Shown here: positions 1-64,000 of the stretch, piece after piece
Numbering within the stretch: the stretch's first letter is position 1
Layout of the letters: every line of letters begins with the position of its first letter
From: Rhodospirillaceae bacterium
GTDB lineage: Bacteria; Pseudomonadota; Alphaproteobacteria; GCA-2731375
DNA length: 64,000 bases
Direction of reading: 5' to 3'
Assembly: GCA_018660265.1 (NCBI GenBank)
Contig: JABJKS010000110.1
Location: 1 to 64,000, forward strand
Position numbers and translations under genes: made by a program
Notes under the pieces: model-generated
Seen by the model: only the letters and a program-made list of their open reading frames with translations
What the model was told of the DNA's origin: nothing
Database searches by the model: none

Positions 1-133
1 ATCATCGCCGCAAGATAAATGTCCACGGGCCCTAGCATAAAGGGAATGATCTGTTAGGCGGACAAATATTTTTACTCGACGTCGAATTTGCCGCAAACTG
101 GGAAAAATTTGAATTCAATAAAGGATCTCACCC

Positions 134-1177
134 ATGCGGGTATTGACGACAGTTCCACAGCACAATTTGCGCAAAATACCAGGCGTTGTGGCCGAGATTG
201 AGGCCAAGGGTTATGACGGCATTACCACGTTGGAGAACCGCCATGACCCCTTCATGCCCCTGGGCGTGGCGGCGGTGAATAGTGAGCGGGTGCAATTGAC
301 AACGGGGATCGCCATTGCTTTTCTGCGCAGTCCAATGTCCGTCGCCAATATAGGTTGGGATTTACAGGCCGCATCCAACGGCCGCTTTGTTTTGGGTATC
401 GGCAGCCAGGTAAAAGGCCATAACGAGCGAAGGTTTAGTGCGCCATGGAGCCCGCCTGCGCCACGTTTGAGGGAATACGCCCAGGCCCTGCGTGCAATTT
501 GGAATAACTGGAAGACAGGCGAGGCTCTGAATTTTGAGGGGGAACATTATAAATTCACCCTTATGACACCGAATTTCACGCCCGAGGCAATCACAGCCCC
601 CCCACCGCCGATCACCCTGGCTGCGGTTGGCCCCATTATGATGAAGGTCGCGGGTGAGGAATATGACGGCGTCCGGCTGCATCCGTTCTGTAGTCGCAGA
701 TACCTGGAAAACGTTATCGTCCCGCGCCTGGAAAGCGCCATGGCTAATGTGGGGCGACCGCGCGATAAGTTCGAGATTTCAGGCGGCGGCTTCATCGCCA
801 CCGGTGCGACTGACGAGGACGTCGCAAAAATGGTCGAATGGGTGCGTATGCGGATCGGCTTCTATGGTTCCACCCGGGCCTATTGGCCGGTTTTGGCGGA
901 GCATGGCCTGGAGGAGCTGGGCATGAAGCTGAACCATATGTCAAAGACCGACCAGTGGGACAAGATGACGGGGGAAGTAGATGACGATCTGGTGCATCTG
1001 TTCACCGCAGTGGGCCGACATGACGAAATCGCAGGTGCCATCGAAAAACGCTTTGGCGGCCTGTCAGATACCATGACGGACAGTTCATCATCGGAAATAC
1101 GCGGCAGCCTGCCGGCGGGCGTAATCCAGGATATCCAACGCATCCCGTCAAAATTCAAGGGCTACGGAAGCTACTAG
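134..1177 (+). CDS. LLM-class F420-dependent oxidoreductase (TIGR03617-like)
   Basis: A 347-residue TIM-barrel protein of the luciferase-like monooxygenase (LLM) superfamily. The N-terminal MRVLTTVPQ strand, the segment ITTLENRHDPFMPL, and NGRFVLGIGSQVKGHNERRF after the barrel centre match the family represented by mycobacterial MSMEG_2256. Such enzymes use reduced F420 (sometimes FMN) for hydride transfer; the substrate cannot be read from sequence. AAGGA at 121-125 lies 8 bases before the ATG, which supports this start. The gene converges on fbiC, with two hairpin repeats between them. F420 use is inferred from the family and from the adjacent F420 synthesis genes. Confidence 0.88.
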   Translation: MRVLTTVPQHNLRKIPGVVAEIEAKGYDGITTLENRHDPFMPLGVAAVNSERVQLTTGIAIAFLRSPMSVANIGWDLQAASNGRFVLGIGSQVKGHNERRFSAPWSPPAPRLREYAQALRAIWNNWKTGEALNFEGEHYKFTLMTPNFTPEAITAPPPPITLAAVGPIMMKVAGEEYDGVRLHPFCSRRYLENVIVPRLESAMANVGRPRDKFEISGGGFIATGATDEDVAKMVEWVRMRIGFYGSTRAYWPVLAEHGLEELGMKLNHMSKTDQWDKMTGEVDDDLVHLFTAVGRHDEIAGAIEKRFGGLSDTMTDSSSSEIRGSLPAGVIQDIQRIPSKFKGYGSY

Positions 1178-1205
1178 GCCAACGAATCCAATGATCGCCA
1201 CATGG

Positions 1206-1304
1206 CCCTGGATACCCGCGTCAAGCGCGGGTATGACGATTGTAGATTGTTACAGCGGTTCTTTTGCAATTCGTCATTGCCGGACTTGATCCGGCAATCC
1301 AGGG
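1206..1304. repeat. Pair of inverted 33-nt palindromic repeats
   Basis: Two 33-nt units lie at 1206-1238 (plus orientation) and 1272-1304 (minus orientation). Both read CCCTGGAT at one end and ATGACG at the other, but their inner stems differ: 1212-1219 pairs with 1227-1234, and 1276-1284 pairs with 1290-1298. Conserved ends with exchanged but still paired stem bases are typical of dispersed structured palindromic repeats in alphaproteobacterial genomes. They fill the gap between two convergent genes and may stabilise or terminate transcripts from both sides. Neither hairpin is followed by a clear T-run. Confidence 0.75.
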
Positions 1305-1329
1305 TAACTGGCCCATTTGTTTGCAGCGT

Positions 1330-3783
1330 CTAGTCGGAACCGCTGGCTTCCAGGCCGGGGCGTATTAACGGCTGACGGTCGCTGTCGCGTTCGTACTTGC
1401 GGGCCGGATTGTTGATTACATCGGCCAAGGGTGCCGCCTGGAATGAAGCTTGCACCTGACGTTCCGGCGGGGTGCCGTATAATGTGGTGCGCTGAACGGG
1501 GCTGCGATCCAGATCACGGATCAAGGCATCCATGGCATGGGGGGGTAGTTCCTGACCATGTTCGGAACCGGCGGCGCGGGTAATGGTTTCATTCATCAAG
1601 GTGCCGCCCATGTCGTTGACGCCTGCATTCAAAGCCGCCTTGATGCCGTCCCGGCCCATCTTGACCCAGGATGTCTGAATATTTGTGATGTGCGGATGCA
1701 GGGCAAGACGCGCCACGGCATGCATCAACAACGCCTCCCGATAGGTGGGGCCCATGCGGGCGCGGCCTTTTAGATAGATTGGCGCTTCCATATGTACGAA
1801 CGGCAATGGCACCAATTCCGTGAAACCGCCCGTGCGTTTTTGTAGATCCCGTAATCGCAACATATGACGGGCCCAATGAACGGGCCGGTCAACATGACCG
1901 AACATGATCGTTGCCGTGGTGCGGAACCCGACGCCATGGGCAGTCTCCATCACCTCCAACCATTGATCTACCGTCAGCTTGTCTGGGCAGAGCACCCGGC
2001 GGACCTCTTCGTCCAAAATTTCCGCCGCCGTGCCGGGCAATGAACCCAGGCCGGCTGCTTTCAACTGGGTCAGAAATTCGGTCAGTGAAATGCCAAGGGT
2101 CTCAGCCCCTTGATAGACTTCCAGGGGTGAGAAAGCATGGATATGCATTTTTGGTGCAGCAGCTTTTACCGCGCCCAGAATATCCAGATAAGTCTGGCCG
2201 GTATATTCAGGGTGAATGCCGCCCTGCATGCAGACTTCCGTAGCACCTCGATCCCAGGCCTCACCGACCCGACGACCGATTTCATCCAGCGACAAATCAT
2301 AGGGACGGCCGCGCAGGTTCTCGCTCAACTTGCCTTTGGAAAAGGCACAAAATTGGCATTTGAAATAGCAGATGTTGGTATAATTGATATTCCGCACGAC
2401 AACGTAGGAGACATCATCTCCATTGACCTTTTGCCGCAGGCTATCAGCTGCTTGAAGGACGGTGGCCACTTCGCCGCCACGGGCGTCGAACAACCGCGTG
2501 ATCTCGTCCTCATTCAGGTCTTCGCCGTCTGTGGCGCGGGCCAGCAATTTATCAAGCTCCGGCACATGGGGCGAGGCCGTGCTAATCGCCACGGGGGGTG
2601 CCATATCAATGCCCGGCGCCCAGGTGTCCGTGCGCGCCAGACCAGCCGCATCAACCCGGTGCAGAACAGCAGGGACAAAGGCCGGATCCAGCCAACGCTC
2701 TGCCTGTTGCGCATAATTTGGATAGATCGCCAAACGTTCCACAAGATGCTTGCCCTGGCGGGCCGTATCATCGGCCAGTTGGCGTAAATGCGGCCAGGGT
2801 GCCTCCGGGTTCACGTGGTCCGGCGTGACGGGGGAAACACCGCCCCAATCATCAATGCCTGCATCGATCAGGCTGGGGCTGTCGCCGGGGCTAAGATTTG
2901 GCGGCGCTTGAATGTGCATTTCAGGGCCAAATATCAGACGCGCCACGGCAATGCTCCAGCGCAACTCGTCTATGGGTGCATCGGGCCAGTCGGCCATGCG
3001 GGTATCATCTTTGGCGCGAAAATTTTGCACGATGATTTCCTGGATGTGACCATATTGTTCATGCAGATCACGGATCGCCAATAACGCCTCTACCCGTTCT
3101 TCCCGAGTCTCGCCAATGCCGATTAGGATACCCGTCGTAAACGGTATCGCCAGTTTGCCCGCCGCTTCAATCGTGGCCAGGCGCACCTTTGGGTCCTTGT
3201 CGGGCGAGCCATGATGACAGGCACCTTTTTCCATCAGGCGCGGTGATATGCTCTCCAGCATGATGCCTTGGGAAATTGACACCTCACGCAGAGAGGCCAA
3301 TTCGCCCTCATTCATCACGCCTGGGTTCAGGTGCGGGAACAAACCCGTTTCCTCGAACACCAGCAAAGCCATGGCGCGCAAATAATCCAGGGTGGTTTCA
3401 TAGCCCAATTCGGCCAGTTCTTCGCGCGCCACGCGATAGCGCAATTCCGGCTTATCGCCCAGGGTGAACAGCGCTTCGTTACAGCCGGCTTCGGCACCGG
3501 CGCGGGCGATTTCCAGTACTTCATCAGGCATCATGAAGGCCCGCTGTCCACGCCTGGGCGGATGGGCAAAGGTGCAATAATGGCAAACATCGCGGCACAG
3601 CTGGGTCAGGGGTATGAAAACTTTACGGGAATAGCTGATCGTGCGACCGTGCCCCTTGTCGCGCAGGCTGGCGGCTTTTTTTTGTAAGCCGGTCAGGTCT
3701 GTTGCATGGACAAGCGCCAGGGCCTCGTCTCGGTCGGGGTTCCGCTGGCCCACCCAGGCCGCTATGTTCAACTCAGACGCCAT
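1330..3783 (-). CDS. fbiC: Bifunctional FO synthase FbiC (CofG-CofH fusion)
   Basis: FbiC makes the deazaflavin chromophore FO (7,8-didemethyl-8-hydroxy-5-deazariboflavin) from tyrosine and the pyrimidine 5-amino-6-ribitylaminouracil. Two radical-SAM modules are visible. The N-terminal CofG half has the cluster motif CRDVCHYC near residue 65, and the C-terminal CofH half has CYFKCQFC in its first third. The length, about 817 residues, fits the fused bacterial/actinobacterial form rather than separate archaeal CofG and CofH. A start 39 bases upstream (3822) is possible but overlaps cofC. The ATG at 3783 has AAGGGG about 9 bases upstream and opens MASELN. It is the last gene of a minus-strand npdG-cofE-cofD-cofC-fbiC run. 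Confidence 0.95.
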   Translation of the reverse strand: MASELNIAAWVGQRNPDRDEALALVHATDLTGLQKKAASLRDKGHGRTISYSRKVFIPLTQLCRDVCHYCTFAHPPRRGQRAFMMPDEVLEIARAGAEAGCNEALFTLGDKPELRYRVAREELAELGYETTLDYLRAMALLVFEETGLFPHLNPGVMNEGELASLREVSISQGIMLESISPRLMEKGACHHGSPDKDPKVRLATIEAAGKLAIPFTTGILIGIGETREERVEALLAIRDLHEQYGHIQEIIVQNFRAKDDTRMADWPDAPIDELRWSIAVARLIFGPEMHIQAPPNLSPGDSPSLIDAGIDDWGGVSPVTPDHVNPEAPWPHLRQLADDTARQGKHLVERLAIYPNYAQQAERWLDPAFVPAVLHRVDAAGLARTDTWAPGIDMAPPVAISTASPHVPELDKLLARATDGEDLNEDEITRLFDARGGEVATVLQAADSLRQKVNGDDVSYVVVRNINYTNICYFKCQFCAFSKGKLSENLRGRPYDLSLDEIGRRVGEAWDRGATEVCMQGGIHPEYTGQTYLDILGAVKAAAPKMHIHAFSPLEVYQGAETLGISLTEFLTQLKAAGLGSLPGTAAEILDEEVRRVLCPDKLTVDQWLEVMETAHGVGFRTTATIMFGHVDRPVHWARHMLRLRDLQKRTGGFTELVPLPFVHMEAPIYLKGRARMGPTYREALLMHAVARLALHPHITNIQTSWVKMGRDGIKAALNAGVNDMGGTLMNETITRAAGSEHGQELPPHAMDALIRDLDRSPVQRTTLYGTPPERQVQASFQAAPLADVINNPARKYERDSDRQPLIRPGLEASGSD

Positions 3784-3805
3784 TCCAATTCTACCCCTTA
3801 GCCCC

Positions 3806-4462
3806 TTATCCCTTGAGCACACGGGCCGCGATGCCCGAGGCTTTCAGGTACTGTAAACTGCCGCAATCTCCGGCGCCGACCCTATCCCCGGTACAAAACA
3901 GCCGCAGATCAGCGGCTGTGTCAATATCCAAAGCGAAACCGGCCAATTCCAATATGGTCGGCTCCACCCCATGATCCCGCAACATTTGACAATGCCGATT
4001 GAAACTATCGGGGCCAAAGGCCGGTTGCAACAGGTCTGGCGGCCACAGGGCCAAGCAATTTGTCCCATCCCGGTCACGTGACGGCACCACGCAGGCGCCT
4101 GGTGCCGATATTTGCGCATTGGCAATTTGGCCGACTTCATCAGGCGTAATCAGAGGCACATCGCCGGGCACATGCATCATTGCCGCGATGCCTTCCCCCG
4201 CTAATGTCTGGCCTGCCTGGGCTACTGCCGCGCTATAGCCACCTGCCCCTCTTTCGGACATCACCCGCACGCCCTGCCAGCGCGCCTCGTTCAGTACTTT
4301 TTCGTCACTACTGATGACCACGACGCCATCCAGGGCACCCAGCGCGTTCAGAACATCGCGCAACATATGTTCCGCCAATTGGCTGCGTTCCTCGGGCGAC
4401 AGCACATCCGCCAGACGTTGTTTGGGAGAGGAAAACCCCTTGATGGGCACCACCGCCCACAT
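3806..4462 (-). CDS. cofC: 2-phospho-L-lactate/PEP guanylyltransferase CofC (FbiD)
   Basis: A 218-residue nucleotidyltransferase that activates a three-carbon phosphoacid (2-phospholactate, phosphoenolpyruvate or 3-phosphoglycerate, depending on lineage) with GTP for transfer to FO. The N-terminal VPIKGFSSPKQRLA, the acidic metal site HVPGDVPL, DRDGTNCL and FGPDSFNRH are CofC/FbiD signatures. Which phosphoacid is used cannot be decided by eye. The start overlaps the cofD stop by one base (TAATG arrangement), which suggests translational coupling. Confidence 0.93.
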   Translation of the reverse strand: MWAVVPIKGFSSPKQRLADVLSPEERSQLAEHMLRDVLNALGALDGVVVISSDEKVLNEARWQGVRVMSERGAGGYSAAVAQAGQTLAGEGIAAMMHVPGDVPLITPDEVGQIANAQISAPGACVVPSRDRDGTNCLALWPPDLLQPAFGPDSFNRHCQMLRDHGVEPTILELAGFALDIDTAADLRLFCTGDRVGAGDCGSLQYLKASGIAARVLKG

Positions 4463-5415
4463 TAGCTGCGACAGCTTTCGGCAAAGGCCAGAACATCACG
4501 GGCTAGTTCTTCCCGATCAGCAAGGCTTTGCATCACGGTTTTGCTCACCAATGGCTTGATACCCAGGGCGGCAACCGTATCCGCCTGATCCGCATCACTA
4601 TGGTCGAGGATAAAACCGTCCAGCAAATCGCCGTAATGTTCCGCCACGGCCAAGGCCGTGGACGGCATGCCCAATTCCGCCATCATCTTCGCTGCCGGGC
4701 CCTTGATCGCCATACCCGCGACGATGGGCGAGACAGCAATAATCGGTGCGTCGGCAACTTTCATAGCCTCCCGCACACCCGACAACGACAAAATGGGGTC
4801 AATACTGACAAATGGATTAGACGGGGTGATGATAATCGCCTGCAAATCCGCGTCTGCCAGCGTGGCCATGAATTCCCGTTGCGGCTTTGCCGTCGCAATA
4901 CCGTTGAAATCAAAGCCGGTGACCACCGGTTCACAACGGTCGCGGACAAAATAATGTTGAAAGGCCAAGGCACCATCTGGGGTCTGTACCATGGTCCGCA
5001 CGGGATCATTGGTCATTGGGACCAGATGAGTGGTAAGGTCCAGGCTGGAAGTAATGGCTCTCGTAAAATCAGACAGGCTATCACCTTTTGCCAAAGCCTG
5101 GGTACGCAGCACATGCAAGGCCAGATCACGGTCACCAAGGTTGAACCAATTTTCGCCGCCAAATTCACCTAGCGCTTCCATAAAGCGCCACCCTTCATCG
5201 GCCCGGCCCCAGCCCTTCACCTCGTCGTTCAATCCGGCAAGGGCATAGGTGTTCGAATCCAGGTCCGGGCAAATGGTCAGGCCGAGATGTTCGAAATCAT
5301 CACCGACATTGGCGACCACCAGCAGCCTGTCGCCCAGGTCCAGACGGCTAAGGCCCAAGGCCAGTTTGGCACCACCCACGCCACCAGATAACGCAATGAT
5401 CTTATGATCGCCCAT
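4462..5415 (-). CDS. cofD: 2-phospho-L-lactate transferase CofD (FbiA)
   Basis: CofD/FbiA transfers the phosphoacid moiety from the CofC product to FO, giving F420-0 or dehydro-F420-0. At 317 residues it has the family length. The N-terminal ALSGGVGGAKLALGL loop and VANVGDDFEHLGLTICPDLD are diagnostic, followed by NWFNLGDRDLALHVLRT and IITPSNPFVSIDPIL. The start overlaps the cofE stop by one base and the end overlaps the cofC start by one base, so all three are probably translated as a coupled unit. Confidence 0.95.
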   Translation of the reverse strand: MGDHKIIALSGGVGGAKLALGLSRLDLGDRLLVVANVGDDFEHLGLTICPDLDSNTYALAGLNDEVKGWGRADEGWRFMEALGEFGGENWFNLGDRDLALHVLRTQALAKGDSLSDFTRAITSSLDLTTHLVPMTNDPVRTMVQTPDGALAFQHYFVRDRCEPVVTGFDFNGIATAKPQREFMATLADADLQAIIITPSNPFVSIDPILSLSGVREAMKVADAPIIAVSPIVAGMAIKGPAAKMMAELGMPSTALAVAEHYGDLLDGFILDHSDADQADTVAALGIKPLVSKTVMQSLADREELARDVLAFAESCRS

Positions 5416-6185
5416 CAGCGAAACATATCCTGTTCAGCTGGTCTTGGTAACGCATCGGCACCCATATCCGAGTCTGGGAAGCTGACACCACGGATAACCA
5501 CCACAGGCTGGCCTTCATTGCCCTGCCCCTGCAAGATAGAGGCTGCGGAGGAAAGCTCATCCGCCAGCCCAACTTCGCTGACCATGAGTTCACGGCCATA
5601 CAGGTCCGGCTCGCCCCGCAGGTCCCATAATGCGGGCAGGCCCGCCGAACCAATCGCCAAACCCGTCGTGCCCTGACGCCAGGCCCGGCCAACGGAATCG
5701 TTGATGACGACGGCTACATCAACACCATATCGTTCTCCCAGGGCATGCCGCAACTTACGGCAATCATCATCCGGATCAACGGGTAGCAGCAGAACATGTT
5801 CCGAACCATCCGCCTGTTCCACATTGGAGGCATCAATGCCTGCATTGGCCATGACGATGCCCAAACGGTGCGCTACCACCAAAACGCCGGGACGTTTGCC
5901 GACAATATCAACGGATTCATCCAGAACCAATTGCACCTGGCGGGGGTCTTTATCCACTTCAACCGCCAATGCTTCCGCCTCAGCCGAGGGGGTAATATCG
6001 CGCAGATCAAATATCCGGCCATTGGCCTTGGAGACGATTTTTTGGGCCAGGACCAGGATGTCGCCGGCTTTTAGGGTTTCGTCAGCGCGGACCAAGCCTT
6101 GAGAAATCATCTCGACCAGATCATCGCCCGGCTGCACCATCGGCATACCGGGCAAGGCAAACAATTGCATGCGGGAGGTCTTCAT
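5415..6185 (-). CDS. cofE: F420-0:L-glutamate ligase CofE
   Basis: CofE adds the gamma-linked glutamate tail to F420-0 using GTP. Family motifs seen are LVLAQKIVSKANGR, MANAGIDASNV, LLLPVDPDDDCRKLR and VVINDSVGRAWRQGTTGLAIG. At 256 residues it is the ligase domain alone. The C-terminal FMN/nitroreductase domain found in mycobacterial FbiB, which reduces dehydro-F420-0, is absent, so that step must be done by another protein or is not needed here. No good ribosome site is visible before the ATG at 6185; a second ATG at 6170 is possible. Confidence 0.93.
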   Translation of the reverse strand: MKTSRMQLFALPGMPMVQPGDDLVEMISQGLVRADETLKAGDILVLAQKIVSKANGRIFDLRDITPSAEAEALAVEVDKDPRQVQLVLDESVDIVGKRPGVLVVAHRLGIVMANAGIDASNVEQADGSEHVLLLPVDPDDDCRKLRHALGERYGVDVAVVINDSVGRAWRQGTTGLAIGSAGLPALWDLRGEPDLYGRELMVSEVGLADELSSAASILQGQGNEGQPVVVIRGVSFPDSDMGADALPRPAEQDMFR

Positions 6186-6191
6186 CGGGTT

Positions 6192-6881
6192 CTAGTGCTC
6201 ACCACTGTTCGCCGAACCCGGTGTCCCGGTAATCCGAATGCCGGCACCAGCGATCTTATAGCGGTTGTTCATGAAAATGAGGGCTGAGGTCAAGGCCTCG
6301 GCAACAACGGAATTGTCGATCCGGCCAGCATGCCAGGCCCGCATAGAGGCATCTTCTGCCAAACCAACGACAATTTCCCGTGCCTCGGGATCGTTGCCGC
6401 AGACCAGGATATCGCAATCAATATCATGCGCCAGATCCGTCAAATGATCAGCCGCGACATTCTGAAAGGCGGAAACAACCCTAACGCCATCGCCCAGGAA
6501 AACCTGCGCGCCTTTGCCCGCGGAACCATGTTCGGGCAAATGTACGGTACGCACTTTCGGCGGCATCAAAGGCACGGTCACATCGACCATAATCTTGCCC
6601 TGACAGCCCGGCTTGATGGCTTCCAACATAGGGGCCTGATTGGAAAACGGCACGGTCAATACGATGATTTCCGCCGCCGCCGCCGCCTCACTGTTTTCCA
6701 GTCCGCTAACTGTCGCGTCAGGGGCAAGGTCGGCCAGTCGGGCAGCGCCCTTATCGGCACTGTCCTGGGCCCGGGAGCCAATGATGATGCTGTGTCCGGC
6801 AGTGGCCCAACGCAGTGCCAAGCCAAAGCCCAGCGCCCCCGTACCGCCGATTACGGCGATGGTATGTTTCGTCTCTGTCAT
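6192..6881 (-). CDS. npdG: NADPH-dependent F420 reductase NpdG
   Basis: A 229-residue Rossmann protein that moves hydride between NADPH and F420, here most likely charging F420 for the neighbouring LLM enzymes. The glycine-rich AVIGGTGALGFGLALRWA, IIIGSRAQDSA (NADP phosphate-binding SR), IIVLTVPFSNQ and VVSAFQNVAADHL fit the TIGR01915 NpdG/Fno family. The AGGAAG ribosome site 7 bases before the ATG confirms the start. It is spaced 6 bases from cofE and reads into the F420 synthesis genes, so supply and reduction of the cofactor are probably co-expressed. Confidence 0.9.
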   Translation of the reverse strand: MTETKHTIAVIGGTGALGFGLALRWATAGHSIIIGSRAQDSADKGAARLADLAPDATVSGLENSEAAAAAEIIVLTVPFSNQAPMLEAIKPGCQGKIMVDVTVPLMPPKVRTVHLPEHGSAGKGAQVFLGDGVRVVSAFQNVAADHLTDLAHDIDCDILVCGNDPEAREIVVGLAEDASMRAWHAGRIDNSVVAEALTSALIFMNNRYKIAGAGIRITGTPGSANSGEH

Positions 6882-6908
6882 TAAATCTTCCTAAGTTGGA
6901 TGAGCCCG

Positions 6909-7862
6909 TTACGTATTGGTTAGCACATCGTCGGTCAGCCAGGCGATATTATCCAGTATCTGATTAATCTCCCGGCCACCGACGGAGAAGACAATCGTTT
7001 CTACCCCTTCTTTGGCGAAGCTGCCAATATCATCGCGAATAGCCTCCGCCGTGCCCGTGAAAATCCGCCGCTCCCCTTCAGGACCAACCCGGGCCTTACG
7101 GTCGACGGGATAGAACGCCAAATAGGCCCGATGGATCGCGCCGCCATCGCGGCCCAGCTTGTCCGCCTCCTCATTCAGGCGGGCGGAGCCTTTGGCGTAG
7201 CGTTCAGGTGTGTCGAGTAGGTGTTGGGGATTATGGTTGGATGGATACCAGCCGTCCCCGACACGGGCGGTACGGCGGATTGCAGCACCGCCTTCGCCGC
7301 CGATCCAAATAGGCGGATGGGGTTTCTGCACCGGCTTCGGCTCAAACACCACGTTATCGAATTGTACGTAGTCGCCGCTCATGGCGGGTTTGTCTTCTGT
7401 CCACAGGGATTTAAAGGCAGCGATATATTCATCCGTGACCTTACCCCGTTCGCTGAACGGCGGCACGCCCATAGCATCCGCTTCCTCCTGCATCCAACCG
7501 GCACCACAGCCAACCGTCAGACGCCCACCGGAAAGCACTTCAACCGTGGCCAGCATCTTGGCTGCCAGCACGGCGGGGCGATACGGCACCACCATGACGG
7601 AGGTCAATAACCGGATTCGGTTCGTGGCCGCCGCAATAAAGGATGCAGCGGTGACCAGTTCCAAACACTCCCCCACCGCAGCACCCGGCCAGACACCGTT
7701 GTCGCTGTAGGGATAGGCCGAATTGATATCACCAGGGACGACCACATGATCGTTGATACCGATCATATCCAAACCACCGTTTTCTGCCGCCTGGGCCATT
7801 GCTGTCAGCCCCGGCGCACGGCCACCCGGTCCCCGGGCCATGATCATCATACCGAATTGCAT
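6909..7862 (-). CDS. LLM-class F420-dependent oxidoreductase (TIGR03619-like)
   Basis: A 317-residue luciferase-like barrel protein. Features seen are the opening MQFGMMIMARGPGG, GINDHVVVPGDINSAYPYSDNG, LSGGRLTVGCGAGWMQEEADAMGV and PHPPIWIGGEGGAAIRRTARVGDGWYP, all typical of the large F420-linked LLM families (TIGR03619 group). The substrate is unknown. It is the first gene of the minus-strand F420 run, 27 bases upstream of npdG. It diverges from another LLM gene across a 144-base gap. A fourth LLM gene at 62471-63334 resembles it closely in layout. Confidence 0.87.
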   Translation of the reverse strand: MQFGMMIMARGPGGRAPGLTAMAQAAENGGLDMIGINDHVVVPGDINSAYPYSDNGVWPGAAVGECLELVTAASFIAAATNRIRLLTSVMVVPYRPAVLAAKMLATVEVLSGGRLTVGCGAGWMQEEADAMGVPPFSERGKVTDEYIAAFKSLWTEDKPAMSGDYVQFDNVVFEPKPVQKPHPPIWIGGEGGAAIRRTARVGDGWYPSNHNPQHLLDTPERYAKGSARLNEEADKLGRDGGAIHRAYLAFYPVDRKARVGPEGERRIFTGTAEAIRDDIGSFAKEGVETIVFSVGGREINQILDNIAWLTDDVLTNT

Positions 7863-7930
7863 TGCTGGTACCTATGCCTGTAAAAATTCACACAGTTGGC
7901 AGATTAGCAACTCAACGCGACGATTGGTAC

Positions 7931-7946
7931 TAGGCGTAACAGCCTA
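7931..7946. promoter_or_regulatory. Inverted repeat in divergent LLM/LLM promoter gap
   Basis: TAGGC at 7931-7935 and GCCTA at 7942-7946 form a 5-bp inverted repeat with a 6-base spacer. It lies in the middle of the 144-base gap between two divergently transcribed LLM genes, where both promoters must be. It could be an operator for a dimeric regulator, but no regulator gene is adjacent and the arms are short. Confidence 0.25.
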
Positions 7947-8006
7947 CAACGGATAAATTAGCTGAAATTCGTCTTATTTTGTCATTTGAACGGAAAGGTT
8001 AGCGGC

Positions 8007-9050
8007 ATGAAACTCGGATTGGTGATGGGCTTGGGCGAAGGTGGTCGGGTCAATATTGATATGGATCTGATCCGGGAGGCAGAGGATCTGGGTTTTGACT
8101 CCGTCTGGTCTTCGGAAGCCTGGGGCTCGGACGCGATTTCAACGGCGTCTTGGGTTTTGGCGCAAACCAGCAAGATCAAGGTTGGCACCGGCATCATTCA
8201 AATGTCCGCCCGCACCCCGGCTATGGCGGCGATGACAGCCATGACCCTGCAACATCTGTCCAATGATCGCTTTATCCTTGGCATTGGGCCTTCCGGACCG
8301 CAAGTGATCGAAGGCTGGCACGGCATGCCCTATGGCCGGCCCCTGACCCGGACCCGGGAATATATTGAGATCATTCGCAAGATCGAAGCACGGGAAGGAC
8401 CACTGACCCATGACGGCTATCACTACCAAATCCCAAAAACAGGCGAAGGCACGACTAATCTTGGTAAGCCCCTAAAGGGTATTCTGCATTCGCCCGCGCG
8501 TTTGAAAATCATAACAGGCACAATTGCCCCGGCCGGCGTTCGTGTCAGCGCGGAAATCGCCGATGGCATGATCCCCGTTTTCATGAACCCGGATCGTTTC
8601 GATGTCTTTGAAGATGCGCTGAACGACGGCTTTGCCAAAGCAGGCGGCGGCAAAAGCCTGGATGATTTCGACATCTCGCCCTTCTGCTTCGTTAATCTGG
8701 ACGATGACGAAGAGGCCGCCCGCATGCCGACACGGTCAAACCTGGCACTCTATGTGGGTGGCATGGGGGCCCGCGACAAGAATTTCTACAACGACTATGC
8801 CAAGCGCCTGGGCCATGAGGATGCTGCGGTCGAGATCCAGGATCATTTCCTGGCCGGACGCCGGGCCGAGGCGATGGCAGCGGTACCCGACAGCTTTGTT
8901 GATGAAGTATCTCTTACGGGACCGGCAGGCAAGATCACGGAACGTCTGCAGGACTGGAAAGCTGCTTCCAAGCAGAAGAAGGTTAAATCCCTACTGGCAC
9001 GGGCGAATACCTCTGCTGAAATCCAGGTTCTGGCTAAGGCCGTATTATAG
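8007..9050 (+). CDS. LLM-class F420-dependent oxidoreductase (Rv3520c-like, TIGR03559)
   Basis: A 347-residue LLM protein. MKLGLVMGLGEGGR, FDSVWSSEAWGSDAI, IQMSARTPAMAAMTAMTL and GIGPSGPQVIEGWHGMPYGR parallel the mycobacterial Rv3520c family closely, including LARTREYI-type and GEGTTNLGKPLK segments. Substrate unknown. An upstream TTG at 7986 is in frame, but the ATG at 8007 has GAAAGG about 10 bases before it and gives the family N-terminus. It leads a plus-strand run with the RidA-like and SDR genes, which may act on its product. Confidence 0.87.
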   Translation: MKLGLVMGLGEGGRVNIDMDLIREAEDLGFDSVWSSEAWGSDAISTASWVLAQTSKIKVGTGIIQMSARTPAMAAMTAMTLQHLSNDRFILGIGPSGPQVIEGWHGMPYGRPLTRTREYIEIIRKIEAREGPLTHDGYHYQIPKTGEGTTNLGKPLKGILHSPARLKIITGTIAPAGVRVSAEIADGMIPVFMNPDRFDVFEDALNDGFAKAGGGKSLDDFDISPFCFVNLDDDEEAARMPTRSNLALYVGGMGARDKNFYNDYAKRLGHEDAAVEIQDHFLAGRRAEAMAAVPDSFVDEVSLTGPAGKITERLQDWKAASKQKKVKSLLARANTSAEIQVLAKAVL

Positions 9051-9063
9051 GAGCGCATCTGTC

Positions 9064-9462
9064 ATGGCTATGAAACGCATTTATTCTGACCAGGTGAGTG
9101 AACCTCAGGCGGAAACCTGGTCCAACTGCAAGGTTGCCGGTGATTTCATCCAGATTGCGGGCTGTGTTTCAGGCTATGAAAATGATGTCATCGCAGGTGG
9201 TGATGATGTCTATGAACAGGCCCGGATCACCTTCACCAAGATCAAGAACCTGGTGGAGGCGGCGGGCGGTGTGATGGATGATCTGATCAAGGTCACGATC
9301 TTTGTCACGGACATCACCCGCCGGGAAGAAGTATGGAAAGCCCGGCGGGAGTTTTTCACCGGCGATTTTCCCTGCTCCACCCTGGTCGAAGTCTCCGCCC
9401 TGGCCCGACCCGGCCTGGCGGTGGAAGTTGAAGCCCATGGCTTTTTAGGATCGAGTAAATAA
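9064..9462 (+). CDS. RidA/YjgF/UK114 family protein, atypical subgroup
   Basis: A 132-residue RidA-fold protein. MDDLIKVTIFVTDITRREEV and the C-terminal STLVEVSALARPGLAVEVEAHGF are the family core. True RidA deaminates enamine/imine intermediates with an arginine in a PARS-type motif; here the equivalent stretch reads FPCS, so the arginine is replaced. That places it outside the classical imine-deaminase subgroup, and its activity is uncertain. It starts 13 bases after the LLM stop and ends one base before the SDR start, so it probably serves the same pathway. Confidence 0.85.
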   Translation: MAMKRIYSDQVSEPQAETWSNCKVAGDFIQIAGCVSGYENDVIAGGDDVYEQARITFTKIKNLVEAAGGVMDDLIKVTIFVTDITRREEVWKARREFFTGDFPCSTLVEVSALARPGLAVEVEAHGFLGSSK

Positions 9463-9463
9463 T

Positions 9464-10222
9464 ATGCAGATCAATGGTATGGCTGCCGTTGTCACGGGCG
9501 GCAGTTCAGGCTTGGGTGCGGCAACGTCACGGCATCTGGCCAAGTTGGGTGCCAAGGTCGCCATCCTCGACGTTAATATGGATCAGGCCCGTAGCGTCGC
9601 AGCGGAAATTGGCGGCATCGCGGTGGAATGCGATGTCAGATCCGATGAACAGGGCGAGGCAGCGGTCAAGGCCGCCCGCGATGCCCATGGCGCGGCCAGG
9701 ATTTCCGTCTGTTGCGCCGGTGTCTCTGAATCCCGCCTGATGCTGGATCGGAACGGCCCGGCCCCGTTGGCGGATCATCGCCGTATCGTGGAAATCCACT
9801 TGATCGGGACCTATAATATCAACCGCCTTGTAGCTGCCGACATGGCGGATTGCGACCCGGTCGCTGATACGGCTGAGCGCGGCGTTATTATCAATACCGC
9901 CTCTATCGCAGGGTATGATGGCCCGCCCGGTGCAATTTCCTATAACGCTGCAAAGGCGGCCATTGCCGCCATGTGCCTGCCCATGGCGCGGGAGTTATCC
10001 CGGCATGCCATCCGGGTCATGGCCATTGCACCGGGTATTTTTGAAACGGCCATGGTCGCTGGCTTGCGACAAAACTATGTCGACGAAATGACGGCCGCCA
10101 TTCCGTTTCCCAAACGGTTTGGCGATCCGTCGGAATATGCCCGGATGGTGGAAACAATCGTCACCACACCGATGCTGAATGGCGAGACCATTCGCATCGA
10201 TGGCGGTCTGCGTATGCGCTAA
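9464..10222 (+). CDS. SDR-family oxidoreductase
   Basis: A 252-residue short-chain dehydrogenase/reductase. The cofactor loop TGGSSGLGAATS lies at the N-terminus, and DVNMDQARS, with an acidic residue after beta-2, suggests NAD(H) preference. The catalytic YNAAKAA (YxxxK) is near residue 165. The C-terminus NGETIRIDGGLRMR is like 3-hydroxyacyl-CoA dehydrogenase type II proteins. The substrate is not predictable. Its last 4 bases overlap the end of the convergent DMT transporter gene. Confidence 0.88.
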   Translation: MQINGMAAVVTGGSSGLGAATSRHLAKLGAKVAILDVNMDQARSVAAEIGGIAVECDVRSDEQGEAAVKAARDAHGAARISVCCAGVSESRLMLDRNGPAPLADHRRIVEIHLIGTYNINRLVAADMADCDPVADTAERGVIINTASIAGYDGPPGAISYNAAKAAIAAMCLPMARELSRHAIRVMAIAPGIFETAMVAGLRQNYVDEMTAAIPFPKRFGDPSEYARMVETIVTTPMLNGETIRIDGGLRMR

Positions 10223-11091
10223 CGTCCAAACCGTGCCAACAAAAGGCCGGAGCCGACGATCAGCGCCATCCCCAAAAACAGACTCGGGCGCAGCACTTCA
10301 TCAAACAGCAGCACACCAAACAGGCCCGAAAACAGCAGGGTCGAATATAGGAACGGGGCCACGAAGTTGGCATCGGCCATGGCCATGGCGTGCAGCACCA
10401 GGCGTTGACCTGCGATAGCGACCAGACCCATGGCGGCGAATATCAACCATTCCATAGGCTGTGGCGAGACCCAGGCCGGGATGGCCGCCAGCCCACCTAG
10501 AATTGCGCCAAATAGGTTGCCGAAGAACAACATGATCAAGGCCCGGTCGCCCAGGCCGGATAGCCATTTTACCGCCGCAATTTCCCCGCCCATACAGACA
10601 GCAGCGGCTACGGCAAACAATGAGGCAGCGCCAAATATGCTCGCATCCGGTCCGGCAATCACAATGACGCCCATAAATCCGACCGCAGCTGCCAACCAAC
10701 GATAGGGCCCGGACCTCTCGCCCAGCAACAGAACCGCAAAGATCATCGCAAATATGGGGGAGCTAAACCCAATGGCCGTGGCGTTGGCCAGGGGAATGAC
10801 GGCGATGGCCAGAAACATCAATGCAACACCGGCCACGCCGAAACTGGCGCGGAACATATACTTAAAAGGATGCTTGGTGCGCGGCACCACCTTTGCCCCG
10901 AATAGAACGGGCAGCAAAAACAGGGTTCCGAAAAAATAGCGCCCAAAAGTCATCTGCAGGGCACCAATTGGCTGGCCCGTATTTGCCAAAAGCAAATATT
11001 TCGCCAGGGCATTCATGGTCGCGAACAGGGCGGAGGCGACGACCATATAAAGCGCCGCGCGCCATAAAACCCCTGGCCCCCCCTGCTTCAA
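10219..11091 (-). CDS. DMT-superfamily (EamA) transporter
   Basis: A ten-span drug/metabolite transporter-type membrane protein with two EamA halves. The first half contains SALFATMNALAKYLLLA, and the second ends FGVLLFDEVLRPSLFLGMALIVGSGLLL. Start choice is difficult: the open frame extends to 11235, into the upstream gene. TTG at 11091 gives LKQGGPGVLWRAALYMVV, a plausible N-terminus just after the DUF2938 stop; ATG at 11046 is an alternative inside the first span. The cargo is unknown. It ends a minus-strand run that begins with the E1 alpha gene. Confidence 0.82.
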   Translation of the reverse strand: MKQGGPGVLWRAALYMVVASALFATMNALAKYLLLANTGQPIGALQMTFGRYFFGTLFLLPVLFGAKVVPRTKHPFKYMFRASFGVAGVALMFLAIAVIPLANATAIGFSSPIFAMIFAVLLLGERSGPYRWLAAAVGFMGVIVIAGPDASIFGAASLFAVAAAVCMGGEIAAVKWLSGLGDRALIMLFFGNLFGAILGGLAAIPAWVSPQPMEWLIFAAMGLVAIAGQRLVLHAMAMADANFVAPFLYSTLLFSGLFGVLLFDEVLRPSLFLGMALIVGSGLLLARFGR

Positions 11092-11116
11092 TAGAGCTGC
11101 TTCATTGGGGCTGCTT

Positions 11117-11599
11117 TCATATAGCGGCGAACACCACTGTGCCAAGGAACAGGCCGCCGCCGAATACCACATGCACGGACAGGCTGGCCATACGGATAAA
11201 GTTCGGTCGTTCGGTTTTGGCGGCAAAGAAACCACCGCCCAAACCAGGTATCAGGATCAGCCAGGGTGCCAGCACGGTGACCGCACCGAAAACCAATCCG
11301 CTTACCAGGCTGGCCGGTTGTTCCATGACCGCCACCATGAATAGCAGGTAAATTTCCGCATAGACGAAGGCGACCAGGTAATGAAACGCCCAACCCAGGG
11401 CCAGCTCAAAGCGAACGGTCGGCGCGTCCGTGATTTCATCATGCCTGAAGACACCCCGGCCCAGATTGGCAACCCATCGGCCCACCAGGTTCCAATCCCG
11501 GTTTTTCTCCAGACTGTGTTCCAATGCCAGTTCGTAGATGTCGGTGAAAATGTTGGCAACGACACCGACAACCAGAATTTCCAGCCACATAACGTCCAT
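11117..11599 (-). CDS. DUF2938 family membrane protein
   Basis: A 160-residue protein with about four membrane spans. The pattern NLVGRWVANL, a following His, E-LALGWAFHYLVAFVYA, then VTVLAPWLILIPGLGGGFFAA, and a C-terminal SLSVHVVFGGGLFLG matches the DUF2938 family as I know it. The function of that family is unknown. It lies 17 bases downstream of the E1 beta gene and precedes the DMT transporter on the same strand. Confidence 0.75.
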   Translation of the reverse strand: MDVMWLEILVVGVVANIFTDIYELALEHSLEKNRDWNLVGRWVANLGRGVFRHDEITDAPTVRFELALGWAFHYLVAFVYAEIYLLFMVAVMEQPASLVSGLVFGAVTVLAPWLILIPGLGGGFFAAKTERPNFIRMASLSVHVVFGGGLFLGTVVFAAI

Positions 11600-11615
11600 T
11601 ACGGGTACTCACAAA

Positions 11616-12575
11616 TTAGCCGGCAGACATAACCTCGCGGATGCCGGCGATGATACGGTGACGGTTCGGGAAGACATGATCTTCCAGCCCGGGGCTATAG
11701 GGGATGGGCACTTGCAAGGCGCAAACCCGGCACAAGGGCGCTTTCATAGCCGCGAACGTGGTTGCGTCCTCCGTCACCAGCGCAGCGATTTCAGCCGATG
11801 CACCTGCCGTGGGTCCCGCCTCATCGGCGATCACCAGACGTCCGGTTTTTTGCACCGAGGCGCGGATGGTGTCATTGTCCATTGGGTACAAGGTACGGGG
11901 ATCGACAACCTCGACCGAGACGCCCTCCTTCTCCATCACCTCAGCTGCTGCCAATGCTTCATGCACCAACCAGGCCAGGGCGACGACAGTGATATCACTG
12001 CCCGTCCGCTTTACATCGGCCACACCAAGGGGAATGGTATAATCATCTTCCGGCACCTCCCCCTTGACACCCATCAGACGGGTGGATTCGAATGACAAAA
12101 CAGGGTTGTTGTCCCGGATCGCAGATTTCAACAGGCCCTTCATATCATAAGGCGTCGAGGGCAGGATCATCTTCAGGCCGGCCAAATTCATGAACATGGA
12201 ATAGGGGCTTTGCGAATGCTGGGCCGCCAGATTTGTGCCGCCGCCTACCGAAGACCGAAAGACGATGGGGAAGGTTTGCTGGCCACCGAACATATAGTGG
12301 ATTTTTGAAGCCTGATTGACGATCTGATCCATGGCAACGAACGAAAATGTGACCATGGACCAGTTCACGATGGGGCGATAACCCGAACCCGCCGCCCCGA
12401 TGGCGATGCCTGAAAAGGCGTTCTCGGCAATGGGTGTGGCGCGCACCCGGGCGGCACCGAATTCTTCCACCATGGCCGGCGGGGCGTCTGTTGCCAGATG
12501 AATTGTCTTGGGGTCGCGGTTCATTTCTTCGGTGACCGCTTCCATCCCGGCGCGGGCATAAGATATCTCTCGCAT
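11616..12575 (-). CDS. 2-oxoacid dehydrogenase E1 component, beta subunit
   Basis: A 319-residue transketolase-like subunit that pairs with the alpha subunit just upstream to form a thiamine-diphosphate 2-oxoacid or acetoin dehydrogenase E1. Motifs are AENAFSGIAIGAAGSGYRPI, FRSSVGGGTNLAAQHSQS and a C-terminal transketolase-C domain with VVDPRTLYPMD. Of two close ATGs, the one at 12575 sits 7 bases after a strong AGGAGG, while that at 12581 is too near it. No E2 or E3 gene is in the window, so the exact substrate (pyruvate, acetoin or branched-chain acid) is open. Confidence 0.9.
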   Translation of the reverse strand: MREISYARAGMEAVTEEMNRDPKTIHLATDAPPAMVEEFGAARVRATPIAENAFSGIAIGAAGSGYRPIVNWSMVTFSFVAMDQIVNQASKIHYMFGGQQTFPIVFRSSVGGGTNLAAQHSQSPYSMFMNLAGLKMILPSTPYDMKGLLKSAIRDNNPVLSFESTRLMGVKGEVPEDDYTIPLGVADVKRTGSDITVVALAWLVHEALAAAEVMEKEGVSVEVVDPRTLYPMDNDTIRASVQKTGRLVIADEAGPTAGASAEIAALVTEDATTFAAMKAPLCRVCALQVPIPYSPGLEDHVFPNRHRIIAGIREVMSAG

Positions 12576-12586
12576 TGTCATCCCTC

Positions 12587-13555
12587 CTAATCCGCAAACA
12601 CATCATCCAGCGCCGATTCCGGCGCTGGGAATGGAGACGCCTCGGCGAAGGCGACGGAAGCTTCGATCTGGGCCAGAATTTCATCATCCATGGCCTGGAA
12701 TTCCGCATCACTGAATTGGCCCTGTTGCTGTTTTAATTGTTCCAGCAACATCGGGATGGGATCGCGCGCAACCCAAGCGGCGATTTCCGAAGCCGGGCGC
12801 GGGTCCACTGCGCCGGGGCGTTCCGTATGGTTGCGATGGCGATAGGTTTTGCATTCCAGCAACGTCGGCCCCTCACCGGCGCGGGCCCGGGCGATGGCCT
12901 GCGTCGCCGCGTCGTAGACGGCGACGACATCATTGCCGTCGACCACGATGCCCGGCATGCCATAGCCCGCGGCCCGGCCAGCGACGTCGGCAGCGCCATG
13001 GGTCATCGTGGCAGCGGTATTTGCGGCCCAGGAATTATGTTCGCAAACATAAATCACCGGCAATTTCCAGCTGGCCGCAATATTCAGGGATTCATGGAAC
13101 GAACCGGCGTTCGAGGCACCGTCACCGAAAAAGCCGACCGCGACACCGCCATCCCCATCCATCTGCGCGGCCAACCCGGCACCCGTGATGATCGACAGAC
13201 CACCACCCACGATACCGTTGGCTCCCAGCATGCCAATGGAGAAATCAGCAATATGCATGGAGCCGCCCTTGCCTTTGCAAAAGCCGTCCTCGCGTCCGTA
13301 AAGTTCCGCCATCATGCGGTTCAGATCGGCCCCTTTGGCAATACAATGGCCATGGCCGCGATGGTTGGAGATAATTTGATCGCCATCCTTCAGTGCGGAG
13401 CAAACCCCGACTGCGACGGCTTCTTCGCCAATATAGCAGTGGACGACGCCATAGATGGCCCCGCTCTGATAATCATCCGAGGCGCGCTCCTCGAAACGAC
13501 GAATGGTCTGCATCTGGCGCAACATTTCGCGCTGTAGCTCAGGTGAGGCTGACAT
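12587..13555 (-). CDS. 2-oxoacid dehydrogenase E1 component, alpha subunit
   Basis: A 322-residue thiamine-diphosphate-binding subunit. It contains the ThDP motif GDGASNAGSFHESLNIAASW ending in CEHNSW, HCYIGEEAVAVG near the start, and HRGHGHCIAKGADLNRMMAEL and GREDGFCKGKGGSMH, typical of pyruvate/acetoin dehydrogenase alpha chains. An upstream in-frame start at 13591 exists, but the ATG at 13555 (MSASPELQ) has GAGGGA upstream and gives normal family length. Its stop lies 12 bases before the beta-subunit start, and the AGGAGG site for beta overlaps the stop. Confidence 0.92.
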   Translation of the reverse strand: MSASPELQREMLRQMQTIRRFEERASDDYQSGAIYGVVHCYIGEEAVAVGVCSALKDGDQIISNHRGHGHCIAKGADLNRMMAELYGREDGFCKGKGGSMHIADFSIGMLGANGIVGGGLSIITGAGLAAQMDGDGGVAVGFFGDGASNAGSFHESLNIAASWKLPVIYVCEHNSWAANTAATMTHGAADVAGRAAGYGMPGIVVDGNDVVAVYDAATQAIARARAGEGPTLLECKTYRHRNHTERPGAVDPRPASEIAAWVARDPIPMLLEQLKQQQGQFSDAEFQAMDDEILAQIEASVAFAEASPFPAPESALDDVFAD

Positions 13556-13733
13556 GTCTGCGTTTCCCTCGATCATTGTTTTTGTTTTCACCCATTAGTT
13601 TGCGTGTCTTAGCCGTCAGACGCAATAGGGAGGCAGATTTGGAAACGCTGGAATGGGAACCTAATTCATTCGCCGGACTCGCCGGTATAGTGAGTGGGAC
13701 GCCCTGTTGAAAGGCACGCCAACAAAGCCAGTA

Positions 13734-14402
13734 TCAGCTCTTTTCAAATGCCGGTCCGTCGAAACGTTCCTTCATGGCGATCTCTTCAACCGAATTTCGC
13801 TTTAGTTTGGTCAGCTGTTTCTTGGGTTTGCCGAGGGGTACAACGGCGGCGACGGCGAAGTGTGAAGGAATATTCAATAATATCTGCACCTCTCCCTCAC
13901 GGGCCGAGGCCAAGGTGGTGATGGTGCCGCCAAAGCCGGCCTGCCGGGCACCCAGCAATGTATTCCAGACGAAGGGATAGATCGAGGCACCGGATATAAC
14001 CCCTACCCTGTCCAGGTCCTGATCCATGGAGGCCACGGCCTTCAGGTCGACCAGAAACACCAGCACGACCGAGGCGTCGCGAAAGGAATTGGTCAGCATT
14101 GTGGGCGCGGGCGTTGCCTCGATTTCGGCTGCCGTTACCTTCGTCGGGATCACCGCATTCCACGGATTTTCCCCGGCCTTGATTTGCGCCGCATAGCGTT
14201 TTGCGGCTGGCTCTGCCAGTTTGGCCAGGGCCTCACGCGTATTGGGATCACGAACAACGATGACCCGGTTACCCTGTCGATTGCCCCCTGACGGGGCGAA
14301 CCGGGCGTTTTCAATGAGTGCGTAGACGACATCATCCGGAACCTCTTCGCCGGTAAATTCCCGCGCAGAAAATGTCGTACGCATGGCTTCATTAAGTTCC
14401 AT
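13734..14402 (-). CDS. Nitroreductase-family FMN oxidoreductase
   Basis: A 222-residue flavin protein. Its N-terminus follows the nitroreductase pattern: R-T-FSAREFTGEEVPDDVVYAL, then FAPSGGNRQGNRVIVVRD for FMN phosphate binding, and GARQAGFGGTITTL in the second half. GGGGAA lies 7 bases before the ATG. Substrate unknown. The PSGGNRQ segment also occurs in the C-terminal domain of FbiB, which reduces dehydro-F420-0. Because cofE here lacks that domain, this protein is one candidate for the missing reductase, but that is speculation. It follows the Hen1-like gene by about 60 bases. Confidence 0.85.
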   Translation of the reverse strand: MELNEAMRTTFSAREFTGEEVPDDVVYALIENARFAPSGGNRQGNRVIVVRDPNTREALAKLAEPAAKRYAAQIKAGENPWNAVIPTKVTAAEIEATPAPTMLTNSFRDASVVLVFLVDLKAVASMDQDLDRVGVISGASIYPFVWNTLLGARQAGFGGTITTLASAREGEVQILLNIPSHFAVAAVVPLGKPKKQLTKLKRNSVEEIAMKERFDGPAFEKS

Positions 14403-14463
14403 GTTTCGTTCCCCAATAGATTAAACAGACCTTTAGCAGTTTGCTTTGACGGGGCCTGCAACG

Positions 14464-15069
14464 TCAAGCTTCGGCGCGTACAAATATTGCCATCTGACTG
14501 GCCGCGCCAAGGGTGGGGTGGGACCAGCCGATCCCCTGAAAGGTCGTCCGATAGCCGTTGCGGGTCCCAACGCCGCCGGCCCAAGCCTCAAATTTAGCCC
14601 GGCTCCATTCAAACTCATGCTCAGGATGACGCAGGCGATGGGAAGGTACACCGAGAAGTTCGTTGCATTCCTGATTGGGCGTTGTGATGATGACAAGGCC
14701 GGGCCGGAAACTATTGAAGATCGCCCGCTCTACCTGCGATAGACGGTCGGGGGGGATATGCTCAATCGTTTCCAACAACACGGCGGCATCGAAACCCGCG
14801 AGGTTTGGATCGGCATCCGTAAAGGATGCGTTCATCAGACGGATCCGTCCGCCGATTTTTACGCCGGCTCTTTCAAGCAGACGGGTGCTATCCTCCAGCG
14901 CCTGGCGGGAGGTATCGAGGCCGACAATGTTGTCAAAGAAATTATCCTGAGCCAGGACTTCCAGCAAAGGCCCGGTGCCGCAGCCAAGGTCGAGCACCCC
15001 GCGGGCAGCATGCGCCCGCAGGGTCTCTATCACCAGATCCAACCGCGCCTGATGCAGCGACGTGGTCAT
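14464..15069 (-). CDS. Stand-alone Hen1-like RNA 3'-terminal 2'-O-methyltransferase
   Basis: A 201-residue SAM-dependent methyltransferase: VLDLGCGTGPLLEVL (motif I) and GLDTSRQALED (motif II). The metal-binding pair ETIEH is followed by TPNQECNELLG and RHPEHEFEWSRAKFEAWA. These last two are the Hen1 hallmark, where Glu, Glu, His and a later His hold Mn2+ for 2'-O-methylation of RNA 3' ends. Bacterial Hen1 is usually about 450 residues with an N-terminal ligase-activating domain and is encoded next to Pnkp; here only the methyltransferase domain exists and no Pnkp is nearby. It starts 8 bases after the AidB-like gene. Confidence 0.8.
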   Translation of the reverse strand: MTTSLHQARLDLVIETLRAHAARGVLDLGCGTGPLLEVLAQDNFFDNIVGLDTSRQALEDSTRLLERAGVKIGGRIRLMNASFTDADPNLAGFDAAVLLETIEHIPPDRLSQVERAIFNSFRPGLVIITTPNQECNELLGVPSHRLRHPEHEFEWSRAKFEAWAGGVGTRNGYRTTFQGIGWSHPTLGAASQMAIFVRAEA

Positions 15070-15077
15070 TGACTATT

Positions 15078-16859
15078 CTAGGCCGCCGCCAAGGCCTGTG
15101 CCGTCGCCAGGTCTACTTTCTCCTCACCCAACAGCGCTGCTACGGCGGCGTCATTGTCATCTTCAATGGCGAGGGGATCGCCTGCGCGCAGGCGATGATC
15201 CATGACCATGCGGGCCAGGATCAGACGGGAAGCATCTTCGCCCATTTCGCCCAATCGGGCCCCCTCCGTGGCCAGCAACACTGCCGTTACCATGTGATAC
15301 AAGGCATCGGAGGCTTTCCGCGCCATAGGTTCATTACCGGTCATGGCAACTTTCTCGGCGAAGGCCACCGCACGGTCAATGGTACTGTCCAATTCACCCT
15401 TGAACTGGCCCGGCAGGCTCGTGGTATCGGCCAGCATGTCATGCATGGCCTCGGCCATTTGAACCTGCGCGCCAACTTTGGCAATGGCCCGGGTGGTGAC
15501 ATCCAGGGCATTGATATTGGAGGTCCCTTCCCACAACACCCCGATCATGGCGTCGCGCACCAGTTTGGAGTTGACCCAGTCTTCGATCAGGCCGTTGCCG
15601 CCCCGAACTTCCATTGCCCCCGTGGCAACCGTGATATTATCCCGGCAGGAGCGGAATTTCAGCAAAGGCGTCAGGATACGCGCCAGATTTGCCGCTTTCT
15701 CATCGCCCGCCTCCGCCAGTTCTAATTGCCGGCCCACGAACAGCGCCATGGACAAAACCTGCTCTGTCGGCACCATCAATTTCATCAACTGGCGGCGCAA
15801 CAAGGGCTTGTCGATGATCTTTTCACCGAACGCAATTCGGTTACGGGCCACCACCAGCGCCTCGTTCAGGCAGCGGCGCATCATGGCAGCAGCACGGACA
15901 CCATGGGATAGGCGTGACATGTTGACCTGGTCCATCATCAATTTCAGGCCGTTGTTGATGTCATTGCCGATCTCACCCAAGGGATAGGCCAGCGCACCGT
16001 CAAAGATAATCTCGCCTGAGGCCATGGACTTAGTGCCGAGTTTGTCTTTCAAGCGGACGACGCGGTATTTATTGCGGCTGCCATCATCAAGGTGGCGCGG
16101 CAGTGCGAACAGACCCAGGCCCTTGTTACCTTTCGCAGCACCTACGGGGCGGGCCAGCAATAGAGCTACATCACCGTCAACACAGGAACAGAACCACTTT
16201 TCGCCATACAGACGCCAATGCCCATCCTCCATGCGCGCCTCCAGCTCAATGTTGGAGACGTCCGAGCCGCCGGTTTTTTCCGTCATGAACTGGGCGCTTT
16301 TCAGGATCTTGCTCATGTCCTGGCTGTGCATGCCGGGCAGAAATTTCGCCTTCACCTCTTCCGAGGCATAGCGTTCAATCAGCAATGCGGAGGTATCGGT
16401 GACCGAGATGGGGCACATCAAACCGAATTCACCCTGCACAAACAGATACTGGAATATATATTTGGCCAGGGGCGGCACGGGGGCATCCCAACCGAATACG
16501 CCCGCCTTGCGTGACATGCAATGAATGCCGAAATCGCCAAAACCAATCTGTTCCATCTCCCGATAGGCGGGATGGAATTCGACCCAATCCTCATCAACGC
16601 CTTTCGGGCTGCGGGCATGTAGAATGGGGGTGTGACGGTCCGAGGTGCGGGATAATTCATCCAATCGGCCGCCGGCAATCTCGCCCAGGCGGCGATAATG
16701 CGGCTCCATATGATTGCGCAGCTTATCATCGAGATACAGCTTCAGCAGACCCTGAAGGCTATGGTCCACCTCAAAGAAATTCTGTCCCTGACAATCAGGT
16801 GCGACCCAATCGTTCAGATCCATTGCCTCAATCTGTGCTGCCAATGCGCCCGTATTCAT
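15078..16859 (-). CDS. Acyl-CoA dehydrogenase, AidB-like
   Basis: A 593-residue flavoprotein of the acyl-CoA dehydrogenase superfamily. TEKTGGSDVSNIE, LYGEKWFCSCVDGDVALLLA and RLKDKLGTKSMASGEI resemble the AidB branch rather than short-chain dehydrogenases. The C-terminal AMEVRGGNGLIEDWVNSKLVRD and VLWEGTSNINALDVT carry the catalytic-region signature, and an extra C-terminal helical region follows. AidB proteins are linked to alkylation stress, but many relatives are lipid enzymes. The ATG at 16859 has GGGGAT about 7 bases upstream and is preferred to a TTG at 16895. It diverges from a LysR gene and leads the Hen1-like gene. Confidence 0.85.
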   Translation of the reverse strand: MNTGALAAQIEAMDLNDWVAPDCQGQNFFEVDHSLQGLLKLYLDDKLRNHMEPHYRRLGEIAGGRLDELSRTSDRHTPILHARSPKGVDEDWVEFHPAYREMEQIGFGDFGIHCMSRKAGVFGWDAPVPPLAKYIFQYLFVQGEFGLMCPISVTDTSALLIERYASEEVKAKFLPGMHSQDMSKILKSAQFMTEKTGGSDVSNIELEARMEDGHWRLYGEKWFCSCVDGDVALLLARPVGAAKGNKGLGLFALPRHLDDGSRNKYRVVRLKDKLGTKSMASGEIIFDGALAYPLGEIGNDINNGLKLMMDQVNMSRLSHGVRAAAMMRRCLNEALVVARNRIAFGEKIIDKPLLRRQLMKLMVPTEQVLSMALFVGRQLELAEAGDEKAANLARILTPLLKFRSCRDNITVATGAMEVRGGNGLIEDWVNSKLVRDAMIGVLWEGTSNINALDVTTRAIAKVGAQVQMAEAMHDMLADTTSLPGQFKGELDSTIDRAVAFAEKVAMTGNEPMARKASDALYHMVTAVLLATEGARLGEMGEDASRLILARMVMDHRLRAGDPLAIEDDNDAAVAALLGEEKVDLATAQALAAA

Positions 16860-16919
16860 TTTGGATATCCCCATGCTGCGTTGATGTTTCGACAATGTGG
16901 CTCACACGCCGTTCCTTGA

Positions 16920-16934
16920 CAAACGATAAGTTTG
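16920..16934. promoter_or_regulatory. Candidate LysR operator between divergent genes
   Basis: The short divergent gap between the AidB-like and LysR genes contains CAAAC-N5-GTTTG, a near-perfect inverted repeat of the size bound by LysR-type dimers. A TTGACA hexamer overlaps its left edge at 16916-16921, but no convincing -10 follows at the right distance. The assignment is by position and symmetry only. Confidence 0.35.
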
Positions 16935-16975
16935 AGGCGTTTGATTGAGTTTTTTTCAACTGAAATATTTAAGAA

Positions 16976-17881
16976 ATGACCGATATTCCATCAACGACAG
17001 CCCTTTTAGCGTTCCGTACAGCGGCACATCATTTGAGTTTTCTGCAAGCGGCCCAGATACGTAACGTGACCCCGGGTGCCATCAGCCGGCAAATCCAGGG
17101 GTTGGAGGAGATGCTGGGCACCCGGCTGTTTCATCGTCACCACAAGCGGGTGGAATTGACCGCCCAGGGACGTGATTATCTGGCGGAAATCTCCACGCCC
17201 TTGGATCATCTGGCAGCTGCAACCGCGCGACTGCGCGGTGAACGCCATAGCGCGGCCATATCCATCTGCGCCTATCCGACGTTTGCCATCCGCTGGTTGC
17301 TGCCACGCTGGGGCCGTTTTTATGACCGCCATCCGGATGTGGACGTGCGCCTTACCACATCTCTAAACCCGGTTGATTTCAGCCGTGATGACTATGATCT
17401 GTCCATCCAGGTGATGGGCGGGAATGCGCAGACGGCTGGTTTGCAATCGCATCAATTCCTCTCCGTCGATACGTATCCGATTTGCAGCCCGGATGTTGCC
17501 GCGCGCATAAACGCGCCCAGCGATCTGGTCGAGCATACCTTGATCCACAGTGGCCCACGGCCGACGGATTGGCGCCGTTGGCTGACCACTGTAGGCCTGC
17601 CGACATTAAATGGCGCGCGGGAGTTGCGTTTCGAAAGCCTGAACCTGGCCATTCAGGCAGCCATTGAAGGTATCGGCGTTGCCATCGGCATCGATGCCCT
17701 GGTGCGCGAGGATTTGGCGCAGGGCCGTTTGGTACGTCTGTTTGATATGCAACGCCGTTCCAACCACCCTTTCCACATCGTCTATCCCGATGGCAAAGCA
17801 AAAGATGAACGCCTGATCGCCTTTCGTGACTGGTTGTTGGAAGAGGCTGCGACAGCCAGCCCACGAACAGTATGTGGCTAA
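16976..17881 (+). CDS. LysR-family transcriptional regulator, GcvA-like
   Basis: A 301-residue LysR regulator. The N-terminal winged helix-turn-helix reads AAHHLSFLQAAQIRNVTPGA then ISRQIQGLEEMLGTRLFHR, followed by a periplasmic-binding-like effector domain with ISICAYPTFAIRWLLPRWGRF, typical of the GcvA group. It is transcribed away from the AidB-like/Hen1-like genes and probably controls them. The ribosome site before the ATG is weak (AAGAA). Effector unknown. Confidence 0.9.
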   Translation: MTDIPSTTALLAFRTAAHHLSFLQAAQIRNVTPGAISRQIQGLEEMLGTRLFHRHHKRVELTAQGRDYLAEISTPLDHLAAATARLRGERHSAAISICAYPTFAIRWLLPRWGRFYDRHPDVDVRLTTSLNPVDFSRDDYDLSIQVMGGNAQTAGLQSHQFLSVDTYPICSPDVAARINAPSDLVEHTLIHSGPRPTDWRRWLTTVGLPTLNGARELRFESLNLAIQAAIEGIGVAIGIDALVREDLAQGRLVRLFDMQRRSNHPFHIVYPDGKAKDERLIAFRDWLLEEAATASPRTVCG

Positions 17882-18005
17882 TGCGCCACAACTGGTAAAA
17901 TATCACGAACCAAGAGGTGAAATGAATTGTGGTTAATTCTCTATTATGACAACTCTCATCTGACTTGCAGCATTATTCAAGCGTGCATACGGATACGGGG
18001 ATCCC

Positions 18006-19061
18006 ATGTTCCTTCTTCAAATACACAGTAAAAGACGAGTTCGAACTGTCATTTCTTTGCTAACCGGCATCATTGGCGCAGCGGTTTTTTCCGTCATGCC
18101 GGCCAAAATCGCTGGCAGCGATGCTCTTGATGCAAGCCCCGCTTTGGAGCGCAAGGCGAAGACATTGGGCAATCGGCTCATGTCTGCTGCCGCAGGTGCC
18201 GCAGCGGGCGGCGAACGGGCTGCCGTAAATCAAGCAGCCGATGCGACCATCGATTTTCTATTGCCCGGCGTTGGATCGGAGGCCCCTGGCTGGTTGCAAC
18301 GAACAGAGTTCGAATGGAGCCTGCGGGAGGATAACAAGCCTGATTGGTCAATCCTGACTGTGCAACCACTATACCAATCCTTGATGCAGACCGATACCGT
18401 GTTCACGCAGATCAGTGCTTTGAGGAACCACCCGTTTGGTGAAGCGCGAACAACCACCAATCTGGGTATCGGTTATCGCCGCTTGTTGTTCAACGACACC
18501 ATCATGGTTGGTGCCAATAGTTTTTTTGATCATGAATGGCAACGCGATCACAGCCGGATCGGGCTGGGGGCAGAGGCGCGCTGGAACAATTTTGATTTCT
18601 ACGCCAATTACTACAACGCCATTTCCGGAACCAAATTCGAAGTACATCCAAACACCACGGAAAAGGCGTTGGACGGCTATGACGGAGAAATCGCCTCGCA
18701 AATCCCATATTTACCATCGGCGCGGGTACGGGCGAAGTTTTATCATTATGACGTTACGAGCGCATCGGACCTGGATGGCTGGAGCGCCGGAATTGAAGTG
18801 GACCTGCATCAAAACCTGCAACTCGAATTCGGTATAGATGATGACGACAGCAGTAGTGAAAAATGGTTCCTGCGTGTTCGCTTTTTGCCGGCCAGTCCAT
18901 ATCGCCCGGTTTTGTTACGCCGCAATCCCATAGACAGCGTCGCCTTCCGCCCCCGCAACATGCGAGAGCAGACTTTGAGCAAGGTTCGGCGCGAGAACGA
19001 GATCACTGTTCAACGAACCATCACGGTACGTGGCTCGGTGACAATTTCCAGGGGGACATGA
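18006..19061 (+). CDS. Inverse autotransporter beta-domain protein without passenger
   Basis: A 351-residue outer-membrane protein. A basic start and a hydrophobic stretch (ISLLTGIIGAAVFSVMPA) look like a signal peptide. The central region, with LQRTEFEWSLREDNKP, TNLGIGYRRLLFNDTIMVGA, NSFFDHEWQRDHSRIGLGAE and DFYANYYNA, matches the inverse-autotransporter (intimin/invasin) beta-barrel. The protein ends soon after the barrel, with a basic tail (TLSKVRRENEITVQRTITVRG) instead of Ig-like or lectin passenger repeats. It therefore may act as a pore or anchor rather than an adhesin. It overlaps the start region of the next secreted protein. Confidence 0.85.
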   Translation: MFLLQIHSKRRVRTVISLLTGIIGAAVFSVMPAKIAGSDALDASPALERKAKTLGNRLMSAAAGAAAGGERAAVNQAADATIDFLLPGVGSEAPGWLQRTEFEWSLREDNKPDWSILTVQPLYQSLMQTDTVFTQISALRNHPFGEARTTTNLGIGYRRLLFNDTIMVGANSFFDHEWQRDHSRIGLGAEARWNNFDFYANYYNAISGTKFEVHPNTTEKALDGYDGEIASQIPYLPSARVRAKFYHYDVTSASDLDGWSAGIEVDLHQNLQLEFGIDDDDSSSEKWFLRVRFLPASPYRPVLLRRNPIDSVAFRPRNMREQTLSKVRRENEITVQRTITVRGSVTISRGT

Positions 19062-19063
19062 TC

Positions 19064-19780
19064 ATGAAATGCCTCTCGTTCTTGTTGTTGACCATGGTCG
19101 CCCTGTCCCTTTCGATAGACGTTGTTCGGGCGCAGACCTCCGTCACGCCAGCCCAGTATCAAATCCAGGTGCAAAAAATTGAACTCTGTCGAGAATCTAC
19201 CTGCGCCTCCACACTTGTTTTGGGCGAACGGAGCGCCACGTTTGATCTTGCCGCCAGCTCTGCCGGAGCTGCCTCGGGGGCATATATCGAAAATGTTACA
19301 TTGACCCAGGGCGATAGCTTCTCCCACCTAAAGGTCACCATGTCCCGTAACATTGTGATTTCCGGCAATACGACAACGGCACTTGCCAATGCCGGCGGGG
19401 CGGGTGTGTCAGCGTTTTGTTATACAGATTCTACTGACAGCACATCAACCACGACGACGGCTGGCGTGGCCGGTACCAGCGTCGTATCGGCGGCAACGGC
19501 GGCTGGGTTGGCGGGCGGTCAAACCTTGGTCGTACCCGATCAAACTGGCAGCTATGCGGGGGATTTAACGACATCGTTTAGCGCGGAGGGCATCGCGATC
19601 ATCGATAGCACAACAATGACCTTTACCCAGGCGTTGGCCGCCGCCTTTACCGTATCTGCAACCACGCCGACGTTTGATATCGCCTTTGATGTGGCCAGCA
19701 AATTGCAATTTCAAGTGACGGGCGTGGGCGTCTGTAGCGCATTTATGTTGCCGCCCGGCGTAACCTACACAATTCAATAG
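19064..19780 (+). CDS. Secreted protein of unknown function, coupled to the beta-barrel gene
   Basis: A 238-residue protein with a clear signal peptide (MKCLSFLLLTMVALSLSIDVVRA, likely cleaved before QTS). The mature part is rich in Ser, Thr, Ala and Gly, with four cysteines (two near ELCRESTC, one at AFCY, one at GVCSAF) and alternating hydrophobic beta-type strands. I do not recognise a family. The ATG at 19064 has GGGGG about 8 bases upstream; an ATG at 19058 overlaps the preceding stop. Its tight coupling to the inverse-autotransporter gene suggests the two are exported and used together. Confidence 0.72.
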   Translation: MKCLSFLLLTMVALSLSIDVVRAQTSVTPAQYQIQVQKIELCRESTCASTLVLGERSATFDLAASSAGAASGAYIENVTLTQGDSFSHLKVTMSRNIVISGNTTTALANAGGAGVSAFCYTDSTDSTSTTTTAGVAGTSVVSAATAAGLAGGQTLVVPDQTGSYAGDLTTSFSAEGIAIIDSTTMTFTQALAAAFTVSATTPTFDIAFDVASKLQFQVTGVGVCSAFMLPPGVTYTIQ

Positions 19781-19784
19781 ACCG

Positions 19785-20552
19785 CTAGTGATTTAGTCCA
19801 AGGCCGTCCAGGAACCCGCCCACTGCTTTATTGAATGCGGCCGGCTGATCCAAATTGGCGTCGTGCCCGGCATCTTCGATGATGACCTTTTGTGCGCCTT
19901 CGATCTTCTTGGCCATATAATCCGTCGCCGCATGAAAATTTACGTCTTCCGAACCCACCAGCACCAGTGTGGGCACGGCAATATTGGGCAGGCTTTCGAT
20001 CATGGATGCATCGGTCTGGGCCAATAGGCCACGGGCCGCATGGGCCAACCCGGTGGCGTCGCGGTGTCCAGCGATTTTTGCCGCCGGCCCATCGCCAAGC
20101 CCATCCAGGCCCACTTTGTCAAAAGACGCAGCGCGTTTATGGGCAACGTCGTTCCAGGCATCCCGGGCGGCATCCTTCCTGAAGCCGGGTCCGGTATCAA
20201 ACAGCATCAGACCGGCCGTCCGTTCCGGGTATTTCAGATGAAACAGCAGCGAGGCACAGCCGCCCAAAGACAATCCGCCGATGACCGCCTTTCGCTCGCC
20301 ACAGGCATCCAGAATAGCGGCCATATCCGCGACGCTTTCAGCATCCGTATAGGCCGCCGGGTCCTCCGGATAGTCGCTTTGCCCATGTCCCCGCATGTCC
20401 CAGGTTATGACCCGGTAGCGGTCCTGCAGGTCGGCGATCTGTTCCCGCCACATGGTGGAGGATTGAGAAAAACCATGGCTCAACAAGATAGCGGGCCCCG
20501 TCCCATGATCCTCAAAATAAACTTTGACGTCGTCGCGAATTACAAATGCCAT
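19785..20552 (-). CDS. Alpha/beta-hydrolase
   Basis: A 255-residue alpha/beta-hydrolase. LLSHGFSQSSTMW is the oxyanion region (HG), GGLSLGGCASLL holds the nucleophilic Ser, LVGSEDVNF the acid and DAGHDANLD the catalytic His. It resembles 3-oxoadipate enol-lactonase and esterase types, but the substrate is not predictable. The ATG at 20552 has AGGAG 7 bases upstream; a GTG two codons earlier is less likely. It converges on the secreted-protein gene with a 4-base gap. Confidence 0.88.
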   Translation of the reverse strand: MAFVIRDDVKVYFEDHGTGPAILLSHGFSQSSTMWREQIADLQDRYRVITWDMRGHGQSDYPEDPAAYTDAESVADMAAILDACGERKAVIGGLSLGGCASLLFHLKYPERTAGLMLFDTGPGFRKDAARDAWNDVAHKRAASFDKVGLDGLGDGPAAKIAGHRDATGLAHAARGLLAQTDASMIESLPNIAVPTLVLVGSEDVNFHAATDYMAKKIEGAQKVIIEDAGHDANLDQPAAFNKAVGGFLDGLGLNH

Positions 20553-20653
20553 GACCACTCTCCTAAAGTCAGAACTGTTGCCTCAGGCTAGCCAGCTATC
20601 AGTGCCTGTCAATAGTCGTGCTATGATCGGTTAGGAATTAGTGGAGGGAACGC

Positions 20654-21775
20654 ATGCCCAATCTGAACGATCTTCGCACCCCGGCCCTGTTGCTGGACCA
20701 GGCCAAATTGCAACGAAATCTTGACCATATGGCCGCTCGTGCCACGGCCCTGGGCGTCAATCTGCGGCCCCATATGAAAACCGCGAAATCCATCGAGGTC
20801 GCCAAGCTGGCGACGAGAGGCCAAGAGGGCGGCATAACAGTTTCGACCTTGGCGGAAGCCGACTATTTCGCCCGTGCCGGCTTTACCGATATTCTCTACG
20901 GCGTCGGCATCACACGGGACAAATTGGCCGACGTCGACGCCATCCAGGATCTGGGGGCGACAGTGACCATGATCCTGGACAATTTTGATTGCGCCCAAGA
21001 TGTCGTGACCCGGACAAATGATTTGTCCGGGCGTTTCGGCTTCTTAATCGAGATCGACTGCGGCCAACATCGCACAGGCTTATTGCCCGACGATGCACAG
21101 GTGTTGCAGATCGCCCGGTTGCTGGATGGGGCCAGGAACTGCGAACTGCGCGGTGTCATGACGCATGCCGGACATTCCTATAACTGCGATAGCATCGCCG
21201 CGATGAGAGAGGTGGCGGAGGCTGAGCGTGCCGCCGTGGTCGCCGCAGCAGAGATAATCCGCGCCAACGGTCTGCCATGTGAGATCGTCAGCGTCGGCTC
21301 CACCCCCACCGCTTTGCATGCGGAGCATTTGACAGGTGTGACGGAAATGCGGCCTGGCGTCTTTATGTTTGGCGATTTGTTTCAGCAGAGTATCGGCAGT
21401 TGCGAACTGGAGGATCTGGCCGTGTCGGTCCTGACCTCGGTCATCGCCTGGAGAGATGACGAAGCGCGCGCCATGGTCGATGCAGGCGCCTTGGCCTTGT
21501 CACTGGATCGAGGTGCCCCGGACGGGAACGGTGATTACGCCTATGGTATGGCGGCTGATCTGGACGGTCGTCCCCTGCCCGGCGATTTACGCATTCGTCA
21601 GACGAACCAGGAACACGGTTTTCTGCCCGGCCTGAAACAGGCCTTACGTGTTGGCGACCGCCTGCGCGTGCTACCCAACCATGTCTGTTCGACAGCCGCG
21701 CAGTACGACCGCTATCACATCATTGATGAAAGTGGTGAAATCATCGACAGCTGGACACGAACCGGAGGCTGGTAG
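20654..21775 (+). CDS. DSD1-family PLP enzyme (D-threonine aldolase / D-serine dehydratase-like)
   Basis: A 373-residue fold-type III PLP protein of the alanine-racemase-like barrel. LRTPALLLDQAKLQRNL is the typical start; LRPHMKTAKSIEVAK carries the PLP lysine. The C-terminal LPNHVCSTAAQYDR contains the His-x-Cys metal site of D-serine dehydratase/D-threonine aldolase enzymes. GGAGGG lies before the ATG. The likely role is breakdown of a D-beta-hydroxy amino acid; exact substrate unknown. Confidence 0.88.
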   Translation: MPNLNDLRTPALLLDQAKLQRNLDHMAARATALGVNLRPHMKTAKSIEVAKLATRGQEGGITVSTLAEADYFARAGFTDILYGVGITRDKLADVDAIQDLGATVTMILDNFDCAQDVVTRTNDLSGRFGFLIEIDCGQHRTGLLPDDAQVLQIARLLDGARNCELRGVMTHAGHSYNCDSIAAMREVAEAERAAVVAAAEIIRANGLPCEIVSVGSTPTALHAEHLTGVTEMRPGVFMFGDLFQQSIGSCELEDLAVSVLTSVIAWRDDEARAMVDAGALALSLDRGAPDGNGDYAYGMAADLDGRPLPGDLRIRQTNQEHGFLPGLKQALRVGDRLRVLPNHVCSTAAQYDRYHIIDESGEIIDSWTRTGGW

Positions 21776-21784
21776 CGGCTTCGG

Positions 21785-22549
21785 TCACATCAGGAGCTGG
21801 CCGTCATCAACAGGGATCAAGGTGCCGGTCATATAGTCCGATTGCGATGAGGCCAACAATAACAAGGTGCCATCCATCACCTCCGGCGTCCCGACACGTC
21901 GGCGTGGCATGGCGGCGATCATGCCCTGGCCATCGCGGGTAAGCCAATGATCGGCATTCATCTCCGTCTCGATATAGCCGGGGCAAATGGCATTGACCTG
22001 AATATCGTGACGGGCCCAATCCAAGGCCAATTGCTTGGTCATATGGGCAATGGCCGCTTTTGACATGCCATACAGGGTCAACTTGCCGTAGGCCCGCAAG
22101 GCCATCATGGAGGCGATATTGATAATTTTACCACCCATCCCCCGTTTGATCATGCGGCGGCCCACGGCCTGGGCCAAAAAGAACGGTCCCTTGACGTTGG
22201 TCTCGTGCACGAAGTCATAGTCTTCCATGGTGAAATCTTCGGGACGTTTCACCACGGAGACACCCGCATTGTTGACCAGAATATTGATCGGACCCAGGGT
22301 ATCTTCGATTGCGGCCACAACGCGTTCGATGGCATCGGGATCGCGCACATCCAGGGCAAAGGCTGTGGCCTGGCCGCCTGCGGCCGCAATCTCTGCCGCC
22401 AGGGTATCCAGTCGATCGGTTCGCCGGGCCGTGACGGCCACCTGTGCCCCCGCGCCGGCCAAGGCAATCGCCGCCTGCCGCCCCAGGCCGGATGAAGCCC
22501 CCGTAACCAGGGCAACCTTACCATTCAGATTATAGGTCAATTCGGGCAT
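21785..22549 (-). CDS. SDR-family oxidoreductase
   Basis: A 254-residue short-chain dehydrogenase. TGASSGLGRQAAIALA (cofactor loop), NNAGVSVVKRPEDF, and YGMSKAAIAHMTKQLAL with the catalytic Tyr and Lys are plain; AVTARRTDRL after beta-2 suggests NADP preference. The frame stays open to 22630, but the ATG at 22549 (MPELTYNLNG) follows GAGG by 7 bases and gives the family N-terminus. Substrate unknown. It converges closely on the DSD1-type gene. Confidence 0.87.
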   Translation of the reverse strand: MPELTYNLNGKVALVTGASSGLGRQAAIALAGAGAQVAVTARRTDRLDTLAAEIAAAGGQATAFALDVRDPDAIERVVAAIEDTLGPINILVNNAGVSVVKRPEDFTMEDYDFVHETNVKGPFFLAQAVGRRMIKRGMGGKIINIASMMALRAYGKLTLYGMSKAAIAHMTKQLALDWARHDIQVNAICPGYIETEMNADHWLTRDGQGMIAAMPRRRVGTPEVMDGTLLLLASSQSDYMTGTLIPVDDGQLLM

Positions 22550-22702
22550 ACAAAACCTCATCACGCGACTAAAACTGCAAAATAACACCTCAAATACCAT
22601 GCCAATGTGACCCGAAGCGCGGCACAACACAATTGCAAAACCGAAGTTTGTGTAAAGGGCTTATTAACCGACGACAGCTATCTTCAAGCGACAGAGGAGA
22701 CT

Positions 22703-24025
22703 ATGTCTATGCATGCAAACGCGCGGGTTCTGCTTTACAGCGATACGGACAACAGTGGCGAATTGGCCGGTAAACTTGAGAAGCACGGCTTCCAGCCGTT
22801 GCCCGCCACATCCCACGAAGATGCCTTGCGCATCGTTGACAGGGAATATCCCGATATTGCCATCGTCAATGCGACGACGGGCGATGATGCCGGGCGTCTG
22901 CGGCAAGAGCTGTTGGCATTGCGGCCGGAGGGCGGCATTCCGACAATCGTGATTGGTGCGGGGGCCGAAACCCCGGAAGATAATCTGCAGACGGAATACC
23001 TGCCTGCGCCGTTTCGTGATGCGGAACTGTTCTCGCGCCTGCAGGTGCTTTCCCGCCTGGTGACCATGCAGGCGGAATTGGATCTGCGCTCGGAAACATC
23101 AGAGCTTTATGGCGTCGACGCGCCGGCCCACGTGGCACCTCCCAGTACCGTCGCAGGTGCCCGCATTCTCGTGATTTGCAAAAACGCGGATTTGCAGCGG
23201 AGCATCGCGAAAATCATCGCGCCTTTCGCGACGTCTGACAATGTCGAAGACCCTTTTGATGCTATTGAAAAATTGTTGCAGGCGCCTTTTGACGCCGTGG
23301 TTGCGGTTCGCACGGACGAGGTAGACGGACTGTTGGATTTTTGCCGCGTCCTGCGCAATCACGCCAATTTGTTCAACATGCCCTTGGCGATATTGAGTGA
23401 TAGTAACGATACAGCGGCCCACGATCAGGCCTACGAAGCCGGTGCTTCTGATGTTTTGGATTTGGATAGCGAGATGGCGCGTTTGTCGCCCCGCCTGCAG
23501 CATCTGGTCAAGCAACAACGCTATCGCCAATCCATGCAGGACGTCTATCGCGAGGGACGGCACTACGCCGCGACCGAGTCTCTGACCGGGCTGTTTGGCC
23601 ATGGCTATCTGCATGTGCATTTGCAGAAACAGATCGCCGAAAGCCAAAGCCGGCACAAGGATCTGGCCCTGGGCTTTTTTGACATTGCCGATATGACCGC
23701 CTTCAACGCTGAATATGGCTATGTGGCGGGTGATATGTTGTTGCGCCAGATTGGCAGTGCCTTTGGCGGCCTTGTTCGGGCCGAAGATCTGCCTGCACGG
23801 TTCGGTGGTGACAAGTTTTGCATCGTTCTGCCCGATACCGACCTGGCATCCGCCCGGCCCGTGTTGCAACGCATCGCCGGCGTGATCAATTTTACCGAGT
23901 TCGCGGTTACTAATGCCGGCGAGCCGGTGAAGGTTCGCCTGAAAAACGGCTCCGCCCAGCTGCAAGACGATGACACGGCTGAAAGCCTGATCGCCCGGGC
24001 GCGGGCCAATATCGAAGGTACCTGA
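22703..24025 (+). CDS. Degenerate PleD-like protein (two pseudo-receiver domains + GGDEF-like domain)
   Basis: A 440-residue cytoplasmic protein laid out like PleD: two response-regulator-like domains (about residues 5-125 and 150-275) and a GGDEF-like domain (about 290-440). The first receiver reads PDIAIVNATTG and the second FDAVVAVRTDEVDG where a phospho-acceptor Asp is expected, so neither has a normal acidic pocket. The GGDEF signature is FGGDKF, with Lys for Glu. It is probably a signalling or c-di-GMP-binding/scaffold protein (as the PleD paralogue PopA in Caulobacter) rather than an active cyclase. GAGGAG upstream fixes the ATG at 22703. Confidence 0.8.
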   Translation: MSMHANARVLLYSDTDNSGELAGKLEKHGFQPLPATSHEDALRIVDREYPDIAIVNATTGDDAGRLRQELLALRPEGGIPTIVIGAGAETPEDNLQTEYLPAPFRDAELFSRLQVLSRLVTMQAELDLRSETSELYGVDAPAHVAPPSTVAGARILVICKNADLQRSIAKIIAPFATSDNVEDPFDAIEKLLQAPFDAVVAVRTDEVDGLLDFCRVLRNHANLFNMPLAILSDSNDTAAHDQAYEAGASDVLDLDSEMARLSPRLQHLVKQQRYRQSMQDVYREGRHYAATESLTGLFGHGYLHVHLQKQIAESQSRHKDLALGFFDIADMTAFNAEYGYVAGDMLLRQIGSAFGGLVRAEDLPARFGGDKFCIVLPDTDLASARPVLQRIAGVINFTEFAVTNAGEPVKVRLKNGSAQLQDDDTAESLIARARANIEGT

Positions 24026-24115
24026 CGCCTCGGCCCCGGTTTTGCTCTATTCCATATTCCATATTCTTGGCTTATGGGTCTTAACCTTGAACAAAAGCAT
24101 GCGTATTATAGCGAA

Positions 24116-24811
24116 ATGATTCACGTAGACATCATTTCCGATACGGTTTGCCCCTGGTGCTATATTGGCAAGCGGCGGTTTGAGCAGGCTGCGGCCTTGC
24201 GCCCGGATTATGAATTCCAGGTCGGCTGGCGGCCATTTCAGTTAAACCCCGAAATTGCGCCCCAAGGGGTGCCGCGGCAGGAATATTTGAGCGCGAAGTT
24301 CGGCGGCGTTGAACGGGCTGACCGGGTTTACGAGGCGGTCACGACGGCTGGCGAAGACGTGGGCCTGGATTTCAATTTTCGCGGCATCCCCCATCAGCCA
24401 AATACTTTTGATTCCCATCGTTTGGTGCGCTGGTCCGAATCCGCCGGGCTGCAGGATGCGGTGGTCGAGGCTTTGTTTCAGCGTTATTTCTGCGAACAGG
24501 TGGACGTGGGCAATCAGGCCGCTTTGGTGGAACTGGCGCGAAGCTGTGGCATGGATGCCGATCTGGTACGCGAATTATACGACAGGGATGCGGACCGGGA
24601 TCTTGTCATGGCCGAAGAAGGCGTGGCCCGGCGCATGGGCATCAATGGCGTGCCCTGCTTTGTCATCGATCATAAATACGCCATATCCGGTGCCCAGGAC
24701 CCGTCCGTTCTGACCCACGTATTTGATCTGGCCATGCAGGATCATGAGAAAATACAGGCGTCTAAGGTGCCAGTTGAGCCAGCTTCACCAACTGCCGGAT
24801 CAGATAATTAA
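24116..24811 (+). CDS. DsbA-family oxidoreductase, FrnE-like
   Basis: A 231-residue thioredoxin-fold protein. DTVCPWCYIGKRRFEQA carries the CPWC redox motif, and GINGVPCFVIDHKYAISGAQ has the cis-proline loop; both are typical of cytoplasmic FrnE-like proteins, with no signal peptide. The ATG at 24116 (MIHVDIISD) matches the usual N-terminus; an upstream ATG at 24074 adds 14 residues of no family resemblance. Its last 50 bases overlap the 3' end of mfd on the other strand. Confidence 0.88.
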   Translation: MIHVDIISDTVCPWCYIGKRRFEQAAALRPDYEFQVGWRPFQLNPEIAPQGVPRQEYLSAKFGGVERADRVYEAVTTAGEDVGLDFNFRGIPHQPNTFDSHRLVRWSESAGLQDAVVEALFQRYFCEQVDVGNQAALVELARSCGMDADLVRELYDRDADRDLVMAEEGVARRMGINGVPCFVIDHKYAISGAQDPSVLTHVFDLAMQDHEKIQASKVPVEPASPTAGSDN

Positions 24812-27800
24812 CACCTTTCAGGCGATCCGCCGCCTCCCCCCATTGCCTTTGGAAGACCAGCTTGTGATCCGGGCGTAGTTTTGCCGTGCCTTTGTTTTCG
24901 TTGATCAGAGCGACCAGACCGCCAGGATTGGCAAAATTGTCATTGTGGAAGGTGACGCTTGCCCCGCCCGGGCCGGCATCGATCTTGGCCACATTCGCCT
25001 CCCGGCACATGCGCTTGATGGTGATGATGGCCAACAGATTATTCACTTCTTCAGGCAGGGTGCCGAAGCGGTCGATCAGTTCGGCGGCAAAGGCATCGAT
25101 TTCCGCTGCATCCTGCAAATGCGCGAGGCGACGATAGAGCCCCAGGCGGACATCAAGGTCGGCAACAAAATGGTCTGGGATCAATACAGCTGCACCTAGA
25201 TTTATTTGTGGCGACCATTCCTGATCGCTGGGATTGATCTCTCCCGCCGCACCACTGCGCGCGGTGGCCAGGGCTTCTTCCAGCATCTGGTTATAAAGTT
25301 CAAAGCCGACCTCGCGGATGTGACCCGATTGCTCTTCTCCCAATAGATTACCTGCGCCGCGCAGATCCAGATCATGGCTGGCCAGGGTAAAGCCTGCGCC
25401 CAGACTGTCGAGGGATTGCAGCACCTTCAGGCGCTTTTCCGCCGCCTCTGTGGGACGGGCCCGGGCCGGCAGGGTCAGATAGGCATAGGCCCGGACTTTT
25501 GAACGGCCGATACGCCCGCGCAGCTGATAAAGCTGCGACAGGCCGAAATGATCGGCCCGGTGCACGATCAATGTATTGGCGGTGGGTATATCCAAGCCGG
25601 ATTCAACAATCGTGGTGGACAGCAGAACATCATAGGCACCGTCGTAAAAGGCTTCCATCACGTCTTCCAGCTGACGGGGTGCCATGCGGCCATGCGCCGT
25701 GACGAATTTGACCTCCGGGACATGCTGGCGCAGAAACTCCTCGACCTCCGGCAGATCCTTGATACGGGGGCAGACATAAAAGCATTGCCCGCCCCGATAA
25801 TGCTCCCGCATGATTGCTTCGCGGATCACCACCCCATCGAACGGCATCACGAATGTACGCACAGCCAGGCGGTCTACGGGAGGGGTGGCAATCAGGCTCA
25901 ATTCCTTAACGCCCGAGAACGCCATTTGCAGGGTCCGCGGGATCGGCGTCGCGGTCAGGGTCAGGACATGAACGTCGCTGCGCAGTTGTTTCAGGCGTTC
26001 CTTGTGAACCACGCCAAAATGCTGTTCCTCATCAATGACCAGCAGGTTCAGGTTCATGAAGGCGATCTTCTTGCCCAACAGGGCATGGGTGCCGATGACA
26101 ATATCAACCTGTCCGTTGCTCAAACCTTCACGGGTCGCGGTGGCCTCCGCCGTGTTGACCAGACGGGATAGCTGGCGGACCTTTACCGGCAGGCCGGCAA
26201 ACCGATCGGTGAAGGTCTTATAGTGCTGGCGACATAATAAAGTGGTTGGGGCCACAACGGCGACCTGACTGCCGGTCATGACTGTTGCAAAGGCACCGCG
26301 CAGGGCGACTTCTGTCTTGCCGAAACCAACGTCGCCGCAAACCAGGCGGTCCATGGGCGTACCCCGCATCAGATCACCAAAGATGTCTTCGATGGCGCCC
26401 AGTTGGTCCTCGGTTTCCTCAAAAGGGAAACGGGCGCAGAATTCTTCGTACAGACCCTCGGGCCGTTCAATCTTAGGGGCCGCGCGCAGCACCCGTTCGG
26501 CGGCGACCTTGATTAGCTGATCCGCCATATCGCGAATATGTTGTTTCAGTTTCGCCTTGCGGGCCTGCCAAGCCGCCCCGCCAAGCTTGTCCAGATTGGC
26601 ACCGGCATCTTCCGAGCCGTAGCGGGAGAGCAGTTCGATATTAACCGCCGGCAGGAACAGCTTGTCATTGCCGTGGTAGTGGAGTTCCAGGCAATCGTGG
26701 GCCGAGCCCCCAACTTCAATGGTTTTCAGGCCCATATAACGCCCGACGCCGTGCTCCACATGGACCACAAGGTCACCATCGGACAGCTGGTTCTGTTCGG
26801 TCAGAAAATCTTCCGCACGGCGGGTGCGTTTGCGCCTCGCCAGACGATCACCAAGGACATCCTGTTCCGAAATAATGGCCAGGTCATCGGTCTCAACACC
26901 ATGCTCCAGGCCCAGAACCACCATGGCCGGGACGCCGGTTTCCAGGGCCAGGACACCGGGCCAATGATCGACGGCCTGGACACCTTCGATGCCATGATCA
27001 TCCAACAGCAGGGCCATGCGCTCGGCAGAGCCCATGGAGAAGGCTGCAAAAACCACACGGCGGCCTCTTTGCCGCTGTTCGTTGACATGGCCGCGCAGGG
27101 CATCAAAGACGTTGATCTCCGCCTGCGCCCGTTCGGCGGCGAAGTTGCGGCCCTGTCGTCCGGCAAAGTCGATGACGTTCGCGGCCTCCGGCGTGCTGAA
27201 GGGGGAATAAACCCCGCCCGGCCGTGCGGCGATGGCCTGATCCCAGGCCGTGACGTCCATGAACAGACGCTGCGGGGGAATGGGTTTATACGATGGTGCC
27301 CCGCCATAGGGGTTCTTTTGCGCCTCAACCCGGGCCTGATAATAATCCTCTACTTGGGCCAGACGATCATCACGGGCCTCAAGGCATTGATGATCCATGG
27401 TGACAATGCCTTCGTTGACATAGTCGAAAACCGTCTCCATTTCGTCATAGAACAACGGCAGCCAATGTTCCATGCCGGCATGGCGGCGACCCTCCCGGAT
27501 GGAAGCATAAAGCGGATCTTCGTCGGTGATTGCGCCGAATAGTTCGCGATAGGCCTGGCGAAAGCGATCCGTGGTCTCCGACGTTAACTGCACCTCGGAT
27601 ACCGGGACCAGGTTTAGGGTCTGCCCTGTGCCCGTGGTGATCTGGGTCAGGGGATCGAACAGGCGAATGCTTTCCAAAGTATCACCGAAGAAATCCAGAC
27701 GTACCGGGCTTTCGGCCCCGGCAGGATAAATATCCACGATGCCGCCGCGGGTGGCGAATTCCCCAGGCTCCATCACCGTGCCTGTGCGGCTGTAGCCATT

Positions 27801-28259
27801 GCGGACCAGAAATTCCAGTAATTCGTCGACTACCACCTCGACGCCAATGCCCGCCTGAAATACCGCGCCAGCGATGGAGCTGCGCGGCGCCAGGCGTTGT
27901 AGGGAGGCATTGATGGTGGTGAGCAGGATCGAAGGCGCTTTCGGTGCCTCCTGCCCAACCAAACGGGCCAGAGTGTTCATCCGCGTGGCGCAAATCTCCG
28001 GGTTGGGAGAGGTCCGATCATAGGGGAGTGTATCCCAGGCAGGCAGGCGTAGAATATGGATACCCGGCGCAAAAAAGGCAATTTCCTCCGCCAAGGTGGC
28101 CATGCGGCCTTCATCGCGGGCGATATGCAGCAGCCAACCACCCCCCTGCCCCGACATCGCCTGCGCCAGCTCCGCCAAGCTCAGCGCGTCCAGACCTTCG
28201 GGCATGGCGGTGAGTTCGTATCGCGATCCGGATTTTAGTATTTTATCTTTATAATTCAA
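24762..28259 (-). CDS. mfd: Transcription-repair coupling factor Mfd
   Basis: A 1165-residue Mfd, which removes stalled RNA polymerase at DNA lesions and recruits UvrA. The N-terminal UvrB-homology region begins MPEGLDALSLAELAQ; the RNA-polymerase-interaction region holds GDLVVHVEHGVGRYMGLKTI. The translocase has GDVGFGKTEVALRGAF (Walker A), LLVIDEEQHFGV and LRGRIGRSKVRAYAYL; a TRCF C-terminal domain follows. The TTG at 28259 is used as start because residues before the first ATG (28205) still look Mfd-like. It follows sdhE by 4 bases and overlaps the DsbA-family gene at its 3' end. Confidence 0.96.
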   Translation of the reverse strand: MNYKDKILKSGSRYELTAMPEGLDALSLAELAQAMSGQGGGWLLHIARDEGRMATLAEEIAFFAPGIHILRLPAWDTLPYDRTSPNPEICATRMNTLARLVGQEAPKAPSILLTTINASLQRLAPRSSIAGAVFQAGIGVEVVVDELLEFLVRNGYSRTGTVMEPGEFATRGGIVDIYPAGAESPVRLDFFGDTLESIRLFDPLTQITTGTGQTLNLVPVSEVQLTSETTDRFRQAYRELFGAITDEDPLYASIREGRRHAGMEHWLPLFYDEMETVFDYVNEGIVTMDHQCLEARDDRLAQVEDYYQARVEAQKNPYGGAPSYKPIPPQRLFMDVTAWDQAIAARPGGVYSPFSTPEAANVIDFAGRQGRNFAAERAQAEINVFDALRGHVNEQRQRGRRVVFAAFSMGSAERMALLLDDHGIEGVQAVDHWPGVLALETGVPAMVVLGLEHGVETDDLAIISEQDVLGDRLARRKRTRRAEDFLTEQNQLSDGDLVVHVEHGVGRYMGLKTIEVGGSAHDCLELHYHGNDKLFLPAVNIELLSRYGSEDAGANLDKLGGAAWQARKAKLKQHIRDMADQLIKVAAERVLRAAPKIERPEGLYEEFCARFPFEETEDQLGAIEDIFGDLMRGTPMDRLVCGDVGFGKTEVALRGAFATVMTGSQVAVVAPTTLLCRQHYKTFTDRFAGLPVKVRQLSRLVNTAEATATREGLSNGQVDIVIGTHALLGKKIAFMNLNLLVIDEEQHFGVVHKERLKQLRSDVHVLTLTATPIPRTLQMAFSGVKELSLIATPPVDRLAVRTFVMPFDGVVIREAIMREHYRGGQCFYVCPRIKDLPEVEEFLRQHVPEVKFVTAHGRMAPRQLEDVMEAFYDGAYDVLLSTTIVESGLDIPTANTLIVHRADHFGLSQLYQLRGRIGRSKVRAYAYLTLPARARPTEAAEKRLKVLQSLDSLGAGFTLASHDLDLRGAGNLLGEEQSGHIREVGFELYNQMLEEALATARSGAAGEINPSDQEWSPQINLGAAVLIPDHFVADLDVRLGLYRRLAHLQDAAEIDAFAAELIDRFGTLPEEVNNLLAIITIKRMCREANVAKIDAGPGGASVTFHNDNFANPGGLVALINENKGTAKLRPDHKLVFQRQWGEAADRLKGVNYLIRQLVKLAQLAP

Positions 28260-28263
28260 AATC

Positions 28264-28545
28264 TTATGGCGTTATTTTAAAGTCTAATATCAGATTCATG
28301 ATGTGATGGTCATGCTCGGGCGGAATGCTCTCCCGCCGGGCCAGCCAGGCATAAATGTCATGTTCGTTTTCGTTTATGATGGCTTCGTACAAATCCATAT
28401 CCGCCTCGTCCATGGTAGGCAGGTGTTTTTCGGCAAACTGCCCTAGAACCAGATCCAGTTCCTTCGTGCCCCGATGCCAGCTGTGATAGCGCAAACGCTT
28501 GCGGCGAATTTCCACAGTCTCTTGAACGTCGCTATTCTCTTCCAT
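28264..28545 (-). CDS. sdhE: Succinate dehydrogenase assembly factor SdhE
   Basis: A 93-residue protein of the SdhE/SDHAF2 (DUF339) family, which helps attach FAD to succinate dehydrogenase flavoprotein. RRKRLRYHSWHRGTKELDLVLG contains the conserved RGxxE-type motif (HRGTKELD), followed by the acidic helical pattern LYEAIINENEHDIYAWL. The ATG at 28545 has GGGA about 6 bases upstream. Its position between mfd and recG is a familiar alphaproteobacterial arrangement. Confidence 0.92.
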   Translation of the reverse strand: MEENSDVQETVEIRRKRLRYHSWHRGTKELDLVLGQFAEKHLPTMDEADMDLYEAIINENEHDIYAWLARRESIPPEHDHHIMNLILDFKITP

Positions 28546-28611
28546 CGCACTTCCCACCTCTCGCCACAGGATATAACGTACCCCTAGCACTCATACCAGC
28601 ACCGGAATAGC

Positions 28612-30720
28612 ATGCGCCCCGAAATACTTTTCACCCTGTTCAAACCGGCCACGACTCTTAAAGGCGTGGGACCGCGCATGGGCAAATTGATGGAGAAATT
28701 ACTGGGCGGCCCCACAGGTACGCCCATTGGCGCCCGTCTTGTGGACTTATGCTGGCACCTGCCGACCGGCCTGATCGATCGCAGTTTCCAACCCAAAGTG
28801 GCCGATGCGCCCGACGGCGTGGTGGCGACCCTGACGGTCACTGTGGATGAACACTGGCCCCCTGCCAACCGCCGCCTGCCCTACAAGGTGATCTGTAGCG
28901 ACGATAGCGGCTCCGTCAGTCTGGTATTCTTCAACGCCAAGGATGATTACCTGCATCAAATCCTGCCCATCGGATCCAGCCGGGTGGTGTCAGGCAAGAT
29001 TGGTCGCTACGGACACGAGATCCAGATGGCCCATCCCGATCATATCGTGGACCCCGAAAAGGCGGCTGACTTGCCAAAGGTGGAGGCGACCTATCCGCTG
29101 ACCGCAGGTCTAACGGCCAAGCCTATGCACAAGGCCGTCCGCGCTGCCCTGGCCCTGGCCCCTGACCTGGGGGAGTGGCAGGACCCGGCCTGGCTGGCCA
29201 AGCAAAAATGGCGGCCCTGGCGGCAGGCGCTGTTGGCAGTGCACGAACCCGAAAGCCTGGCTGCGTTGGAGCCTGATGACCCCGCCCGCCGCCGCCTGGC
29301 CTATGATGAATTGTTGGCCAACCAACTGGCCCTGGCCATGATCCGGGCGGCCAGCCGCAAACGATCGGGCCGTGCCATTGCCGGCGATGGCCGCCTGCGG
29401 GACCAACTGGTGGCCACCCTGCCCTATACCTTGACCCAGGGGCAGCGGGATGTGCTGGATGATATTCGCGGTGATATGGCATTACCCCTGCGCATGTTGC
29501 GCCTGTTGCAGGGGGATGTGGGCAGCGGCAAGACGGTGGTCGCGCTCCTTGCCATGCTGGCGGCGGTCGAAACCGGCGCACAGGCAGCTTTCATGGTCCC
29601 GACGGAGATATTGGCCCGCCAGCACCTAGCGACCCTGACGGAGCTTTGTCAGGATTTGGATATTCGGATTGCCATTTTGACCGGACGCAACAAGGGACGG
29701 CCACGCCAGGCTTTATTGGACGATCTTGTTGACGGCAGGATCGATATTTTGATCGGCACCCACGCCCTGTTTACCGAGGACGTCATGTTCAAGGATCTGG
29801 CCCTCATCGTGATCGATGAACAACACCGCTTTGGGGTTCATCAACGCCTGACTCTGGGCGACAAGGGCGAGGCAGCGGACATATTGGTGATGACGGCCAC
29901 GCCGATCCCCCGCACCTTGTCCCTGACTGTCTATGGCGACATGGATATCTCCCTCCTGCACGGCAAACCGGCGGGCCGCAAGCCTGTGGATACCCGTGCA
30001 ATGGCGCTCTCCAGGCTGGATCAGGTCGTCGCAGGGGTTCAGCGGGCTATTAACAGCGGCGCACGGGCATTTTGGGTCTGCCCGTTGGTGGAGGAGAACG
30101 AACAGCTGGACCTGGCCGCGGCAGAAGAACGCCACGCCACCCTGGCGCGGATTTTCGGCCCGGAAAACGTCGGCCTGATCCATGGCCGCATGAAGGCCAA
30201 GGAAAAAGACGCCGCCATGGCCGCGTTTGTGGCAGGTGAAACTAAGGTTCTGGTCGCCACCACGGTGATCGAGGTCGGCGTTGATGTGCCCGAGGCGACC
30301 ATCATGGCCATAGAACACGCCGAACGTTTCGGCCTGGCGCAACTACACCAACTACGGGGTCGGGTAGGCCGGGGCGACCAGCAAGGCCATTGCCTGCTCC
30401 TCTACACCGAACCCCTGGGCGAAACGGCGCGGGCCCGCATCGCCATTATGCGCGAAACCGAAGACGGCTTCCGCATCGCCGAAGAAGACCTAAGATTACG
30501 AGGCACCGGAGAACTATTAGGCACCCGCCAAAGCGGTTTCCCCGCCTTCCGCATCGCCGATCCCATGGCCCACCAGGACCTTATGGAAGTCGCCCGCGAC
30601 GATGCCCGCCTTATCCTGGATCGCGACCCGCAGCTGGAGAACGAGCGCGGCCAGGCGTTGCGGGCGCTGCTGTATTTGTTCGAGCGGGATGCGGCGGTGA
30701 AACTATTGCGGTCGGGGTGA
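28612..30720 (+). CDS. recG: ATP-dependent DNA helicase RecG
   Basis: A 702-residue RecG, which remodels stalled replication forks and Holliday junctions. The N-terminal wedge/OB domain starts with PATTLKGVGPRMGKLMEKLL and includes FFNAKDDYLHQILPIG; the helicase core has LLQGDVGSGKTVVALLA (Walker A), LIVIDEQHRFGVHQR (DEQH), and LHQLRGRVGRGDQQGHCLLL (motif VI). It is transcribed divergently from sdhE-mfd across a 66-base gap. Confidence 0.96.
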   Translation: MRPEILFTLFKPATTLKGVGPRMGKLMEKLLGGPTGTPIGARLVDLCWHLPTGLIDRSFQPKVADAPDGVVATLTVTVDEHWPPANRRLPYKVICSDDSGSVSLVFFNAKDDYLHQILPIGSSRVVSGKIGRYGHEIQMAHPDHIVDPEKAADLPKVEATYPLTAGLTAKPMHKAVRAALALAPDLGEWQDPAWLAKQKWRPWRQALLAVHEPESLAALEPDDPARRRLAYDELLANQLALAMIRAASRKRSGRAIAGDGRLRDQLVATLPYTLTQGQRDVLDDIRGDMALPLRMLRLLQGDVGSGKTVVALLAMLAAVETGAQAAFMVPTEILARQHLATLTELCQDLDIRIAILTGRNKGRPRQALLDDLVDGRIDILIGTHALFTEDVMFKDLALIVIDEQHRFGVHQRLTLGDKGEAADILVMTATPIPRTLSLTVYGDMDISLLHGKPAGRKPVDTRAMALSRLDQVVAGVQRAINSGARAFWVCPLVEENEQLDLAAAEERHATLARIFGPENVGLIHGRMKAKEKDAAMAAFVAGETKVLVATTVIEVGVDVPEATIMAIEHAERFGLAQLHQLRGRVGRGDQQGHCLLLYTEPLGETARARIAIMRETEDGFRIAEEDLRLRGTGELLGTRQSGFPAFRIADPMAHQDLMEVARDDARLILDRDPQLENERGQALRALLYLFERDAAVKLLRSG

Positions 30721-31256
30721 GTTTTCGAAAATAACAATCCAGTTCGATGCTGCGACCTGGGAGTGGTGTACTGGACAGCCTAGCGCCCAATCGCGCAGGC
30801 TTCCTGGGTAAAGTTCAATGCGCACCAGATCTGTTTGGCGTCCGATACCGGGCGAAATTGTTCCGGCTCCTCCGGCGTCAAAATTGGGTTATCGGGATCG
30901 GTCTTAGCGGCGACTGGATAGGCTTCGGTAATGCTGTGGCTGAGTACAACGGCGAGGACCGCATTGGTCATCACCGAGTTGGTGTCGTTTCTGACGATCT
31001 GGATATCTGCCTCGGGCCACAGGCTCCACGTCGGCAAGAGGCCGATTAGGTGCAGGGGATCGAATGGGGATAGGCCAGCAGCACGATTTTTGTGGTTAAT
31101 TCAGGCCGCCACCAGTTTGCTCATTCGTTGCCGCATTTGAATGCGAGAACACATCAGCAAACAATGTTTTCTTAACGATATCTTCGGTGTTGATGTCTAA
31201 AGCTATAGGCCGGAACGCATCTGTTGCTGAAGAACAATCGGAGTAACCGCCGCAAT
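30721..31256. other. Gene-poor 0.5-kb gap with a possible minus-strand remnant
   Basis: This is the only gap over 300 bases. On the minus strand, 30780-31037 is open for 85 codons from a TTG; the frame continues upstream to a stop near 31100 without an ATG. Codon use looks coding-like and the product ends AKQIWCALNFTQEACAIGR, but it has no recognisable family and no ribosome site. It may be the 3' remnant of a lost gene. The right end (about 31100-31256) presumably holds the promoter of the histidine kinase gene. I see no RNA gene, repeat or terminator here. Confidence 0.4.
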
Positions 31257-33068
31257 ATGGCCGATCAGTACGAAAACGATAGGCGAAATAATGGTTTACG
31301 TGGCGAAGCTGACAAGATCACTGTCCTTGCCGCTGAGTTTGAGAACCCCGTTAACGAGCACCTTTATCGCCGATCAGAGGCGAATACCCAACGCAGACTG
31401 GTTCTGACCGTTTGTGTCCTGACGCTATTTCTGGCGACCGCATTTTCCTTGGTAACAGGCCTGCAAGATGCCGCCCCATCGTTGTTTTTTAATATCTATC
31501 GCGGCGCGCAGCTTGGTTTGGCGGTTGTCTTATTCATCCTGGCATTACGCAAGGCAGATTATCGAAAACTGGATTACGTCTTGCTCGCCTTTACAGGCAT
31601 GATTGTCTTCCAGACTATTTTGTTGCAGGAGATTGCCGATCCGGAAAAACTAGGCCTTTTGGGGCGAAACCTGACCGTCATAACCATCGGCCATATATTG
31701 CTGCCGACACGGTATATCTATTCCTGCGTCCTAATGGTCTTAATGGCCGGCATCAGCCTGTTCCAGATTGCACTGTTTCATCAATTCGCCTTCGATGAAA
31801 AGCTTAGCCTTTGCGCCCTGATCCTCGCCCTGACGGCGGTGGGCATCGCCGCCCGTTGGCAGCGCGAAGTGACCTCCCGCCGCCGCTATCGTGCGGCCCG
31901 CGAACGGGACAATTTGGTAAGCGCATTGCGGGATAGTGAAAGCAGGATGCGTCTGATCAGTGACAATATTCCAGCCTTCATCAGTTATGTTGATAATCAG
32001 CAAATATTACGCTTCGCAAACCAGACCGGCATCGAATGGTACCAGGTCAAACAGGAAGACGTGCTTGGTTTTCACTTAAAAAAATTGCTCGGCGCTAATT
32101 ATGATGGCGCCCGACCTTATATTGATTTGGCGCTTCGCGGCGAAGCAGTGCGCTTTGAACGGGTTTTGACTTATCCGGATGGTAAAGTCAGAACCATTGA
32201 CGTCCATCATTTACCTCATCGTGATGAGTCTGGCGAAGTAGTGGGGTATTTCAATCAAGCATTTGATCTGACAGAGGTCAAACAATCCGAATTGGAATTG
32301 CGGCAGGCACGCCAGGCCTCGGATGCAGCCAACAGATCGAAATCTGAATTCCTGGCTAACATGAGCCATGAACTGCGTACGCCCCTGAACGCGGTTATCG
32401 GCTTTTCCGACGCCATGCGGTCGGGCCTGACAGGGGAATTAACCGCCAATCAGATGGACTATTTGAAAGATATCTCCACCGCCGGCGGACATTTGCTGTC
32501 ATTGATCAACGATATCCTCGATCTGGCTAAAATTGAGGCCGGGAAACTGCAAATCTCCCGGGAAGATATCGATGTGGATTATCTGATCGCCGACAGTCTA
32601 CCCTTTGTTCGGGAGCAATCGGACAACCGGAACATCAAATTGTTGCATGACAACCAGGACCATAATCGGCCTGCCCTTTATGCGGACCCACGCCTGGTCC
32701 GACAGATGCTGGTGAACCTGCTGTCCAATGCCGTCAAGTTTTCCCCCGAAGGCGGCGTTATCACGATTGCGGCGACGGAAACTGAGACGGGTGAACTTGT
32801 CATCACCGTGAATGACAAGGGCATCGGTATGACACCTGATGAGATCTCAAAAGCGATGAAACCGTTCGAACAGACGGAAAGTGGCGTGAACGCAGGCGGT
32901 ACGGGCCTGGGCCTGCCCCTGGTCGACAGAATGATGGCATTGCACGAGGGATCACTGGAATTAGAGAGTATAACAGGTCAAGGCACGACAGCGTCTCTAC
33001 GCTTTCCATCAAGTCGGTGCGAGGCGGACAAAATATTACAGCAGTTGCCCGGAGCGATAAGCGCTTAG
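31257..33068 (+). CDS. Membrane-bound PAS sensor histidine kinase
   Basis: A 603-residue kinase. An N-terminal membrane region of about six spans starts with LVLTVCVLTLFLATAFSLV. A PAS domain follows (about residues 225-350, RLISDNIPAFISYVDNQQI onward), then HisKA with FLANMSHELRTPLNAVIGF (phospho-His in SHELR) and HATPase_c with MLVNLLSNAVKFSPEGG and GTGLGLPLVDRM. No receiver domain is fused and no response regulator lies next to it, so it is an orphan kinase. A TTG at 31224 is in frame, but the ATG at 31257 follows GGAG. Its end overlaps the convergent PAS_5 gene by 4 bases. Confidence 0.9.
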   Translation: MADQYENDRRNNGLRGEADKITVLAAEFENPVNEHLYRRSEANTQRRLVLTVCVLTLFLATAFSLVTGLQDAAPSLFFNIYRGAQLGLAVVLFILALRKADYRKLDYVLLAFTGMIVFQTILLQEIADPEKLGLLGRNLTVITIGHILLPTRYIYSCVLMVLMAGISLFQIALFHQFAFDEKLSLCALILALTAVGIAARWQREVTSRRRYRAARERDNLVSALRDSESRMRLISDNIPAFISYVDNQQILRFANQTGIEWYQVKQEDVLGFHLKKLLGANYDGARPYIDLALRGEAVRFERVLTYPDGKVRTIDVHHLPHRDESGEVVGYFNQAFDLTEVKQSELELRQARQASDAANRSKSEFLANMSHELRTPLNAVIGFSDAMRSGLTGELTANQMDYLKDISTAGGHLLSLINDILDLAKIEAGKLQISREDIDVDYLIADSLPFVREQSDNRNIKLLHDNQDHNRPALYADPRLVRQMLVNLLSNAVKFSPEGGVITIAATETETGELVITVNDKGIGMTPDEISKAMKPFEQTESGVNAGGTGLGLPLVDRMMALHEGSLELESITGQGTTASLRFPSSRCEADKILQQLPGAISA

Positions 33069-33667
33069 GATTTGGGCAATACAGTGTTGATATCCGTACG
33101 CTCTCGCGGGACGGCCACATTTCCGACAAACAGACGATTTACCTCTCCCGCCCCATCCGCCATGGGCATGATCAGGCGGCACCAGCGCGTGCTGTAAGAC
33201 ATGTTGGGGGCGGCATCGTTTTCAGAATATATACAGCGACGCAAGGCAATGGCGGCACGATATTGTTGGGCGAACACGACGGTTGGCGCAGCTGGATGTG
33301 CTGACAACCATGTTCGGGAAAAGTCCCGCCCCATAACTTCAGCTATCCGGGTGCCGTATAGGCGAAAGTAGAAGTCGGAGGCATCATCATTGGGCTCCAA
33401 TATCATCACACTGCCCAAGGCTGAACGAATGGCAAAGGGATCCAGGGCCGCAGTTAAGGGCAATGCCTCGCCCTGGCAAAGTCCTAACCAAAATTCCATC
33501 AATGTCTGATGTACTAATAGGGAAAACTGGGACTTGTCCGTCGTCTTTTGATCCATCGAACAGGAGGCAATGAGCGTGCTCTCGGCAGAAACGGTCGGCT
33601 TCACCAAATCAAATAGTGGATCATTCAGATTGACGGCTCCATGAAAGTGGATAAAAGGCGTTGGCAT
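33065..33667 (-). CDS. PAS_5-family protein
   Basis: A 200-residue protein whose middle, LTAALDPFAIRSALGSVMIL then FYFRLYGTRIAEVMGRD and STRWCRLIMPMADGAGEVNRLFVG, follows the PF07310 (PAS_5) pattern common in alphaproteobacteria, where such single-domain proteins are of unknown function. No output domain or signal peptide is seen. It lies 4 bases downstream of the RraA-like gene and converges with the histidine kinase, a possible but unproven partner. Confidence 0.75.
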   Translation of the reverse strand: MPTPFIHFHGAVNLNDPLFDLVKPTVSAESTLIASCSMDQKTTDKSQFSLLVHQTLMEFWLGLCQGEALPLTAALDPFAIRSALGSVMILEPNDDASDFYFRLYGTRIAEVMGRDFSRTWLSAHPAAPTVVFAQQYRAAIALRRCIYSENDAAPNMSYSTRWCRLIMPMADGAGEVNRLFVGNVAVPRERTDINTVLPKS

Positions 33668-33671
33668 TTTA

Positions 33672-34343
33672 TCAAGCCTTGAAAGATGCTGGTTCCATGG
33701 GGGTCAGATCAAGGATGTCCGAGAACTTTTCGCCTAATTTGATGCGCCGGTCCCATTCCGCCTCTGCCTTCAACGTATCCTGACAAGCGCCCAAAACTTC
33801 AGTCAGGCGCGTTTTGGGCACCACGGTAATACCGTCGTCATCGCCGATCACCAGATCACCGGTTTTTACCTGGACGCCACCGCAGGAAATAGGGGCGCCT
33901 ACATCACCGATATAGCTGAAATTGGGCCCTGAAGGTGTAATAGCGCGTGTAAAGCAGGGGATGCCCTGGTCCCTGATCTCCGCCACATCGCGAATGGCCC
34001 CATCGATTACCAGGCCTGCCAGACCGAGGCGCATGGCCTCGGTCGTCATATTGCCGCCCAAAACCGCGTTGTCGGCATAGCCGCCCGCATCCACCATCAG
34101 GACATCGCCTGCCTGGGCTACGGACAGGGCATGCAGCAGGGGTGTAATATCACCCGCCATGGCCCGCACGGTCAGAGCCTGACCTAACATCAGGTAACCT
34201 GGTTTGATGGGGCGAATGGCCGCGTCCAGGGCGTTCGCCTTGTGCATGGCATCAGTGGCGATGGGGCTGCGAATATCGGTCCAAGGGGCCAGGGCTTTCG
34301 CGCCCAGGCGCCGCTTCGGCAGGGCGTGTAGATAAACGGTCAT
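33672..34343 (-). CDS. RraA-family protein (4-hydroxy-4-methyl-2-oxoglutarate aldolase-like)
   Basis: A 223-residue RraA-fold protein. VDAGGYADNAVLGGNMTTEA and GLAGLVIDGAIRDVAEIRD contain the substrate/metal-binding Gly-Gly-Asn and Arg-Asp pairs, and VIGDDDGITVVPK is the usual C-terminal strand. Family members are either HMG/OAA aldolases of aromatic catabolism or RNase E regulators; intact Arg-Asp motifs and the metabolic neighbours favour an aldolase or decarboxylase. It follows the acyl-CoA dehydrogenase gene by 17 bases. Confidence 0.85.
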   Translation of the reverse strand: MTVYLHALPKRRLGAKALAPWTDIRSPIATDAMHKANALDAAIRPIKPGYLMLGQALTVRAMAGDITPLLHALSVAQAGDVLMVDAGGYADNAVLGGNMTTEAMRLGLAGLVIDGAIRDVAEIRDQGIPCFTRAITPSGPNFSYIGDVGAPISCGGVQVKTGDLVIGDDDGITVVPKTRLTEVLGACQDTLKAEAEWDRRIKLGEKFSDILDLTPMEPASFKA

Positions 34344-34360
34344 ACAAATACTCCTTTGGG

Positions 34361-35581
34361 CTACATCCCCAGAATATGTTTGGCGACGATTTCGTGCTGC
34401 ACCTCGTTCGAACCGCCGTAAATAGTAGCTTTGCGCTGGTTAAAGTAACGCCCTGCCGCGGCCATGGTGTAATCGGGCCCGATGGGGGGAATATTGGCAC
34501 CGTAATCCAGCACGGATTGATCAAAGGGATTGGCGTAATAGGCAGCAGCCTCTACCGCCAGCTCGCCCACCTCCTGGGTCATGGAAGAGCCCTGGCATTT
34601 CAGGATCGAGGACGAGGCACCAACCCGCTGTCCCGCGCTCAAGGCGCTTAAGGTCCGCAACTCGGTAAATTCAACAGCCGTCGCCTGAACTTCCAAAGCC
34701 GCCAATTTGGCAGAGAACGCCGGATCATCGATCAAGCGGCCGCCATCCGTACGCTCCAATTCTGCAATGGTGCGAATACGCGCCAAGCCGCCATGCAGGC
34801 CGCCCGCATAGGCGTTGCCGCGCTCAAACTCCAACAGATACTTGGCGACGGTCCAGCCGTCATTTTCCTTGCCCACCCGATTGGCCTGGGGCACACGCAC
34901 GTCGGAGAAAAAGACCTGGTTGACCTCCTGCTCGGGCGCCGGGGTCTGATCCACCAGAACGATGGGCTCCACCGTGATGCCGGGAGTTTCCATATCGATC
35001 AAAAGGAAGGAAATCCCTTCCTGACGCTTACCCTCGGTGGAGGTGCGGACGAGGCAGAAAATCATGTCCGCTTTCTGCGCCTGGGTGGTCCAAATTTTGG
35101 AACCATTGACGATATAATCATCGCCGTCAGGAATAGCCCGGCATTGCAGCGAGGCGAGATCAGAGCCTGAGCCTGGTTCGGAATAGCCCTGGCACCACCA
35201 CACGTTTGTTTGCAGGATATCGGGCAGGTATTTTTGTTTCTGCTCCTCCGTGCCAAATTCCATCAACACGGGCGCGACCATCTTCAGACCAAACGCCAGG
35301 GGACGCAGGGTGCCGGCGCGCAGCATTTCGGTGTCGTAGATGTATTTTTGCGTTGTCGACCAGCCGGGGCCGCCATGTTCCACCGGCCAGTTTGGTGCGA
35401 TCCAGCCCTTTTTATACAATTCTTTTTGCCAGGCGACGTGGTCTTCCTTGTGAATATATCCGGTCATGGATTTCGCGGTCTTGGCCCGAATTTCCGCCGT
35501 GTGCTTATCATTGATAAAGGCCCGCACTTCATCGCGAAAGGCCAGTTCTTCGGCTGTATAATCAATTTCCACGTTCGGCAC
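34361..35581 (-). CDS. Acyl-CoA dehydrogenase
   Basis: A 406-residue flavoprotein of ordinary family length. It has an N-terminal helical domain (YTAEELAFRDEVRAFINDK), QGYSEPGSGSDLASLQCRA for FAD/substrate binding, IVNGSKIWTTQAQKADMIF in the middle beta domain, and a C-terminal YGGSNEVQHEIVAKHILGM. It resembles the FadE-type enzymes used in sterol or branched-chain acid breakdown. The start is a GTG at 35581. A small minus-strand unit with RraA-like and PAS_5 genes follows. Confidence 0.9.
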   Translation of the reverse strand: MPNVEIDYTAEELAFRDEVRAFINDKHTAEIRAKTAKSMTGYIHKEDHVAWQKELYKKGWIAPNWPVEHGGPGWSTTQKYIYDTEMLRAGTLRPLAFGLKMVAPVLMEFGTEEQKQKYLPDILQTNVWWCQGYSEPGSGSDLASLQCRAIPDGDDYIVNGSKIWTTQAQKADMIFCLVRTSTEGKRQEGISFLLIDMETPGITVEPIVLVDQTPAPEQEVNQVFFSDVRVPQANRVGKENDGWTVAKYLLEFERGNAYAGGLHGGLARIRTIAELERTDGGRLIDDPAFSAKLAALEVQATAVEFTELRTLSALSAGQRVGASSSILKCQGSSMTQEVGELAVEAAAYYANPFDQSVLDYGANIPPIGPDYTMAAAGRYFNQRKATIYGGSNEVQHEIVAKHILGM

Positions 35582-35626
35582 TCTCTTCTCAAAATGGGTA
35601 ATTCAAACCGTTTATAATACTCCGAA

Positions 35627-36529
35627 CTACGCTTTACCAGTCCGGCCCCGGGCCTCAACCTGGACCCGGCCCAATATGGTCTCGCGATAGGTGATATAGG
35701 CCCCGCACGAGATGATGATGGCACTGCCAACCCAGGTCCACATGTCGGGAAATTCACCGAATATGAAAAAGCCCAGGATCACCGCACCGACCAATTGCGC
35801 ATAGGCGAAGGGGGAGACGGCGGAGACTTCGGCCCATTGAAACGCCTTGACCACGAACAGGTGTCCGAGGCCCCCGAACAGGCCCATGGCGGCGAACAAG
35901 ACCCAATCGAACTGCACTGTTGGCGTCACCCAATAGAACGGCCCCACGAACGAGGTGATGATGCCACCGAATACGGCAGTGTAGATGATGGTGGTGGCGG
36001 CACTGTCCTGACCGGCCAATCGGCGGGTCAGGATCTGAAAAAAGGCGTAAAAGGTCGTGCTGCAGACGACCAGCAACTCAGCCCCGTGAAAGCTGGCGCC
36101 ACCAGGGCGAATGATGATCATGGCACCAACGAAACCGACGCAAATAGCGGCCCAGCGACGTGGCCCGACCTTTTCGCCCAAAAACGGCACCGATAACGCC
36201 GTTACGATGAAGGGTGAAGTAAACGCGATAGAAGCTGCCGTTGTCAGAGGCAGATAACTTAACGCGATGAAATAGCACGAGGTTGACCCCAACAGCAGCA
36301 ACGAACGCACCACCTGGGCCCCAAGGTTCTTGGTTCGAAACAGCGCCCGGCCATGAAACGGCAGAAAGATCAGCAACATCAGGGCGAAATGACCCAGATA
36401 GCGCAACCAGATCACCTGCGGCAGGGCATATTCCGCGCCTAGATACTTCACCGTCGCATTCAGAAACGGAAACAGTGTAACAGCCAGGCACATATAGCCA
36501 ATGCCGCGGGCGGTATTGTTCGTTACCAT
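35627..36529 (-). CDS. DMT-superfamily (EamA) transporter
   Basis: A 300-residue, ten-span membrane protein with two EamA repeats: the first contains RGIGYMCLAVTLFPFLNATV, and the second ends VILGFFIFGEFPDMWTWVGSAII. Such transporters carry small metabolites; the cargo cannot be predicted. It shares layout with the DMT gene at 10219-11091 but the two are clearly separate paralogues. It lies upstream of the acyl-CoA dehydrogenase gene on the same strand, 45 bases away. Confidence 0.87.
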   Translation of the reverse strand: MVTNNTARGIGYMCLAVTLFPFLNATVKYLGAEYALPQVIWLRYLGHFALMLLIFLPFHGRALFRTKNLGAQVVRSLLLLGSTSCYFIALSYLPLTTAASIAFTSPFIVTALSVPFLGEKVGPRRWAAICVGFVGAMIIIRPGGASFHGAELLVVCSTTFYAFFQILTRRLAGQDSAATTIIYTAVFGGIITSFVGPFYWVTPTVQFDWVLFAAMGLFGGLGHLFVVKAFQWAEVSAVSPFAYAQLVGAVILGFFIFGEFPDMWTWVGSAIIISCGAYITYRETILGRVQVEARGRTGKA

Positions 36530-36654
36530 TCAGCTGAGCAATCGTTGTGGGCGCGGCGGCCAGCAACGCGGTGACAGACACACTGCATCAATCGATCAAA
36601 CGACTTTATTTCTGACGCCAACGCACCGATTGCCGTCGTCGTATCGCTATTCAC

Positions 36655-37410
36655 TTAGCCCCAATCCGCCTGACGCTTTTCCAGGAAGGCGCGGCCGCCT
36701 TCTTGGCGGTCTTCGGAATTCATCACCTTGTTTTGCACATCACCGGTAATGCCATCGATACCGCTATAATCCAGGGCAGCGGCGCGCACCATCATCTCTT
36801 TCATGCCTTGTACGGCGACGGGGCTTAATTCGACAATCCGGCGCGCATGCTTTTCCGCCTCGGCCATCAATTGATCCTGAGGCACGATCATGTTGATCAT
36901 GCCAACATCCAGGGCCCGTTTGGCGCTGACCCGTTCGGCGAACAGCAATAATTCCGAGGCGATGGCCCAGGGCATGATTTTCGGGAACCAGCCAGCCGGT
37001 ATGGTCGCAATGCCCCATTGCGGTTCGGGCAGCCAGAACGAAACGTCTTCCGAGGCGATACGATAATCGGCATCCAGGGCGATCCACATACCGTAACCGA
37101 CCACATGGCTGTGCATGACCGAGATGATGGGTTTGTAGACCTGCTGGGTTTGGGAAATATCCGGGTACTTCCCGTCATAGCGATATTCCTCTGCCGGCGC
37201 GCCGCCCGATAGATCGGCCCCGGCGGAAAAGCATCTGCCCTTGCCCGACAGGATCGCCACGCGCAGATTGTCATCATCACGAAAATCCCCCCAAATCCAG
37301 GCCAGTTCTTCATGCAGCCGTTGGTTCATGGCGTTCAATTTGTCAGGCCGGTTCAGGGTGACATAGGCGATGCCGCCCTTCTTTTCATACTCGATGGTGG
37401 TCAGTTCCAT
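36655..37410 (-). CDS. Enoyl-CoA hydratase/isomerase (crotonase family)
   Basis: A 251-residue crotonase-fold protein. CFSAGADLSGGAPAEE and HVVGYGMWIALDADYRIASE are the two oxyanion-hole regions; FWLPEPQWGIATIPAGWF retains the Glu position (PE) of the hydratase site. It probably hydrates or isomerises an enoyl-CoA. It is transcribed divergently from the CoA-transferase gene at 37522 across a 111-base gap, which may couple the two steps. Confidence 0.88.
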   Translation of the reverse strand: MELTTIEYEKKGGIAYVTLNRPDKLNAMNQRLHEELAWIWGDFRDDDNLRVAILSGKGRCFSAGADLSGGAPAEEYRYDGKYPDISQTQQVYKPIISVMHSHVVGYGMWIALDADYRIASEDVSFWLPEPQWGIATIPAGWFPKIMPWAIASELLLFAERVSAKRALDVGMINMIVPQDQLMAEAEKHARRIVELSPVAVQGMKEMMVRAAALDYSGIDGITGDVQNKVMNSEDRQEGGRAFLEKRQADWG

Positions 37411-37521
37411 TTCCTCAGCCTCTTTTTTGTGTTGGTCTTTCCGCTTAGACTATAAGCTAATCTCACTTTACGCCAAGCTCGCCTCTTCTAAAACCATATC
37501 CAGCAACCGACAGGACCACAT

Positions 37522-39810
37522 ATGCCCAGCACTTTGGACGGGATCACCGTACTTGATCTCAGCACAGGGCCCAGCGCCGCACTCACCACAATGTTCCTAA
37601 GCGATCACGGCGCAAGGGTCATTCGGGTGCTGGCACCTGACGCACCATTGCACCGGGCGGGTGGCTTTATCATCTGGGACCGGGGCAAGGAATGCGTCCG
37701 GCTGGATTTTGATGATAAGGCCAAATTCCAGGGCCTTATCGCCGGTGCTGATATATTGGTGGAAGATTTCGCACCATCGTCTAGCCATCAAAAATTGGTT
37801 GAACGGGATGCGCTGGCAAAGATTAATCCGCGTCTTATCAACTGCTCCATCACCGCCTACGGCAAACGGGGGCCATTGAAGGATGAACCGCCCCTGGATG
37901 ATCTGGTGTTGGCCCGTATGGGTGTGCTGGGCGGCCTGCCCGGCTTCCGGCCCGCGCCGGTGCATTTGGTCCACCCCCTGCCGTCCGTCGGCGCGGCCGT
38001 ATTGGCCGGTTTGGGTATTGCCGCCGCCGTGCTGGCGCGAGAGAGTACGGGACGGGGACGGGCGGTGGAAACATCGTTGATGGCGGGTGCCTTGCTGTAT
38101 CATCCAAAGGTCGCGGCGGATCATCTTGAGCCGCATGACTTTCAAACCCATCCGTCGGGCAGCGCGCCGTTCTACAGTGTCTATGAATGCGCTGATGGGC
38201 TGTGGGTACAGTTGGGCTGCGTGCATACGGGCTTCATCAATCCTGCCGCCGATCTGATGGGCATTCGCGACATTATTGCAGAGCCCCGGTTTTTAGAGGG
38301 CACGGGTGGTGCAACGCCGGAGGATGAGGCGGAACTACGCGACATCGTCGCCGAGGCGATGAAAAAAAGGCCACAGGCGGAATGGCTGGTGGCATTTGAA
38401 GCAGCCGACGTCCCCTTTGGCGCGGCGCGGCAGACCGAAGACGGCATGAAGGACCCGCAAGTCATCCATAATAAAATGGTCATGACTTTGAACGACCCGG
38501 ATCTGGGTGATGTGGTTCAAATGGGTATCCCCATTGCCTTTGGCGAAACACCGGGCAAAGTCCAGGGGCCGCGCGCTGCGACGGCAACCGATATTACGCT
38601 TGCGCCTCTGCCTCAGACAAAAAATGCTGGGACGGCAAACATGCCCCCGCCCCTGGCCGGCATTCGGATATTGGAGATCACCAATCTGATCGCCGGGCCC
38701 ACGGCAGGCCGCCTGCTGGCCGATCTAGGCGCCGATGTGATTAAGCTGGAACCATTGACGGGTGATCTGTCCCGACCCATTGGGCGGACCTATTTCTATA
38801 ACCTGAATTTCAACAAACGCTCCGTTTCCGTGAATACCAGCACGGATGAGGGTAAGCAGGTGGTCCAGCGCATCGCGTCATCCTGCGATGCATTGCTGGC
38901 CAATCTGCGCCCTGGTGCGACGGCACGCATGGGCATTGGCCTGGATGCCGACCCCAATATGATTGAGGCCCACTTGACCGGCTATGGCAATACCGGGCCC
39001 TATTTCAAACGACCCGGTATCGACCCCCTGGCCCAGGCCTTGATGGGTATGTCCTGGGCCCAGGGCGGACCGGAAACGCAACCGGTCTTCCCAGCGCAAC
39101 TGGCACCCACCGATTATACCAACGGTGCCATGGGGGCCATGGGCACGGTCCTGGCATTGTTCGAGCGGACCCGCCATGGCACCGCGCAAAGGGTCGATGG
39201 CAATTTATTGAACGCTGCTGCCCTGATCAGTTCCGCCTGGTTTTCCGACTATCGGGGCCGGCCCGTGCGACCTTTGGCGGACAGGGAACAATATGGCCTG
39301 ACGCCCTTTCATCGTCTGTTCCGCCTGGCCGATGGCTGGGTCTACGTGATTGCAGAAGGCGAGGCCCAGGAGCGCGCCCTGTGCCAGATCGCCGACGTGG
39401 CGTGGACCCAGAATGCGGTCACGGCCGGGCAGCATCCCAACGAAACGCCGCTGGCCCATGCCCTCGCGACGGCATTGGCGACCCACAAACTGGAAGCGCT
39501 GCGCGCTGAATTGCAAAGCAACGGCATCGCCTCGGCCGAGGCACAGTCAGGTGATAGTGATCTGTTCCTGAATGATCCGCACACCCTGGAAAATCATATG
39601 GTCGCCACCGTTGATCATCCCAATGTGGGGTCATTGTCGGTGGGTTGGCAAACCGTACAGTTTTCCAATACGGAAACATCCAATATGCGCCCCACCCCGT
39701 TGTTGGGGGAACAGACGGCGGAGGCAATGGCGGATGTCGGTTATTCGAAAGATGAAATTCAGGCGCTGCATGACGCAGGCGTCGTGAAGACGGAAACGCC
39801 TAACGAATAA
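37522..39810 (+). CDS. Tandem-domain class III (CaiB/BaiF) CoA transferase
   Basis: A 762-residue protein holding two complete CaiB/BaiF modules in one chain. The first begins TLDGITVLDLSTGPSAAL and the second, after a linker near residue 375, begins PPLAGIRILEITNLIAGPTAG. Single-domain enzymes of about 400 residues transfer CoA between carboxylates through a catalytic Asp. In the second module this falls at AQRVDGNLLNA (Asp kept); in the first it reads GRAVETSLMAG (Glu instead). One module may therefore be structural. The substrate is unknown. It diverges from the enoyl-CoA hydratase. Confidence 0.88.
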   Translation: MPSTLDGITVLDLSTGPSAALTTMFLSDHGARVIRVLAPDAPLHRAGGFIIWDRGKECVRLDFDDKAKFQGLIAGADILVEDFAPSSSHQKLVERDALAKINPRLINCSITAYGKRGPLKDEPPLDDLVLARMGVLGGLPGFRPAPVHLVHPLPSVGAAVLAGLGIAAAVLARESTGRGRAVETSLMAGALLYHPKVAADHLEPHDFQTHPSGSAPFYSVYECADGLWVQLGCVHTGFINPAADLMGIRDIIAEPRFLEGTGGATPEDEAELRDIVAEAMKKRPQAEWLVAFEAADVPFGAARQTEDGMKDPQVIHNKMVMTLNDPDLGDVVQMGIPIAFGETPGKVQGPRAATATDITLAPLPQTKNAGTANMPPPLAGIRILEITNLIAGPTAGRLLADLGADVIKLEPLTGDLSRPIGRTYFYNLNFNKRSVSVNTSTDEGKQVVQRIASSCDALLANLRPGATARMGIGLDADPNMIEAHLTGYGNTGPYFKRPGIDPLAQALMGMSWAQGGPETQPVFPAQLAPTDYTNGAMGAMGTVLALFERTRHGTAQRVDGNLLNAAALISSAWFSDYRGRPVRPLADREQYGLTPFHRLFRLADGWVYVIAEGEAQERALCQIADVAWTQNAVTAGQHPNETPLAHALATALATHKLEALRAELQSNGIASAEAQSGDSDLFLNDPHTLENHMVATVDHPNVGSLSVGWQTVQFSNTETSNMRPTPLLGEQTAEAMADVGYSKDEIQALHDAGVVKTETPNE

Positions 39811-39856
39811 ACGGTCCAAATGCTAAACTGCAGCCAATTGGTGGAGGAGTAAAACC

Positions 39857-41122
39857 ATGTTTCAGCAATTGATGACCCAGATGATGGCGCGGGCTGGCCA
39901 GCATCCGAACGTCACCTGGCGGGGCCGGTATGGCAAAGCCTGTGTCGAACTGGCCAACGATGGGGACAGCCAGTTCCTTATCCTCAACGAAAAAGGTATC
40001 GCCATCAGCGCGGACCGGCCTGACGATGACGTCGATTTGACCCTTACTGCCAAGGATGCGGCCTGGCAGGAGTTGCTGGGCCCCGAACCCCGCCCCGGCC
40101 TGCAATCGTTAAGCGCCATGCGCCGCACAGGGCATTTGACGGTGAGCGGCGATCATGTGGCCTTTTATCAAAACCTTATGGCGTTGGAGTTGTTGTTCTC
40201 ACTGTCCCGCGAACGTCCGCAGAAAGCGGACAATACTGGGTCCGGCAAACCGATGATCGATCCGATCATCGGGCGTTATCTGAACATGGATTTCCAGGGC
40301 CGGCCCCACCGCATTTATTTCGAAGAGGCCGGCGACCCAGAGGGCATTCCTCTGATCTGCCTGCACACTGCAGGCGCGGATGGTCGGCAGTATCGCGATA
40401 TTTTAAATGATGCTGCCATCACCAAACATTTTCGCGTCGTGGTGTTCGATCTGCCCTGGCACGGCAAGTCCTCACCCCCGGCCGGTTTCCAGGACGAGAT
40501 TTATGCCCTGACCACGGATGGCTATGTTGACATCGTCATGGCTGTTAAGGCCGCGTTGGGTCTGGACAATCCGGTCATCATGGGCTGTTCCATCGGCGGT
40601 CGGGCTGTGTTGCATCTGGCCCTGCGCCACGGCAAGGAATTGCGCGCCGTCATCGGCCTGCAATCGGCGCTGAACGCGGAAAACAAAATTGATGGGGAGC
40701 CCGAGGGCCTGCGTGCCATCCATCGCCCCGATATCCATGGCGGTGAAGTTTCCGCCGCACTAATGGTGGGCCTGATCGCGCCCCAATCCAACAGCACGGA
40801 TGCCTGGGAGACCTTGTGGCATTATATGCAGGGGGGACCCGGCGTCTTCATGGGCGATTTGAACTATTATTTCACCGACGGTGACATGCGCAACGGCATG
40901 GCGGCGGACATCGATACCGCCCTGTGCCCGGTTTATCTGCTCACGGGCGAATATGATGTATCCGCCACCCCGGAACTAAGTCGTGAATTAGCCGAGGAAA
41001 TCAACGCCACGTCATTTGAAGTCATGGAGAATATGGGTCATTTCCCGATGTCGGAAAATCCAGAAGTTTTCAGAAACTATCTGTTACCGGTGCTGGATAA
41101 GATTACGGCCATTTCCCATTAA
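39857..41122 (+). CDS. SCP2-like domain fused to an alpha/beta-hydrolase
   Basis: A 421-residue protein of two parts. Residues 1-120 resemble a sterol-carrier (SCP2)-like lipid-binding module (ACVELANDGDSQFLIL, VDLTLTAKDAAWQELLG, MRRTGHLTVSGD). Residues 135-421 are an alpha/beta-hydrolase: LICLHTAGADGRQYRDI, DLPWHGKSSPPAGF, nucleophile elbow MGCSIGGRAV, acid at TGEYDVSA and His at ENMGHFPMS. The fusion suggests a hydrolase acting on a bulky or CoA/lipid-like substrate. GGAGGAG precedes the ATG. It follows the CoA transferase by 46 bases and overlaps the next, opposite-strand gene by 20 bases. Confidence 0.8.
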   Translation: MFQQLMTQMMARAGQHPNVTWRGRYGKACVELANDGDSQFLILNEKGIAISADRPDDDVDLTLTAKDAAWQELLGPEPRPGLQSLSAMRRTGHLTVSGDHVAFYQNLMALELLFSLSRERPQKADNTGSGKPMIDPIIGRYLNMDFQGRPHRIYFEEAGDPEGIPLICLHTAGADGRQYRDILNDAAITKHFRVVVFDLPWHGKSSPPAGFQDEIYALTTDGYVDIVMAVKAALGLDNPVIMGCSIGGRAVLHLALRHGKELRAVIGLQSALNAENKIDGEPEGLRAIHRPDIHGGEVSAALMVGLIAPQSNSTDAWETLWHYMQGGPGVFMGDLNYYFTDGDMRNGMAADIDTALCPVYLLTGEYDVSATPELSRELAEEINATSFEVMENMGHFPMSENPEVFRNYLLPVLDKITAISH

Positions 41123-41723
41123 AGGGCTGCACGATGGCGCGTTCGACCATTTCAAGGTGGTCCTGGCCGTAGAACATATCACCATCGACAAAATAGGTCG
41201 GCGAACCAAAGACTGATCGTTCGATCGCTTCTTCCGTATTTTGCTCATAGACCGCGCGAACGTCTTGTGTTGTCGCAGCTCTAAGAAGCGGCTCGGACAC
41301 ATACCCCGCCTCTTTGCCTAACCGATCCAAAGTAGCAGCATCAGCGAGGTCGGCATCGTCACGCCAATGAGCCTGCAGCAGATGGTGTGCCAGTTGATCG
41401 ACGTTGAAGCCTTGCAGGATACCTGCGATCAACATGCAATTGGACAGTGCAATATCGTTGTCATGATGGTTGGGAATGCCGTCCATCACCGGTGCGTCGC
41501 GCATTTCCGCCCAACGGGCAATCTCACGCCCCGAAAAATAAGCCCGCCGGCCTGGTGTCATCCCATTGGTCGGGCCCGGACCCGTTGCCGCGACGACGCG
41601 TCGTAGATCCATCGGTTTGTGGATAATTTTGCAATTCGCCGCCGCGGCGATTGCCATAAAGCAAGATGACCCAAGATAAGCATAGGCAGAATGCGCCGAA
41701 TAAAAATACTCCAACTTAACCAT
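41103..41723 (-). CDS. 2-hydroxychromene-2-carboxylate isomerase-like (DsbA superfamily)
   Basis: A 206-residue kappa-GST/HCCA-isomerase-type protein. EYFYSAHSAYAYLGSS holds the Ser that activates glutathione in this family in place of a CxxC; RSVFGSPTYFVDGDMFYGQD is the conserved cis-Pro/C-terminal region. HCCA isomerases act in naphthalene-type aromatic breakdown, but homologues are widespread and often of unknown use. Of two nearby ATGs, the one at 41723 has GGGGAT correctly spaced. Confidence 0.85.
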   Translation of the reverse strand: MVKLEYFYSAHSAYAYLGSSCFMAIAAAANCKIIHKPMDLRRVVAATGPGPTNGMTPGRRAYFSGREIARWAEMRDAPVMDGIPNHHDNDIALSNCMLIAGILQGFNVDQLAHHLLQAHWRDDADLADAATLDRLGKEAGYVSEPLLRAATTQDVRAVYEQNTEEAIERSVFGSPTYFVDGDMFYGQDHLEMVERAIVQPFNGKWP

Positions 41724-41861
41724 TTGCATATCCCCAATTCATCCTGTCCATCCGACGATAGCACCAATGACGCGGTGAATGCGCCCCCTTCAGGGAAGTC
41801 TTCTGCTTACGCCCCATTCCTGTTAGGTTTTGCCATCGTTTAGAGTTGAGGCCCAACGCCA

Positions 41862-43061
41862 GTGAAGACAGAACAACCCAACTATTACCCGTCCAATCAT
41901 CCGCCCGACGATTTTGCGGAGGCGGATCGGGCGGCTGGGTTTGAGGTCGGCGCGGATTTTGAGCGGTTTGATCAGCGCAACGATATGTTCTCCCGCGCCT
42001 TTTGGGATGACGGGGTCCAATCCAAGGAGGCCTTGGCATTTTTTCGCTCGCACGCTGATCGGCCCGCATCCCGGCAAGCGGACGGCTTCACGCAAAAAGA
42101 TTATGCCCTGCGCAATGCGGCCTGGGCCGTGGCGGATGACTATGCCGATCGAAACAAGGCGAACGGCCTGCGCGAAGGTTTTCAGGATCCGCAGGAGCCG
42201 CGCTATCCCCCGGCGGAACAAAAGCTAAAAATCGATGACCCTGCCGCCATGACGCTGGAGATCAAACGTGTGGCGCATTTTTTCGGGGCCCATATGGCAG
42301 GCGTGACCGCTCTTGATCCCCGCTGGCTTTATGCCACACGTACGGAAGTCCGCAGCTTCGAGCCGAAACCCAACGATTTGCCCGATGGGCTGACCAACGT
42401 CATCGTGATGGGTCATGGCATGGACTATGATTTGGTCAATGCCTACCCCTCCGCCCTGGCCGGGGCCGCTGTGGGCATGGGCTATTCCGGTGAGGCCACA
42501 ACAGTGGCGCAGCTGTCCCAGTATATCCGGAACCTGGGCTATCAGGCAGTCGGGTCCATGAACGATACTGCCCTGGTCATTCCCATGGCGATCCAGGCGG
42601 GGTTGGGGGAATACGGCCGCAACCAGATGGTCATTACCAAGGATTACGGCCCCCGCGTCAGGTTTTCCAAAATCTTCACGGACATGCCCCTGGCGCATGA
42701 TCAACCGAAACCGTTCGGCGTTACCGAATTCTGCAATGTCTGCCGCCGGTGCGCCGATGCCTGCCCGCCAAAAGCTTTGCCCTTTGGCCCGCCGGAGGTC
42801 GGTAGAGCCAATCGTTCCGCCATCAAGGGGGTCAAAAAATGGACCGCCGACTGCGAAAAATGCTTCGGCTTTTGGGTCAAGATGAAAAGCGATTGCGCCA
42901 TCTGCATGCGGGTCTGCCCCTTCAACAAAGATTTCAGAAAACCCATCATGCGCCTGGCCCGTCGCCTGGCCGGCACCCGTTTGCGCCGCCTGATGCTGTG
43001 GCTGGATATCAAGCTTGGCTATGGCAAGCGTATCGCACCCAACAAATGGTGGAACCCATGA
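41862..43061 (+). CDS. Reductive-dehalogenase-like cobalamin/4Fe-4S protein
   Basis: A 399-residue protein with the RdhA/QueG-type plan: a nitroreductase-like, cobalamin-binding core (IVMGHGMDYDLVNAYPSALA, GYQAVGSMNDTALVIPMAIQ, GLGEYGRNQMVITKDYG) and a C-terminal ferredoxin part. The first cluster is CNVCRRCADACP; the second is formed by the Cys of CEKC and CAICMRVCP. It has no TAT signal or membrane anchor, so it is cytoplasmic and not a respiratory dehalogenase. It may dehalogenate or reduce an aromatic compound. The start is GTG. Its stop overlaps the kynureninase ATG (ATGA). Confidence 0.82.
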   Translation: MKTEQPNYYPSNHPPDDFAEADRAAGFEVGADFERFDQRNDMFSRAFWDDGVQSKEALAFFRSHADRPASRQADGFTQKDYALRNAAWAVADDYADRNKANGLREGFQDPQEPRYPPAEQKLKIDDPAAMTLEIKRVAHFFGAHMAGVTALDPRWLYATRTEVRSFEPKPNDLPDGLTNVIVMGHGMDYDLVNAYPSALAGAAVGMGYSGEATTVAQLSQYIRNLGYQAVGSMNDTALVIPMAIQAGLGEYGRNQMVITKDYGPRVRFSKIFTDMPLAHDQPKPFGVTEFCNVCRRCADACPPKALPFGPPEVGRANRSAIKGVKKWTADCEKCFGFWVKMKSDCAICMRVCPFNKDFRKPIMRLARRLAGTRLRRLMLWLDIKLGYGKRIAPNKWWNP

Positions 43062-44302
43062 TCAGCCGTGAAGATATGGTGGCATTGGACGCCGCTGATG
43101 CTTTGGCACCCTTAAGAGACAAGTTCGAATTGCCCGACGACATGATTTACCTGGACGGCAATTCCCTGGGCCCTGTGCCCAAGGGTGTCAGTGAACGCGT
43201 AAAAGACGTCGTTGAGGTGCAATGGGGCAACGACCTGATCAAATCCTGGAACGTGCATGATTGGATGGGCCTGCCGCAACGGGTAGGTGATCGTATCGCG
43301 CCCTTGATTGGTGCGGATCAGGGCGAGGTCATGGCCTGCGATACCACCTCGATCAATCTGTTCAAATTGCTGGCGGCGGCGTTGGAGCTGCGCCCGGATC
43401 GTAATGTGATCATTGGCCAGGCGGACAATTTCCCCACCGATAATTATCTCGCGGAAGGTTTGATCCGTTTAACCGGGGGTCGTCACGAACTGCGCCTGAT
43501 TGAAGGGGATGATATTATTGGTGCTATTGATGCCGCAGAAGACAGTGTAGCCCTGGTCTTCCTCACCCAGGTCGACTATCGCACCGGTTATGCTCAGGAT
43601 ATGGCGGCGGTAACCAAAGCGGCCCATGACGCAGGTGCCTTGATATTGTGGGATCTGTGCCATTCTGCGGGTGCCCTCAATGTCAGCTTGAACGCGGCAG
43701 GGGCGGATTTTGCCGCCGGGTGCAGTTATAAATATCTCAACGGCGGTCCAGGTGCCCCGGCCTTTTTATTTGTTGCAAAACATCTTCAGGACCAGGTGCA
43801 ACAACCCCTATCAGGATGGCACGGACACGCCGCACCATTTGAATTTGAACGCAGCTATCGGCCTGCGCCAGGCATTGTGCGGCAACTCTGCGGTACGCCA
43901 TCGGTATTGGCGATGAGCGCACTGGATGCGGCCCTGGATGTTTTTGACGGCATTGATATGTCTGTGCTGCGGGCAAAATCCCAGGTGCTGACCAGCCTGT
44001 TCATTGATCTGATGGAAAAACGTTGCGGCGGCCATGGCTTTACCCTGGCCACGACACGGGATCAAACACGCCGGGGCAGCCAGGTCTCGTGGCACCACGA
44101 AATGGGCTACCCCATCATGCAGGCCTTGATTGCAGATGGTGTGGTGGGTGATTTCCGCAGTCCGGATATTCTGCGCTTTGGTTTTGCGCCCTTGTATCTG
44201 CGCTATGTGGATGTCTGGGATGCGGTTACGGTGATAGAGCGGGTGATGCTGGAACAGCGTTGGGATAAACCTGAATTTCACCTTCGCGCCGCCGTTACTT
44301 AA
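43058..44302 (+). CDS. kynU: Kynureninase
   Basis: A 414-residue PLP enzyme that cleaves kynurenine to anthranilate and alanine. [15 protein letters not shown] at the N-terminus, [27 protein letters not shown] and [16 protein letters not shown] (PLP lysine in YKY) are family signatures. The open frame extends upstream into the preceding gene, but the ATG at 43058 gives the normal start and overlaps its stop by 4 bases; ATG at 43046 is a minor alternative. The stop codon lies in the first of three 9-base tandem repeats. Confidence 0.95.
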
Positions 44303-44320
44303 GTTACTTAAGCTACTTAA
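44294..44320 (+). repeat. Three tandem copies of a 9-base unit at the kynU stop
   Basis: GTTACTTAA occurs at 44294-44302 and 44303-44311 and as GCTACTTAA at 44312-44320. The first copy supplies the last two sense codons and the TAA of kynU. Slippage would change only the spacer before the next gene. Confidence 0.85.
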
Positions 44321-44346
44321 GCGTTCAGCCACTGAAAGCGATAACC

Positions 44347-45165
44347 ATGAGCACATCCGGCGCCCATACCGATTTCAAAGACGCCATGAGCTATGGCGAC
44401 TATTTGCATCTGGATGATCTGCTGGGCGCACAACAACCCCGGTCCGGCCAACATGACGAGATGCTGTGCATCATCATCCATCAGGCATCCGAGTTGTGGA
44501 TGAAGCTGGTGCTGCACGAACTCCGCGCCGCCGTGACGCAAATACAGCGGGACGATCTGCGCCCGGCCTTCAAGATGTTGGCCAGGGTATCGGGCATTCA
44601 GCATCAGTTGATCCAGTCCTGGGATGTGCTGTCGACTTTGACGCCTGCGGATTACATGACCTTTCGCGATGCTTTGGGGCAGTCATCGGGTTTTCAGTCC
44701 CAGCAATATCGGGGCATCGAATTTATGCTGGGCAATAAGAACCCGGAGATGCTGCGTCCCTTCGCCCATCGCGCTGATCTCCACGATCCCTTGCAGGCCA
44801 TATTGAACGCCCCCAGCCTTTATGATGAGACCCTGGCCCTGCTCGCCAAACGCGGTCTAGCCGTCCCCAAAGACCGGTTGAACCGGGACTGGCAACAGGC
44901 CTACGATGCTTCGGACGGCGTCCGGGCGGTCTGGCAGACGGTCTATGGCGATACCGCGCGCTATTGGGATTTGTATGAGCTGGCGGAAAAGCTTGTGGAT
45001 CTGGAAGATCGCTTTCAGCAATGGCGTTTTCGCCATCTCACTACCGTGGCCCGGGTCATCGGTGCCAAGCGGGGTACGGGCGGGACCGCGGGCGTCGACT
45101 ATCTGCAAAAGGTGTTGGAAATACGCCTTTTTCCCGAACTATGGCAGGTGCGAACTACGCTATAA
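44347..45165 (+). CDS. kynA: Tryptophan 2,3-dioxygenase
   Basis: A 272-residue heme dioxygenase that opens the indole ring of tryptophan to N-formylkynurenine. [55 protein letters not shown] and the C-terminal [19 protein letters not shown] (His as heme ligand) match bacterial TDO at its usual length. It follows kynU by 44 bases. A formamidase gene (kynB) to link the two steps is not seen. Confidence 0.96.
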
Positions 45166-45210
45166 TAATAGCAACCGAAGAATTTAGGATATTTGCGAGG
45201 AGATCTACAA

Positions 45211-45951
45211 ATGACCGAATTGGTCCTACGAAACGACGCTGACGGTGTTGCCATCCTGACCCTGAACCGGCCCGAGGCGTTGAATTCCTTGAGCCCCAAT
45301 CTATTCATCGAACTGCGCGCCCACGTGGAAAGCATAGCAGTGGATACTGAAAATATCGGCTGCGTCATCCTGCGTGGGGCGGGGCGTTCTTTCTGCGCCG
45401 GCAATGACCTGAAATCGATCCAGGAGGGGCAGGTCGCCCCCACGCCAAGCTATCAAAAAGATACGGTGAATATGATCGAAAACCTGCCCCAGCCGGTGAT
45501 CTGCGAAGTCCGCGGCCACTGCTATACGGGCGGGTTGGAGTTGGCCTTGTCCTGCGATCTGCTGATTGCCTCCGAAACGGCAAAATTCTCTGACACGCAT
45601 GGCAAATGGGGTATGACCCCTGGTTGGGGGATGAGCCAGCGTCTACCCCGCCGCGTCGGGACCCTGAAGGCCAAGGAAATGAGCTATACCGCACGCGCCT
45701 ACACTGGCGCGGAAGCCGCCGCCATGGGTCTGGCCAACCAATGTGTCGCCGACAGCGATTTGGAAGCCGTCGTCCGTGCCATGGCCGCAGATATCGTCGG
45801 GACATCGTGGCATTCCCTGCGCGGCAATAAAATGCTGTACAACGAGGGTCAGGATTACACTTTCCACGATGGCCTGAATTTCGAGTCTGAGAAAAGCCCA
45901 GGTCGTGGCCCCGACAGCGAGGAACGTATCGCCGCGTTCGCCAAGAGTTAG
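45211..45951 (+). CDS. Enoyl-CoA hydratase/isomerase family protein
   Basis: A 246-residue crotonase-fold protein. ILRGAGRSFCAGNDLKSI and HCYTGGLELALSCDLLIA form the oxyanion hole. Where hydratases carry the first catalytic Glu (PE motif), this one reads SDTHGKWGMTPGWG, while a Glu follows in AKEMSYTAR; it may be an isomerase, hydrolase or decarboxylase type rather than a hydratase. A TTG at 45193 is in frame, but the ATG at 45211 has GAGGAG 9 bases upstream. It opens the tight run of genes to 56528. Confidence 0.85.
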   Translation: MTELVLRNDADGVAILTLNRPEALNSLSPNLFIELRAHVESIAVDTENIGCVILRGAGRSFCAGNDLKSIQEGQVAPTPSYQKDTVNMIENLPQPVICEVRGHCYTGGLELALSCDLLIASETAKFSDTHGKWGMTPGWGMSQRLPRRVGTLKAKEMSYTARAYTGAEAAAMGLANQCVADSDLEAVVRAMAADIVGTSWHSLRGNKMLYNEGQDYTFHDGLNFESEKSPGRGPDSEERIAAFAKS

Positions 45952-45955
45952 CGCC

Positions 45956-47368
45956 ATGGCACAACCAATCTGGCAATGGAGTGCCGTCGACACAGCGGCA
46001 GCGATCCGTACCGGCAAAATCACTGCGCAGGAAGCAGTCGATGCCGCCCTCAGCCGCATGGCCGAGACCAATGATGCCGTCAACGCTGTCACCGTAGACT
46101 TGGGCGTGGATGCCCAACAAGCCGCACGTCAGGCCGATGATATCGTGAAAAGCGGCGTCGCTCTGGGCTCCCTGCATGGAGTGCCGGTCACCATAAAAGA
46201 GAACGTGGATCAGGCGGGACAGGCAACAACGAATGGCGTGCCTGCATTCGCTGACGTGCTGGCGGAAACGGACTCCCCTGTTGTGGCAAATATGCGCAAG
46301 GCCGGTGCCATTATCATCGGGCGTACCAATACGCCTGAATTCAGCCTGCGTTGGTTCACGGATAATCCCTTGCGAGGTTTGACGAAAAACCCCTGGCGGG
46401 ACGATATTACCCCTGGTGGATCGTCAGGCGGTGCGGCCTCCGCCGTTGCCTTGGGTATTGGCGCCATCGCCCATGGCAATGACCTGGGAGGATCGTTGCG
46501 ATATCCCGCCTATGCCTGCGGCCTGGCAACAATCAGGCCATCGTTCGGCCGGGTGCCTTCGTTCAATCCCACCGCGCCTGAAGAACGCCCGCCCAGTCTG
46601 CAACTGATGTCAGTACAGGGGCCCATCGCGCGGGAAGTGCGTGACGTCCGCCTGGCCCTGGGCGCTATGGCACAATCCGATGCCCGGGACCCCTGGTGGG
46701 TGCCCGCCCCCCTTGAAGGGCCGGCGCTGACATCGCCAATCAAGGTTGCGGTTTGCAAAACACCTGCCGGCATTGCCTGTCACAGCGCTGTTGAACAGGC
46801 AATCGATCAGGCTGCGGGGCATCTATCAAACGCCGGTTATGCGGTTGAGATGGTTGATCCGCCCTTGGTGGCTGAAATCGCGGAAAGCTGGCGCACGTTG
46901 TTGTTTACGGACACAAAAATCATGTCCGAAGATGCCATGCGAAAATATGGCGGCAGTGATATTAATCAGGTTCTCGACGACTATATGGCAGCATCCAATA
47001 TCCGCGACGTGGACGGTTATATACACGCCCTGGCGGACCGGACCCGGTTGCTGCGGGCGTGGAGCCTGTTCATGGAAGATTACCCCCTGGTTTTGGCTCC
47101 TGTCAGCCAGGTGCCTGCATTTCCGCAGTTGGAGGACCTGAAGGGCGCGGAGCGGGTAAGGCAAATGCTGGATGAACAAAGCATGCTCTATGCCGTCAAT
47201 CTACTTGGCCTGCCCGCCGCCGCTGTTCCCACCGGTCTATACGACGGCATCCCCATGGGTGTGCAGATTATTGGGCCTCGCCTGCGAGAGGATCTTTGCC
47301 TGGATGCGGCAGAGTCGGTTGAACGCGGCACCGGCATTCTGACGCAACAATTATGGAGTAAAACATGA
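45956..47368 (+). CDS. Amidase (amidase-signature family)
   Basis: A 470-residue amidase-signature enzyme. The Ser-cisSer-Lys triad is visible as VTIKENVDQAGQ (Lys), PGGSSGGAASAVALG (cis-Ser) and GNDLGGSLRYPAYACG (nucleophile Ser). It hydrolyses an amide to acid plus ammonia/amine; the substrate is unknown. The start is 4 bases after the preceding stop, and its stop overlaps the next ATG, so translation is probably coupled. A second amidase occurs at 52388-53794 in the same run, with low overall resemblance. Confidence 0.9.
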   Translation: MAQPIWQWSAVDTAAAIRTGKITAQEAVDAALSRMAETNDAVNAVTVDLGVDAQQAARQADDIVKSGVALGSLHGVPVTIKENVDQAGQATTNGVPAFADVLAETDSPVVANMRKAGAIIIGRTNTPEFSLRWFTDNPLRGLTKNPWRDDITPGGSSGGAASAVALGIGAIAHGNDLGGSLRYPAYACGLATIRPSFGRVPSFNPTAPEERPPSLQLMSVQGPIAREVRDVRLALGAMAQSDARDPWWVPAPLEGPALTSPIKVAVCKTPAGIACHSAVEQAIDQAAGHLSNAGYAVEMVDPPLVAEIAESWRTLLFTDTKIMSEDAMRKYGGSDINQVLDDYMAASNIRDVDGYIHALADRTRLLRAWSLFMEDYPLVLAPVSQVPAFPQLEDLKGAERVRQMLDEQSMLYAVNLLGLPAAAVPTGLYDGIPMGVQIIGPRLREDLCLDAAESVERGTGILTQQLWSKT

Positions 47369-47874
47369 GTACCGAATGGCCCGAAGAGATCTATGGCCTG
47401 TTGCGCGAGGCGGACATTGATCAATTCGCCTATGTCCCCGATGCCGGGCATGACCATCTGATCAAACGTTCTATCGCGGATCCGGATGTTCATTCAATTG
47501 CCCTGACCACGGAAGAAGAAGGCGTCGGCCTGCTGGCCGGTGCCCACCTGGGCGGCGGCCGGGGTGTGTTGTTGATGCAAAGCAGCGGCGTGGGCAATTG
47601 CATCAATTTGTTGTCCCTGACCAGGGCCGGGCGATTTCCGTTTCTCACCATCATCTCCATGCGCGGTGATTTTGGCGAGGGTAATCCCTGGCAGATCCCC
47701 ATGGGGCAATCGACCCAGCCGGTGCTGGAAGCTTGCGATGTCACCTGTCTGAAAATCGAAGACGCCGGCGATGTCGCCGCCACCATGACCGCCGCCATCA
47801 CCATGGCCTTTAACAACGAAATGCCGGTTGCTGTCCTGTTGGGGCAAAAACTTCTCGGCGCGAAGAAATTTTAG
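47365..47874 (+). CDS. TPP-dependent decarboxylase, alpha (ComD-like) subunit
   Basis: A 169-residue protein like the alpha subunit of sulfopyruvate decarboxylase (the PYR domain of ThDP enzymes): FAYVPDAGHDHLIKRSI, ALTTEEEGVGLLAGAHLGG with the activating Glu, and LLMQSSGVGNCINLLSL. It is expected to form a complex with the next gene product. Related pairs decarboxylate sulfopyruvate or phosphonopyruvate; here the neighbours suggest another 2-oxo acid. ATGA overlap with the amidase stop; GGAG 6 bases upstream. Confidence 0.85.
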   Translation: MSTEWPEEIYGLLREADIDQFAYVPDAGHDHLIKRSIADPDVHSIALTTEEEGVGLLAGAHLGGGRGVLLMQSSGVGNCINLLSLTRAGRFPFLTIISMRGDFGEGNPWQIPMGQSTQPVLEACDVTCLKIEDAGDVAATMTAAITMAFNNEMPVAVLLGQKLLGAKKF

Positions 47875-47883
47875 GAGGCGGCG

Positions 47884-48510
47884 ATGACAGATGCAAAACC
47901 AGGTGGCCGTGCGGCGGGGAAAACCGCGACCGGCCATATTGATCGCCGCGCCTGCGTCAAGGCGTTGTTGGATAGCCAGGGCGATGACGTCCTGATTATC
48001 GCCGGACTGGCAGGTGCCAAGGGAGATGTTATTGCCGCCGTGGGCGATGCCCCACGGGTCTTTGCCTTTGGCGGTGCCATGGGGGCAGCGGCGTCCATGG
48101 GCCTTGGCCTGGCCCTGGCGCAACCGGACAAGCGCGTCCTGGTGATCACCGGTGACGGTGAATTGTTAATGAACGTCGGCACCCTGGCCACGATCGCCAT
48201 TGCCAATCCTGCTAACCTGGGCGTTGTCTGCGTCGACAATGAACATTACGGCGAAACCGGCTTTCAACGCAGCCATACGGGCCTGGGCACGGATCTGGCC
48301 GCAATGGCTCAGGGGGCCGGGATCGGGGCCGTGCGAACGGTGCGTGAGATGGCGGAGTTGGACGAGGCAGGCGATATGCTGCGGCAATCCAATGGTGCTG
48401 CTTTTGTCCTGCTTAAGGTCGCCGTTGATGATCCGCCCAAGGTTAGAATCCATTGGGATGCGGCCTATCATAAGAACCGTTTTCGCCAAGCCCTTTTAGG
48501 ACAACCATGA
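47884..48510 (+). CDS. TPP-dependent decarboxylase, beta (ComE-like) subunit
   Basis: A 208-residue ThDP-binding (PP) domain protein. ITGDGELLMNVGTLATIA then NPANLGVVCVDNEHYGETG is the ThDP/Mg2+ motif (GDG...N), and FAFGGAMGAAASMGLGLALA is the preceding loop. With the ComD-like subunit it rebuilds a two-chain ThDP decarboxylase. AGGAGG lies 5 bases before the ATG. Its stop overlaps the HyuA start by 4 bases. Confidence 0.87.
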   Translation: MTDAKPGGRAAGKTATGHIDRRACVKALLDSQGDDVLIIAGLAGAKGDVIAAVGDAPRVFAFGGAMGAAASMGLGLALAQPDKRVLVITGDGELLMNVGTLATIAIANPANLGVVCVDNEHYGETGFQRSHTGLGTDLAAMAQGAGIGAVRTVREMAELDEAGDMLRQSNGAAFVLLKVAVDDPPKVRIHWDAAYHKNRFRQALLGQP

Positions 48511-50588
48511 GCCGCTATGCCCTGGGTATCGATATCGGCGGTACGTTCACGGATGTCGTTTTATATGACCGGGAACAAGGCAGACGCCTGACCCGAAAAG
48601 CCCTGACCACCCCCGGTGACCCGGCAGAGGCCGTCCTGGATGCCGTGGATCAAGTGCTGCGCGATGAGGCGATACCTTCGGGGGAGGTTGAGCGGGTGGT
48701 GCATGCCACCACATTGTTCACCAACGCCCTGATCGAACATAAGGGCGCCCGCACGGCCTTGCTGACCACGGACGGTTTTCGCGACAGTCTGGAAATTGGC
48801 CGGGAACGTAAATACGACCTCTATGATCTGGCCGCGAAAAAACCCCGGCCACTGGTGGCCCGTGATTTGCGCTTTGAAGCACAGGAACGCATTCTTGCCG
48901 ACGGTCGTATTCTTACACCCCTAAATTCCGATGCTCTTGCCGATATAGCGGCGGCGTTGCAGGCAGCCGATGTAACGTCCCTGGCGATTGTCTTCCTGCA
49001 CTCTTATCGCAACGACACTCACGAACGGGCCGCTGGTGCGCGGATTGAGGAATTGCTGCCCGATCTGGCGATCAGCCTGTCCAGCGATGTCGCGCCGGAA
49101 ATTCGGGAGTTTGAGCGGGCTTCGACGACGGTCGCCAACGCCTATATCAAACCCCTGGCACGGGACTATCTGGATGCCTTGAGCGCCCGCCTCGGCCAGC
49201 GTGAAATTACCGCGCCCCTGCTTTTGATGCTGTCCAGCGGTGGTTTGACCCACGTGGGCGAGGTTCATCGCTCGCCCGTTCAAATGCTGGAATCCGGCCC
49301 TGCGGCAGGTGCCCTTGCCGCCGCCGATATTGGCCGGGCCGAAGGTCTGGATCATGTCCTGGCCTTTGATATGGGCGGCACCACCGCCAAACTCTGTTTG
49401 ATCGATGGGGAGGAACCGGCCATTGCCTATCGTTTTGAGGCAGCGCGGGAACGCCGTTTCGCCGAAGGCAGCGGCCTGCCCATTCGCATCTCCACCGTTG
49501 AATTGATCGAGATCGGAGCGGGCGGCGGCTCCATCGCGCGTCTGGACGCCCTGGGTTTGTTAAAAGCCGGGCCGGACAGTGCAGGTGCCGTGCCTGGCCC
49601 TGTTGCCTATGGCCGGGGTGGCACCGAACCGACGATCACGGATGCGGATTTCGCCCTTGGTTTCCTCTCCCCCATCGGCTTCGCAGGTGGGGCAATCGAT
49701 GTTGATATTCCGGCCAGCCAGGCCGCCCTGGATGACCTGGCCCAGCAAGCGGGCTTATCAAGTGAAAAACTGGCCTGGGGTATTCATGATCTGGTGAACG
49801 AGAATATGGCCTCCGCCGCCCGGGTGCATGTCGCCGAAAAGGGCCGCGATCCACGCAATTATACCCTTGTCCCCACGGGTGGTGCCGGGCCGGTTCACGC
49901 CTACTATCTGGCCCGAAAGCTAGGCATCAAGCGTATCGTCTGTCCCCGTAACGCGGGCGTGGCCTCGGCCCTGGGTCTGTTATTGGCACCGGCGCGGGTG
50001 GACCGAACGGCAGCCTTTGCCGCCGCGATAGATGATTTGGATTGGGCTGAGTTGGAAACAACCTATCAGGATCTGGAGAGTGCCGCCCGCCAAGTGATCG
50101 TCGATACGGGCATGGACAGCGCCACGGCGCGGGTCCAACGTCTGGCGGATATGCGCAATGTGGGCCAGGGTTTTGAATTGGTGGTCAACCTGCCCACAGG
50201 CCCCTATTCAGGGGATAGCCATGACGGTTTGCTGGCGGCTTATGCTCAGGCCTATCAGGCGCGCTTTACCCGGCCGCCGCCAAATGTACCCGTAACCCTT
50301 GCCGCCATTCGGGTTCGCCTGACGGCACCCGTAGATACGTCGATGGACAATTTCGACCAGGACGGCGCATCGGCCCTGAAGGGGCAACGTGAGGTTTATT
50401 TTCCGGAAACGGACGGGGTGGCGGATGCGGCAATCTATAACAGGGCGGCTATGAAGATCGGCGACGTTCACACGGGCCCGGCGGTCGTGGAAGAAGCGGA
50501 ATCTACCATGGTCATTGGTCCTGGCGGGAAATTTCATATCTCAGCCAACGGCAATCTGATTATTGATTTACCAAAGGACACAGCATGA
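48507..50588 (+). CDS. HyuA: N-methylhydantoinase / 5-oxoprolinase subunit A
   Basis: A 693-residue ASKHA-fold ATPase subunit of the hydantoinase/oxoprolinase family. It starts with GIDIGGTFTDVVLYDRE (phosphate-binding), then VVHATTLFTNALIEHKGA, MLSSGGLTHVGEVHRSPVQM, VLAFDMGGTTAKLCLI (second ATP motif), EIGAGGGSIARLDALG and PTGGAGPVHAYYLARKLGI. Such proteins open cyclic amides (hydantoins, oxoproline) with ATP, together with HyuB. ATGA overlaps join it to ComE-like and HyuB genes. Confidence 0.93.
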   Translation: MSRYALGIDIGGTFTDVVLYDREQGRRLTRKALTTPGDPAEAVLDAVDQVLRDEAIPSGEVERVVHATTLFTNALIEHKGARTALLTTDGFRDSLEIGRERKYDLYDLAAKKPRPLVARDLRFEAQERILADGRILTPLNSDALADIAAALQAADVTSLAIVFLHSYRNDTHERAAGARIEELLPDLAISLSSDVAPEIREFERASTTVANAYIKPLARDYLDALSARLGQREITAPLLLMLSSGGLTHVGEVHRSPVQMLESGPAAGALAAADIGRAEGLDHVLAFDMGGTTAKLCLIDGEEPAIAYRFEAARERRFAEGSGLPIRISTVELIEIGAGGGSIARLDALGLLKAGPDSAGAVPGPVAYGRGGTEPTITDADFALGFLSPIGFAGGAIDVDIPASQAALDDLAQQAGLSSEKLAWGIHDLVNENMASAARVHVAEKGRDPRNYTLVPTGGAGPVHAYYLARKLGIKRIVCPRNAGVASALGLLLAPARVDRTAAFAAAIDDLDWAELETTYQDLESAARQVIVDTGMDSATARVQRLADMRNVGQGFELVVNLPTGPYSGDSHDGLLAAYAQAYQARFTRPPPNVPVTLAAIRVRLTAPVDTSMDNFDQDGASALKGQREVYFPETDGVADAAIYNRAAMKIGDVHTGPAVVEEAESTMVIGPGGKFHISANGNLIIDLPKDTA

Positions 50589-52201
50589 GCACTTTCGATG
50601 CGGTCACGTTGGAAGTGATCTGGAACCGCATGATCGCCTCTGTCGATGAGGCGGCTAAAGCCATTGTCCGAACCTCGTTCTCGACCCTGTCGAATGAGGC
50701 CAATGATTTTGCCTGTGTCTTAACGGATGCCGAGGGCCAATTGTTGGCGCAGAACAGCGGATCCATTCCGTCGTTCATCGGCACGCTGCCCGCCACCGTG
50801 CGCCACACTCTGGAACGCTTCGGGCCCGATGGTCTTGTACCTGGCGATGTGATCTGCACCAACGATCCCTGGCTGGGCACGGGCCATTTGAACGATGTCA
50901 GCGTTGTTCGGCCGATCTTTCGCGGCGATAACCTGATCGCCTTTGCTGCGACCGCCTCACACATGCCGGATATCGGCGGGCGTATCCGATCCGTTGAAGC
51001 GCGGGAAATATTCGAGGAAGGGTTTCATATCCCGCTGTTGAAGATCTTTCGAGCCGGGGAGCCGGATCAGACATTTTTTGAGTTATTGCGCACCCAGGTC
51101 CGTACGCCTGATCAAACAGAGGGCGATATCCACGCCCAAATCACCGCCAACTACCTGATCGAAGATCGTGTTCTGGCCATGGTGGCAGAATACGGCCTTG
51201 ATGATCTGGTGGAGCTGTCACGGGAATTAAATGGCCGTACGGAGACCGCCATGCGGGCGGCTATCTCGGCGGTCCCGGATGGTGTCTATGATTATCAAAT
51301 GCTGACCGATGGCCTGGCAGCCGACGCACCTTTCACCTTTGCCCTGCGTCTAACGGTGAACGGCGATCAGGTCCATTTTGATTTTGCGGGCACCTCACCC
51401 GTTCAGCCGCGGGCCATCAACTGCCCGTTCTGTTACACCTATGCCATGTCCGCCTATGCCATCAAATGCGCCCTGTTGCCGGATGTCCCGAACAATTCCG
51501 GTATGTTGCGACCAATCACTGTGACGGCGCCAGAGAATACCTTGCTTAACCCCCTACCCCCGGCATCGGTGGGGGCACGCGCCAGTACCGGACATTACGT
51601 GCCCATCCTGGCCTTCGGCGCATTGGCTGAGGTGTTGCCGGATCGTGTTATGGCTGCTGCGGGCTCCCCCTTATGGAATTGCACCCAATCCGGCGTGCGC
51701 CCCAACGGCCAGTCCTATGCCTCCAACCTGTTTTTCAACGGCGGTATGGGGGCGACCCATAACGCCGACGGCGAAAGCGCCATATCCTGGCCCTCGAACC
51801 TGTCCTGCACCCCGGTGGAGGTAGCCGAACAGGCAGCGCCCTTGCTGTTTCATTACAAGCGACTGCGTCCCAACTCGGGCGGCAAAGGCCAATATCGTGG
51901 CGGCCTGGGAGAGGATATGTTGATCGAAAGCCTCTCTGAAAGCGACATCGCCGTCACTTTTATGGCGGAGCGCACGCGGCATCCTGCACCCGGCCTGGCG
52001 GGCGGCGGTGATGGACAAGTTGGCGCGGTGGAGATTAATGGGGTTGAGGCCGACAACAGGGCCCAACATCATTTGCAAAAAGGTGATCGTATATTGATCG
52101 CCACGCCGGGCGGCGGCGGCTATGGTTCAGCCAAGGACCGGGATAAGGATAAGATCTTGACGGATCATCATAATGGCTATCTTAGGGAGGATGAGGCGTG
52201 A
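50585..52201 (+). CDS. HyuB: N-methylhydantoinase / 5-oxoprolinase subunit B
   Basis: A 538-residue HyuB subunit. It opens FDAVTLEVIWNRMIASVDEA, then NDPWLGTGHLNDVSVVRPIF, FAATASHMPDIGGRIRSVEA, and the C-terminal YRGGLGEDMLIES and ATPGGGGYGSAKDRD, all typical. It forms the ATP-driven ring-opening enzyme with HyuA; the true substrate is not defined by sequence. The start overlaps the HyuA stop and its own stop overlaps the next GTG start. Confidence 0.93.
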   Translation: MSTFDAVTLEVIWNRMIASVDEAAKAIVRTSFSTLSNEANDFACVLTDAEGQLLAQNSGSIPSFIGTLPATVRHTLERFGPDGLVPGDVICTNDPWLGTGHLNDVSVVRPIFRGDNLIAFAATASHMPDIGGRIRSVEAREIFEEGFHIPLLKIFRAGEPDQTFFELLRTQVRTPDQTEGDIHAQITANYLIEDRVLAMVAEYGLDDLVELSRELNGRTETAMRAAISAVPDGVYDYQMLTDGLAADAPFTFALRLTVNGDQVHFDFAGTSPVQPRAINCPFCYTYAMSAYAIKCALLPDVPNNSGMLRPITVTAPENTLLNPLPPASVGARASTGHYVPILAFGALAEVLPDRVMAAAGSPLWNCTQSGVRPNGQSYASNLFFNGGMGATHNADGESAISWPSNLSCTPVEVAEQAAPLLFHYKRLRPNSGGKGQYRGGLGEDMLIESLSESDIAVTFMAERTRHPAPGLAGGGDGQVGAVEINGVEADNRAQHHLQKGDRILIATPGGGGYGSAKDRDKDKILTDHHNGYLREDEA

Positions 52202-52395
52202 GCAGTGAAATTTTGGACGATAATGCCCTGAAACAGCTTGCCGGATCGGTGGGTCTGGCGAAGCTCTACAGCGAAAACCCTGACCTGGTTCGCAAGTCCT
52301 ATGACGGTGCCCGCGCCATGGCCGAACGGCTGCAACGGCCCGATGACGTCGCCGAAGAACCAGCCCACATATTCCAGGCTAACAACAATGTCTGA
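52198..52395 (+). CDS. Small AtzG/GatC-like protein preceding an amidase
   Basis: A 65-residue protein of mostly helical pattern: DDNALKQLAGSVGLAKLY, SENPDLVRKSYDGARAMAER, ending EEPAHIFQANNNV. The length, the helix-rich body and the EEPAxxF-type tail recall DUF4089/AtzG proteins, GatC-like partners that stabilise an amidase in cyanuric acid breakdown. Family assignment is by eye and moderate. The GTG start overlaps the HyuB stop (GTGA), with GGAGG about 8 bases upstream. Its end overlaps the amidase start by 8 bases, as expected for a subunit of that amidase. Confidence 0.65.
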   Translation: MSSEILDDNALKQLAGSVGLAKLYSENPDLVRKSYDGARAMAERLQRPDDVAEEPAHIFQANNNV

Positions 52396-53794
52396 TAAAA
52401 GAGATGACATAGCTTTCCTCTCCATGACCGAGGCTGCGGCATTGATCCGCACCGGCGACCTATCGCCTGTGACTTATGTGCAAAGCATGCTTGATCGTAT
52501 CAGCAGCTACGATGGCCAGTTGGATAGTTTTCTGCGGGTTTTAGGCGAAAGCGCCTTGGAAGAGGCTGCATTGGCCGAACAGGCAGTTAAGGCCGGCGCG
52601 CAATTGGGGCCGCTTCATGGTATCCCGTTTGGTCTCAAGGACATTGTTGATGCGGCAGGGTTGCCAACAACGGCCCATTCGCAAATCCTGGCCCAGGAAC
52701 CGCCAAAGGCAGCCGACGCCAGGGTGGCCAAGCATCTGCGCCGCGCGGGCGGCATTTTCCTGGGCAAGACGGCAACCCATGAATTCGCCCTGGGCGGGCC
52801 GTCCTTTGATCTGCCCTGGCCACCTGCCCGAAATCCCTGGAACCGTGGCCGCTATCCCGGCGGCTCCTCCTCAGGCTCCGGCGCTGCGGTCGCTGCGGGC
52901 TTTGTTCCCATGGCTATTGGTACGGATACGGGCGGGTCCGTCCGCAATCCGGCGACGTCCTGCGGCATTGTCGGCATGAAGGCGACCTATGGCCGGGTCA
53001 GCCGCCAGGGCGTGGTGCCGCTGTCATTTTCGTTGGATCATGTGGGGCCGATGACCCGTACCGTGGCCGACAACGCCTTGATGTTGAACGCTATAGCCGG
53101 GCATGACCGAGCTGATCCCGGATCGGCGGATGTGCCCGTAACGGACTATACCGCGCAGCTGGACCGTGGCATTAAAGGACTGCGCCTTGGCGTTATCCGC
53201 CACTTCCACGAACGGGACCTGATTGCGGAGCCCGCCATGGCGAAGGCCTTGGATGATGCCCTGCTGGTGTTGGAGGGTCTGGGTGCTGTGGTGTCAGAGG
53301 TGGAGACCGCACCGTTGGTGGATTTTGCCACCACCAACCGTGTCATACTGTTGTCGGAAGCCTACGCCATTCATCGTAAATGGCTTTCCGAACGTCCCGA
53401 GGACTATAGTGCCTCGTTCCTGGAACGGGTTTTGCCGGGCGCGTTTTTGACCTCAGGTGACTACGTGGATGCCATGCGCCAACGCCGCAAATTGACGACC
53501 GGTTTCAATCGGACAATTCAGGATCTGGATGCGGTCATCTGCGTCTCGTCCATGGATGCGCCCTTTATTATTGATGATCCTGACGACATGGCTTTGAAAT
53601 ATCCGCGCCAGGCTCGTGCGCCGTTCAATTTGACCGGCAATCCGGCCCTGGCCATGCCCAATGGTTTTAATGACGATGGCCTGCCCTTATCGATGCAGAT
53701 CGTCGCCAAGAATTTCGATGAGGCGATGATCTATCGCGTCGCCGCCGCCTATGAGGGGGCCACGGATTGGCACAACCGCCGCCCGCCCCTGTAG
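52388..53794 (+). CDS. Amidase (AtzE/GatA-like)
   Basis: A 468-residue amidase-signature enzyme. PFGLKDIVDAAGLPTTAHS (Lys), YPGGSSSGSGAAVAAGF (cis-Ser) and GTDTGGSVRNPATSCGIVG (nucleophile) complete the triad; KATYGRVSRQGVVPLSFSLD resembles GatA/AtzE. The frame is open further upstream (to 52238), but the ATG at 52388 overlaps the small AtzG-like gene end and gives the family start. It probably works on the ring-opened product of HyuAB. The two genes together mimic the AtzG-AtzE pair. Confidence 0.9.
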   Translation: MSDKRDDIAFLSMTEAAALIRTGDLSPVTYVQSMLDRISSYDGQLDSFLRVLGESALEEAALAEQAVKAGAQLGPLHGIPFGLKDIVDAAGLPTTAHSQILAQEPPKAADARVAKHLRRAGGIFLGKTATHEFALGGPSFDLPWPPARNPWNRGRYPGGSSSGSGAAVAAGFVPMAIGTDTGGSVRNPATSCGIVGMKATYGRVSRQGVVPLSFSLDHVGPMTRTVADNALMLNAIAGHDRADPGSADVPVTDYTAQLDRGIKGLRLGVIRHFHERDLIAEPAMAKALDDALLVLEGLGAVVSEVETAPLVDFATTNRVILLSEAYAIHRKWLSERPEDYSASFLERVLPGAFLTSGDYVDAMRQRRKLTTGFNRTIQDLDAVICVSSMDAPFIIDDPDDMALKYPRQARAPFNLTGNPALAMPNGFNDDGLPLSMQIVAKNFDEAMIYRVAAAYEGATDWHNRRPPL

Positions 53795-53821
53795 TCCTAT
53801 AAAAACCCCGGAGGAAACGAA

Positions 53822-54712
53822 ATGCTATCGACCCATGGACGTTACGAATTTTCCCCAATTACCCAACGGCCGGATTATTCCTGGCCGGATGGTAAGCGCC
53901 TGGCGGTCTATATCGCTGTAAACGTGGAACAGTTCGGCTGGGACAAAAGTATAGAATCCGCCATTGCCCCATCCGGCATGAACAACAAACAAAGCGTCTA
54001 TTCCTGGCGTGATTACGGCAACCGGGTTGGTTTCTGGCGCATGATGGACATGTTCGATGACCTGGATATACCCATTCAGGCCCAATTGAACACCTCCATC
54101 TATGATCATGCACCACAGATCCCGCAACGCCTGCGCGAACGGGGCGATGAGTTTCTGGGCCACGGTATCACGAATTCTGAGGAACAGGGCGGCCGACCGG
54201 AGGCTGAGGAACGCGCCCTGATCCAGGAATGCACCGATGCCATCGTTAAAAATGAAGGCAAGGCACCGACCGGGTGGATGGGCCCATGGCTGTCACAAAG
54301 CCCCCAGACTTTGGATCTGCTTGATGAAATGGGCTACACCTACAATATGGATTGGTGTTGTGACGATCAGCCGATCTGGATGAAAACCCGGAACGGACGC
54401 ATCCTGGGCATGCCCTATCCGGTAGAGTTGAATGATAACCGGGCCATTGTTTTGCACAAAATGACCCCCAGCCAATGGGCCGATTGCATCATTGATAATT
54501 TCGAGGAGATGTTGGAGCAATCCGTTGGCCAGCCCCTCGTATTTCCCATCTCGCTGCATACCTTCGTTGTGGGCCAACCATTTCGCATGCGCCATTTGCG
54601 TCGTGCGCTGAAACACATCGTCGATCAGCGCGACAAAATCTGGCTGACCCGCCCCGGCGACATTTGCCGCCATATCGAAAGCCTGCCCGAAGGCATCGTA
54701 CCCGGCAGTTAA
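53822..54712 (+). CDS. Polysaccharide-deacetylase-fold hydrolase, PuuE (allantoinase)-like
   Basis: A 296-residue NodB-fold protein of the PuuE-like branch. RYEFSPITQRPDYSWPDGKR and VYIAVNVEQFGWDK replace the usual TFDD metal motif of chitin deacetylases; QAQLNTSIYDHAPQIPQ, EFLGHGITNSEEQGG and FPISLHTFVVGQPFRM are the conserved core. PuuE enzymes open allantoin without a metal; this supports action on a ureide or amide, but other substrates are possible. GGAGG 6 bases before the ATG fixes the start. It lies 27 bases after the amidase. Confidence 0.85.
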   Translation: MLSTHGRYEFSPITQRPDYSWPDGKRLAVYIAVNVEQFGWDKSIESAIAPSGMNNKQSVYSWRDYGNRVGFWRMMDMFDDLDIPIQAQLNTSIYDHAPQIPQRLRERGDEFLGHGITNSEEQGGRPEAEERALIQECTDAIVKNEGKAPTGWMGPWLSQSPQTLDLLDEMGYTYNMDWCCDDQPIWMKTRNGRILGMPYPVELNDNRAIVLHKMTPSQWADCIIDNFEEMLEQSVGQPLVFPISLHTFVVGQPFRMRHLRRALKHIVDQRDKIWLTRPGDICRHIESLPEGIVPGS

Positions 54713-54730
54713 TTTGAGAAGCGCGAGCAC

Positions 54731-55912
54731 ATGACGGACATAAAACGGGGCCGGGAGTTTCTACATACGCCCGGCCCAACCAATATCCCCGACCGCATCC
54801 TCAATGCCATGCATCAACCGGCTGTGGATTTCACCGCCCCGCCGTTTGTTGCCATGACACGAAGCTGTTTTGAGGACATCAAGCCCATCTTCCAAACCGA
54901 GGGTCCCGTCTTCATGTATGCCGCCAACGGCCATGGTGCCTGGGAAGCGGCGTTAAGCAATACCATGTCGCCAGGCGATCATATCCTAGTGCCGGAGACG
55001 GGAAATTTTTCCCTAAAATGGGGCATGATGGCAGAGTCGCTGGGTCTGGTGATCGAGCATCTGCCGGGCGATTGGCGTCACGCCGTCGACCCAGAGGCGG
55101 TGGAACAACATTTACGCGATGACGATGAGGGGCGGATCAAGGCGGTCCTGATGATCCATGTAGATACGGCAACCGGCATCGTCTCTGACGTACCCGCTGT
55201 GCGCAAAGCCATGAACAACGCCGGTCATAATGCCTTGTTCATGGTGGATACCATCGCATCGTTGGCCACCATGGATTTTCAGATGGATAACTGGGGTGTT
55301 GATGTGGCGCTGGCCGCCTCACAAAAAGGTTTGATGTGCCCACCCGGCCTGGGCTTTACCGCCTGCAGTGAAAAAGCCATGCATGCCTCCCAAAGCGCAC
55401 AGTTACCCCGGAATTACTGGGATTGGCAGGACCGCATGACAGAGGCGCAATATATCCGCTTTTGTGGCACGGCACCGATCCATCTGCTTTATGGCCTACG
55501 GGAAGCCTTGGACATGCTGGCGGAGGAAGGCCTGGTCGCCACCGTCGCGCGGCATCAGCGTTTATCCTCGGCCATACGGGCTGCGGTGGCTACCTGGTGT
55601 TCGGGCGGTGACATGGCCTTCAATGCAGTTCTGCCCGAACAACGTTCCAACTCCATCACCGCCATTCGCGTACCAACCGGTTTCAACGCCGAGGATGTTC
55701 GAACAATGGCGCGGGAGCGCTTTCAGGTCAGCCTTGGTGGCGGCCTGGATCGGCTTAGCGGTATTGTCTTTCGCATTGGCCATATGGGTGATCTGAACGA
55801 ACCCATGATCCTAGGGGCCCTGGGCGGGGTGGAGGCGACGTTGCAAACTCTCGGTGTGCCCCATGGCCGGGGCGGTGTCAGCGCTGCCATCGATTATCTG
55901 GTGGAACATTAG
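54731..55912 (+). CDS. Class V aminotransferase (alanine/serine-glyoxylate or PucG-like)
   Basis: A 393-residue PLP fold-type I enzyme. FLHTPGPTNIPDRILNAMH at the start, YAANGHGAWEAALSNTMSPG, VDTIASLATMDFQMDNWGVD and AASQKGLMCPPGLGF (PLP lysine) match the AGXT/serine-glyoxylate group, which includes ureidoglycine-glyoxylate aminotransferase PucG. Following a PuuE-like gene it may transfer an amino group from the pathway product to glyoxylate or pyruvate. Confidence 0.88.
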   Translation: MTDIKRGREFLHTPGPTNIPDRILNAMHQPAVDFTAPPFVAMTRSCFEDIKPIFQTEGPVFMYAANGHGAWEAALSNTMSPGDHILVPETGNFSLKWGMMAESLGLVIEHLPGDWRHAVDPEAVEQHLRDDDEGRIKAVLMIHVDTATGIVSDVPAVRKAMNNAGHNALFMVDTIASLATMDFQMDNWGVDVALAASQKGLMCPPGLGFTACSEKAMHASQSAQLPRNYWDWQDRMTEAQYIRFCGTAPIHLLYGLREALDMLAEEGLVATVARHQRLSSAIRAAVATWCSGGDMAFNAVLPEQRSNSITAIRVPTGFNAEDVRTMARERFQVSLGGGLDRLSGIVFRIGHMGDLNEPMILGALGGVEATLQTLGVPHGRGGVSAAIDYLVEH

Positions 55913-55916
55913 AGCC

Positions 55917-56528
55917 ATGCCCCGATCCAGTGACGCAGAGGACTGGCGCGTTTATTACCAACGCACCGGGGATCGACCACCACGGGAAACCCTGCTCGAT
56001 GCCCTGGCACGATTTGATGCGGAGGATGCGGTCGGCCAGGCGGTCGATCTGGGCTGTGGCGGGGGCCGCGATACGGTTGAGATGCTGCGCCGGGGCTGGT
56101 CAGTCCTGGGCATCGATGGTCAGGCATCGGCTATTGAAACCTTGTTGGCGCGACCCGAATTATCGAATTTCCAACATCAGCCGGACACCATGGTTTCCAG
56201 GTTTGAGCTGGCCCAATGGCCCGCGGCCGATCTGGTCAATTCTTCCTTCGCCCTGCCGCTGTGTCCCAGAGAGGATTTTCTGGTCATGTGGCAGCGCATC
56301 TATGACAGCCTGAGCCAGGGCGGTCGCTTCAGCGGGCAGCTATATGGTGACCGGGATCAATGGGTGGGCGATGACAGCAACACTCATTTTACCCTGGGGG
56401 AGGTCCAGGATCTGTTGCGCGACTACGAGGTGGAGTTGTTTCGCGAGGAGGAGACGGAATCCGTAACACCGCGCGGGACCTCAAAACATTGGCATATCTA
56501 TCATATCGTGGCCCGCAAACCTGCCTAA
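55917..56528 (+). CDS. Class I SAM-dependent methyltransferase (TehB-like)
   Basis: A 203-residue methyltransferase. VDLGCGGGRDTVEMLRRGWS is motif I and GIDGQASAIETL motif II; ADLVNSSFALPLCPREDF and FSGQLYGDRDQWVGDD follow. The TehB-like fold methylates small molecules or oxyanions. An upstream frame exists to 55854, but the ATG at 55917 gives a clean N-terminus, 4 bases after the aminotransferase stop. It ends the plus-strand run and overlaps the convergent MFS gene by 4 bases. Confidence 0.82.
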   Translation: MPRSSDAEDWRVYYQRTGDRPPRETLLDALARFDAEDAVGQAVDLGCGGGRDTVEMLRRGWSVLGIDGQASAIETLLARPELSNFQHQPDTMVSRFELAQWPAADLVNSSFALPLCPREDFLVMWQRIYDSLSQGGRFSGQLYGDRDQWVGDDSNTHFTLGEVQDLLRDYEVELFREEETESVTPRGTSKHWHIYHIVARKPA

Positions 56529-57748
56529 GACATTTCCCGTCGCCATTCGCTCGGGGACGGCAGGAGCAGAATTATCGCCAGGGCCAGAAACGCGGCGGAG
56601 GCAGACGCTGCGATGGGAAGCTCATATGCGCCGGTCAGATCGAAGGCAAAACCGGCAGCAACAGGCCCGATCAAAGTTCCCATGGCTATACTGGAATATT
56701 GCACGCCGAGAATCCCACCGACATTCCGCGTTCCGAAATAATCGGCTGCTAAGGCAGGTGCCAGGGCGACATAACCGCCATAGAATAAGCCAAACAGAAC
56801 GGCGTATACAACCAAAGCCCAGTAAGCGGTGGAGCTGTACCACCAGACCTGGACCATGGCGATGCCAAGAAACATCGCGATCATCGCGCGGTGCCGTCCG
56901 AACCGGTCGGCCAGTCCGCCCAACGTCAGACGGCCTGACATAGAGCCAACCCCGATAAGAGAGATTAATAGGATCGACAGGCTGTCGGCATGACCGTGAT
57001 CTTGCGAAAACTTGGCCAAATGTACGAAAGGCACAAAAAGACCAAGTGAAATGATCGCGGATGCGCTGAACAGCAACCAAAATGGTTTGGAACGTAGGGC
57101 AGCCTGCATTGACATCCCGGACAATGATGCGCTTTCGCCACCCGAATGCGCATCGCCGTCCGGGTAAAGACCGCGCGCGGCAGGATTGGGCACAAGCATC
57201 CAGGCTGCGATTAAGCCAATGACCAAGGTTACTGCGGCGAGGACCTGAAACGTTTGCCGCCAGCCAAGTGTCTCAACAAGGAAATTGCTGATCGGTGGTG
57301 CTATCAAGGTGCCGACGCCAATGCCGGCAACAGCCAAGCCCGTGGCAAATCCGCGCCGGCGGACAAACCAACGTTGTAGCACGCCGACGGAGGGGACATA
57401 GGCAAAGCCGATCCCGATCCCCACAGCAGCACCATAGGTGAGATAAACCTGCCACAGGCTTTGCGCGAAGCTGGCCGCCAACAAGCCAATGGCGATCAGG
57501 ACTATGCCAAAGGCGACAACGGGGCGGGAGCCGAGACGATCACTGAGCGGCCCCGATATGGCACCGAGGGAAAAATAGAGAAAACCGGCAATAGAGAAGA
57601 CCAGGGATACATCGCCCCTGGAGGCCGTAAAGTCCTGTTCCATTCCGCCAAAAAAGGAGGCGAATGAATAGGCTATACCAAAGCCCAGGAACAAAATCGT
57701 GAACGCCGCACCAACCACGAACCAGCCGTAAAAGACCCTCTGGCCCAT
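56525..57748 (-). CDS. MFS transporter, oxalate/formate- or monocarboxylate-type
   Basis: A 407-residue, twelve-span major facilitator. It contains ISGPLSDRLGSRPVVAFG (motif A region), IGIGFAYVPSVGVLQRWFVR then RRGFATGLAVAGIGVGTL and, in the second half, LGGLADRFGRHRAMIAMFLG. This pattern is common in OFA/monocarboxylate carriers. It converges on the catabolic run and could import the substrate or export a product, but the cargo is unknown. Confidence 0.87.
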   Translation of the reverse strand: MGQRVFYGWFVVGAAFTILFLGFGIAYSFASFFGGMEQDFTASRGDVSLVFSIAGFLYFSLGAISGPLSDRLGSRPVVAFGIVLIAIGLLAASFAQSLWQVYLTYGAAVGIGIGFAYVPSVGVLQRWFVRRRGFATGLAVAGIGVGTLIAPPISNFLVETLGWRQTFQVLAAVTLVIGLIAAWMLVPNPAARGLYPDGDAHSGGESASLSGMSMQAALRSKPFWLLFSASAIISLGLFVPFVHLAKFSQDHGHADSLSILLISLIGVGSMSGRLTLGGLADRFGRHRAMIAMFLGIAMVQVWWYSSTAYWALVVYAVLFGLFYGGYVALAPALAADYFGTRNVGGILGVQYSSIAMGTLIGPVAAGFAFDLTGAYELPIAASASAAFLALAIILLLPSPSEWRREMS

Positions 57749-57787
57749 GAAATTGCCTACCCAACCAAACCATTGCTGTTACGAATT

Positions 57788-57802
57788 GCTACTTAGTGTA
57801 GC
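57788..57802. promoter_or_regulatory. Inverted repeat upstream of MFS gene
   Basis: GCTAC-TTAGT-GTAGC forms a perfect 5-bp inverted repeat 40 bases upstream of the MFS start codon, a position suited to an operator. No regulator lies beside it, so its role is unproven. Confidence 0.3.
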
Positions 57803-57850
57803 GTAAAAGCAGGCCGTATAGGGATTTCGTTCCTAAAGTCGGAGGTCTTC

Positions 57851-58663
57851 TCAGGCCGAAATATGGCGCAGCCGAACAATCAGGGGGGCCACATTACCAC
57901 CATTGGCCTTGAGGATCGCGGCAAATTCCTGCCGTTTCGTCAACGCCAGACTGATCCCTTCGGCGACCACATCAATTACCCGGTATTGACCGCCACGCTG
58001 GCGCATACGCCAGACCAACTTCAGGACCTGGCCGTTACCCCGGACCACCCGACTTTGCACCATAACATCTCGTTTTCCTGCCCGTTTCGCCTTTAAAACA
58101 TCAAAGCGTACCAGCTTGGCACCGGCAATTTTCGTCGCGTAGTTGTGCAACAGGAACTTGGAGAAGGCTTCCACATAAGCCGTACGCTGTTGGGCATCGG
58201 CGCGTTTCCAATGCCGGCCCAGGGCGAAACGCGCCATCAGCGGCATATCAAAATCGCGCTTCATCAGGCCGTGGAATTTTGCGGTGCGGTTGCCATGGCT
58301 CAATTGCGCATCATTTAGGATGGCAACAGCATCGTGGCTCATTTGTTTCAGGGCCAGGATAGCGCCGTCCGGATTGATGACTTCCGGTCCGGCAGCCGGT
58401 GCAATGGCTGCCAACTGGGCCCCGATCTCGTCGCTGCTGACTGTGCTGCCGCTTAAAACCAGATTCATATGGGTTTCGTTGTCAATAATCGCATTCGGCC
58501 AGAGGCGATCCGCCCGCGAACCGGATATGGCAATGCTGCCCTTGGCAGGGCGCGCCATTTCAAAACCAACGTTGGATATTTGTCCGGCCTGAACTGTCGC
58601 TGTCGCGAAGGTCACCAGACCAAGTACGGCCATGCTGCCGACAAAGCTTCCGCTTTTGCGCAT
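57851..58663 (-). CDS. MlaC/Ttg2D-family phospholipid-binding protein
   Basis: A 270-residue secreted protein. The signal peptide is MRKSGSFVGSMAVLGLVTFA and following small residues; the mature C-terminal half, KFHGLMKRDFDMPLMARFAL, GRHWKRADAQQRTAYVEAF, FLLHNYATKIAG and YRVIDVVAEGISLALTKRQEF, matches the MlaC family of periplasmic lipid carriers. The N-terminal half (about residues 25-100) is longer than usual and unmatched. No MlaA, B, D, E or F gene is adjacent. ATG at 58663 has GGAGG upstream; 58699 is an alternative. Confidence 0.85.
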   Translation of the reverse strand: MRKSGSFVGSMAVLGLVTFATATVQAGQISNVGFEMARPAKGSIAISGSRADRLWPNAIIDNETHMNLVLSGSTVSSDEIGAQLAAIAPAAGPEVINPDGAILALKQMSHDAVAILNDAQLSHGNRTAKFHGLMKRDFDMPLMARFALGRHWKRADAQQRTAYVEAFSKFLLHNYATKIAGAKLVRFDVLKAKRAGKRDVMVQSRVVRGNGQVLKLVWRMRQRGGQYRVIDVVAEGISLALTKRQEFAAILKANGGNVAPLIVRLRHISA

Positions 58664-58845
58664 CTTATCAATCTCCCTCCGAAAGCCCTCAGTCGGCAAT
58701 TTGCCTGGAATACATTAAGACCTCGTTAGGAATTGCGGTTAACGCCGGTTAATGATGAATAGTTTGTGATCCTGGTCACTGCACAATTGGGTATTTAGTT
58801 GCATGTAGGGTGTGAGGGCAAAACAACGCGACAGGGGGATTAAAG

Positions 58846-58956
58846 ATGCGAGGCCATGTCAGCACCCGTAAGAAAATAGGGATTGCCGTATGGAGCCTGT
58901 TATGGCTGATTTCAGCAACCGGGTTGTTGCAATTGTATTTTCAATTGAACAGCTAG
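58846..58956 (+). CDS. Small single-span membrane peptide
   Basis: A 36-residue open frame: basic N-terminus (MRGHVSTRKK), one hydrophobic segment (IGIAVWSLLWLISATGLL) and a short polar end (QLYFQLNS). GGGGG about 8 bases before the ATG is a credible ribosome site, and a GAAA-loop hairpin follows the stop by 14 bases. No family is recognised. It lies alone between the minus-strand mlaC-like and lolD genes, reading divergently from mlaC. Confidence 0.5.
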   Translation: MRGHVSTRKKIGIAVWSLLWLISATGLLQLYFQLNS

Positions 58957-58970
58957 ACGATAACCCCAGA

Positions 58971-58990
58971 GCATGTTTGAAAAAACATGC
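58971..58990. terminator. Hairpin after the small peptide gene
   Basis: GCATGTTT pairs with AAACATGC around a GAAA loop (8-bp perfect stem). Followed on the plus strand by CTTAATTCTT, a weak T-rich run; on the minus strand it lies about 90 bases beyond lolD. It may serve as a terminator in either direction. Confidence 0.4.
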
Positions 58991-59008
58991 CTTAATTCTT
59001 AAGAATCG

Positions 59009-59076
59009 AGCAATTGAATCAATTGCTTAGGCGCACCAAATGAGCGACGGGGGCGATGCCGGTTAATTGAAAATTG
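59009..59076. repeat. GAGCAATT inverted-repeat cluster downstream of lolD
   Basis: AGCAATTGA at 59009-59017 and TCAATTGCT at 59019-59027 form a near-perfect palindrome, and an imperfect inverted copy (AATTGAAAATTGCTC) ends next to the lolD stop. A third related stretch beginning GAGCAATTGG occurs near 62453, after another minus-strand gene. All are AT-rich patches at 3' ends. Confidence 0.4.
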
Positions 59077-59078
59077 CT

Positions 59079-59759
59079 CTAGGTAACCAAATGACCATCC
59101 TGGAGGCGCACAGTGCGATCCAGGCGATCCGCGACAAGTGGATCATGTGTCGCGATAACCGCCGCCAGACCTTGCTGACGCACCAAAGACAGCAATTCCT
59201 CTAAAACCACCTCAGCCGTCGCTTGATCCAGATTGCCCGTTGGTTCGTCGGCCAACAGCAGGACCGGTTTATTGGCCAAGGCACGGGCGATGGCGACACG
59301 TTGTTGCTCCCCACCGGACAGTTGCGCCGGCGCGTGCGCCAAGCGATCTTCAAGACCCAATTCTATGAGCAAACTCTGCGCCCGTTGTTTCGCTTCCTCC
59401 GCGCCAACATTTGCCAAACGCAGGGGCATCAAGACGTTTTCAAGGGCGGTGAATTCGGGAAGTAAATGGTGGAATTGATAGACGAAACCCAAATAGTCCC
59501 GGCGCATTGCGGTGCGCTGACGATCATTCATATCAGCGCAGTTTTGCCCGGCGATGACAATGCTTCCGGCATCGGGCTGCTCCAATAACCCGGCCGCATG
59601 CAACAGGGTCGATTTGCCGGACCCTGACGGGCCCATCAGAGCAATTGCCTCGCCCCTGGCGACGCTCAAGTCCAAGTTGGATAAAACCCGCAGCTGTCGA
59701 TTGCCCTGAACAAAGGTACGCTCCAGGCCCGCGATCTGCAGCACAGCACCCTCATTCAT
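59079..59759 (-). CDS. lolD: Lipoprotein-releasing ABC transporter ATPase LolD
   Basis: A 226-residue ABC ATPase that powers release of lipoproteins from the inner membrane to LolA. It shows [21 protein letters not shown] (Walker A), [20 protein letters not shown] (the LolD-type Q-loop), [16 protein letters not shown] (signature) and [18 protein letters not shown] (Walker B). It overlaps the end of the permease gene by 8 bases. LolD is distinguished from other MacB-type ATPases by this linkage. Confidence 0.93.
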
Positions 59760-60993
59760 AACGCAGGGCCTCGACCGGGTCGATGCGGGCCGCCCGCCAG
59801 GCGGGATACAATGTTGCCGCGAAGGACAATGCCAAGGCCATCAAAACAACCGAGACGACTTCCCCATTGTTCACTTCCGCCGGTATCTGGCTCAAAAACC
59901 GAATTTCGGGTGACCATAACTCTGTCCCCGTTAAACTCTCCAGCCAGCGGCGAATACTATCGATGTTAAGGCAGAACGCCATCCCAAGGGCAAAACCAGC
60001 CAAGGTCCCGATAACACCGATGGCCGTGCCCGAAATCATGAAAACCCGCATCACCATGCCCCGACTTGCCCCCATGGTACGCAGAATGGCGATGGCTTTG
60101 CTTTTATCATTCACCAACATGATCAGGGAGGAAACGATATTGAAGGCGGCGATCAGGATAATCAGGGTCAGGATCAGGAACATGACGTTGCGTTCAACCT
60201 GTAAGGCCTGAAAGAAGTGGCTGTTGACCTGTTGCCAATCGACCAGTCTTGCAACGCCCGGCACCTGGCGAATGGCCGGGCGCAGGCGATGGACATCATC
60301 GGGATTGTCCAGGAACATCTCCACCCCGTTGACAGAACCTTTCAGACGAAAAAACACCTGCGCCGCCGGTAAAGGCATATAGATGTAGGAGGAGTCGTAT
60401 TCATACATCCCGACCATGAACGTTGCGGCGATGCGGTAAGCCTTCATGCGCGGCACTGTACCAAACGCGGTGACCGTACCCTGAGGCGAGACAAGGGTAA
60501 TGGTATCACCAACGCGCAAGCCAAGCTTTCTGGCCAGGCGCTGGCCGACGACAACATTGTGTTTGCCCTTAAAATCAACCAATGAGCCAGAGAACAGATT
60601 ATCGGAAATGATCCCGCGCGCGCGCAGGTCATCAGGCCACATCCCCCGCACCAATGCGCCAGAGGCCTGGCTGTTTGCGGTGGCCATTACCTGGCCTTCG
60701 ATCAGCGGTGCCGCAATTTTGACGCCGTCAATAGCCTTCAATGCCTTAGCCAGGGGGTCAAAATTGGTCAACGGCCCATCCAAGCCACGGGCCACCATGT
60801 GCCCGTTCAGGCCCAGTACCCGATCCAGCAATTCCGTGCGAAAGCCATTCATCACGCTCATCACGATAATCAATGTGGCCACGCCCAGGGCAATACCGAT
60901 CAAGGAAAACCAGGCAATGATGGAGATAAAGCCTTCATGGCGACGGGCGCGAAGATAGCGCGCCGCGATGGACCATTCCAAAGATCCAAACAT
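59752..60993 (-). CDS. Lipoprotein-releasing ABC transporter permease LolC/LolE
   Basis: A 413-residue permease with one N-terminal span (EGFISIIAWFSLIGIALGVA then TLIIVMSVMNGF), a large periplasmic MacB-like domain and three C-terminal spans (NVMFLILTLIILIAAFNIVS, AIGVIGTLAGFALGMAFCL, VVSVVLMALALSFAATLYPA). Ending [15 protein letters not shown] is typical. A single LolC/E-type permease working as a homodimer is common in alphaproteobacteria. It is 9 bases after proS and overlaps lolD. Confidence 0.93.
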   Translation of the reverse strand: MFGSLEWSIAARYLRARRHEGFISIIAWFSLIGIALGVATLIIVMSVMNGFRTELLDRVLGLNGHMVARGLDGPLTNFDPLAKALKAIDGVKIAAPLIEGQVMATANSQASGALVRGMWPDDLRARGIISDNLFSGSLVDFKGKHNVVVGQRLARKLGLRVGDTITLVSPQGTVTAFGTVPRMKAYRIAATFMVGMYEYDSSYIYMPLPAAQVFFRLKGSVNGVEMFLDNPDDVHRLRPAIRQVPGVARLVDWQQVNSHFFQALQVERNVMFLILTLIILIAAFNIVSSLIMLVNDKSKAIAILRTMGASRGMVMRVFMISGTAIGVIGTLAGFALGMAFCLNIDSIRRWLESLTGTELWSPEIRFLSQIPAEVNNGEVVSVVLMALALSFAATLYPAWRAARIDPVEALRYE

Positions 60994-61002
60994 CCCGCTG
61001 GT

Positions 61003-62337
61003 CTAGCTTCCTGCCGGTGTATTTGTAAGGGCATTAAGGGCGGCTTCGATGGACAATTCCTGGCGCTCGCCGCTGCGCCGTTCCTTCAACTCTACGACGC
61101 CGGTTTTCAAGCCCCGTGGCCCAACAATCAACTGCCAGGGCAGACCGATCAGATCCATGGTTGCGAATTTGCCCCCTGCCCGGCCGTCGCTGTCATCCAA
61201 CAAAACATCGAGACCGGCGGCAGTGAGTTTGCCATAAATATCATCCACCGCCCCGTCGCATGCGGCGTCACCTGTTTTCAAATTGATCACGCCAACCTGA
61301 AATGGTGCCACGGAAGACGGCCAGATGATGCCGTCATCATCATGGCTGGCTTCGATAATCGCACCGACCATGCGGGATACACCTATGCCGTAGGAGCCCA
61401 TTTCCACAGGCACCTCCACACCGTCGGCACCCGTGACGTTTGCGCCCATGGCCTCTGAATACTTGGTGCCAAAGTTAAAGATGTGCCCGACTTCAATGCC
61501 CCGCGTCTCGATCCGGCGATCTTCGGGCACTTCGCCCTCGAACCGTTCCGCGTCGTGCATTTCATCCGTCGCGGCATAGCGCGCCGTCCAATGTTCGATG
61601 ATTGGCGAGAGGTCACTGTCATAGCTGATGGAGGCATCCGGTGCTTCGTAATCCAGATAGTCCGCATGGCAATAGATTTCACTTTCACCGGTATCGGCCA
61701 GAATAACGAATTCATGGCTCATATCACCGCCAATGGGTCCCGTATCGGCGCGCATGGGAATGGCCTTAACGCCCAGGCGCTCAAAGGTCCGCAGATAGGC
61801 GACGAACATCTTGTTATAAGAATGGCGCGAGGCATCCTTATCCAGATCAAAGGAATAATTGTCCTTCATCAGGAATTCCCTGCCCCGCATGATACCAAAC
61901 CGGGGCCGCACCTCGTCGCGGAACTTCCATTGGATGTGGTAGAGGTTCAGGGGCAGTTGACGATAACTGCGGACGGACCCGCGAAAGATCTCGGTGATCA
62001 TTTCTTCATTGGTGGGGCCGAACAACATATCCCGCTCATGCCGATCCGTTATGCGCAACATCTCCTGACCGTAGTCATCATAACGCCCACTTTCGCGCCA
62101 CAAATCCGCCGGCTGAATGGTCGGCATCAACAATTCCTGGGCCCCTGCGGCATCCTGTTCCTCACGCACGATCTGTTCGATTTTTTTCAGAACGCGAAAG
62201 CCCAATGGCAGCCACGTATAAATACCCGCCGATGATTGCCGGATCATCCCGGCCCGTAACATCAGACGATGAGAGACAATTTGTGCCTCGGCCGGGGTGT
62301 CTTTCAAGACGGGAAGAAAGAATTGCGACATACGCAT
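61003..62337 (-). CDS. proS: Prolyl-tRNA synthetase ProS
   Basis: A 444-residue class II tRNA synthetase that charges tRNA-Pro. [56 protein letters not shown] (motif 2 region), and [20 protein letters not shown] (motif 3) are plain; a C-terminal anticodon-binding domain follows. The length shows the short alphaproteobacterial form without the YbaK-like editing insert. The last gene-pair order proS-lolC/E-lolD is conserved in this class. Confidence 0.96.
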
Positions 62338-62408
62338 GATTGGGCCTCAAAATATAAAACGCTTGTGGCGATGTTTAGGCAAAGCCGTCCCATAAGGCAA
62401 TGGCGGTT

Positions 62409-62447
62409 CCAAGAGTATTTCCAACTCGGAAATTCTCCGACTCTTGG
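62409..62447. repeat. Nested inverted repeat between LLM gene and proS
   Basis: CCAAGAGT (62409-62416) pairs with ACTCTTGG (62440-62447); inside, ATTTCC (62417-62422) pairs with GGAAAT (62428-62433). The result is an outer stem with an inner hairpin. It lies about 24 bases beyond the LLM stop on the minus strand, so it may end or stabilise that transcript, but no T-run follows. Confidence 0.5.
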
Positions 62448-62470
62448 GATTTGAGCAATTGGAATTGGTT

Positions 62471-63334
62471 CTAGGAAAGTTTACCGCGCATGGTTTCGGC
62501 GAAATGGGCAATCTTATCCAGACGGGGCAAGACATCGTCCGCTGGGGCGGCCTTGACGCCAAAGATACAACGGTTCACCCCATTTTTAGCCAAGGTTGCA
62601 ATAGCTGCGGGGTCTCGTGGTGTCCCGAAAGTGGTGATGGGATAGGGATCGCGCCCGGCGTCCTTGGCCAATGCTGCCAATTCGGCCATACGTGCCGCCT
62701 TTAGGTCCATGCCTTGGCCATCCGCCTCCAACAAAGGCATCCAGCCATCACCATAGCGTTGCACCCGGCCAAAGGTCCCCGGCGCATCACCGCCGATGAA
62801 AATAGGTGGGTATGGCTTTTGCACCGGTTTTGGCCATGATTGTATGCGATCGAAATTCACGAATTCGCCATTGTAGCTGGCTTCATCCTGGGTCCAGATC
62901 GCCTGCATGGCTTCCATACGTTCACGGGCGACTTTCCAGCGGCGATCCCAGGGCGCGCCGTGGTTTTCCATTTCCTCACGATTCCAGCCCCCGCCAATAC
63001 CGAAATCAACCCGGCCGCCTGAGATATGATCCAGGCTGGCCACATCTTTGGCGGTGACAATGGGGTCGCGCTCCACCACCAGGCAAACCCCGGTTCCCAG
63101 ACGGATGCGCTTGGTCACCGCAGCGGCTGCGGCCAGGGCCAAAAACATGTCCACATTGTGGGAATAGTCAGGCGGCAGGTCACCGCCCAGGATAAACTGG
63201 CTATCGCGACTGGCGGGGATATGGGTATGGTCGGGAATAAACAGAGCGTCCAGCCCGCGTTCTTCCACCGCGACGGCAAGATCCACTGCCTGTATAGAAT
63301 AATCCGTCACGAACATGCAGATGCCAAATTCCAT
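62471..63334 (-). CDS. LLM-class F420-dependent oxidoreductase (TIGR03619-like)
   Basis: A 287-residue LLM barrel protein. MEFGICMFVTDYSIQAVDLA, LFIPDHTHIPASRDSQFILG, ISGGRVDFGIGGGWNREEME, HGAPWDRRWKVARERMEAMQ and PYPPIFIGGDAPGTFGRVQR fit the TIGR03619 group of F420-linked oxidoreductases. It is the fourth LLM gene in the window, 55 kb from the F420 synthesis genes. Substrate unknown. Confidence 0.87.
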   Translation of the reverse strand: MEFGICMFVTDYSIQAVDLAVAVEERGLDALFIPDHTHIPASRDSQFILGGDLPPDYSHNVDMFLALAAAAAVTKRIRLGTGVCLVVERDPIVTAKDVASLDHISGGRVDFGIGGGWNREEMENHGAPWDRRWKVARERMEAMQAIWTQDEASYNGEFVNFDRIQSWPKPVQKPYPPIFIGGDAPGTFGRVQRYGDGWMPLLEADGQGMDLKAARMAELAALAKDAGRDPYPITTFGTPRDPAAIATLAKNGVNRCIFGVKAAPADDVLPRLDKIAHFAETMRGKLS

Positions 63335-63413
63335 ACCACCGCCTCATTTTCTGATGATTTCTGTGGTCAGCAGAATAGGGCAGAAAAGCCGGAACAGCCA
63401 ATACGATACGCGA

Positions 63414-63854
63414 CTATTTTCTGCGGCGTCCGTGCAAAAGATCGCGACAGGCTGCAACCATGCGGTCCGTTTGGCCGGTTACAAGGGTTTTGCCCTCGTA
63501 TTGGACTTCGCCGCTTTTCCGATCAATGGTGACCAAGCCGACATTGACCTCTGATCCGTCGACTTGCGTTGATGTCCCCTTCTTCAACAGATCACCCACG
63601 GGTACTGTCAAAGGGATCGCAATAATCGGGGGCAGCTTAATCTGCTGTTCTGGGTTCAGGTCCGCTGAGGCGACTTTGTGTCCCCGGCTGTTGATGCCGG
63701 GCTTGTAGGCCACATCAGCAGCTGGTTGATGGCGAACAAGCCAACGGCAATCCTTTTTGGAAATCTTGATTTCACCCGTCAACTCATCCGCACGGGCCGG
63801 CGCAAAGGCAATGATCGCCGCCATTAATGCAAATGTGAATGTACGCACTATCAT
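63414..63854 (-). CDS. Small secreted protein of unknown function
   Basis: A 146-residue protein with a signal peptide (MIVRTFTFALMAAIIAFAPARA, cut before DEL). The mature part has two cysteines (KDCRW and AACRDLL), the pattern DVAYKPGINSRGHKVASADL and a basic end GRRRK. It looks like a small periplasmic protein; I do not recognise the family. The ATG at 63854 gives the signal peptide; 63869 is also in frame. Confidence 0.75.
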   Translation of the reverse strand: MIVRTFTFALMAAIIAFAPARADELTGEIKISKKDCRWLVRHQPAADVAYKPGINSRGHKVASADLNPEQQIKLPPIIAIPLTVPVGDLLKKGTSTQVDGSEVNVGLVTIDRKSGEVQYEGKTLVTGQTDRMVAACRDLLHGRRRK

Positions 63855-63905
63855 CGCTGCATCCTGCATCGGATGACTTAAATTCTTGTTAAGGCGGCAT
63901 TGGGC

Positions 63906-63939
63906 AAAAAAAGAGGCCGCACCGGTTAGGGTGCGGCCT
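63906..63939 (-). terminator. Strong rho-independent terminator for a gene beyond the right edge
   Basis: AGGCCGCACC (63914-63923) pairs perfectly with GGTGCGGCCT (63930-63939) around a 6-base loop. Read on the minus strand, the stem is followed at once by seven T (63912-63906). A minus-strand frame entering from 64000 reads to a TAG at 63938-63940, at the foot of the hairpin, and may be the 3' end of that gene, but the fragment is too short to name. Confidence 0.85.
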
Positions 63940-64000
63940 AAATAGGAGGAAACGCCATCGAGCGTTTTGTCGGGAGTCGAGCCTCCAACGACATATATGA

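Follow-up and report, generated by a model that had tools for sequence, protein, structure and literature searches.

The window, by which the whole 64,000-nucleotide stretch of DNA analyzed here is meant, encodes a Hen1 protein that consists of the methyltransferase domain alone (solo Hen1). Its family, fold, metal site, and solo build, its position in a separate lineage, the constraint on its gene, and the absence of the partners searched for are established here. On the basis of the sequence and a structural model, the solo Hen1 probably, though by no means surely, works unaided as a metal-dependent 3'-terminal RNA 2'-O-methyltransferase, and its mark would remain at the terminus. No description of a stand-alone bacterial Hen1 was found in the literature, as judged by the titles and abstract beginnings of open-licence papers; subscription papers could hold one.

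Hen1 Family Membership and Domain Organization

The solo Hen1 gene (14464..15069, minus strand) is an intact ORF with an ATG start and codes for a protein of 201 aa comprising the methyltransferase domain only. Comparison with NCBIfam gave a match to TIGR04074 (bacter_Hen1) of 206.7 bits (E 4.5e-61), which is below the full-length cut-off of 340 bits. The match was confined to model positions 264–461 of 462, i.e., the methyltransferase half, and the N-terminal half of Hen1 was absent, in agreement with the methyltransferase-domain-only build described in the earlier note. Derivation from a longer gene by fusion or frameshift was rejected, as 8 bases separate the solo Hen1 gene from the end of its upstream neighbor and no remnant of the N-terminal half was present. 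Generic Pfam methyltransferase models matched far more weakly, the best at 50.8 bits. A sequence search of the PDB placed bacterial Hen1 methyltransferase domains at the top (3jwh, E 4.8e-45), followed by human and plant HEN1. The AdoMet motif VLDLGCGTG is located at residues 25–33, and the protein shares 36–45% identity with 23 full-length Hen1 sequences and 33% with human HENMT1.

The AlphaFold2 model, built from 18 solo proteins, showed a mean pLDDT of 91.2 and a pTM of 0.89. A structure search with this model retrieved 3jwh first (Z 29.4, rmsd 1.6, 189 aligned), followed later by plant 3htx (Z 25.4), human 5wy0 (Z 24.9), and 4xrp (Z 20.0). The first methyltransferase other than Hen1 scored Z 19.1, tied with 4xrp and well below the other Hen1 entries. 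The top eight structural entries were the same eight Hen1 entries that had been matched by sequence. The solo protein is a member of the Hen1 methyltransferase domain family by sequence, fold, and metal site.

Sampling and Phylogeny of the Solo Lineage

A contig scan with six patterns yielded 21 loci, comprising 19 solo Hen1s (L005–L023) and two other methyltransferases (L024 and L025). Evenly drawn surveys covered 385 genomes of the class, 12 of them with Hen1, and 398 of the phylum, 11 of them with Hen1; the 20 distinct Hen1-bearing survey genomes were divided by open-frame length into 10 solo and 10 full-length carriers. The profile searches, and not the motif scan, supplied six further solo genomes. 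A match was present in 22 plasmid records, and among the 11 examined, one carried a solo gene (Comamonas sp. C11). On this plasmid (L026, 7519–11447), the solo Hen1 gene has a TraR/DksA-type zinc finger gene on one side and cfa on the other, with the gene for peptide chain release factor 3 following. The solo carriers also include Halomonas sp. A40-4, Vreelandella species, and Pelovirga terrestris.

A maximum likelihood tree was constructed from 50 domains (26 solo, 23 full-length, and human HENMT1), leaving out L014, which is cut by a contig end, same-genome duplicates, and L024 and L025, which are not Hen1. A branch with 99/99 support, recovered in 100% of 200 bootstrap trees, set all 26 solo sequences apart from the 23 full-length sequences. 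The window protein, for which placement in a Hen1 tree had been proposed as a check, lies within this separate solo branch. The split persisted when UbiG was added (100/99). The solo sequences originate from the window's own class (Alphaproteobacteria, as judged by its relatives), Comamonadaceae, Halomonadaceae, a further genus of the phylum (G461, G521, and G554), and Pelovirga with a related MAG. They span alpha-, beta-, and gammaproteobacteria and Pelovirga. Judged from these sequences, the solo Hen1 is a separate branch of stand-alone proteins occurring in several bacterial classes and not a one-off.

Rooting with Escherichia coli UbiG failed as it was too distant (branch 7.9), and either the solo or the full-length form may have come first. 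Human HENMT1 formed a very long branch; a tree with the solo sequences and human HENMT1 on one side was not rejected (p-AU 0.549), which is no proof of kinship. A viral origin was also considered and rejected: the matches listed for viral contigs were partial, low-identity methyltransferases, the best of them 35% over part of the protein, and phages gave three weak matches only.

Metal Site and Residues Distinguishing Solo From Full-Length Hen1

The metal ligands of human HEN1 are E132, E135, H136, and H181, and in plant HEN1, the metal is held jointly by the four ligands and by the terminal ribose through its 2' and 3' hydroxyls (PMC10781085). Alignment showed that E100, E103, H104, and H151 of the solo Hen1 correspond to the four human ligands. 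They are identical in 26/26 solo sequences, 23/23 full-length sequences, and the human sequence, which bears out the Hen1 metal site (ETIEH plus a later His) recognized in the earlier note. In addition, R147, F153, E154, and W155 are invariant in 19/19 solo sequences.

The motif ETIEHIPP is not diagnostic by itself since the two other methyltransferases, L024 and L025, also carry it, without HxFEW. Position 101 is occupied by Thr in 26/26 solo sequences (ETIEH) and by Val in 23/23 full-length sequences (EVIEH). On the aligned sequences, ETIEH is a mark of the solo lineage itself, with the caveat that ETIEHIPP was among the six patterns of the contig scan, which favors that motif. The FxPP motif was uninformative, as it was found at a matching place in neither the solo nor the full-length group.

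Nine positions (101, 85, 105, 106, 111, 113, 140, 166, and 184) differ consistently between solo and full-length proteins, including D/E85 vs. Y, P106 vs. D/E, and V113 vs. F/L; G166 is also distinct. Given these differences, one of which, T101, lies inside the metal motif, the substrate may have shifted. With its fold retained, the solo clade could now act on something other than RNA 3' ends, be it a small molecule, a nucleotide, or a particular tRNA position. The metabolic gene neighbors described below are consistent with such a change, as is the report (PMC1397878) that, outside its own family, HEN1 is most closely related to UbiG-like small-molecule enzymes. The invariance of the four ribose-linked ligands, and of R147, F153, E154, and W155, argues against it, and we regard a changed substrate as unlikely.

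Repair Partners in Solo-Carrying Genomes

Within the complex of Pnkp and Hen1, the Pnkp ligase is unlocked by the N-terminal domain of its partner; methylation occurs inside the sealed RNA, at the 2'-OH on which a ribotoxin would rely (PMC4411300). The genome of which the window is part is 97.2% complete (5.55 Mb in 121 contigs) and contains one Hen1; the second match of the Hen1 search was far weaker (24 bits, 27% identity). The earlier note had reported no Pnkp, and this holds for the window; the rest of this nearly complete genome likewise gave no Pnkp match over the cut-off. Two sub-cut-off Pnkp matches (33 and 22 bits) each covered a single stretch of the model, and similar weak matches also arose in the E. 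coli and Bacillus subtilis controls. Profile searches of the same genome for Hen1_L (PF12623), RtcB (PF01139), and RNA_ligase (PF09414) gave no match. A Pnkp gene or a Hen1 N-terminal gene elsewhere in the genome, the findings that had been named as speaking against a solo enzyme, were looked for and not found.

Four annotated Pnkp proteins and three Hen1 N-terminal halves served as queries against the individual loci. Both kinds of match were present in 22/22 full-length loci (21 distinct genes), and the same queries matched neither Pnkp nor the Hen1 N-terminal half in any of the 27 solo loci. Pnkp over the cut-off was found in none of the 11 genomes of the window's genus, five of which showed partial sub-cut-off matches, and in none of 12 further solo-carrying genomes or records, one of them a plasmid only. 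Taken together, these 23 genomes or records, among which G461, G521, G554, G685, and the Comamonas chromosome do not figure, gave no Pnkp over the cut-off. Piwi (PF02171) was found in 0/26 solo-carrying genomes, with a control signal in Methanocaldococcus jannaschii only. The solo Hen1 is situated outside the Pnkp-Hen1 cassette: its score is below the full-length cut-off, and the N-terminal domain and Pnkp are both absent.

Two plasmid loci of the cassette type deserve mention. In Hymenobacter sp. DG25B (L128, 2156–4417), the Hen1 N-terminal half and the methyltransferase domain are not in one frame, the domain being in a 348-aa frame next to Pnkp; this full-length Hen1 gene looks broken or misassembled. 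In Asticcacaulis (L027, 9133–10922), two nucleotidyltransferase-domain genes follow the Hen1-Pnkp pair and are possible extra members of this repair cassette.

The solo domain could still serve RNA repair in trans, in a pathway with a separate, unrecognized kinase, phosphatase, and ligase. A dispersed system of this kind, Pnkp1-Rnl-Hen1, is known, in which hen1 is far from the other genes (PMC4411300), and RtcB was found in 2/26 solo carriers (Pelovirga and the related MAG). However, RtcB was absent from the other 24, including 11/11 genomes of the genus, and no PF09414 ligase was found in the one genome searched for it. The ligase-activating N-terminal half is missing from the solo Hen1, and the Hen1 of the dispersed system (4xrp), with 436 residues, is a distant structural match of 22% identity. 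Repair in trans appears a minor prospect, about as doubtful as a changed substrate.

Conservation, Gene Neighborhood, and Selection

Fifteen genomes of the order were searched for Hen1. The solo gene was present in 11/11 genomes of the window's genus with the frames open; in one of them, the frame is truncated at the end of the contig. In the same family, a sister genus (G011) harbors a full-length Hen1 adjoining a complete Pnkp (1389 bits), and the other three genomes gave no Hen1 match.

Gene neighbors were compared by tblastn with the window's proteins at ten genus loci and 16 loci outside the genus. The gene 8 bases upstream (15078..16895, minus strand) encodes an acyl-CoA dehydrogenase with an AidB-like N-terminal domain, which lies upstream of Hen1, adjacent or 1–3 kb away, in 6/10 genus loci; it is a neighbor, with no proposed role in the Hen1 mechanism. 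Directly downstream is a gene for a nitroreductase-family protein (13734..14402, minus strand), kept in 9/9 genus loci reaching it, followed by genes for the alpha (12587..13591, minus strand) and beta (11616..12581, minus strand) subunits of a dehydrogenase E1 component, each present in 7/7 genus loci reaching it. The Hen1 gene therefore has a stable metabolic neighborhood within the genus. Among the five window genes, only Hen1 recurred at the 16 outside loci, with the metabolic neighbors found in 0/16. Since the neighbors are metabolic and not shared between lineages, the context gives no pointer to RNA; their variety suggests a self-contained enzyme. At two loci of the further solo genus (L119, 6612–8716, and L120, 3836–5989; genomes G461 and G521), Hen1 adjoins frames that resemble, as judged by eye, EgtB/OvoA-type thiol-histidine biosynthesis genes.

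Nei-Gojobori dN/dS values were 0.09–0.24 in the 14 closest pairs of 11 sequences, rough estimates as some dS values exceeded 1. The solo Hen1 gene is under purifying selection, and it is not a fragment because it occurs in 11/11 genus genomes with conserved gene order and low dN/dS. The reading of the gene as a decaying, functionless remnant of a Pnkp-Hen1 cassette draws on the complete full-length pair kept in G011. However, the G011 protein groups with full-length Hen1s, apart from the solo sequences, and no trace of the N-terminal half or Pnkp was found at the 27 solo loci. Together with the open frames and the constraint, this makes decay, already disfavored, highly improbable.

Hen1 is less conserved (65–81% identity) than its neighbors (78–93%) at the same genus loci, which counts against the terminal-marking reading preferred here. 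Such faster evolution would fit an anti-phage or conflict module that counters ribotoxins or phage repair by methylating tRNA or RNA fragments, as would the solo gene on the Comamonas plasmid and the tie of canonical Hen1 to ribotoxin immunity (PMC4411300). Against this, the gene occurs in every genome of the genus within a constant metabolic setting, and 50,697 phage records contained no close relative, only three weak matches of <32%. A conflict module is accordingly a rather improbable role.

The window has other features. A compact F420 cofactor cluster (1330–6881, minus strand) comprises cofGH, cofC, cofD, cofE, and an NADPH-dependent F420 reductase; its host is an alphaproteobacterium, as the relatives suggest. 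A short, 351-aa inverse-autotransporter beta-domain protein (PF11924; 18006–19061, plus strand) has no evident passenger, and a 305-aa frame after it (18863–19780) has no Pfam or NCBIfam match.

Proposed Function of the Solo Hen1

The C-terminal fragment of Clostridium thermocellum Hen1 is reportedly an autonomous, active methyltransferase. In the proposed mechanism, the solo Hen1 would take molecules with free 2' and 3' hydroxyls, the substrate presumably being RNA. The metal site formed by E100, E103, H104, and H151 would hold the last ribose, and its 2'-OH would be methylated by the solo Hen1 in an AdoMet-dependent reaction. Since the Hen1 N-terminal half and the Pnkp ligase are both missing, the methyl group should remain terminal and would not be buried in a repaired junction. 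Such a mark would block tailing and re-ligation and, by analogy with eukaryotic HEN1, 3' exonucleases.

More tentatively, this repair-independent lineage might mark a defined class of bacterial RNA, such as small RNAs or tRNA fragments, with a terminal 2'-O-methyl group. Such a 3'-end marking pathway would then be the bacterial equivalent, in function, of the eukaryotic mark, operating where Piwi, Pnkp, and, mostly, RtcB are lacking. If a separate and conserved lineage dispenses with the cassette, some bacteria would retain only the methylation of 3' ends, and the marking of RNA ends may serve some bacteria for purposes other than repair. The solo Hen1 also offers a short bacterial relative for the question of the origin of eukaryotic HEN1, which was raised in 2006 (PMC1397878).

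Comparison With Known Hen1 Systems

The solo Hen1 has the methyltransferase domain, the metal site, and the HxFEW region in common with the Hen1 of the Pnkp-Hen1 cassette (TIGR04074; 3jwg, 3jwh, 3jwi, and 3jwj). It differs in lacking the N-terminal half, in having no Pnkp in its locus or genome, in forming a separate branch, and in carrying ETIEH in place of EVIEH. The Pnkp1-Rnl-Hen1 system (4xrp and 4xru) is alike in that its Hen1 gene does not adjoin a Pnkp gene; however, its Hen1 is a 436-residue protein with 22% identity, and Pnkp1 and Rnl are encoded elsewhere, whereas the window's genome has no RNA_ligase (PF09414). Eukaryotic HEN1/HENMT1 (3htx, 4xcx, and 5wy0) likewise has a Hen1 domain without the bacterial-type N-terminal half or Pnkp, and the mark is presumably terminal in both. 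The solo protein differs from it in its modest identity to the human enzyme (33%), in the lack of plant-type N-terminal regions, and in the absence of Piwi from the 26 carriers. On paper, the solo Hen1 would work more like eukaryotic HEN1 than like the bacterial repair Hen1.

Follow-up and report, generated by a model that had tools for sequence, protein, structure and literature searches.

Gene content and extent of the operon

All seven open reading frames described between positions 45956 and 53794 of the window (the whole 64,000-nucleotide stretch of DNA that was analysed) are present there on the forward strand (Table 1). From ami1 to ami2 their successive junctions measure −4, +9, −4, −4, −4 and −8 bp, which confirms the tight joining claimed in the sequence-only reading. 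The limits set to the unit in that reading were however too narrow: what is conserved also takes in ech, which ends 4 bp before ami1, and pda-sgat-met (53822–56528), with downstream junctions of 27, 18 and −2 bp. This unit is made up of eleven genes and spans positions 45211–56528. No riboswitch or other RNA naming a ligand was found with Rfam, and the promoter and terminator scans were barely above chance level.

Table 1. Genes of the operon and its immediate surroundings (positions in the window).
Gene	Position	Strand	Description
kynU	43058–44302	+	kynureninase; upstream co-directional accessory
tdo	44347–45165	+	tryptophan 2,3-dioxygenase; upstream co-directional accessory
ech	45211–45951	+	crotonase superfamily (Pfam ECH_1); first gene of the core unit
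ami1	45956–47368	+	amidase-signature hydrolase, PRK07487 subfamily
dcE	47365–47874	+	alpha (PYR-domain) chain of two-chain TPP decarboxylase
dcD	47884–48510	+	beta (PP-domain) chain of TPP decarboxylase; Pfam TPP_enzyme_C
hyuA	48507–50588	+	ATP-binding subunit of hydantoinase/oxoprolinase-type ring-opening enzyme; Hydantoinase_A domains (Pfam)
hyuB	50585–52201	+	metal-binding hydrolytic subunit; Hydantoinase_B, 513 bits (Pfam)
atzG-like	52198–52395	+	AtzG/GatC-like 65-aa peptide, putative Ami2 partner; GTG start
ami2	52388–53794	+	GatA/AtzE-type amidase
pda	53822–54712	+	PuuE-like polysaccharide-deacetylase-fold hydrolase; Pfam Polysacc_deac_1
sgat	54731–55912	+	class V aminotransferase near L-aspartate:glyoxylate aminotransferase BhcA
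met	55911–56528	+	small class I methyltransferase (Methyltransf_25); last gene of the unit
	56525–57748	−	MFS transporter (Pfam MFS_1), converging on the operon

Enzyme families and active-site residues

Pfam and NCBIfam support both amidases, the TPP C-terminal domain and HyuA/HyuB. In HyuA the ATP-site motifs are present (DIGGT at 9, DMGGT at 288 and GAVPGP at 360), as is the RKALTTPGDP lysine region when compared with the CapA motifs, while Asp41, His101, Asp104 and His126 of HyuB match the metal tetrad of CapB. The pair thus shares with the caprolactamase CapAB and the ATP-dependent hydantoinases (PMC8453981) both phosphate motifs, the adenosine motif and the Asp-His-Asp-His tetrad, although the vicinal Cys-Cys of CapB is absent from HyuB. 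With its hydantoinase domains and intact ATP and metal motifs, HyuAB was correctly recognised in the sequence-only reading; it has the sites expected of an ATP-dependent hydantoinase, oxoprolinase or caprolactamase, and is predicted to hydrolyse a cyclic amide. It was rejected as CapAB itself, with 490.8 and 211.5 bits against NF050156 and NF050157, for which the cut-off is 1000.

The presence of two amidases is likewise borne out by the family matches (630.8 bits for Ami1 in the PRK07487 subfamily model, against a cut-off of 428) and by the Lys-Ser-Ser residues, which are intact in both Ami1 (Lys81, GGSSGG, Ser180) and Ami2 (Lys84, GGSSSG, Ser184). Ami2 was rejected as a biuret-type hydrolase of the AtzE kind (TIGR02715, 276.4 bits, cut-off 425.75). 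The 65-aa peptide encoded before it matched no Pfam family and no PDB sequence, and a fold search with its predicted structure (mean pLDDT 77) returned no significant match, a GatC chain surfacing only at an E value of 8.5. It does share its position, its size and a C-terminal [DE]EPxHxF tail with small ORFs preceding related amidases. The arrangement recalls the 1-carboxybiuret hydrolase AtzG-AtzE (PMC6219798), where a small peptide gene also directly precedes and overlaps a GatA/AtzE-type amidase gene, but the unit described here lacks AtzD, AtzH and AtzF, its peptide has no Pfam match, and Ami2 stays below the AtzE cut-off.

For the decarboxylase, DcE carries the conserved TEEEG and DcD the TPP motif GDG...VDN, and DcE is homologous to the alpha chain of a two-chain phosphonopyruvate decarboxylase in the PDB (9iz3). 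DcE scores 127.9 bits against TIGR03845 (cut-off 147.95) and DcD 125.1 bits against TIGR03846 (cut-off 221.5), while the phosphonopyruvate decarboxylase model TIGR03297 gives 65.8 and 103.8 bits, respectively (cut-off 312.5); TIGR03845 and TIGR03297 are the sole Pfam or NCBIfam matches of DcE. On these curated cut-offs an assignment as sulfopyruvate decarboxylase (ComDE) was rejected, and the phosphonopyruvate one fails in the same way. As both chains miss the cut-offs of the two functions, the earlier description as ComDE-like is valid for the fold, with its two PYR/PP chains and TPP motif, and does not extend to the reaction. ComDE and the phosphonopyruvate decarboxylase RhiEF share with DcE-DcD the two-chain TPP architecture and conserved TPP motifs, but lie in different gene neighbourhoods.

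The crotonase Ech falls below all the equivalog cut-offs shown by NCBIfam. At what we take to be the two catalytic glutamate positions, the first residue is retained (GGLELA) and the second is a histidine (FSDTHG). Pda does not qualify as the allantoinase PuuE (TIGR03212, 119.3 bits, cut-off 424.6), and its relatives adjoin hydantoin-racemase-like proteins, N-carbamoyl-amino-acid hydrolase, dihydropyrimidinase or ring-opening amidohydrolase. Sgat, whose best solved relative is 6pk1, does not qualify as BhcA (NF045640, 391.4 bits, cut-off 650). Since Sgat, Pda and DcE-DcD all score below the cut-offs of the named enzymes, the reactions given to them below are family-level guesses. The two upstream accessories are above theirs, with 322 bits for KynU (TIGR01814, cut-off 246) and 421 bits for Tdo (TIGR03036, cut-off 390.7).

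Conservation of the unit and distribution of its modules

The order ech-ami1-dcE-dcD-hyuA-hyuB is retained in all ten congeners sampled, with no loss of the core order in any of them, and atzG-ami2 and pda-sgat-met are retained wherever the contigs reach that far (9 of 9 and 8 of 8 congeners, respectively). Comparison of the congeners gives dN/dS values of approximately 0.04–0.17 for the operon genes, indicating purifying selection. Since both the order and the reading frames are kept under such selection in ten congeners, the unit is more than a chance assembly. The MFS transporter holds the same place in several congeners and is a possible transporter for the operon, while kynU is found at the locus in most congeners (it is missing in three) and tdo in about half. 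In a sister genus the first half of the unit is retained, including ech upstream of ami1, with a PRK06107-like aspartate aminotransferase (AAT) inserted between dcD and hyuA. Joint conservation of the gene set in other genomes, proposed earlier as a check, therefore holds within the genus and partly in the sister genus, but no full set was found outside these two. With the full set confined to one genus and half of it to another, long-range conservation cannot fix the pathway.

Outside the two genera the modules occur singly or in other pairings. The dcED pair adjoins AtzG-like/Ami2-type amidases at three loci (L112, L114 and L116) and an Ami2-type amidase at a fourth (L227), where no AtzG-like ORF was detected. 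A plasmid of Variovorax sp. RA8 (NZ_LR594663.1, 270–283 kb) brings together within approximately 12 kb HyuAB (51/54% identity), an aminotransferase (61%), a PuuE-like protein (49%), a small ORF and an amidase (45%); this uncharacterised cluster differs from the operon in having LysR regulators and a tripartite tricarboxylate transporter protein, and in lacking the TPP decarboxylase, the crotonase and Sgat. Even where the two genes are unlinked, the genomes with the nearest HyuB relatives are also those with the nearest Ami2 relatives (6 of 6 genomes and 4 of 4 families). The thresholds for this count were picked after the data had been seen, and many genes of this sort may be common to large catabolic genomes. 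Among 40 loci with Ami2-type amidases, dcED is present in one, HyuA in three and a PuuE-like gene in three; many other, unrelated gene contexts contain Ami2-type amidases or dcED. In many lineages dcED stands on its own, Ami1 homologues are also found alone, and HyuAB at approximately 55–65% identity is mostly found among other genes. A phylum-wide HyuB search at E ≤ 1e-165 matched the host's own genome alone, and the genes that flank the nearest relatives of HyuAB, Ami2 and Ami1 in other genera point to no common substrate.

A candidate route and its alternatives

What the analysis establishes directly is which genes the operon holds, which active-site motifs they carry, that their linkage is conserved and that they are under purifying selection. 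From this we infer, with about even confidence, that the genus-specific operon serves to break down a cyclic amide (for example a substituted hydantoin, a cyclic imide, a fused pyrimidine or a similar N-heterocycle), as well as the reactions and their order. HyuAB would spend ATP on opening a ring amide that is otherwise little inclined to open, and Pda, the PuuE-like hydrolase, is a candidate for opening a second ring or some other form. Ami2 with the AtzG-like peptide, and Ami1, would then strip carbamoyl or amide groups, after which Sgat (in the sister genus, the inserted AAT) would convert the resulting amino acid to a 2-oxo acid, glyoxylate being the probable acceptor. DcE-DcD would turn the 2-oxo acid, or an alpha-imino carboxylate equivalent to it, into an aldehyde (or a decarboxylated heterocycle) and CO2, and the crotonase and the methyltransferase may act in the pathway without a particular step being given to them. 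The earlier proposal of ring opening, amide removal and 2-oxo acid decarboxylation is in keeping with the intact motifs, with the conservation of the linkage and with a pathway already published that follows the same logic, but it lacked the aminotransferase step. Sgat of the operon, and the AAT that occurs in Betaproteobacteria as well as in the sister genus, are PLP aminotransferases that would probably supply the 2-oxo acid, transamination preceding the TPP-dependent decarboxylation.

The closest known logic appears to be that of lumichrome/riboflavin catabolism in Nocardioides simplex, where LumH, LumI and LumM are followed by LumK/LumL (PMC12746152). Compared by description rather than by sequence, the operon would, like the Lum route, open a ring amide, carry out urea/amide-type hydrolysis and remove CO2 with a two-chain TPP enzyme, the chains of which are of similar size (approximately 20 and 23 kDa for LumK/LumL, as described in the literature). 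This likeness suggests that the operon could itself degrade a fused pyrimidine (flavin, lumichrome, pterin or deazaflavin) by opening of a uracil-like ring, amide/urea hydrolysis and decarboxylation of a heterocyclic carboxylate, and biosynthesis of the deazaflavin F420 is encoded in the window at 1330–6185. However, in the Lum route one 80 kDa protein, LumH, catalyses a reversible reaction, with no ATP mentioned, unlike the predicted ATP-driven HyuAB pair; the Lum route has no aminotransferase; and it continues with xanthine-oxidase-like and Rieske enzymes (PMC12746152), whereas no xanthine-oxidase-like, Rieske or catechol dioxygenase gene is found among the genes at 41862–57748. We therefore regard a fused pyrimidine route as quite improbable. 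It is very unlikely that the operon extends tryptophan breakdown, with HyuAB receiving from Tdo and KynU a lactam derived from indole or kynurenine, much as IaaCE opens a lactam derived from indoleacetate. Canonical tdo and kynU do lie immediately upstream in the same direction, and the caprolactamase paper (PMC8453981) lists IaaCE of Aromatoleum among the relatives of HyuAB. This route was downgraded because the two genes are not constant, the core being intact where either is missing from the locus, and no KynB-type formamidase was seen beside them.

We give the lowest probability to degradation of a sulfonated or phosphonated amide by the operon, with DcE-DcD as a true sulfopyruvate or phosphonopyruvate decarboxylase. 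The three models named above are the best NCBIfam matches of DcE-DcD, and the aspartate aminotransferase of the sister genus is of a kind that acts on cysteate, but all three cut-offs are missed and the operon holds no sulfoacetaldehyde acetyltransferase or phosphonate gene. A simple co-transcription of two or three unrelated scavenging modules (amide hydrolysis, lactamase, 2-oxo acid decarboxylase, tryptophan breakdown), with no single linear pathway, seems unlikely, though less so than the three preceding readings. The separate occurrence of dcED, Ami1 and Ami2-type amidases elsewhere and the coming and going of kynU and tdo at the upstream edge are in its favour, while the unbroken core order, the recurrence of the same pairings in distant bacteria and the unlinked co-occurrence of the closest HyuB and Ami2 speak against it.

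The sequence-only reading knew of no described pathway with this combination of genes. The exact set is indeed unmatched, and the literature yielded nothing joining a hydantoinase with sulfopyruvate decarboxylase and an amidase, or with thiamine pyrophosphate, and nothing informative on marine hydantoinases, but the Lum route of the same logic has been published. What looks new is the combination of ATP-driven ring opening, amidases and a two-chain TPP decarboxylase in one conserved run, in a little-known marine genus. Very few reactions are known for two-chain TPP decarboxylases, namely those of coenzyme M, rhizocticin and, since 2025, lumichrome breakdown (PMC12746152). Coupling to ring opening and amidases in this operon gives a concrete handle on the remaining dcD homologues, which occur in 84 of the 385 alphaproteobacterial genomes screened. 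The presence of 24 HyuA homologues in one genome of the host lineage suggests that the lineage has specialised in the cyclic amides of marine organic nitrogen. We tentatively suggest, as a possibility that we hold with less confidence than the catabolic role itself, an undescribed pathway of oxygen-poor and deep marine Alphaproteobacteria in which the ATP spent by HyuAB makes an unfavourable heterocycle opening irreversible and the product is decarboxylated by a further functional class of two-chain TPP enzyme, beside ComDE/RhiEF and LumKL. If true, such a pathway would let these bacteria draw on a refractory part of the dissolved organic nitrogen.

Extent and conservation of the operon

The seven reading frames that the sequence-only reading had joined into one coupled unit lie exactly where it had placed them, with junctions of -4, +9, -4, -4, -4 and -8 bp. 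Both Pfam and NCBIfam back the two amidase-signature proteins (Ami1 and Ami2), a TPP C-terminal domain protein and the hydantoinase/oxoprolinase-type pair HyuA and HyuB. The partner of the TPP protein is matched by TPP-decarboxylase models only, and the two are treated here as a two-chain decarboxylase (DcE, alpha; DcD, beta); the 65-aa peptide (atzG) has no family match. Comparison with relatives shows that the unit is bigger than seven genes. A crotonase gene (ech) precedes the run, and a PuuE-like hydrolase (pda), a BhcA-like class V aminotransferase (sgat) and a small methyltransferase (met) follow it, with gaps of +27, +18 and -2 bp; since these flanking genes are conserved in relatives, the core was extended to eleven genes. 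Genes for kynureninase and tryptophan 2,3-dioxygenase, canonical by curated cut-offs, lie upstream and co-directional, and their presence differs among congeners.

A dcD homologue was found in all 14 other genomes of the same order available for comparison. The order ech-ami1-dcE-dcD-hyuA-hyuB was read in 10 of 10 congeners, followed by atzG-ami2 in the nine whose contigs reach further and by pda-sgat-met in the eight extending further still. In the sister genus the first half is retained, and an aspartate-aminotransferase-like gene (AAT) sits between dcD and hyuA. Two further genera of the family carry dcED but lack the remaining genes. The dN/dS values (~0.04-0.17), together with codon-position identities, show that each of the genes tested is under purifying selection. 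Those relatives that carry names are MAGs, labelled Rhodospirillaceae or Alphaproteobacteria; isolate names such as SI072, BS150m, casp150 and Arabian10, read as they stand, suggest a marine, partly oxygen-poor habitat.

Features of the window and of loci in other genomes
Feature	Coordinates	Strand	Remarks
ech	45211-45951	+	4 bp gap to the seven-gene run
Eleven-gene core	45211-56528		
F420 biosynthesis set, in an alphaproteobacterial genome	1330-6881	-	CofGH fusion, CofD, CofE above curated cut-offs; CofC, F420-NADP-reductase-like gene assigned by eye
Luciferase-like proteins near F420 set	134-1177, 6909-7862, 7986-9050, 62471-63334		Assigned by eye
Two class III CoA-transferase domains	37522-39810	+	762-aa single chain
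Reductive-dehalogenase-like 4Fe-4S protein	41862-43061	+	TIGR02486 score of 173.6 bits against a cut-off of 160.35; same direction as the kynureninase (kynU) and tryptophan 2,3-dioxygenase (tdo) genes
L112; L116	6035-9035; 4885-7878		Ami2-type amidase, AtzG-like peptide, luciferase-like monooxygenase, DUF1028 protein, divergent from dcED
L209, Variovorax sp. RA8 plasmid	25659-29781		Dihydroorotate dehydrogenase, Zn-dependent hydrolase, dihydroorotase (probably orotate catabolism), few kb from HyuAB cluster
L192 (G067:C99)	1199-10257		One hyuA, then four tandem hyuB, 53-66% identical to window HyuB

Active-site motifs and family assignments

HyuAB, the TPP decarboxylase and the amidases all show the working features of their classes. 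Both phosphate motifs occur in HyuA together with GAVPGP, and HyuB carries the Asp-His-Asp-His metal tetrad described for caprolactamase (CapAB; PMC8453981). Both amidases retain Lys-Ser-Ser. The catalytic-Glu motif of DcE reads TEEEG, and DcD carries the TPP motif GDG...VDN. The decarboxylase had been called ComDE-like; the features of the class stand, but the curated NCBIfam cut-offs for ComDE are not reached. Those for phosphonopyruvate decarboxylase, CapAB, AtzE, PuuE and BhcA are not reached either, and strict membership fails in each case. The crotonase conserves the first of two Glu positions which we take to be catalytic and has His at the second (FSDTHG), and may therefore lack hydratase activity. 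The window's genome (5.55 Mb, 121 contigs) encodes 24 HyuA homologues, a large repertoire of putative ATP-dependent ring openers.

The modules outside the genus

Homologues of dcD occur in 84 of 385 alphaproteobacterial genomes scanned, and a scan of named genomes gave 80 loci. The search for the same gene set elsewhere, suggested by the sequence-only reading, found it kept together in the genus and its first half in the sister genus, but among the dcD loci from both scans the full set occurs nowhere else. The modules recombine. At L112, L114 and L116 dcED adjoins, divergently, an AtzG-like peptide and Ami2-type amidase (amidase 55-56% identical); at L227 it adjoins an Ami2-type amidase on the same strand, near which no AtzG-like ORF was detected. 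A Variovorax plasmid combines HyuAB with an aminotransferase (61% identical to that of the sister genus), a PuuE-like protein, a small ORF and an amidase, and Cupriavidus has HyuAB with a similar aminotransferase.

Outside the family, the nearest relatives of HyuB and those of Ami2 largely come from the same genomes (6/6 Ami2 genomes, 4/4 families), although the genes are unlinked there. The p-values of this co-occurrence are indicative only, since the thresholds were picked after the data had been seen and large catabolic genomes may have many such genes in common. Against this stands a second count: of 40 Ami2-type loci outside the genus, dcED is nearby at one, HyuA at three, a PuuE-like gene at three and a Sgat-like gene at one, and this sparsity of shared neighbours indicates that Ami2-type enzymes are also general-purpose.

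A putative route and its precedent

Each enzyme class in the operon is already known. The sequence-only reading knew the combination from no described pathway, and in the open-licence papers searched it had no match; the Lum pathway of riboflavin/lumichrome catabolism corresponds by logic. There, the pyrimidine ring of carboxylumichrome is opened by LumH in a reversible reaction (40% at equilibrium); LumI then acts on the urea and LumM on the imidamide, both by hydrolysis, before the two-chain enzyme LumK/LumL decarboxylates the product (PMC12746152). For the window operon we infer, as the most economical reading, a putative chain of steps with the same reaction logic: HyuAB would open the ring, driven by ATP, the peptide/Ami2 pair and Ami1 would hydrolyse carbamoyl or amide groups, Sgat (AAT in the sister genus) would turn the amino acid into a 2-oxo acid, and DcED would decarboxylate it. 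The operon is classed as a predicted catabolic operon for cyclic amides. Whereas LumH is reversible, HyuAB is predicted to be ATP-driven, and such an opener would lift the equilibrium limit known for LumH.
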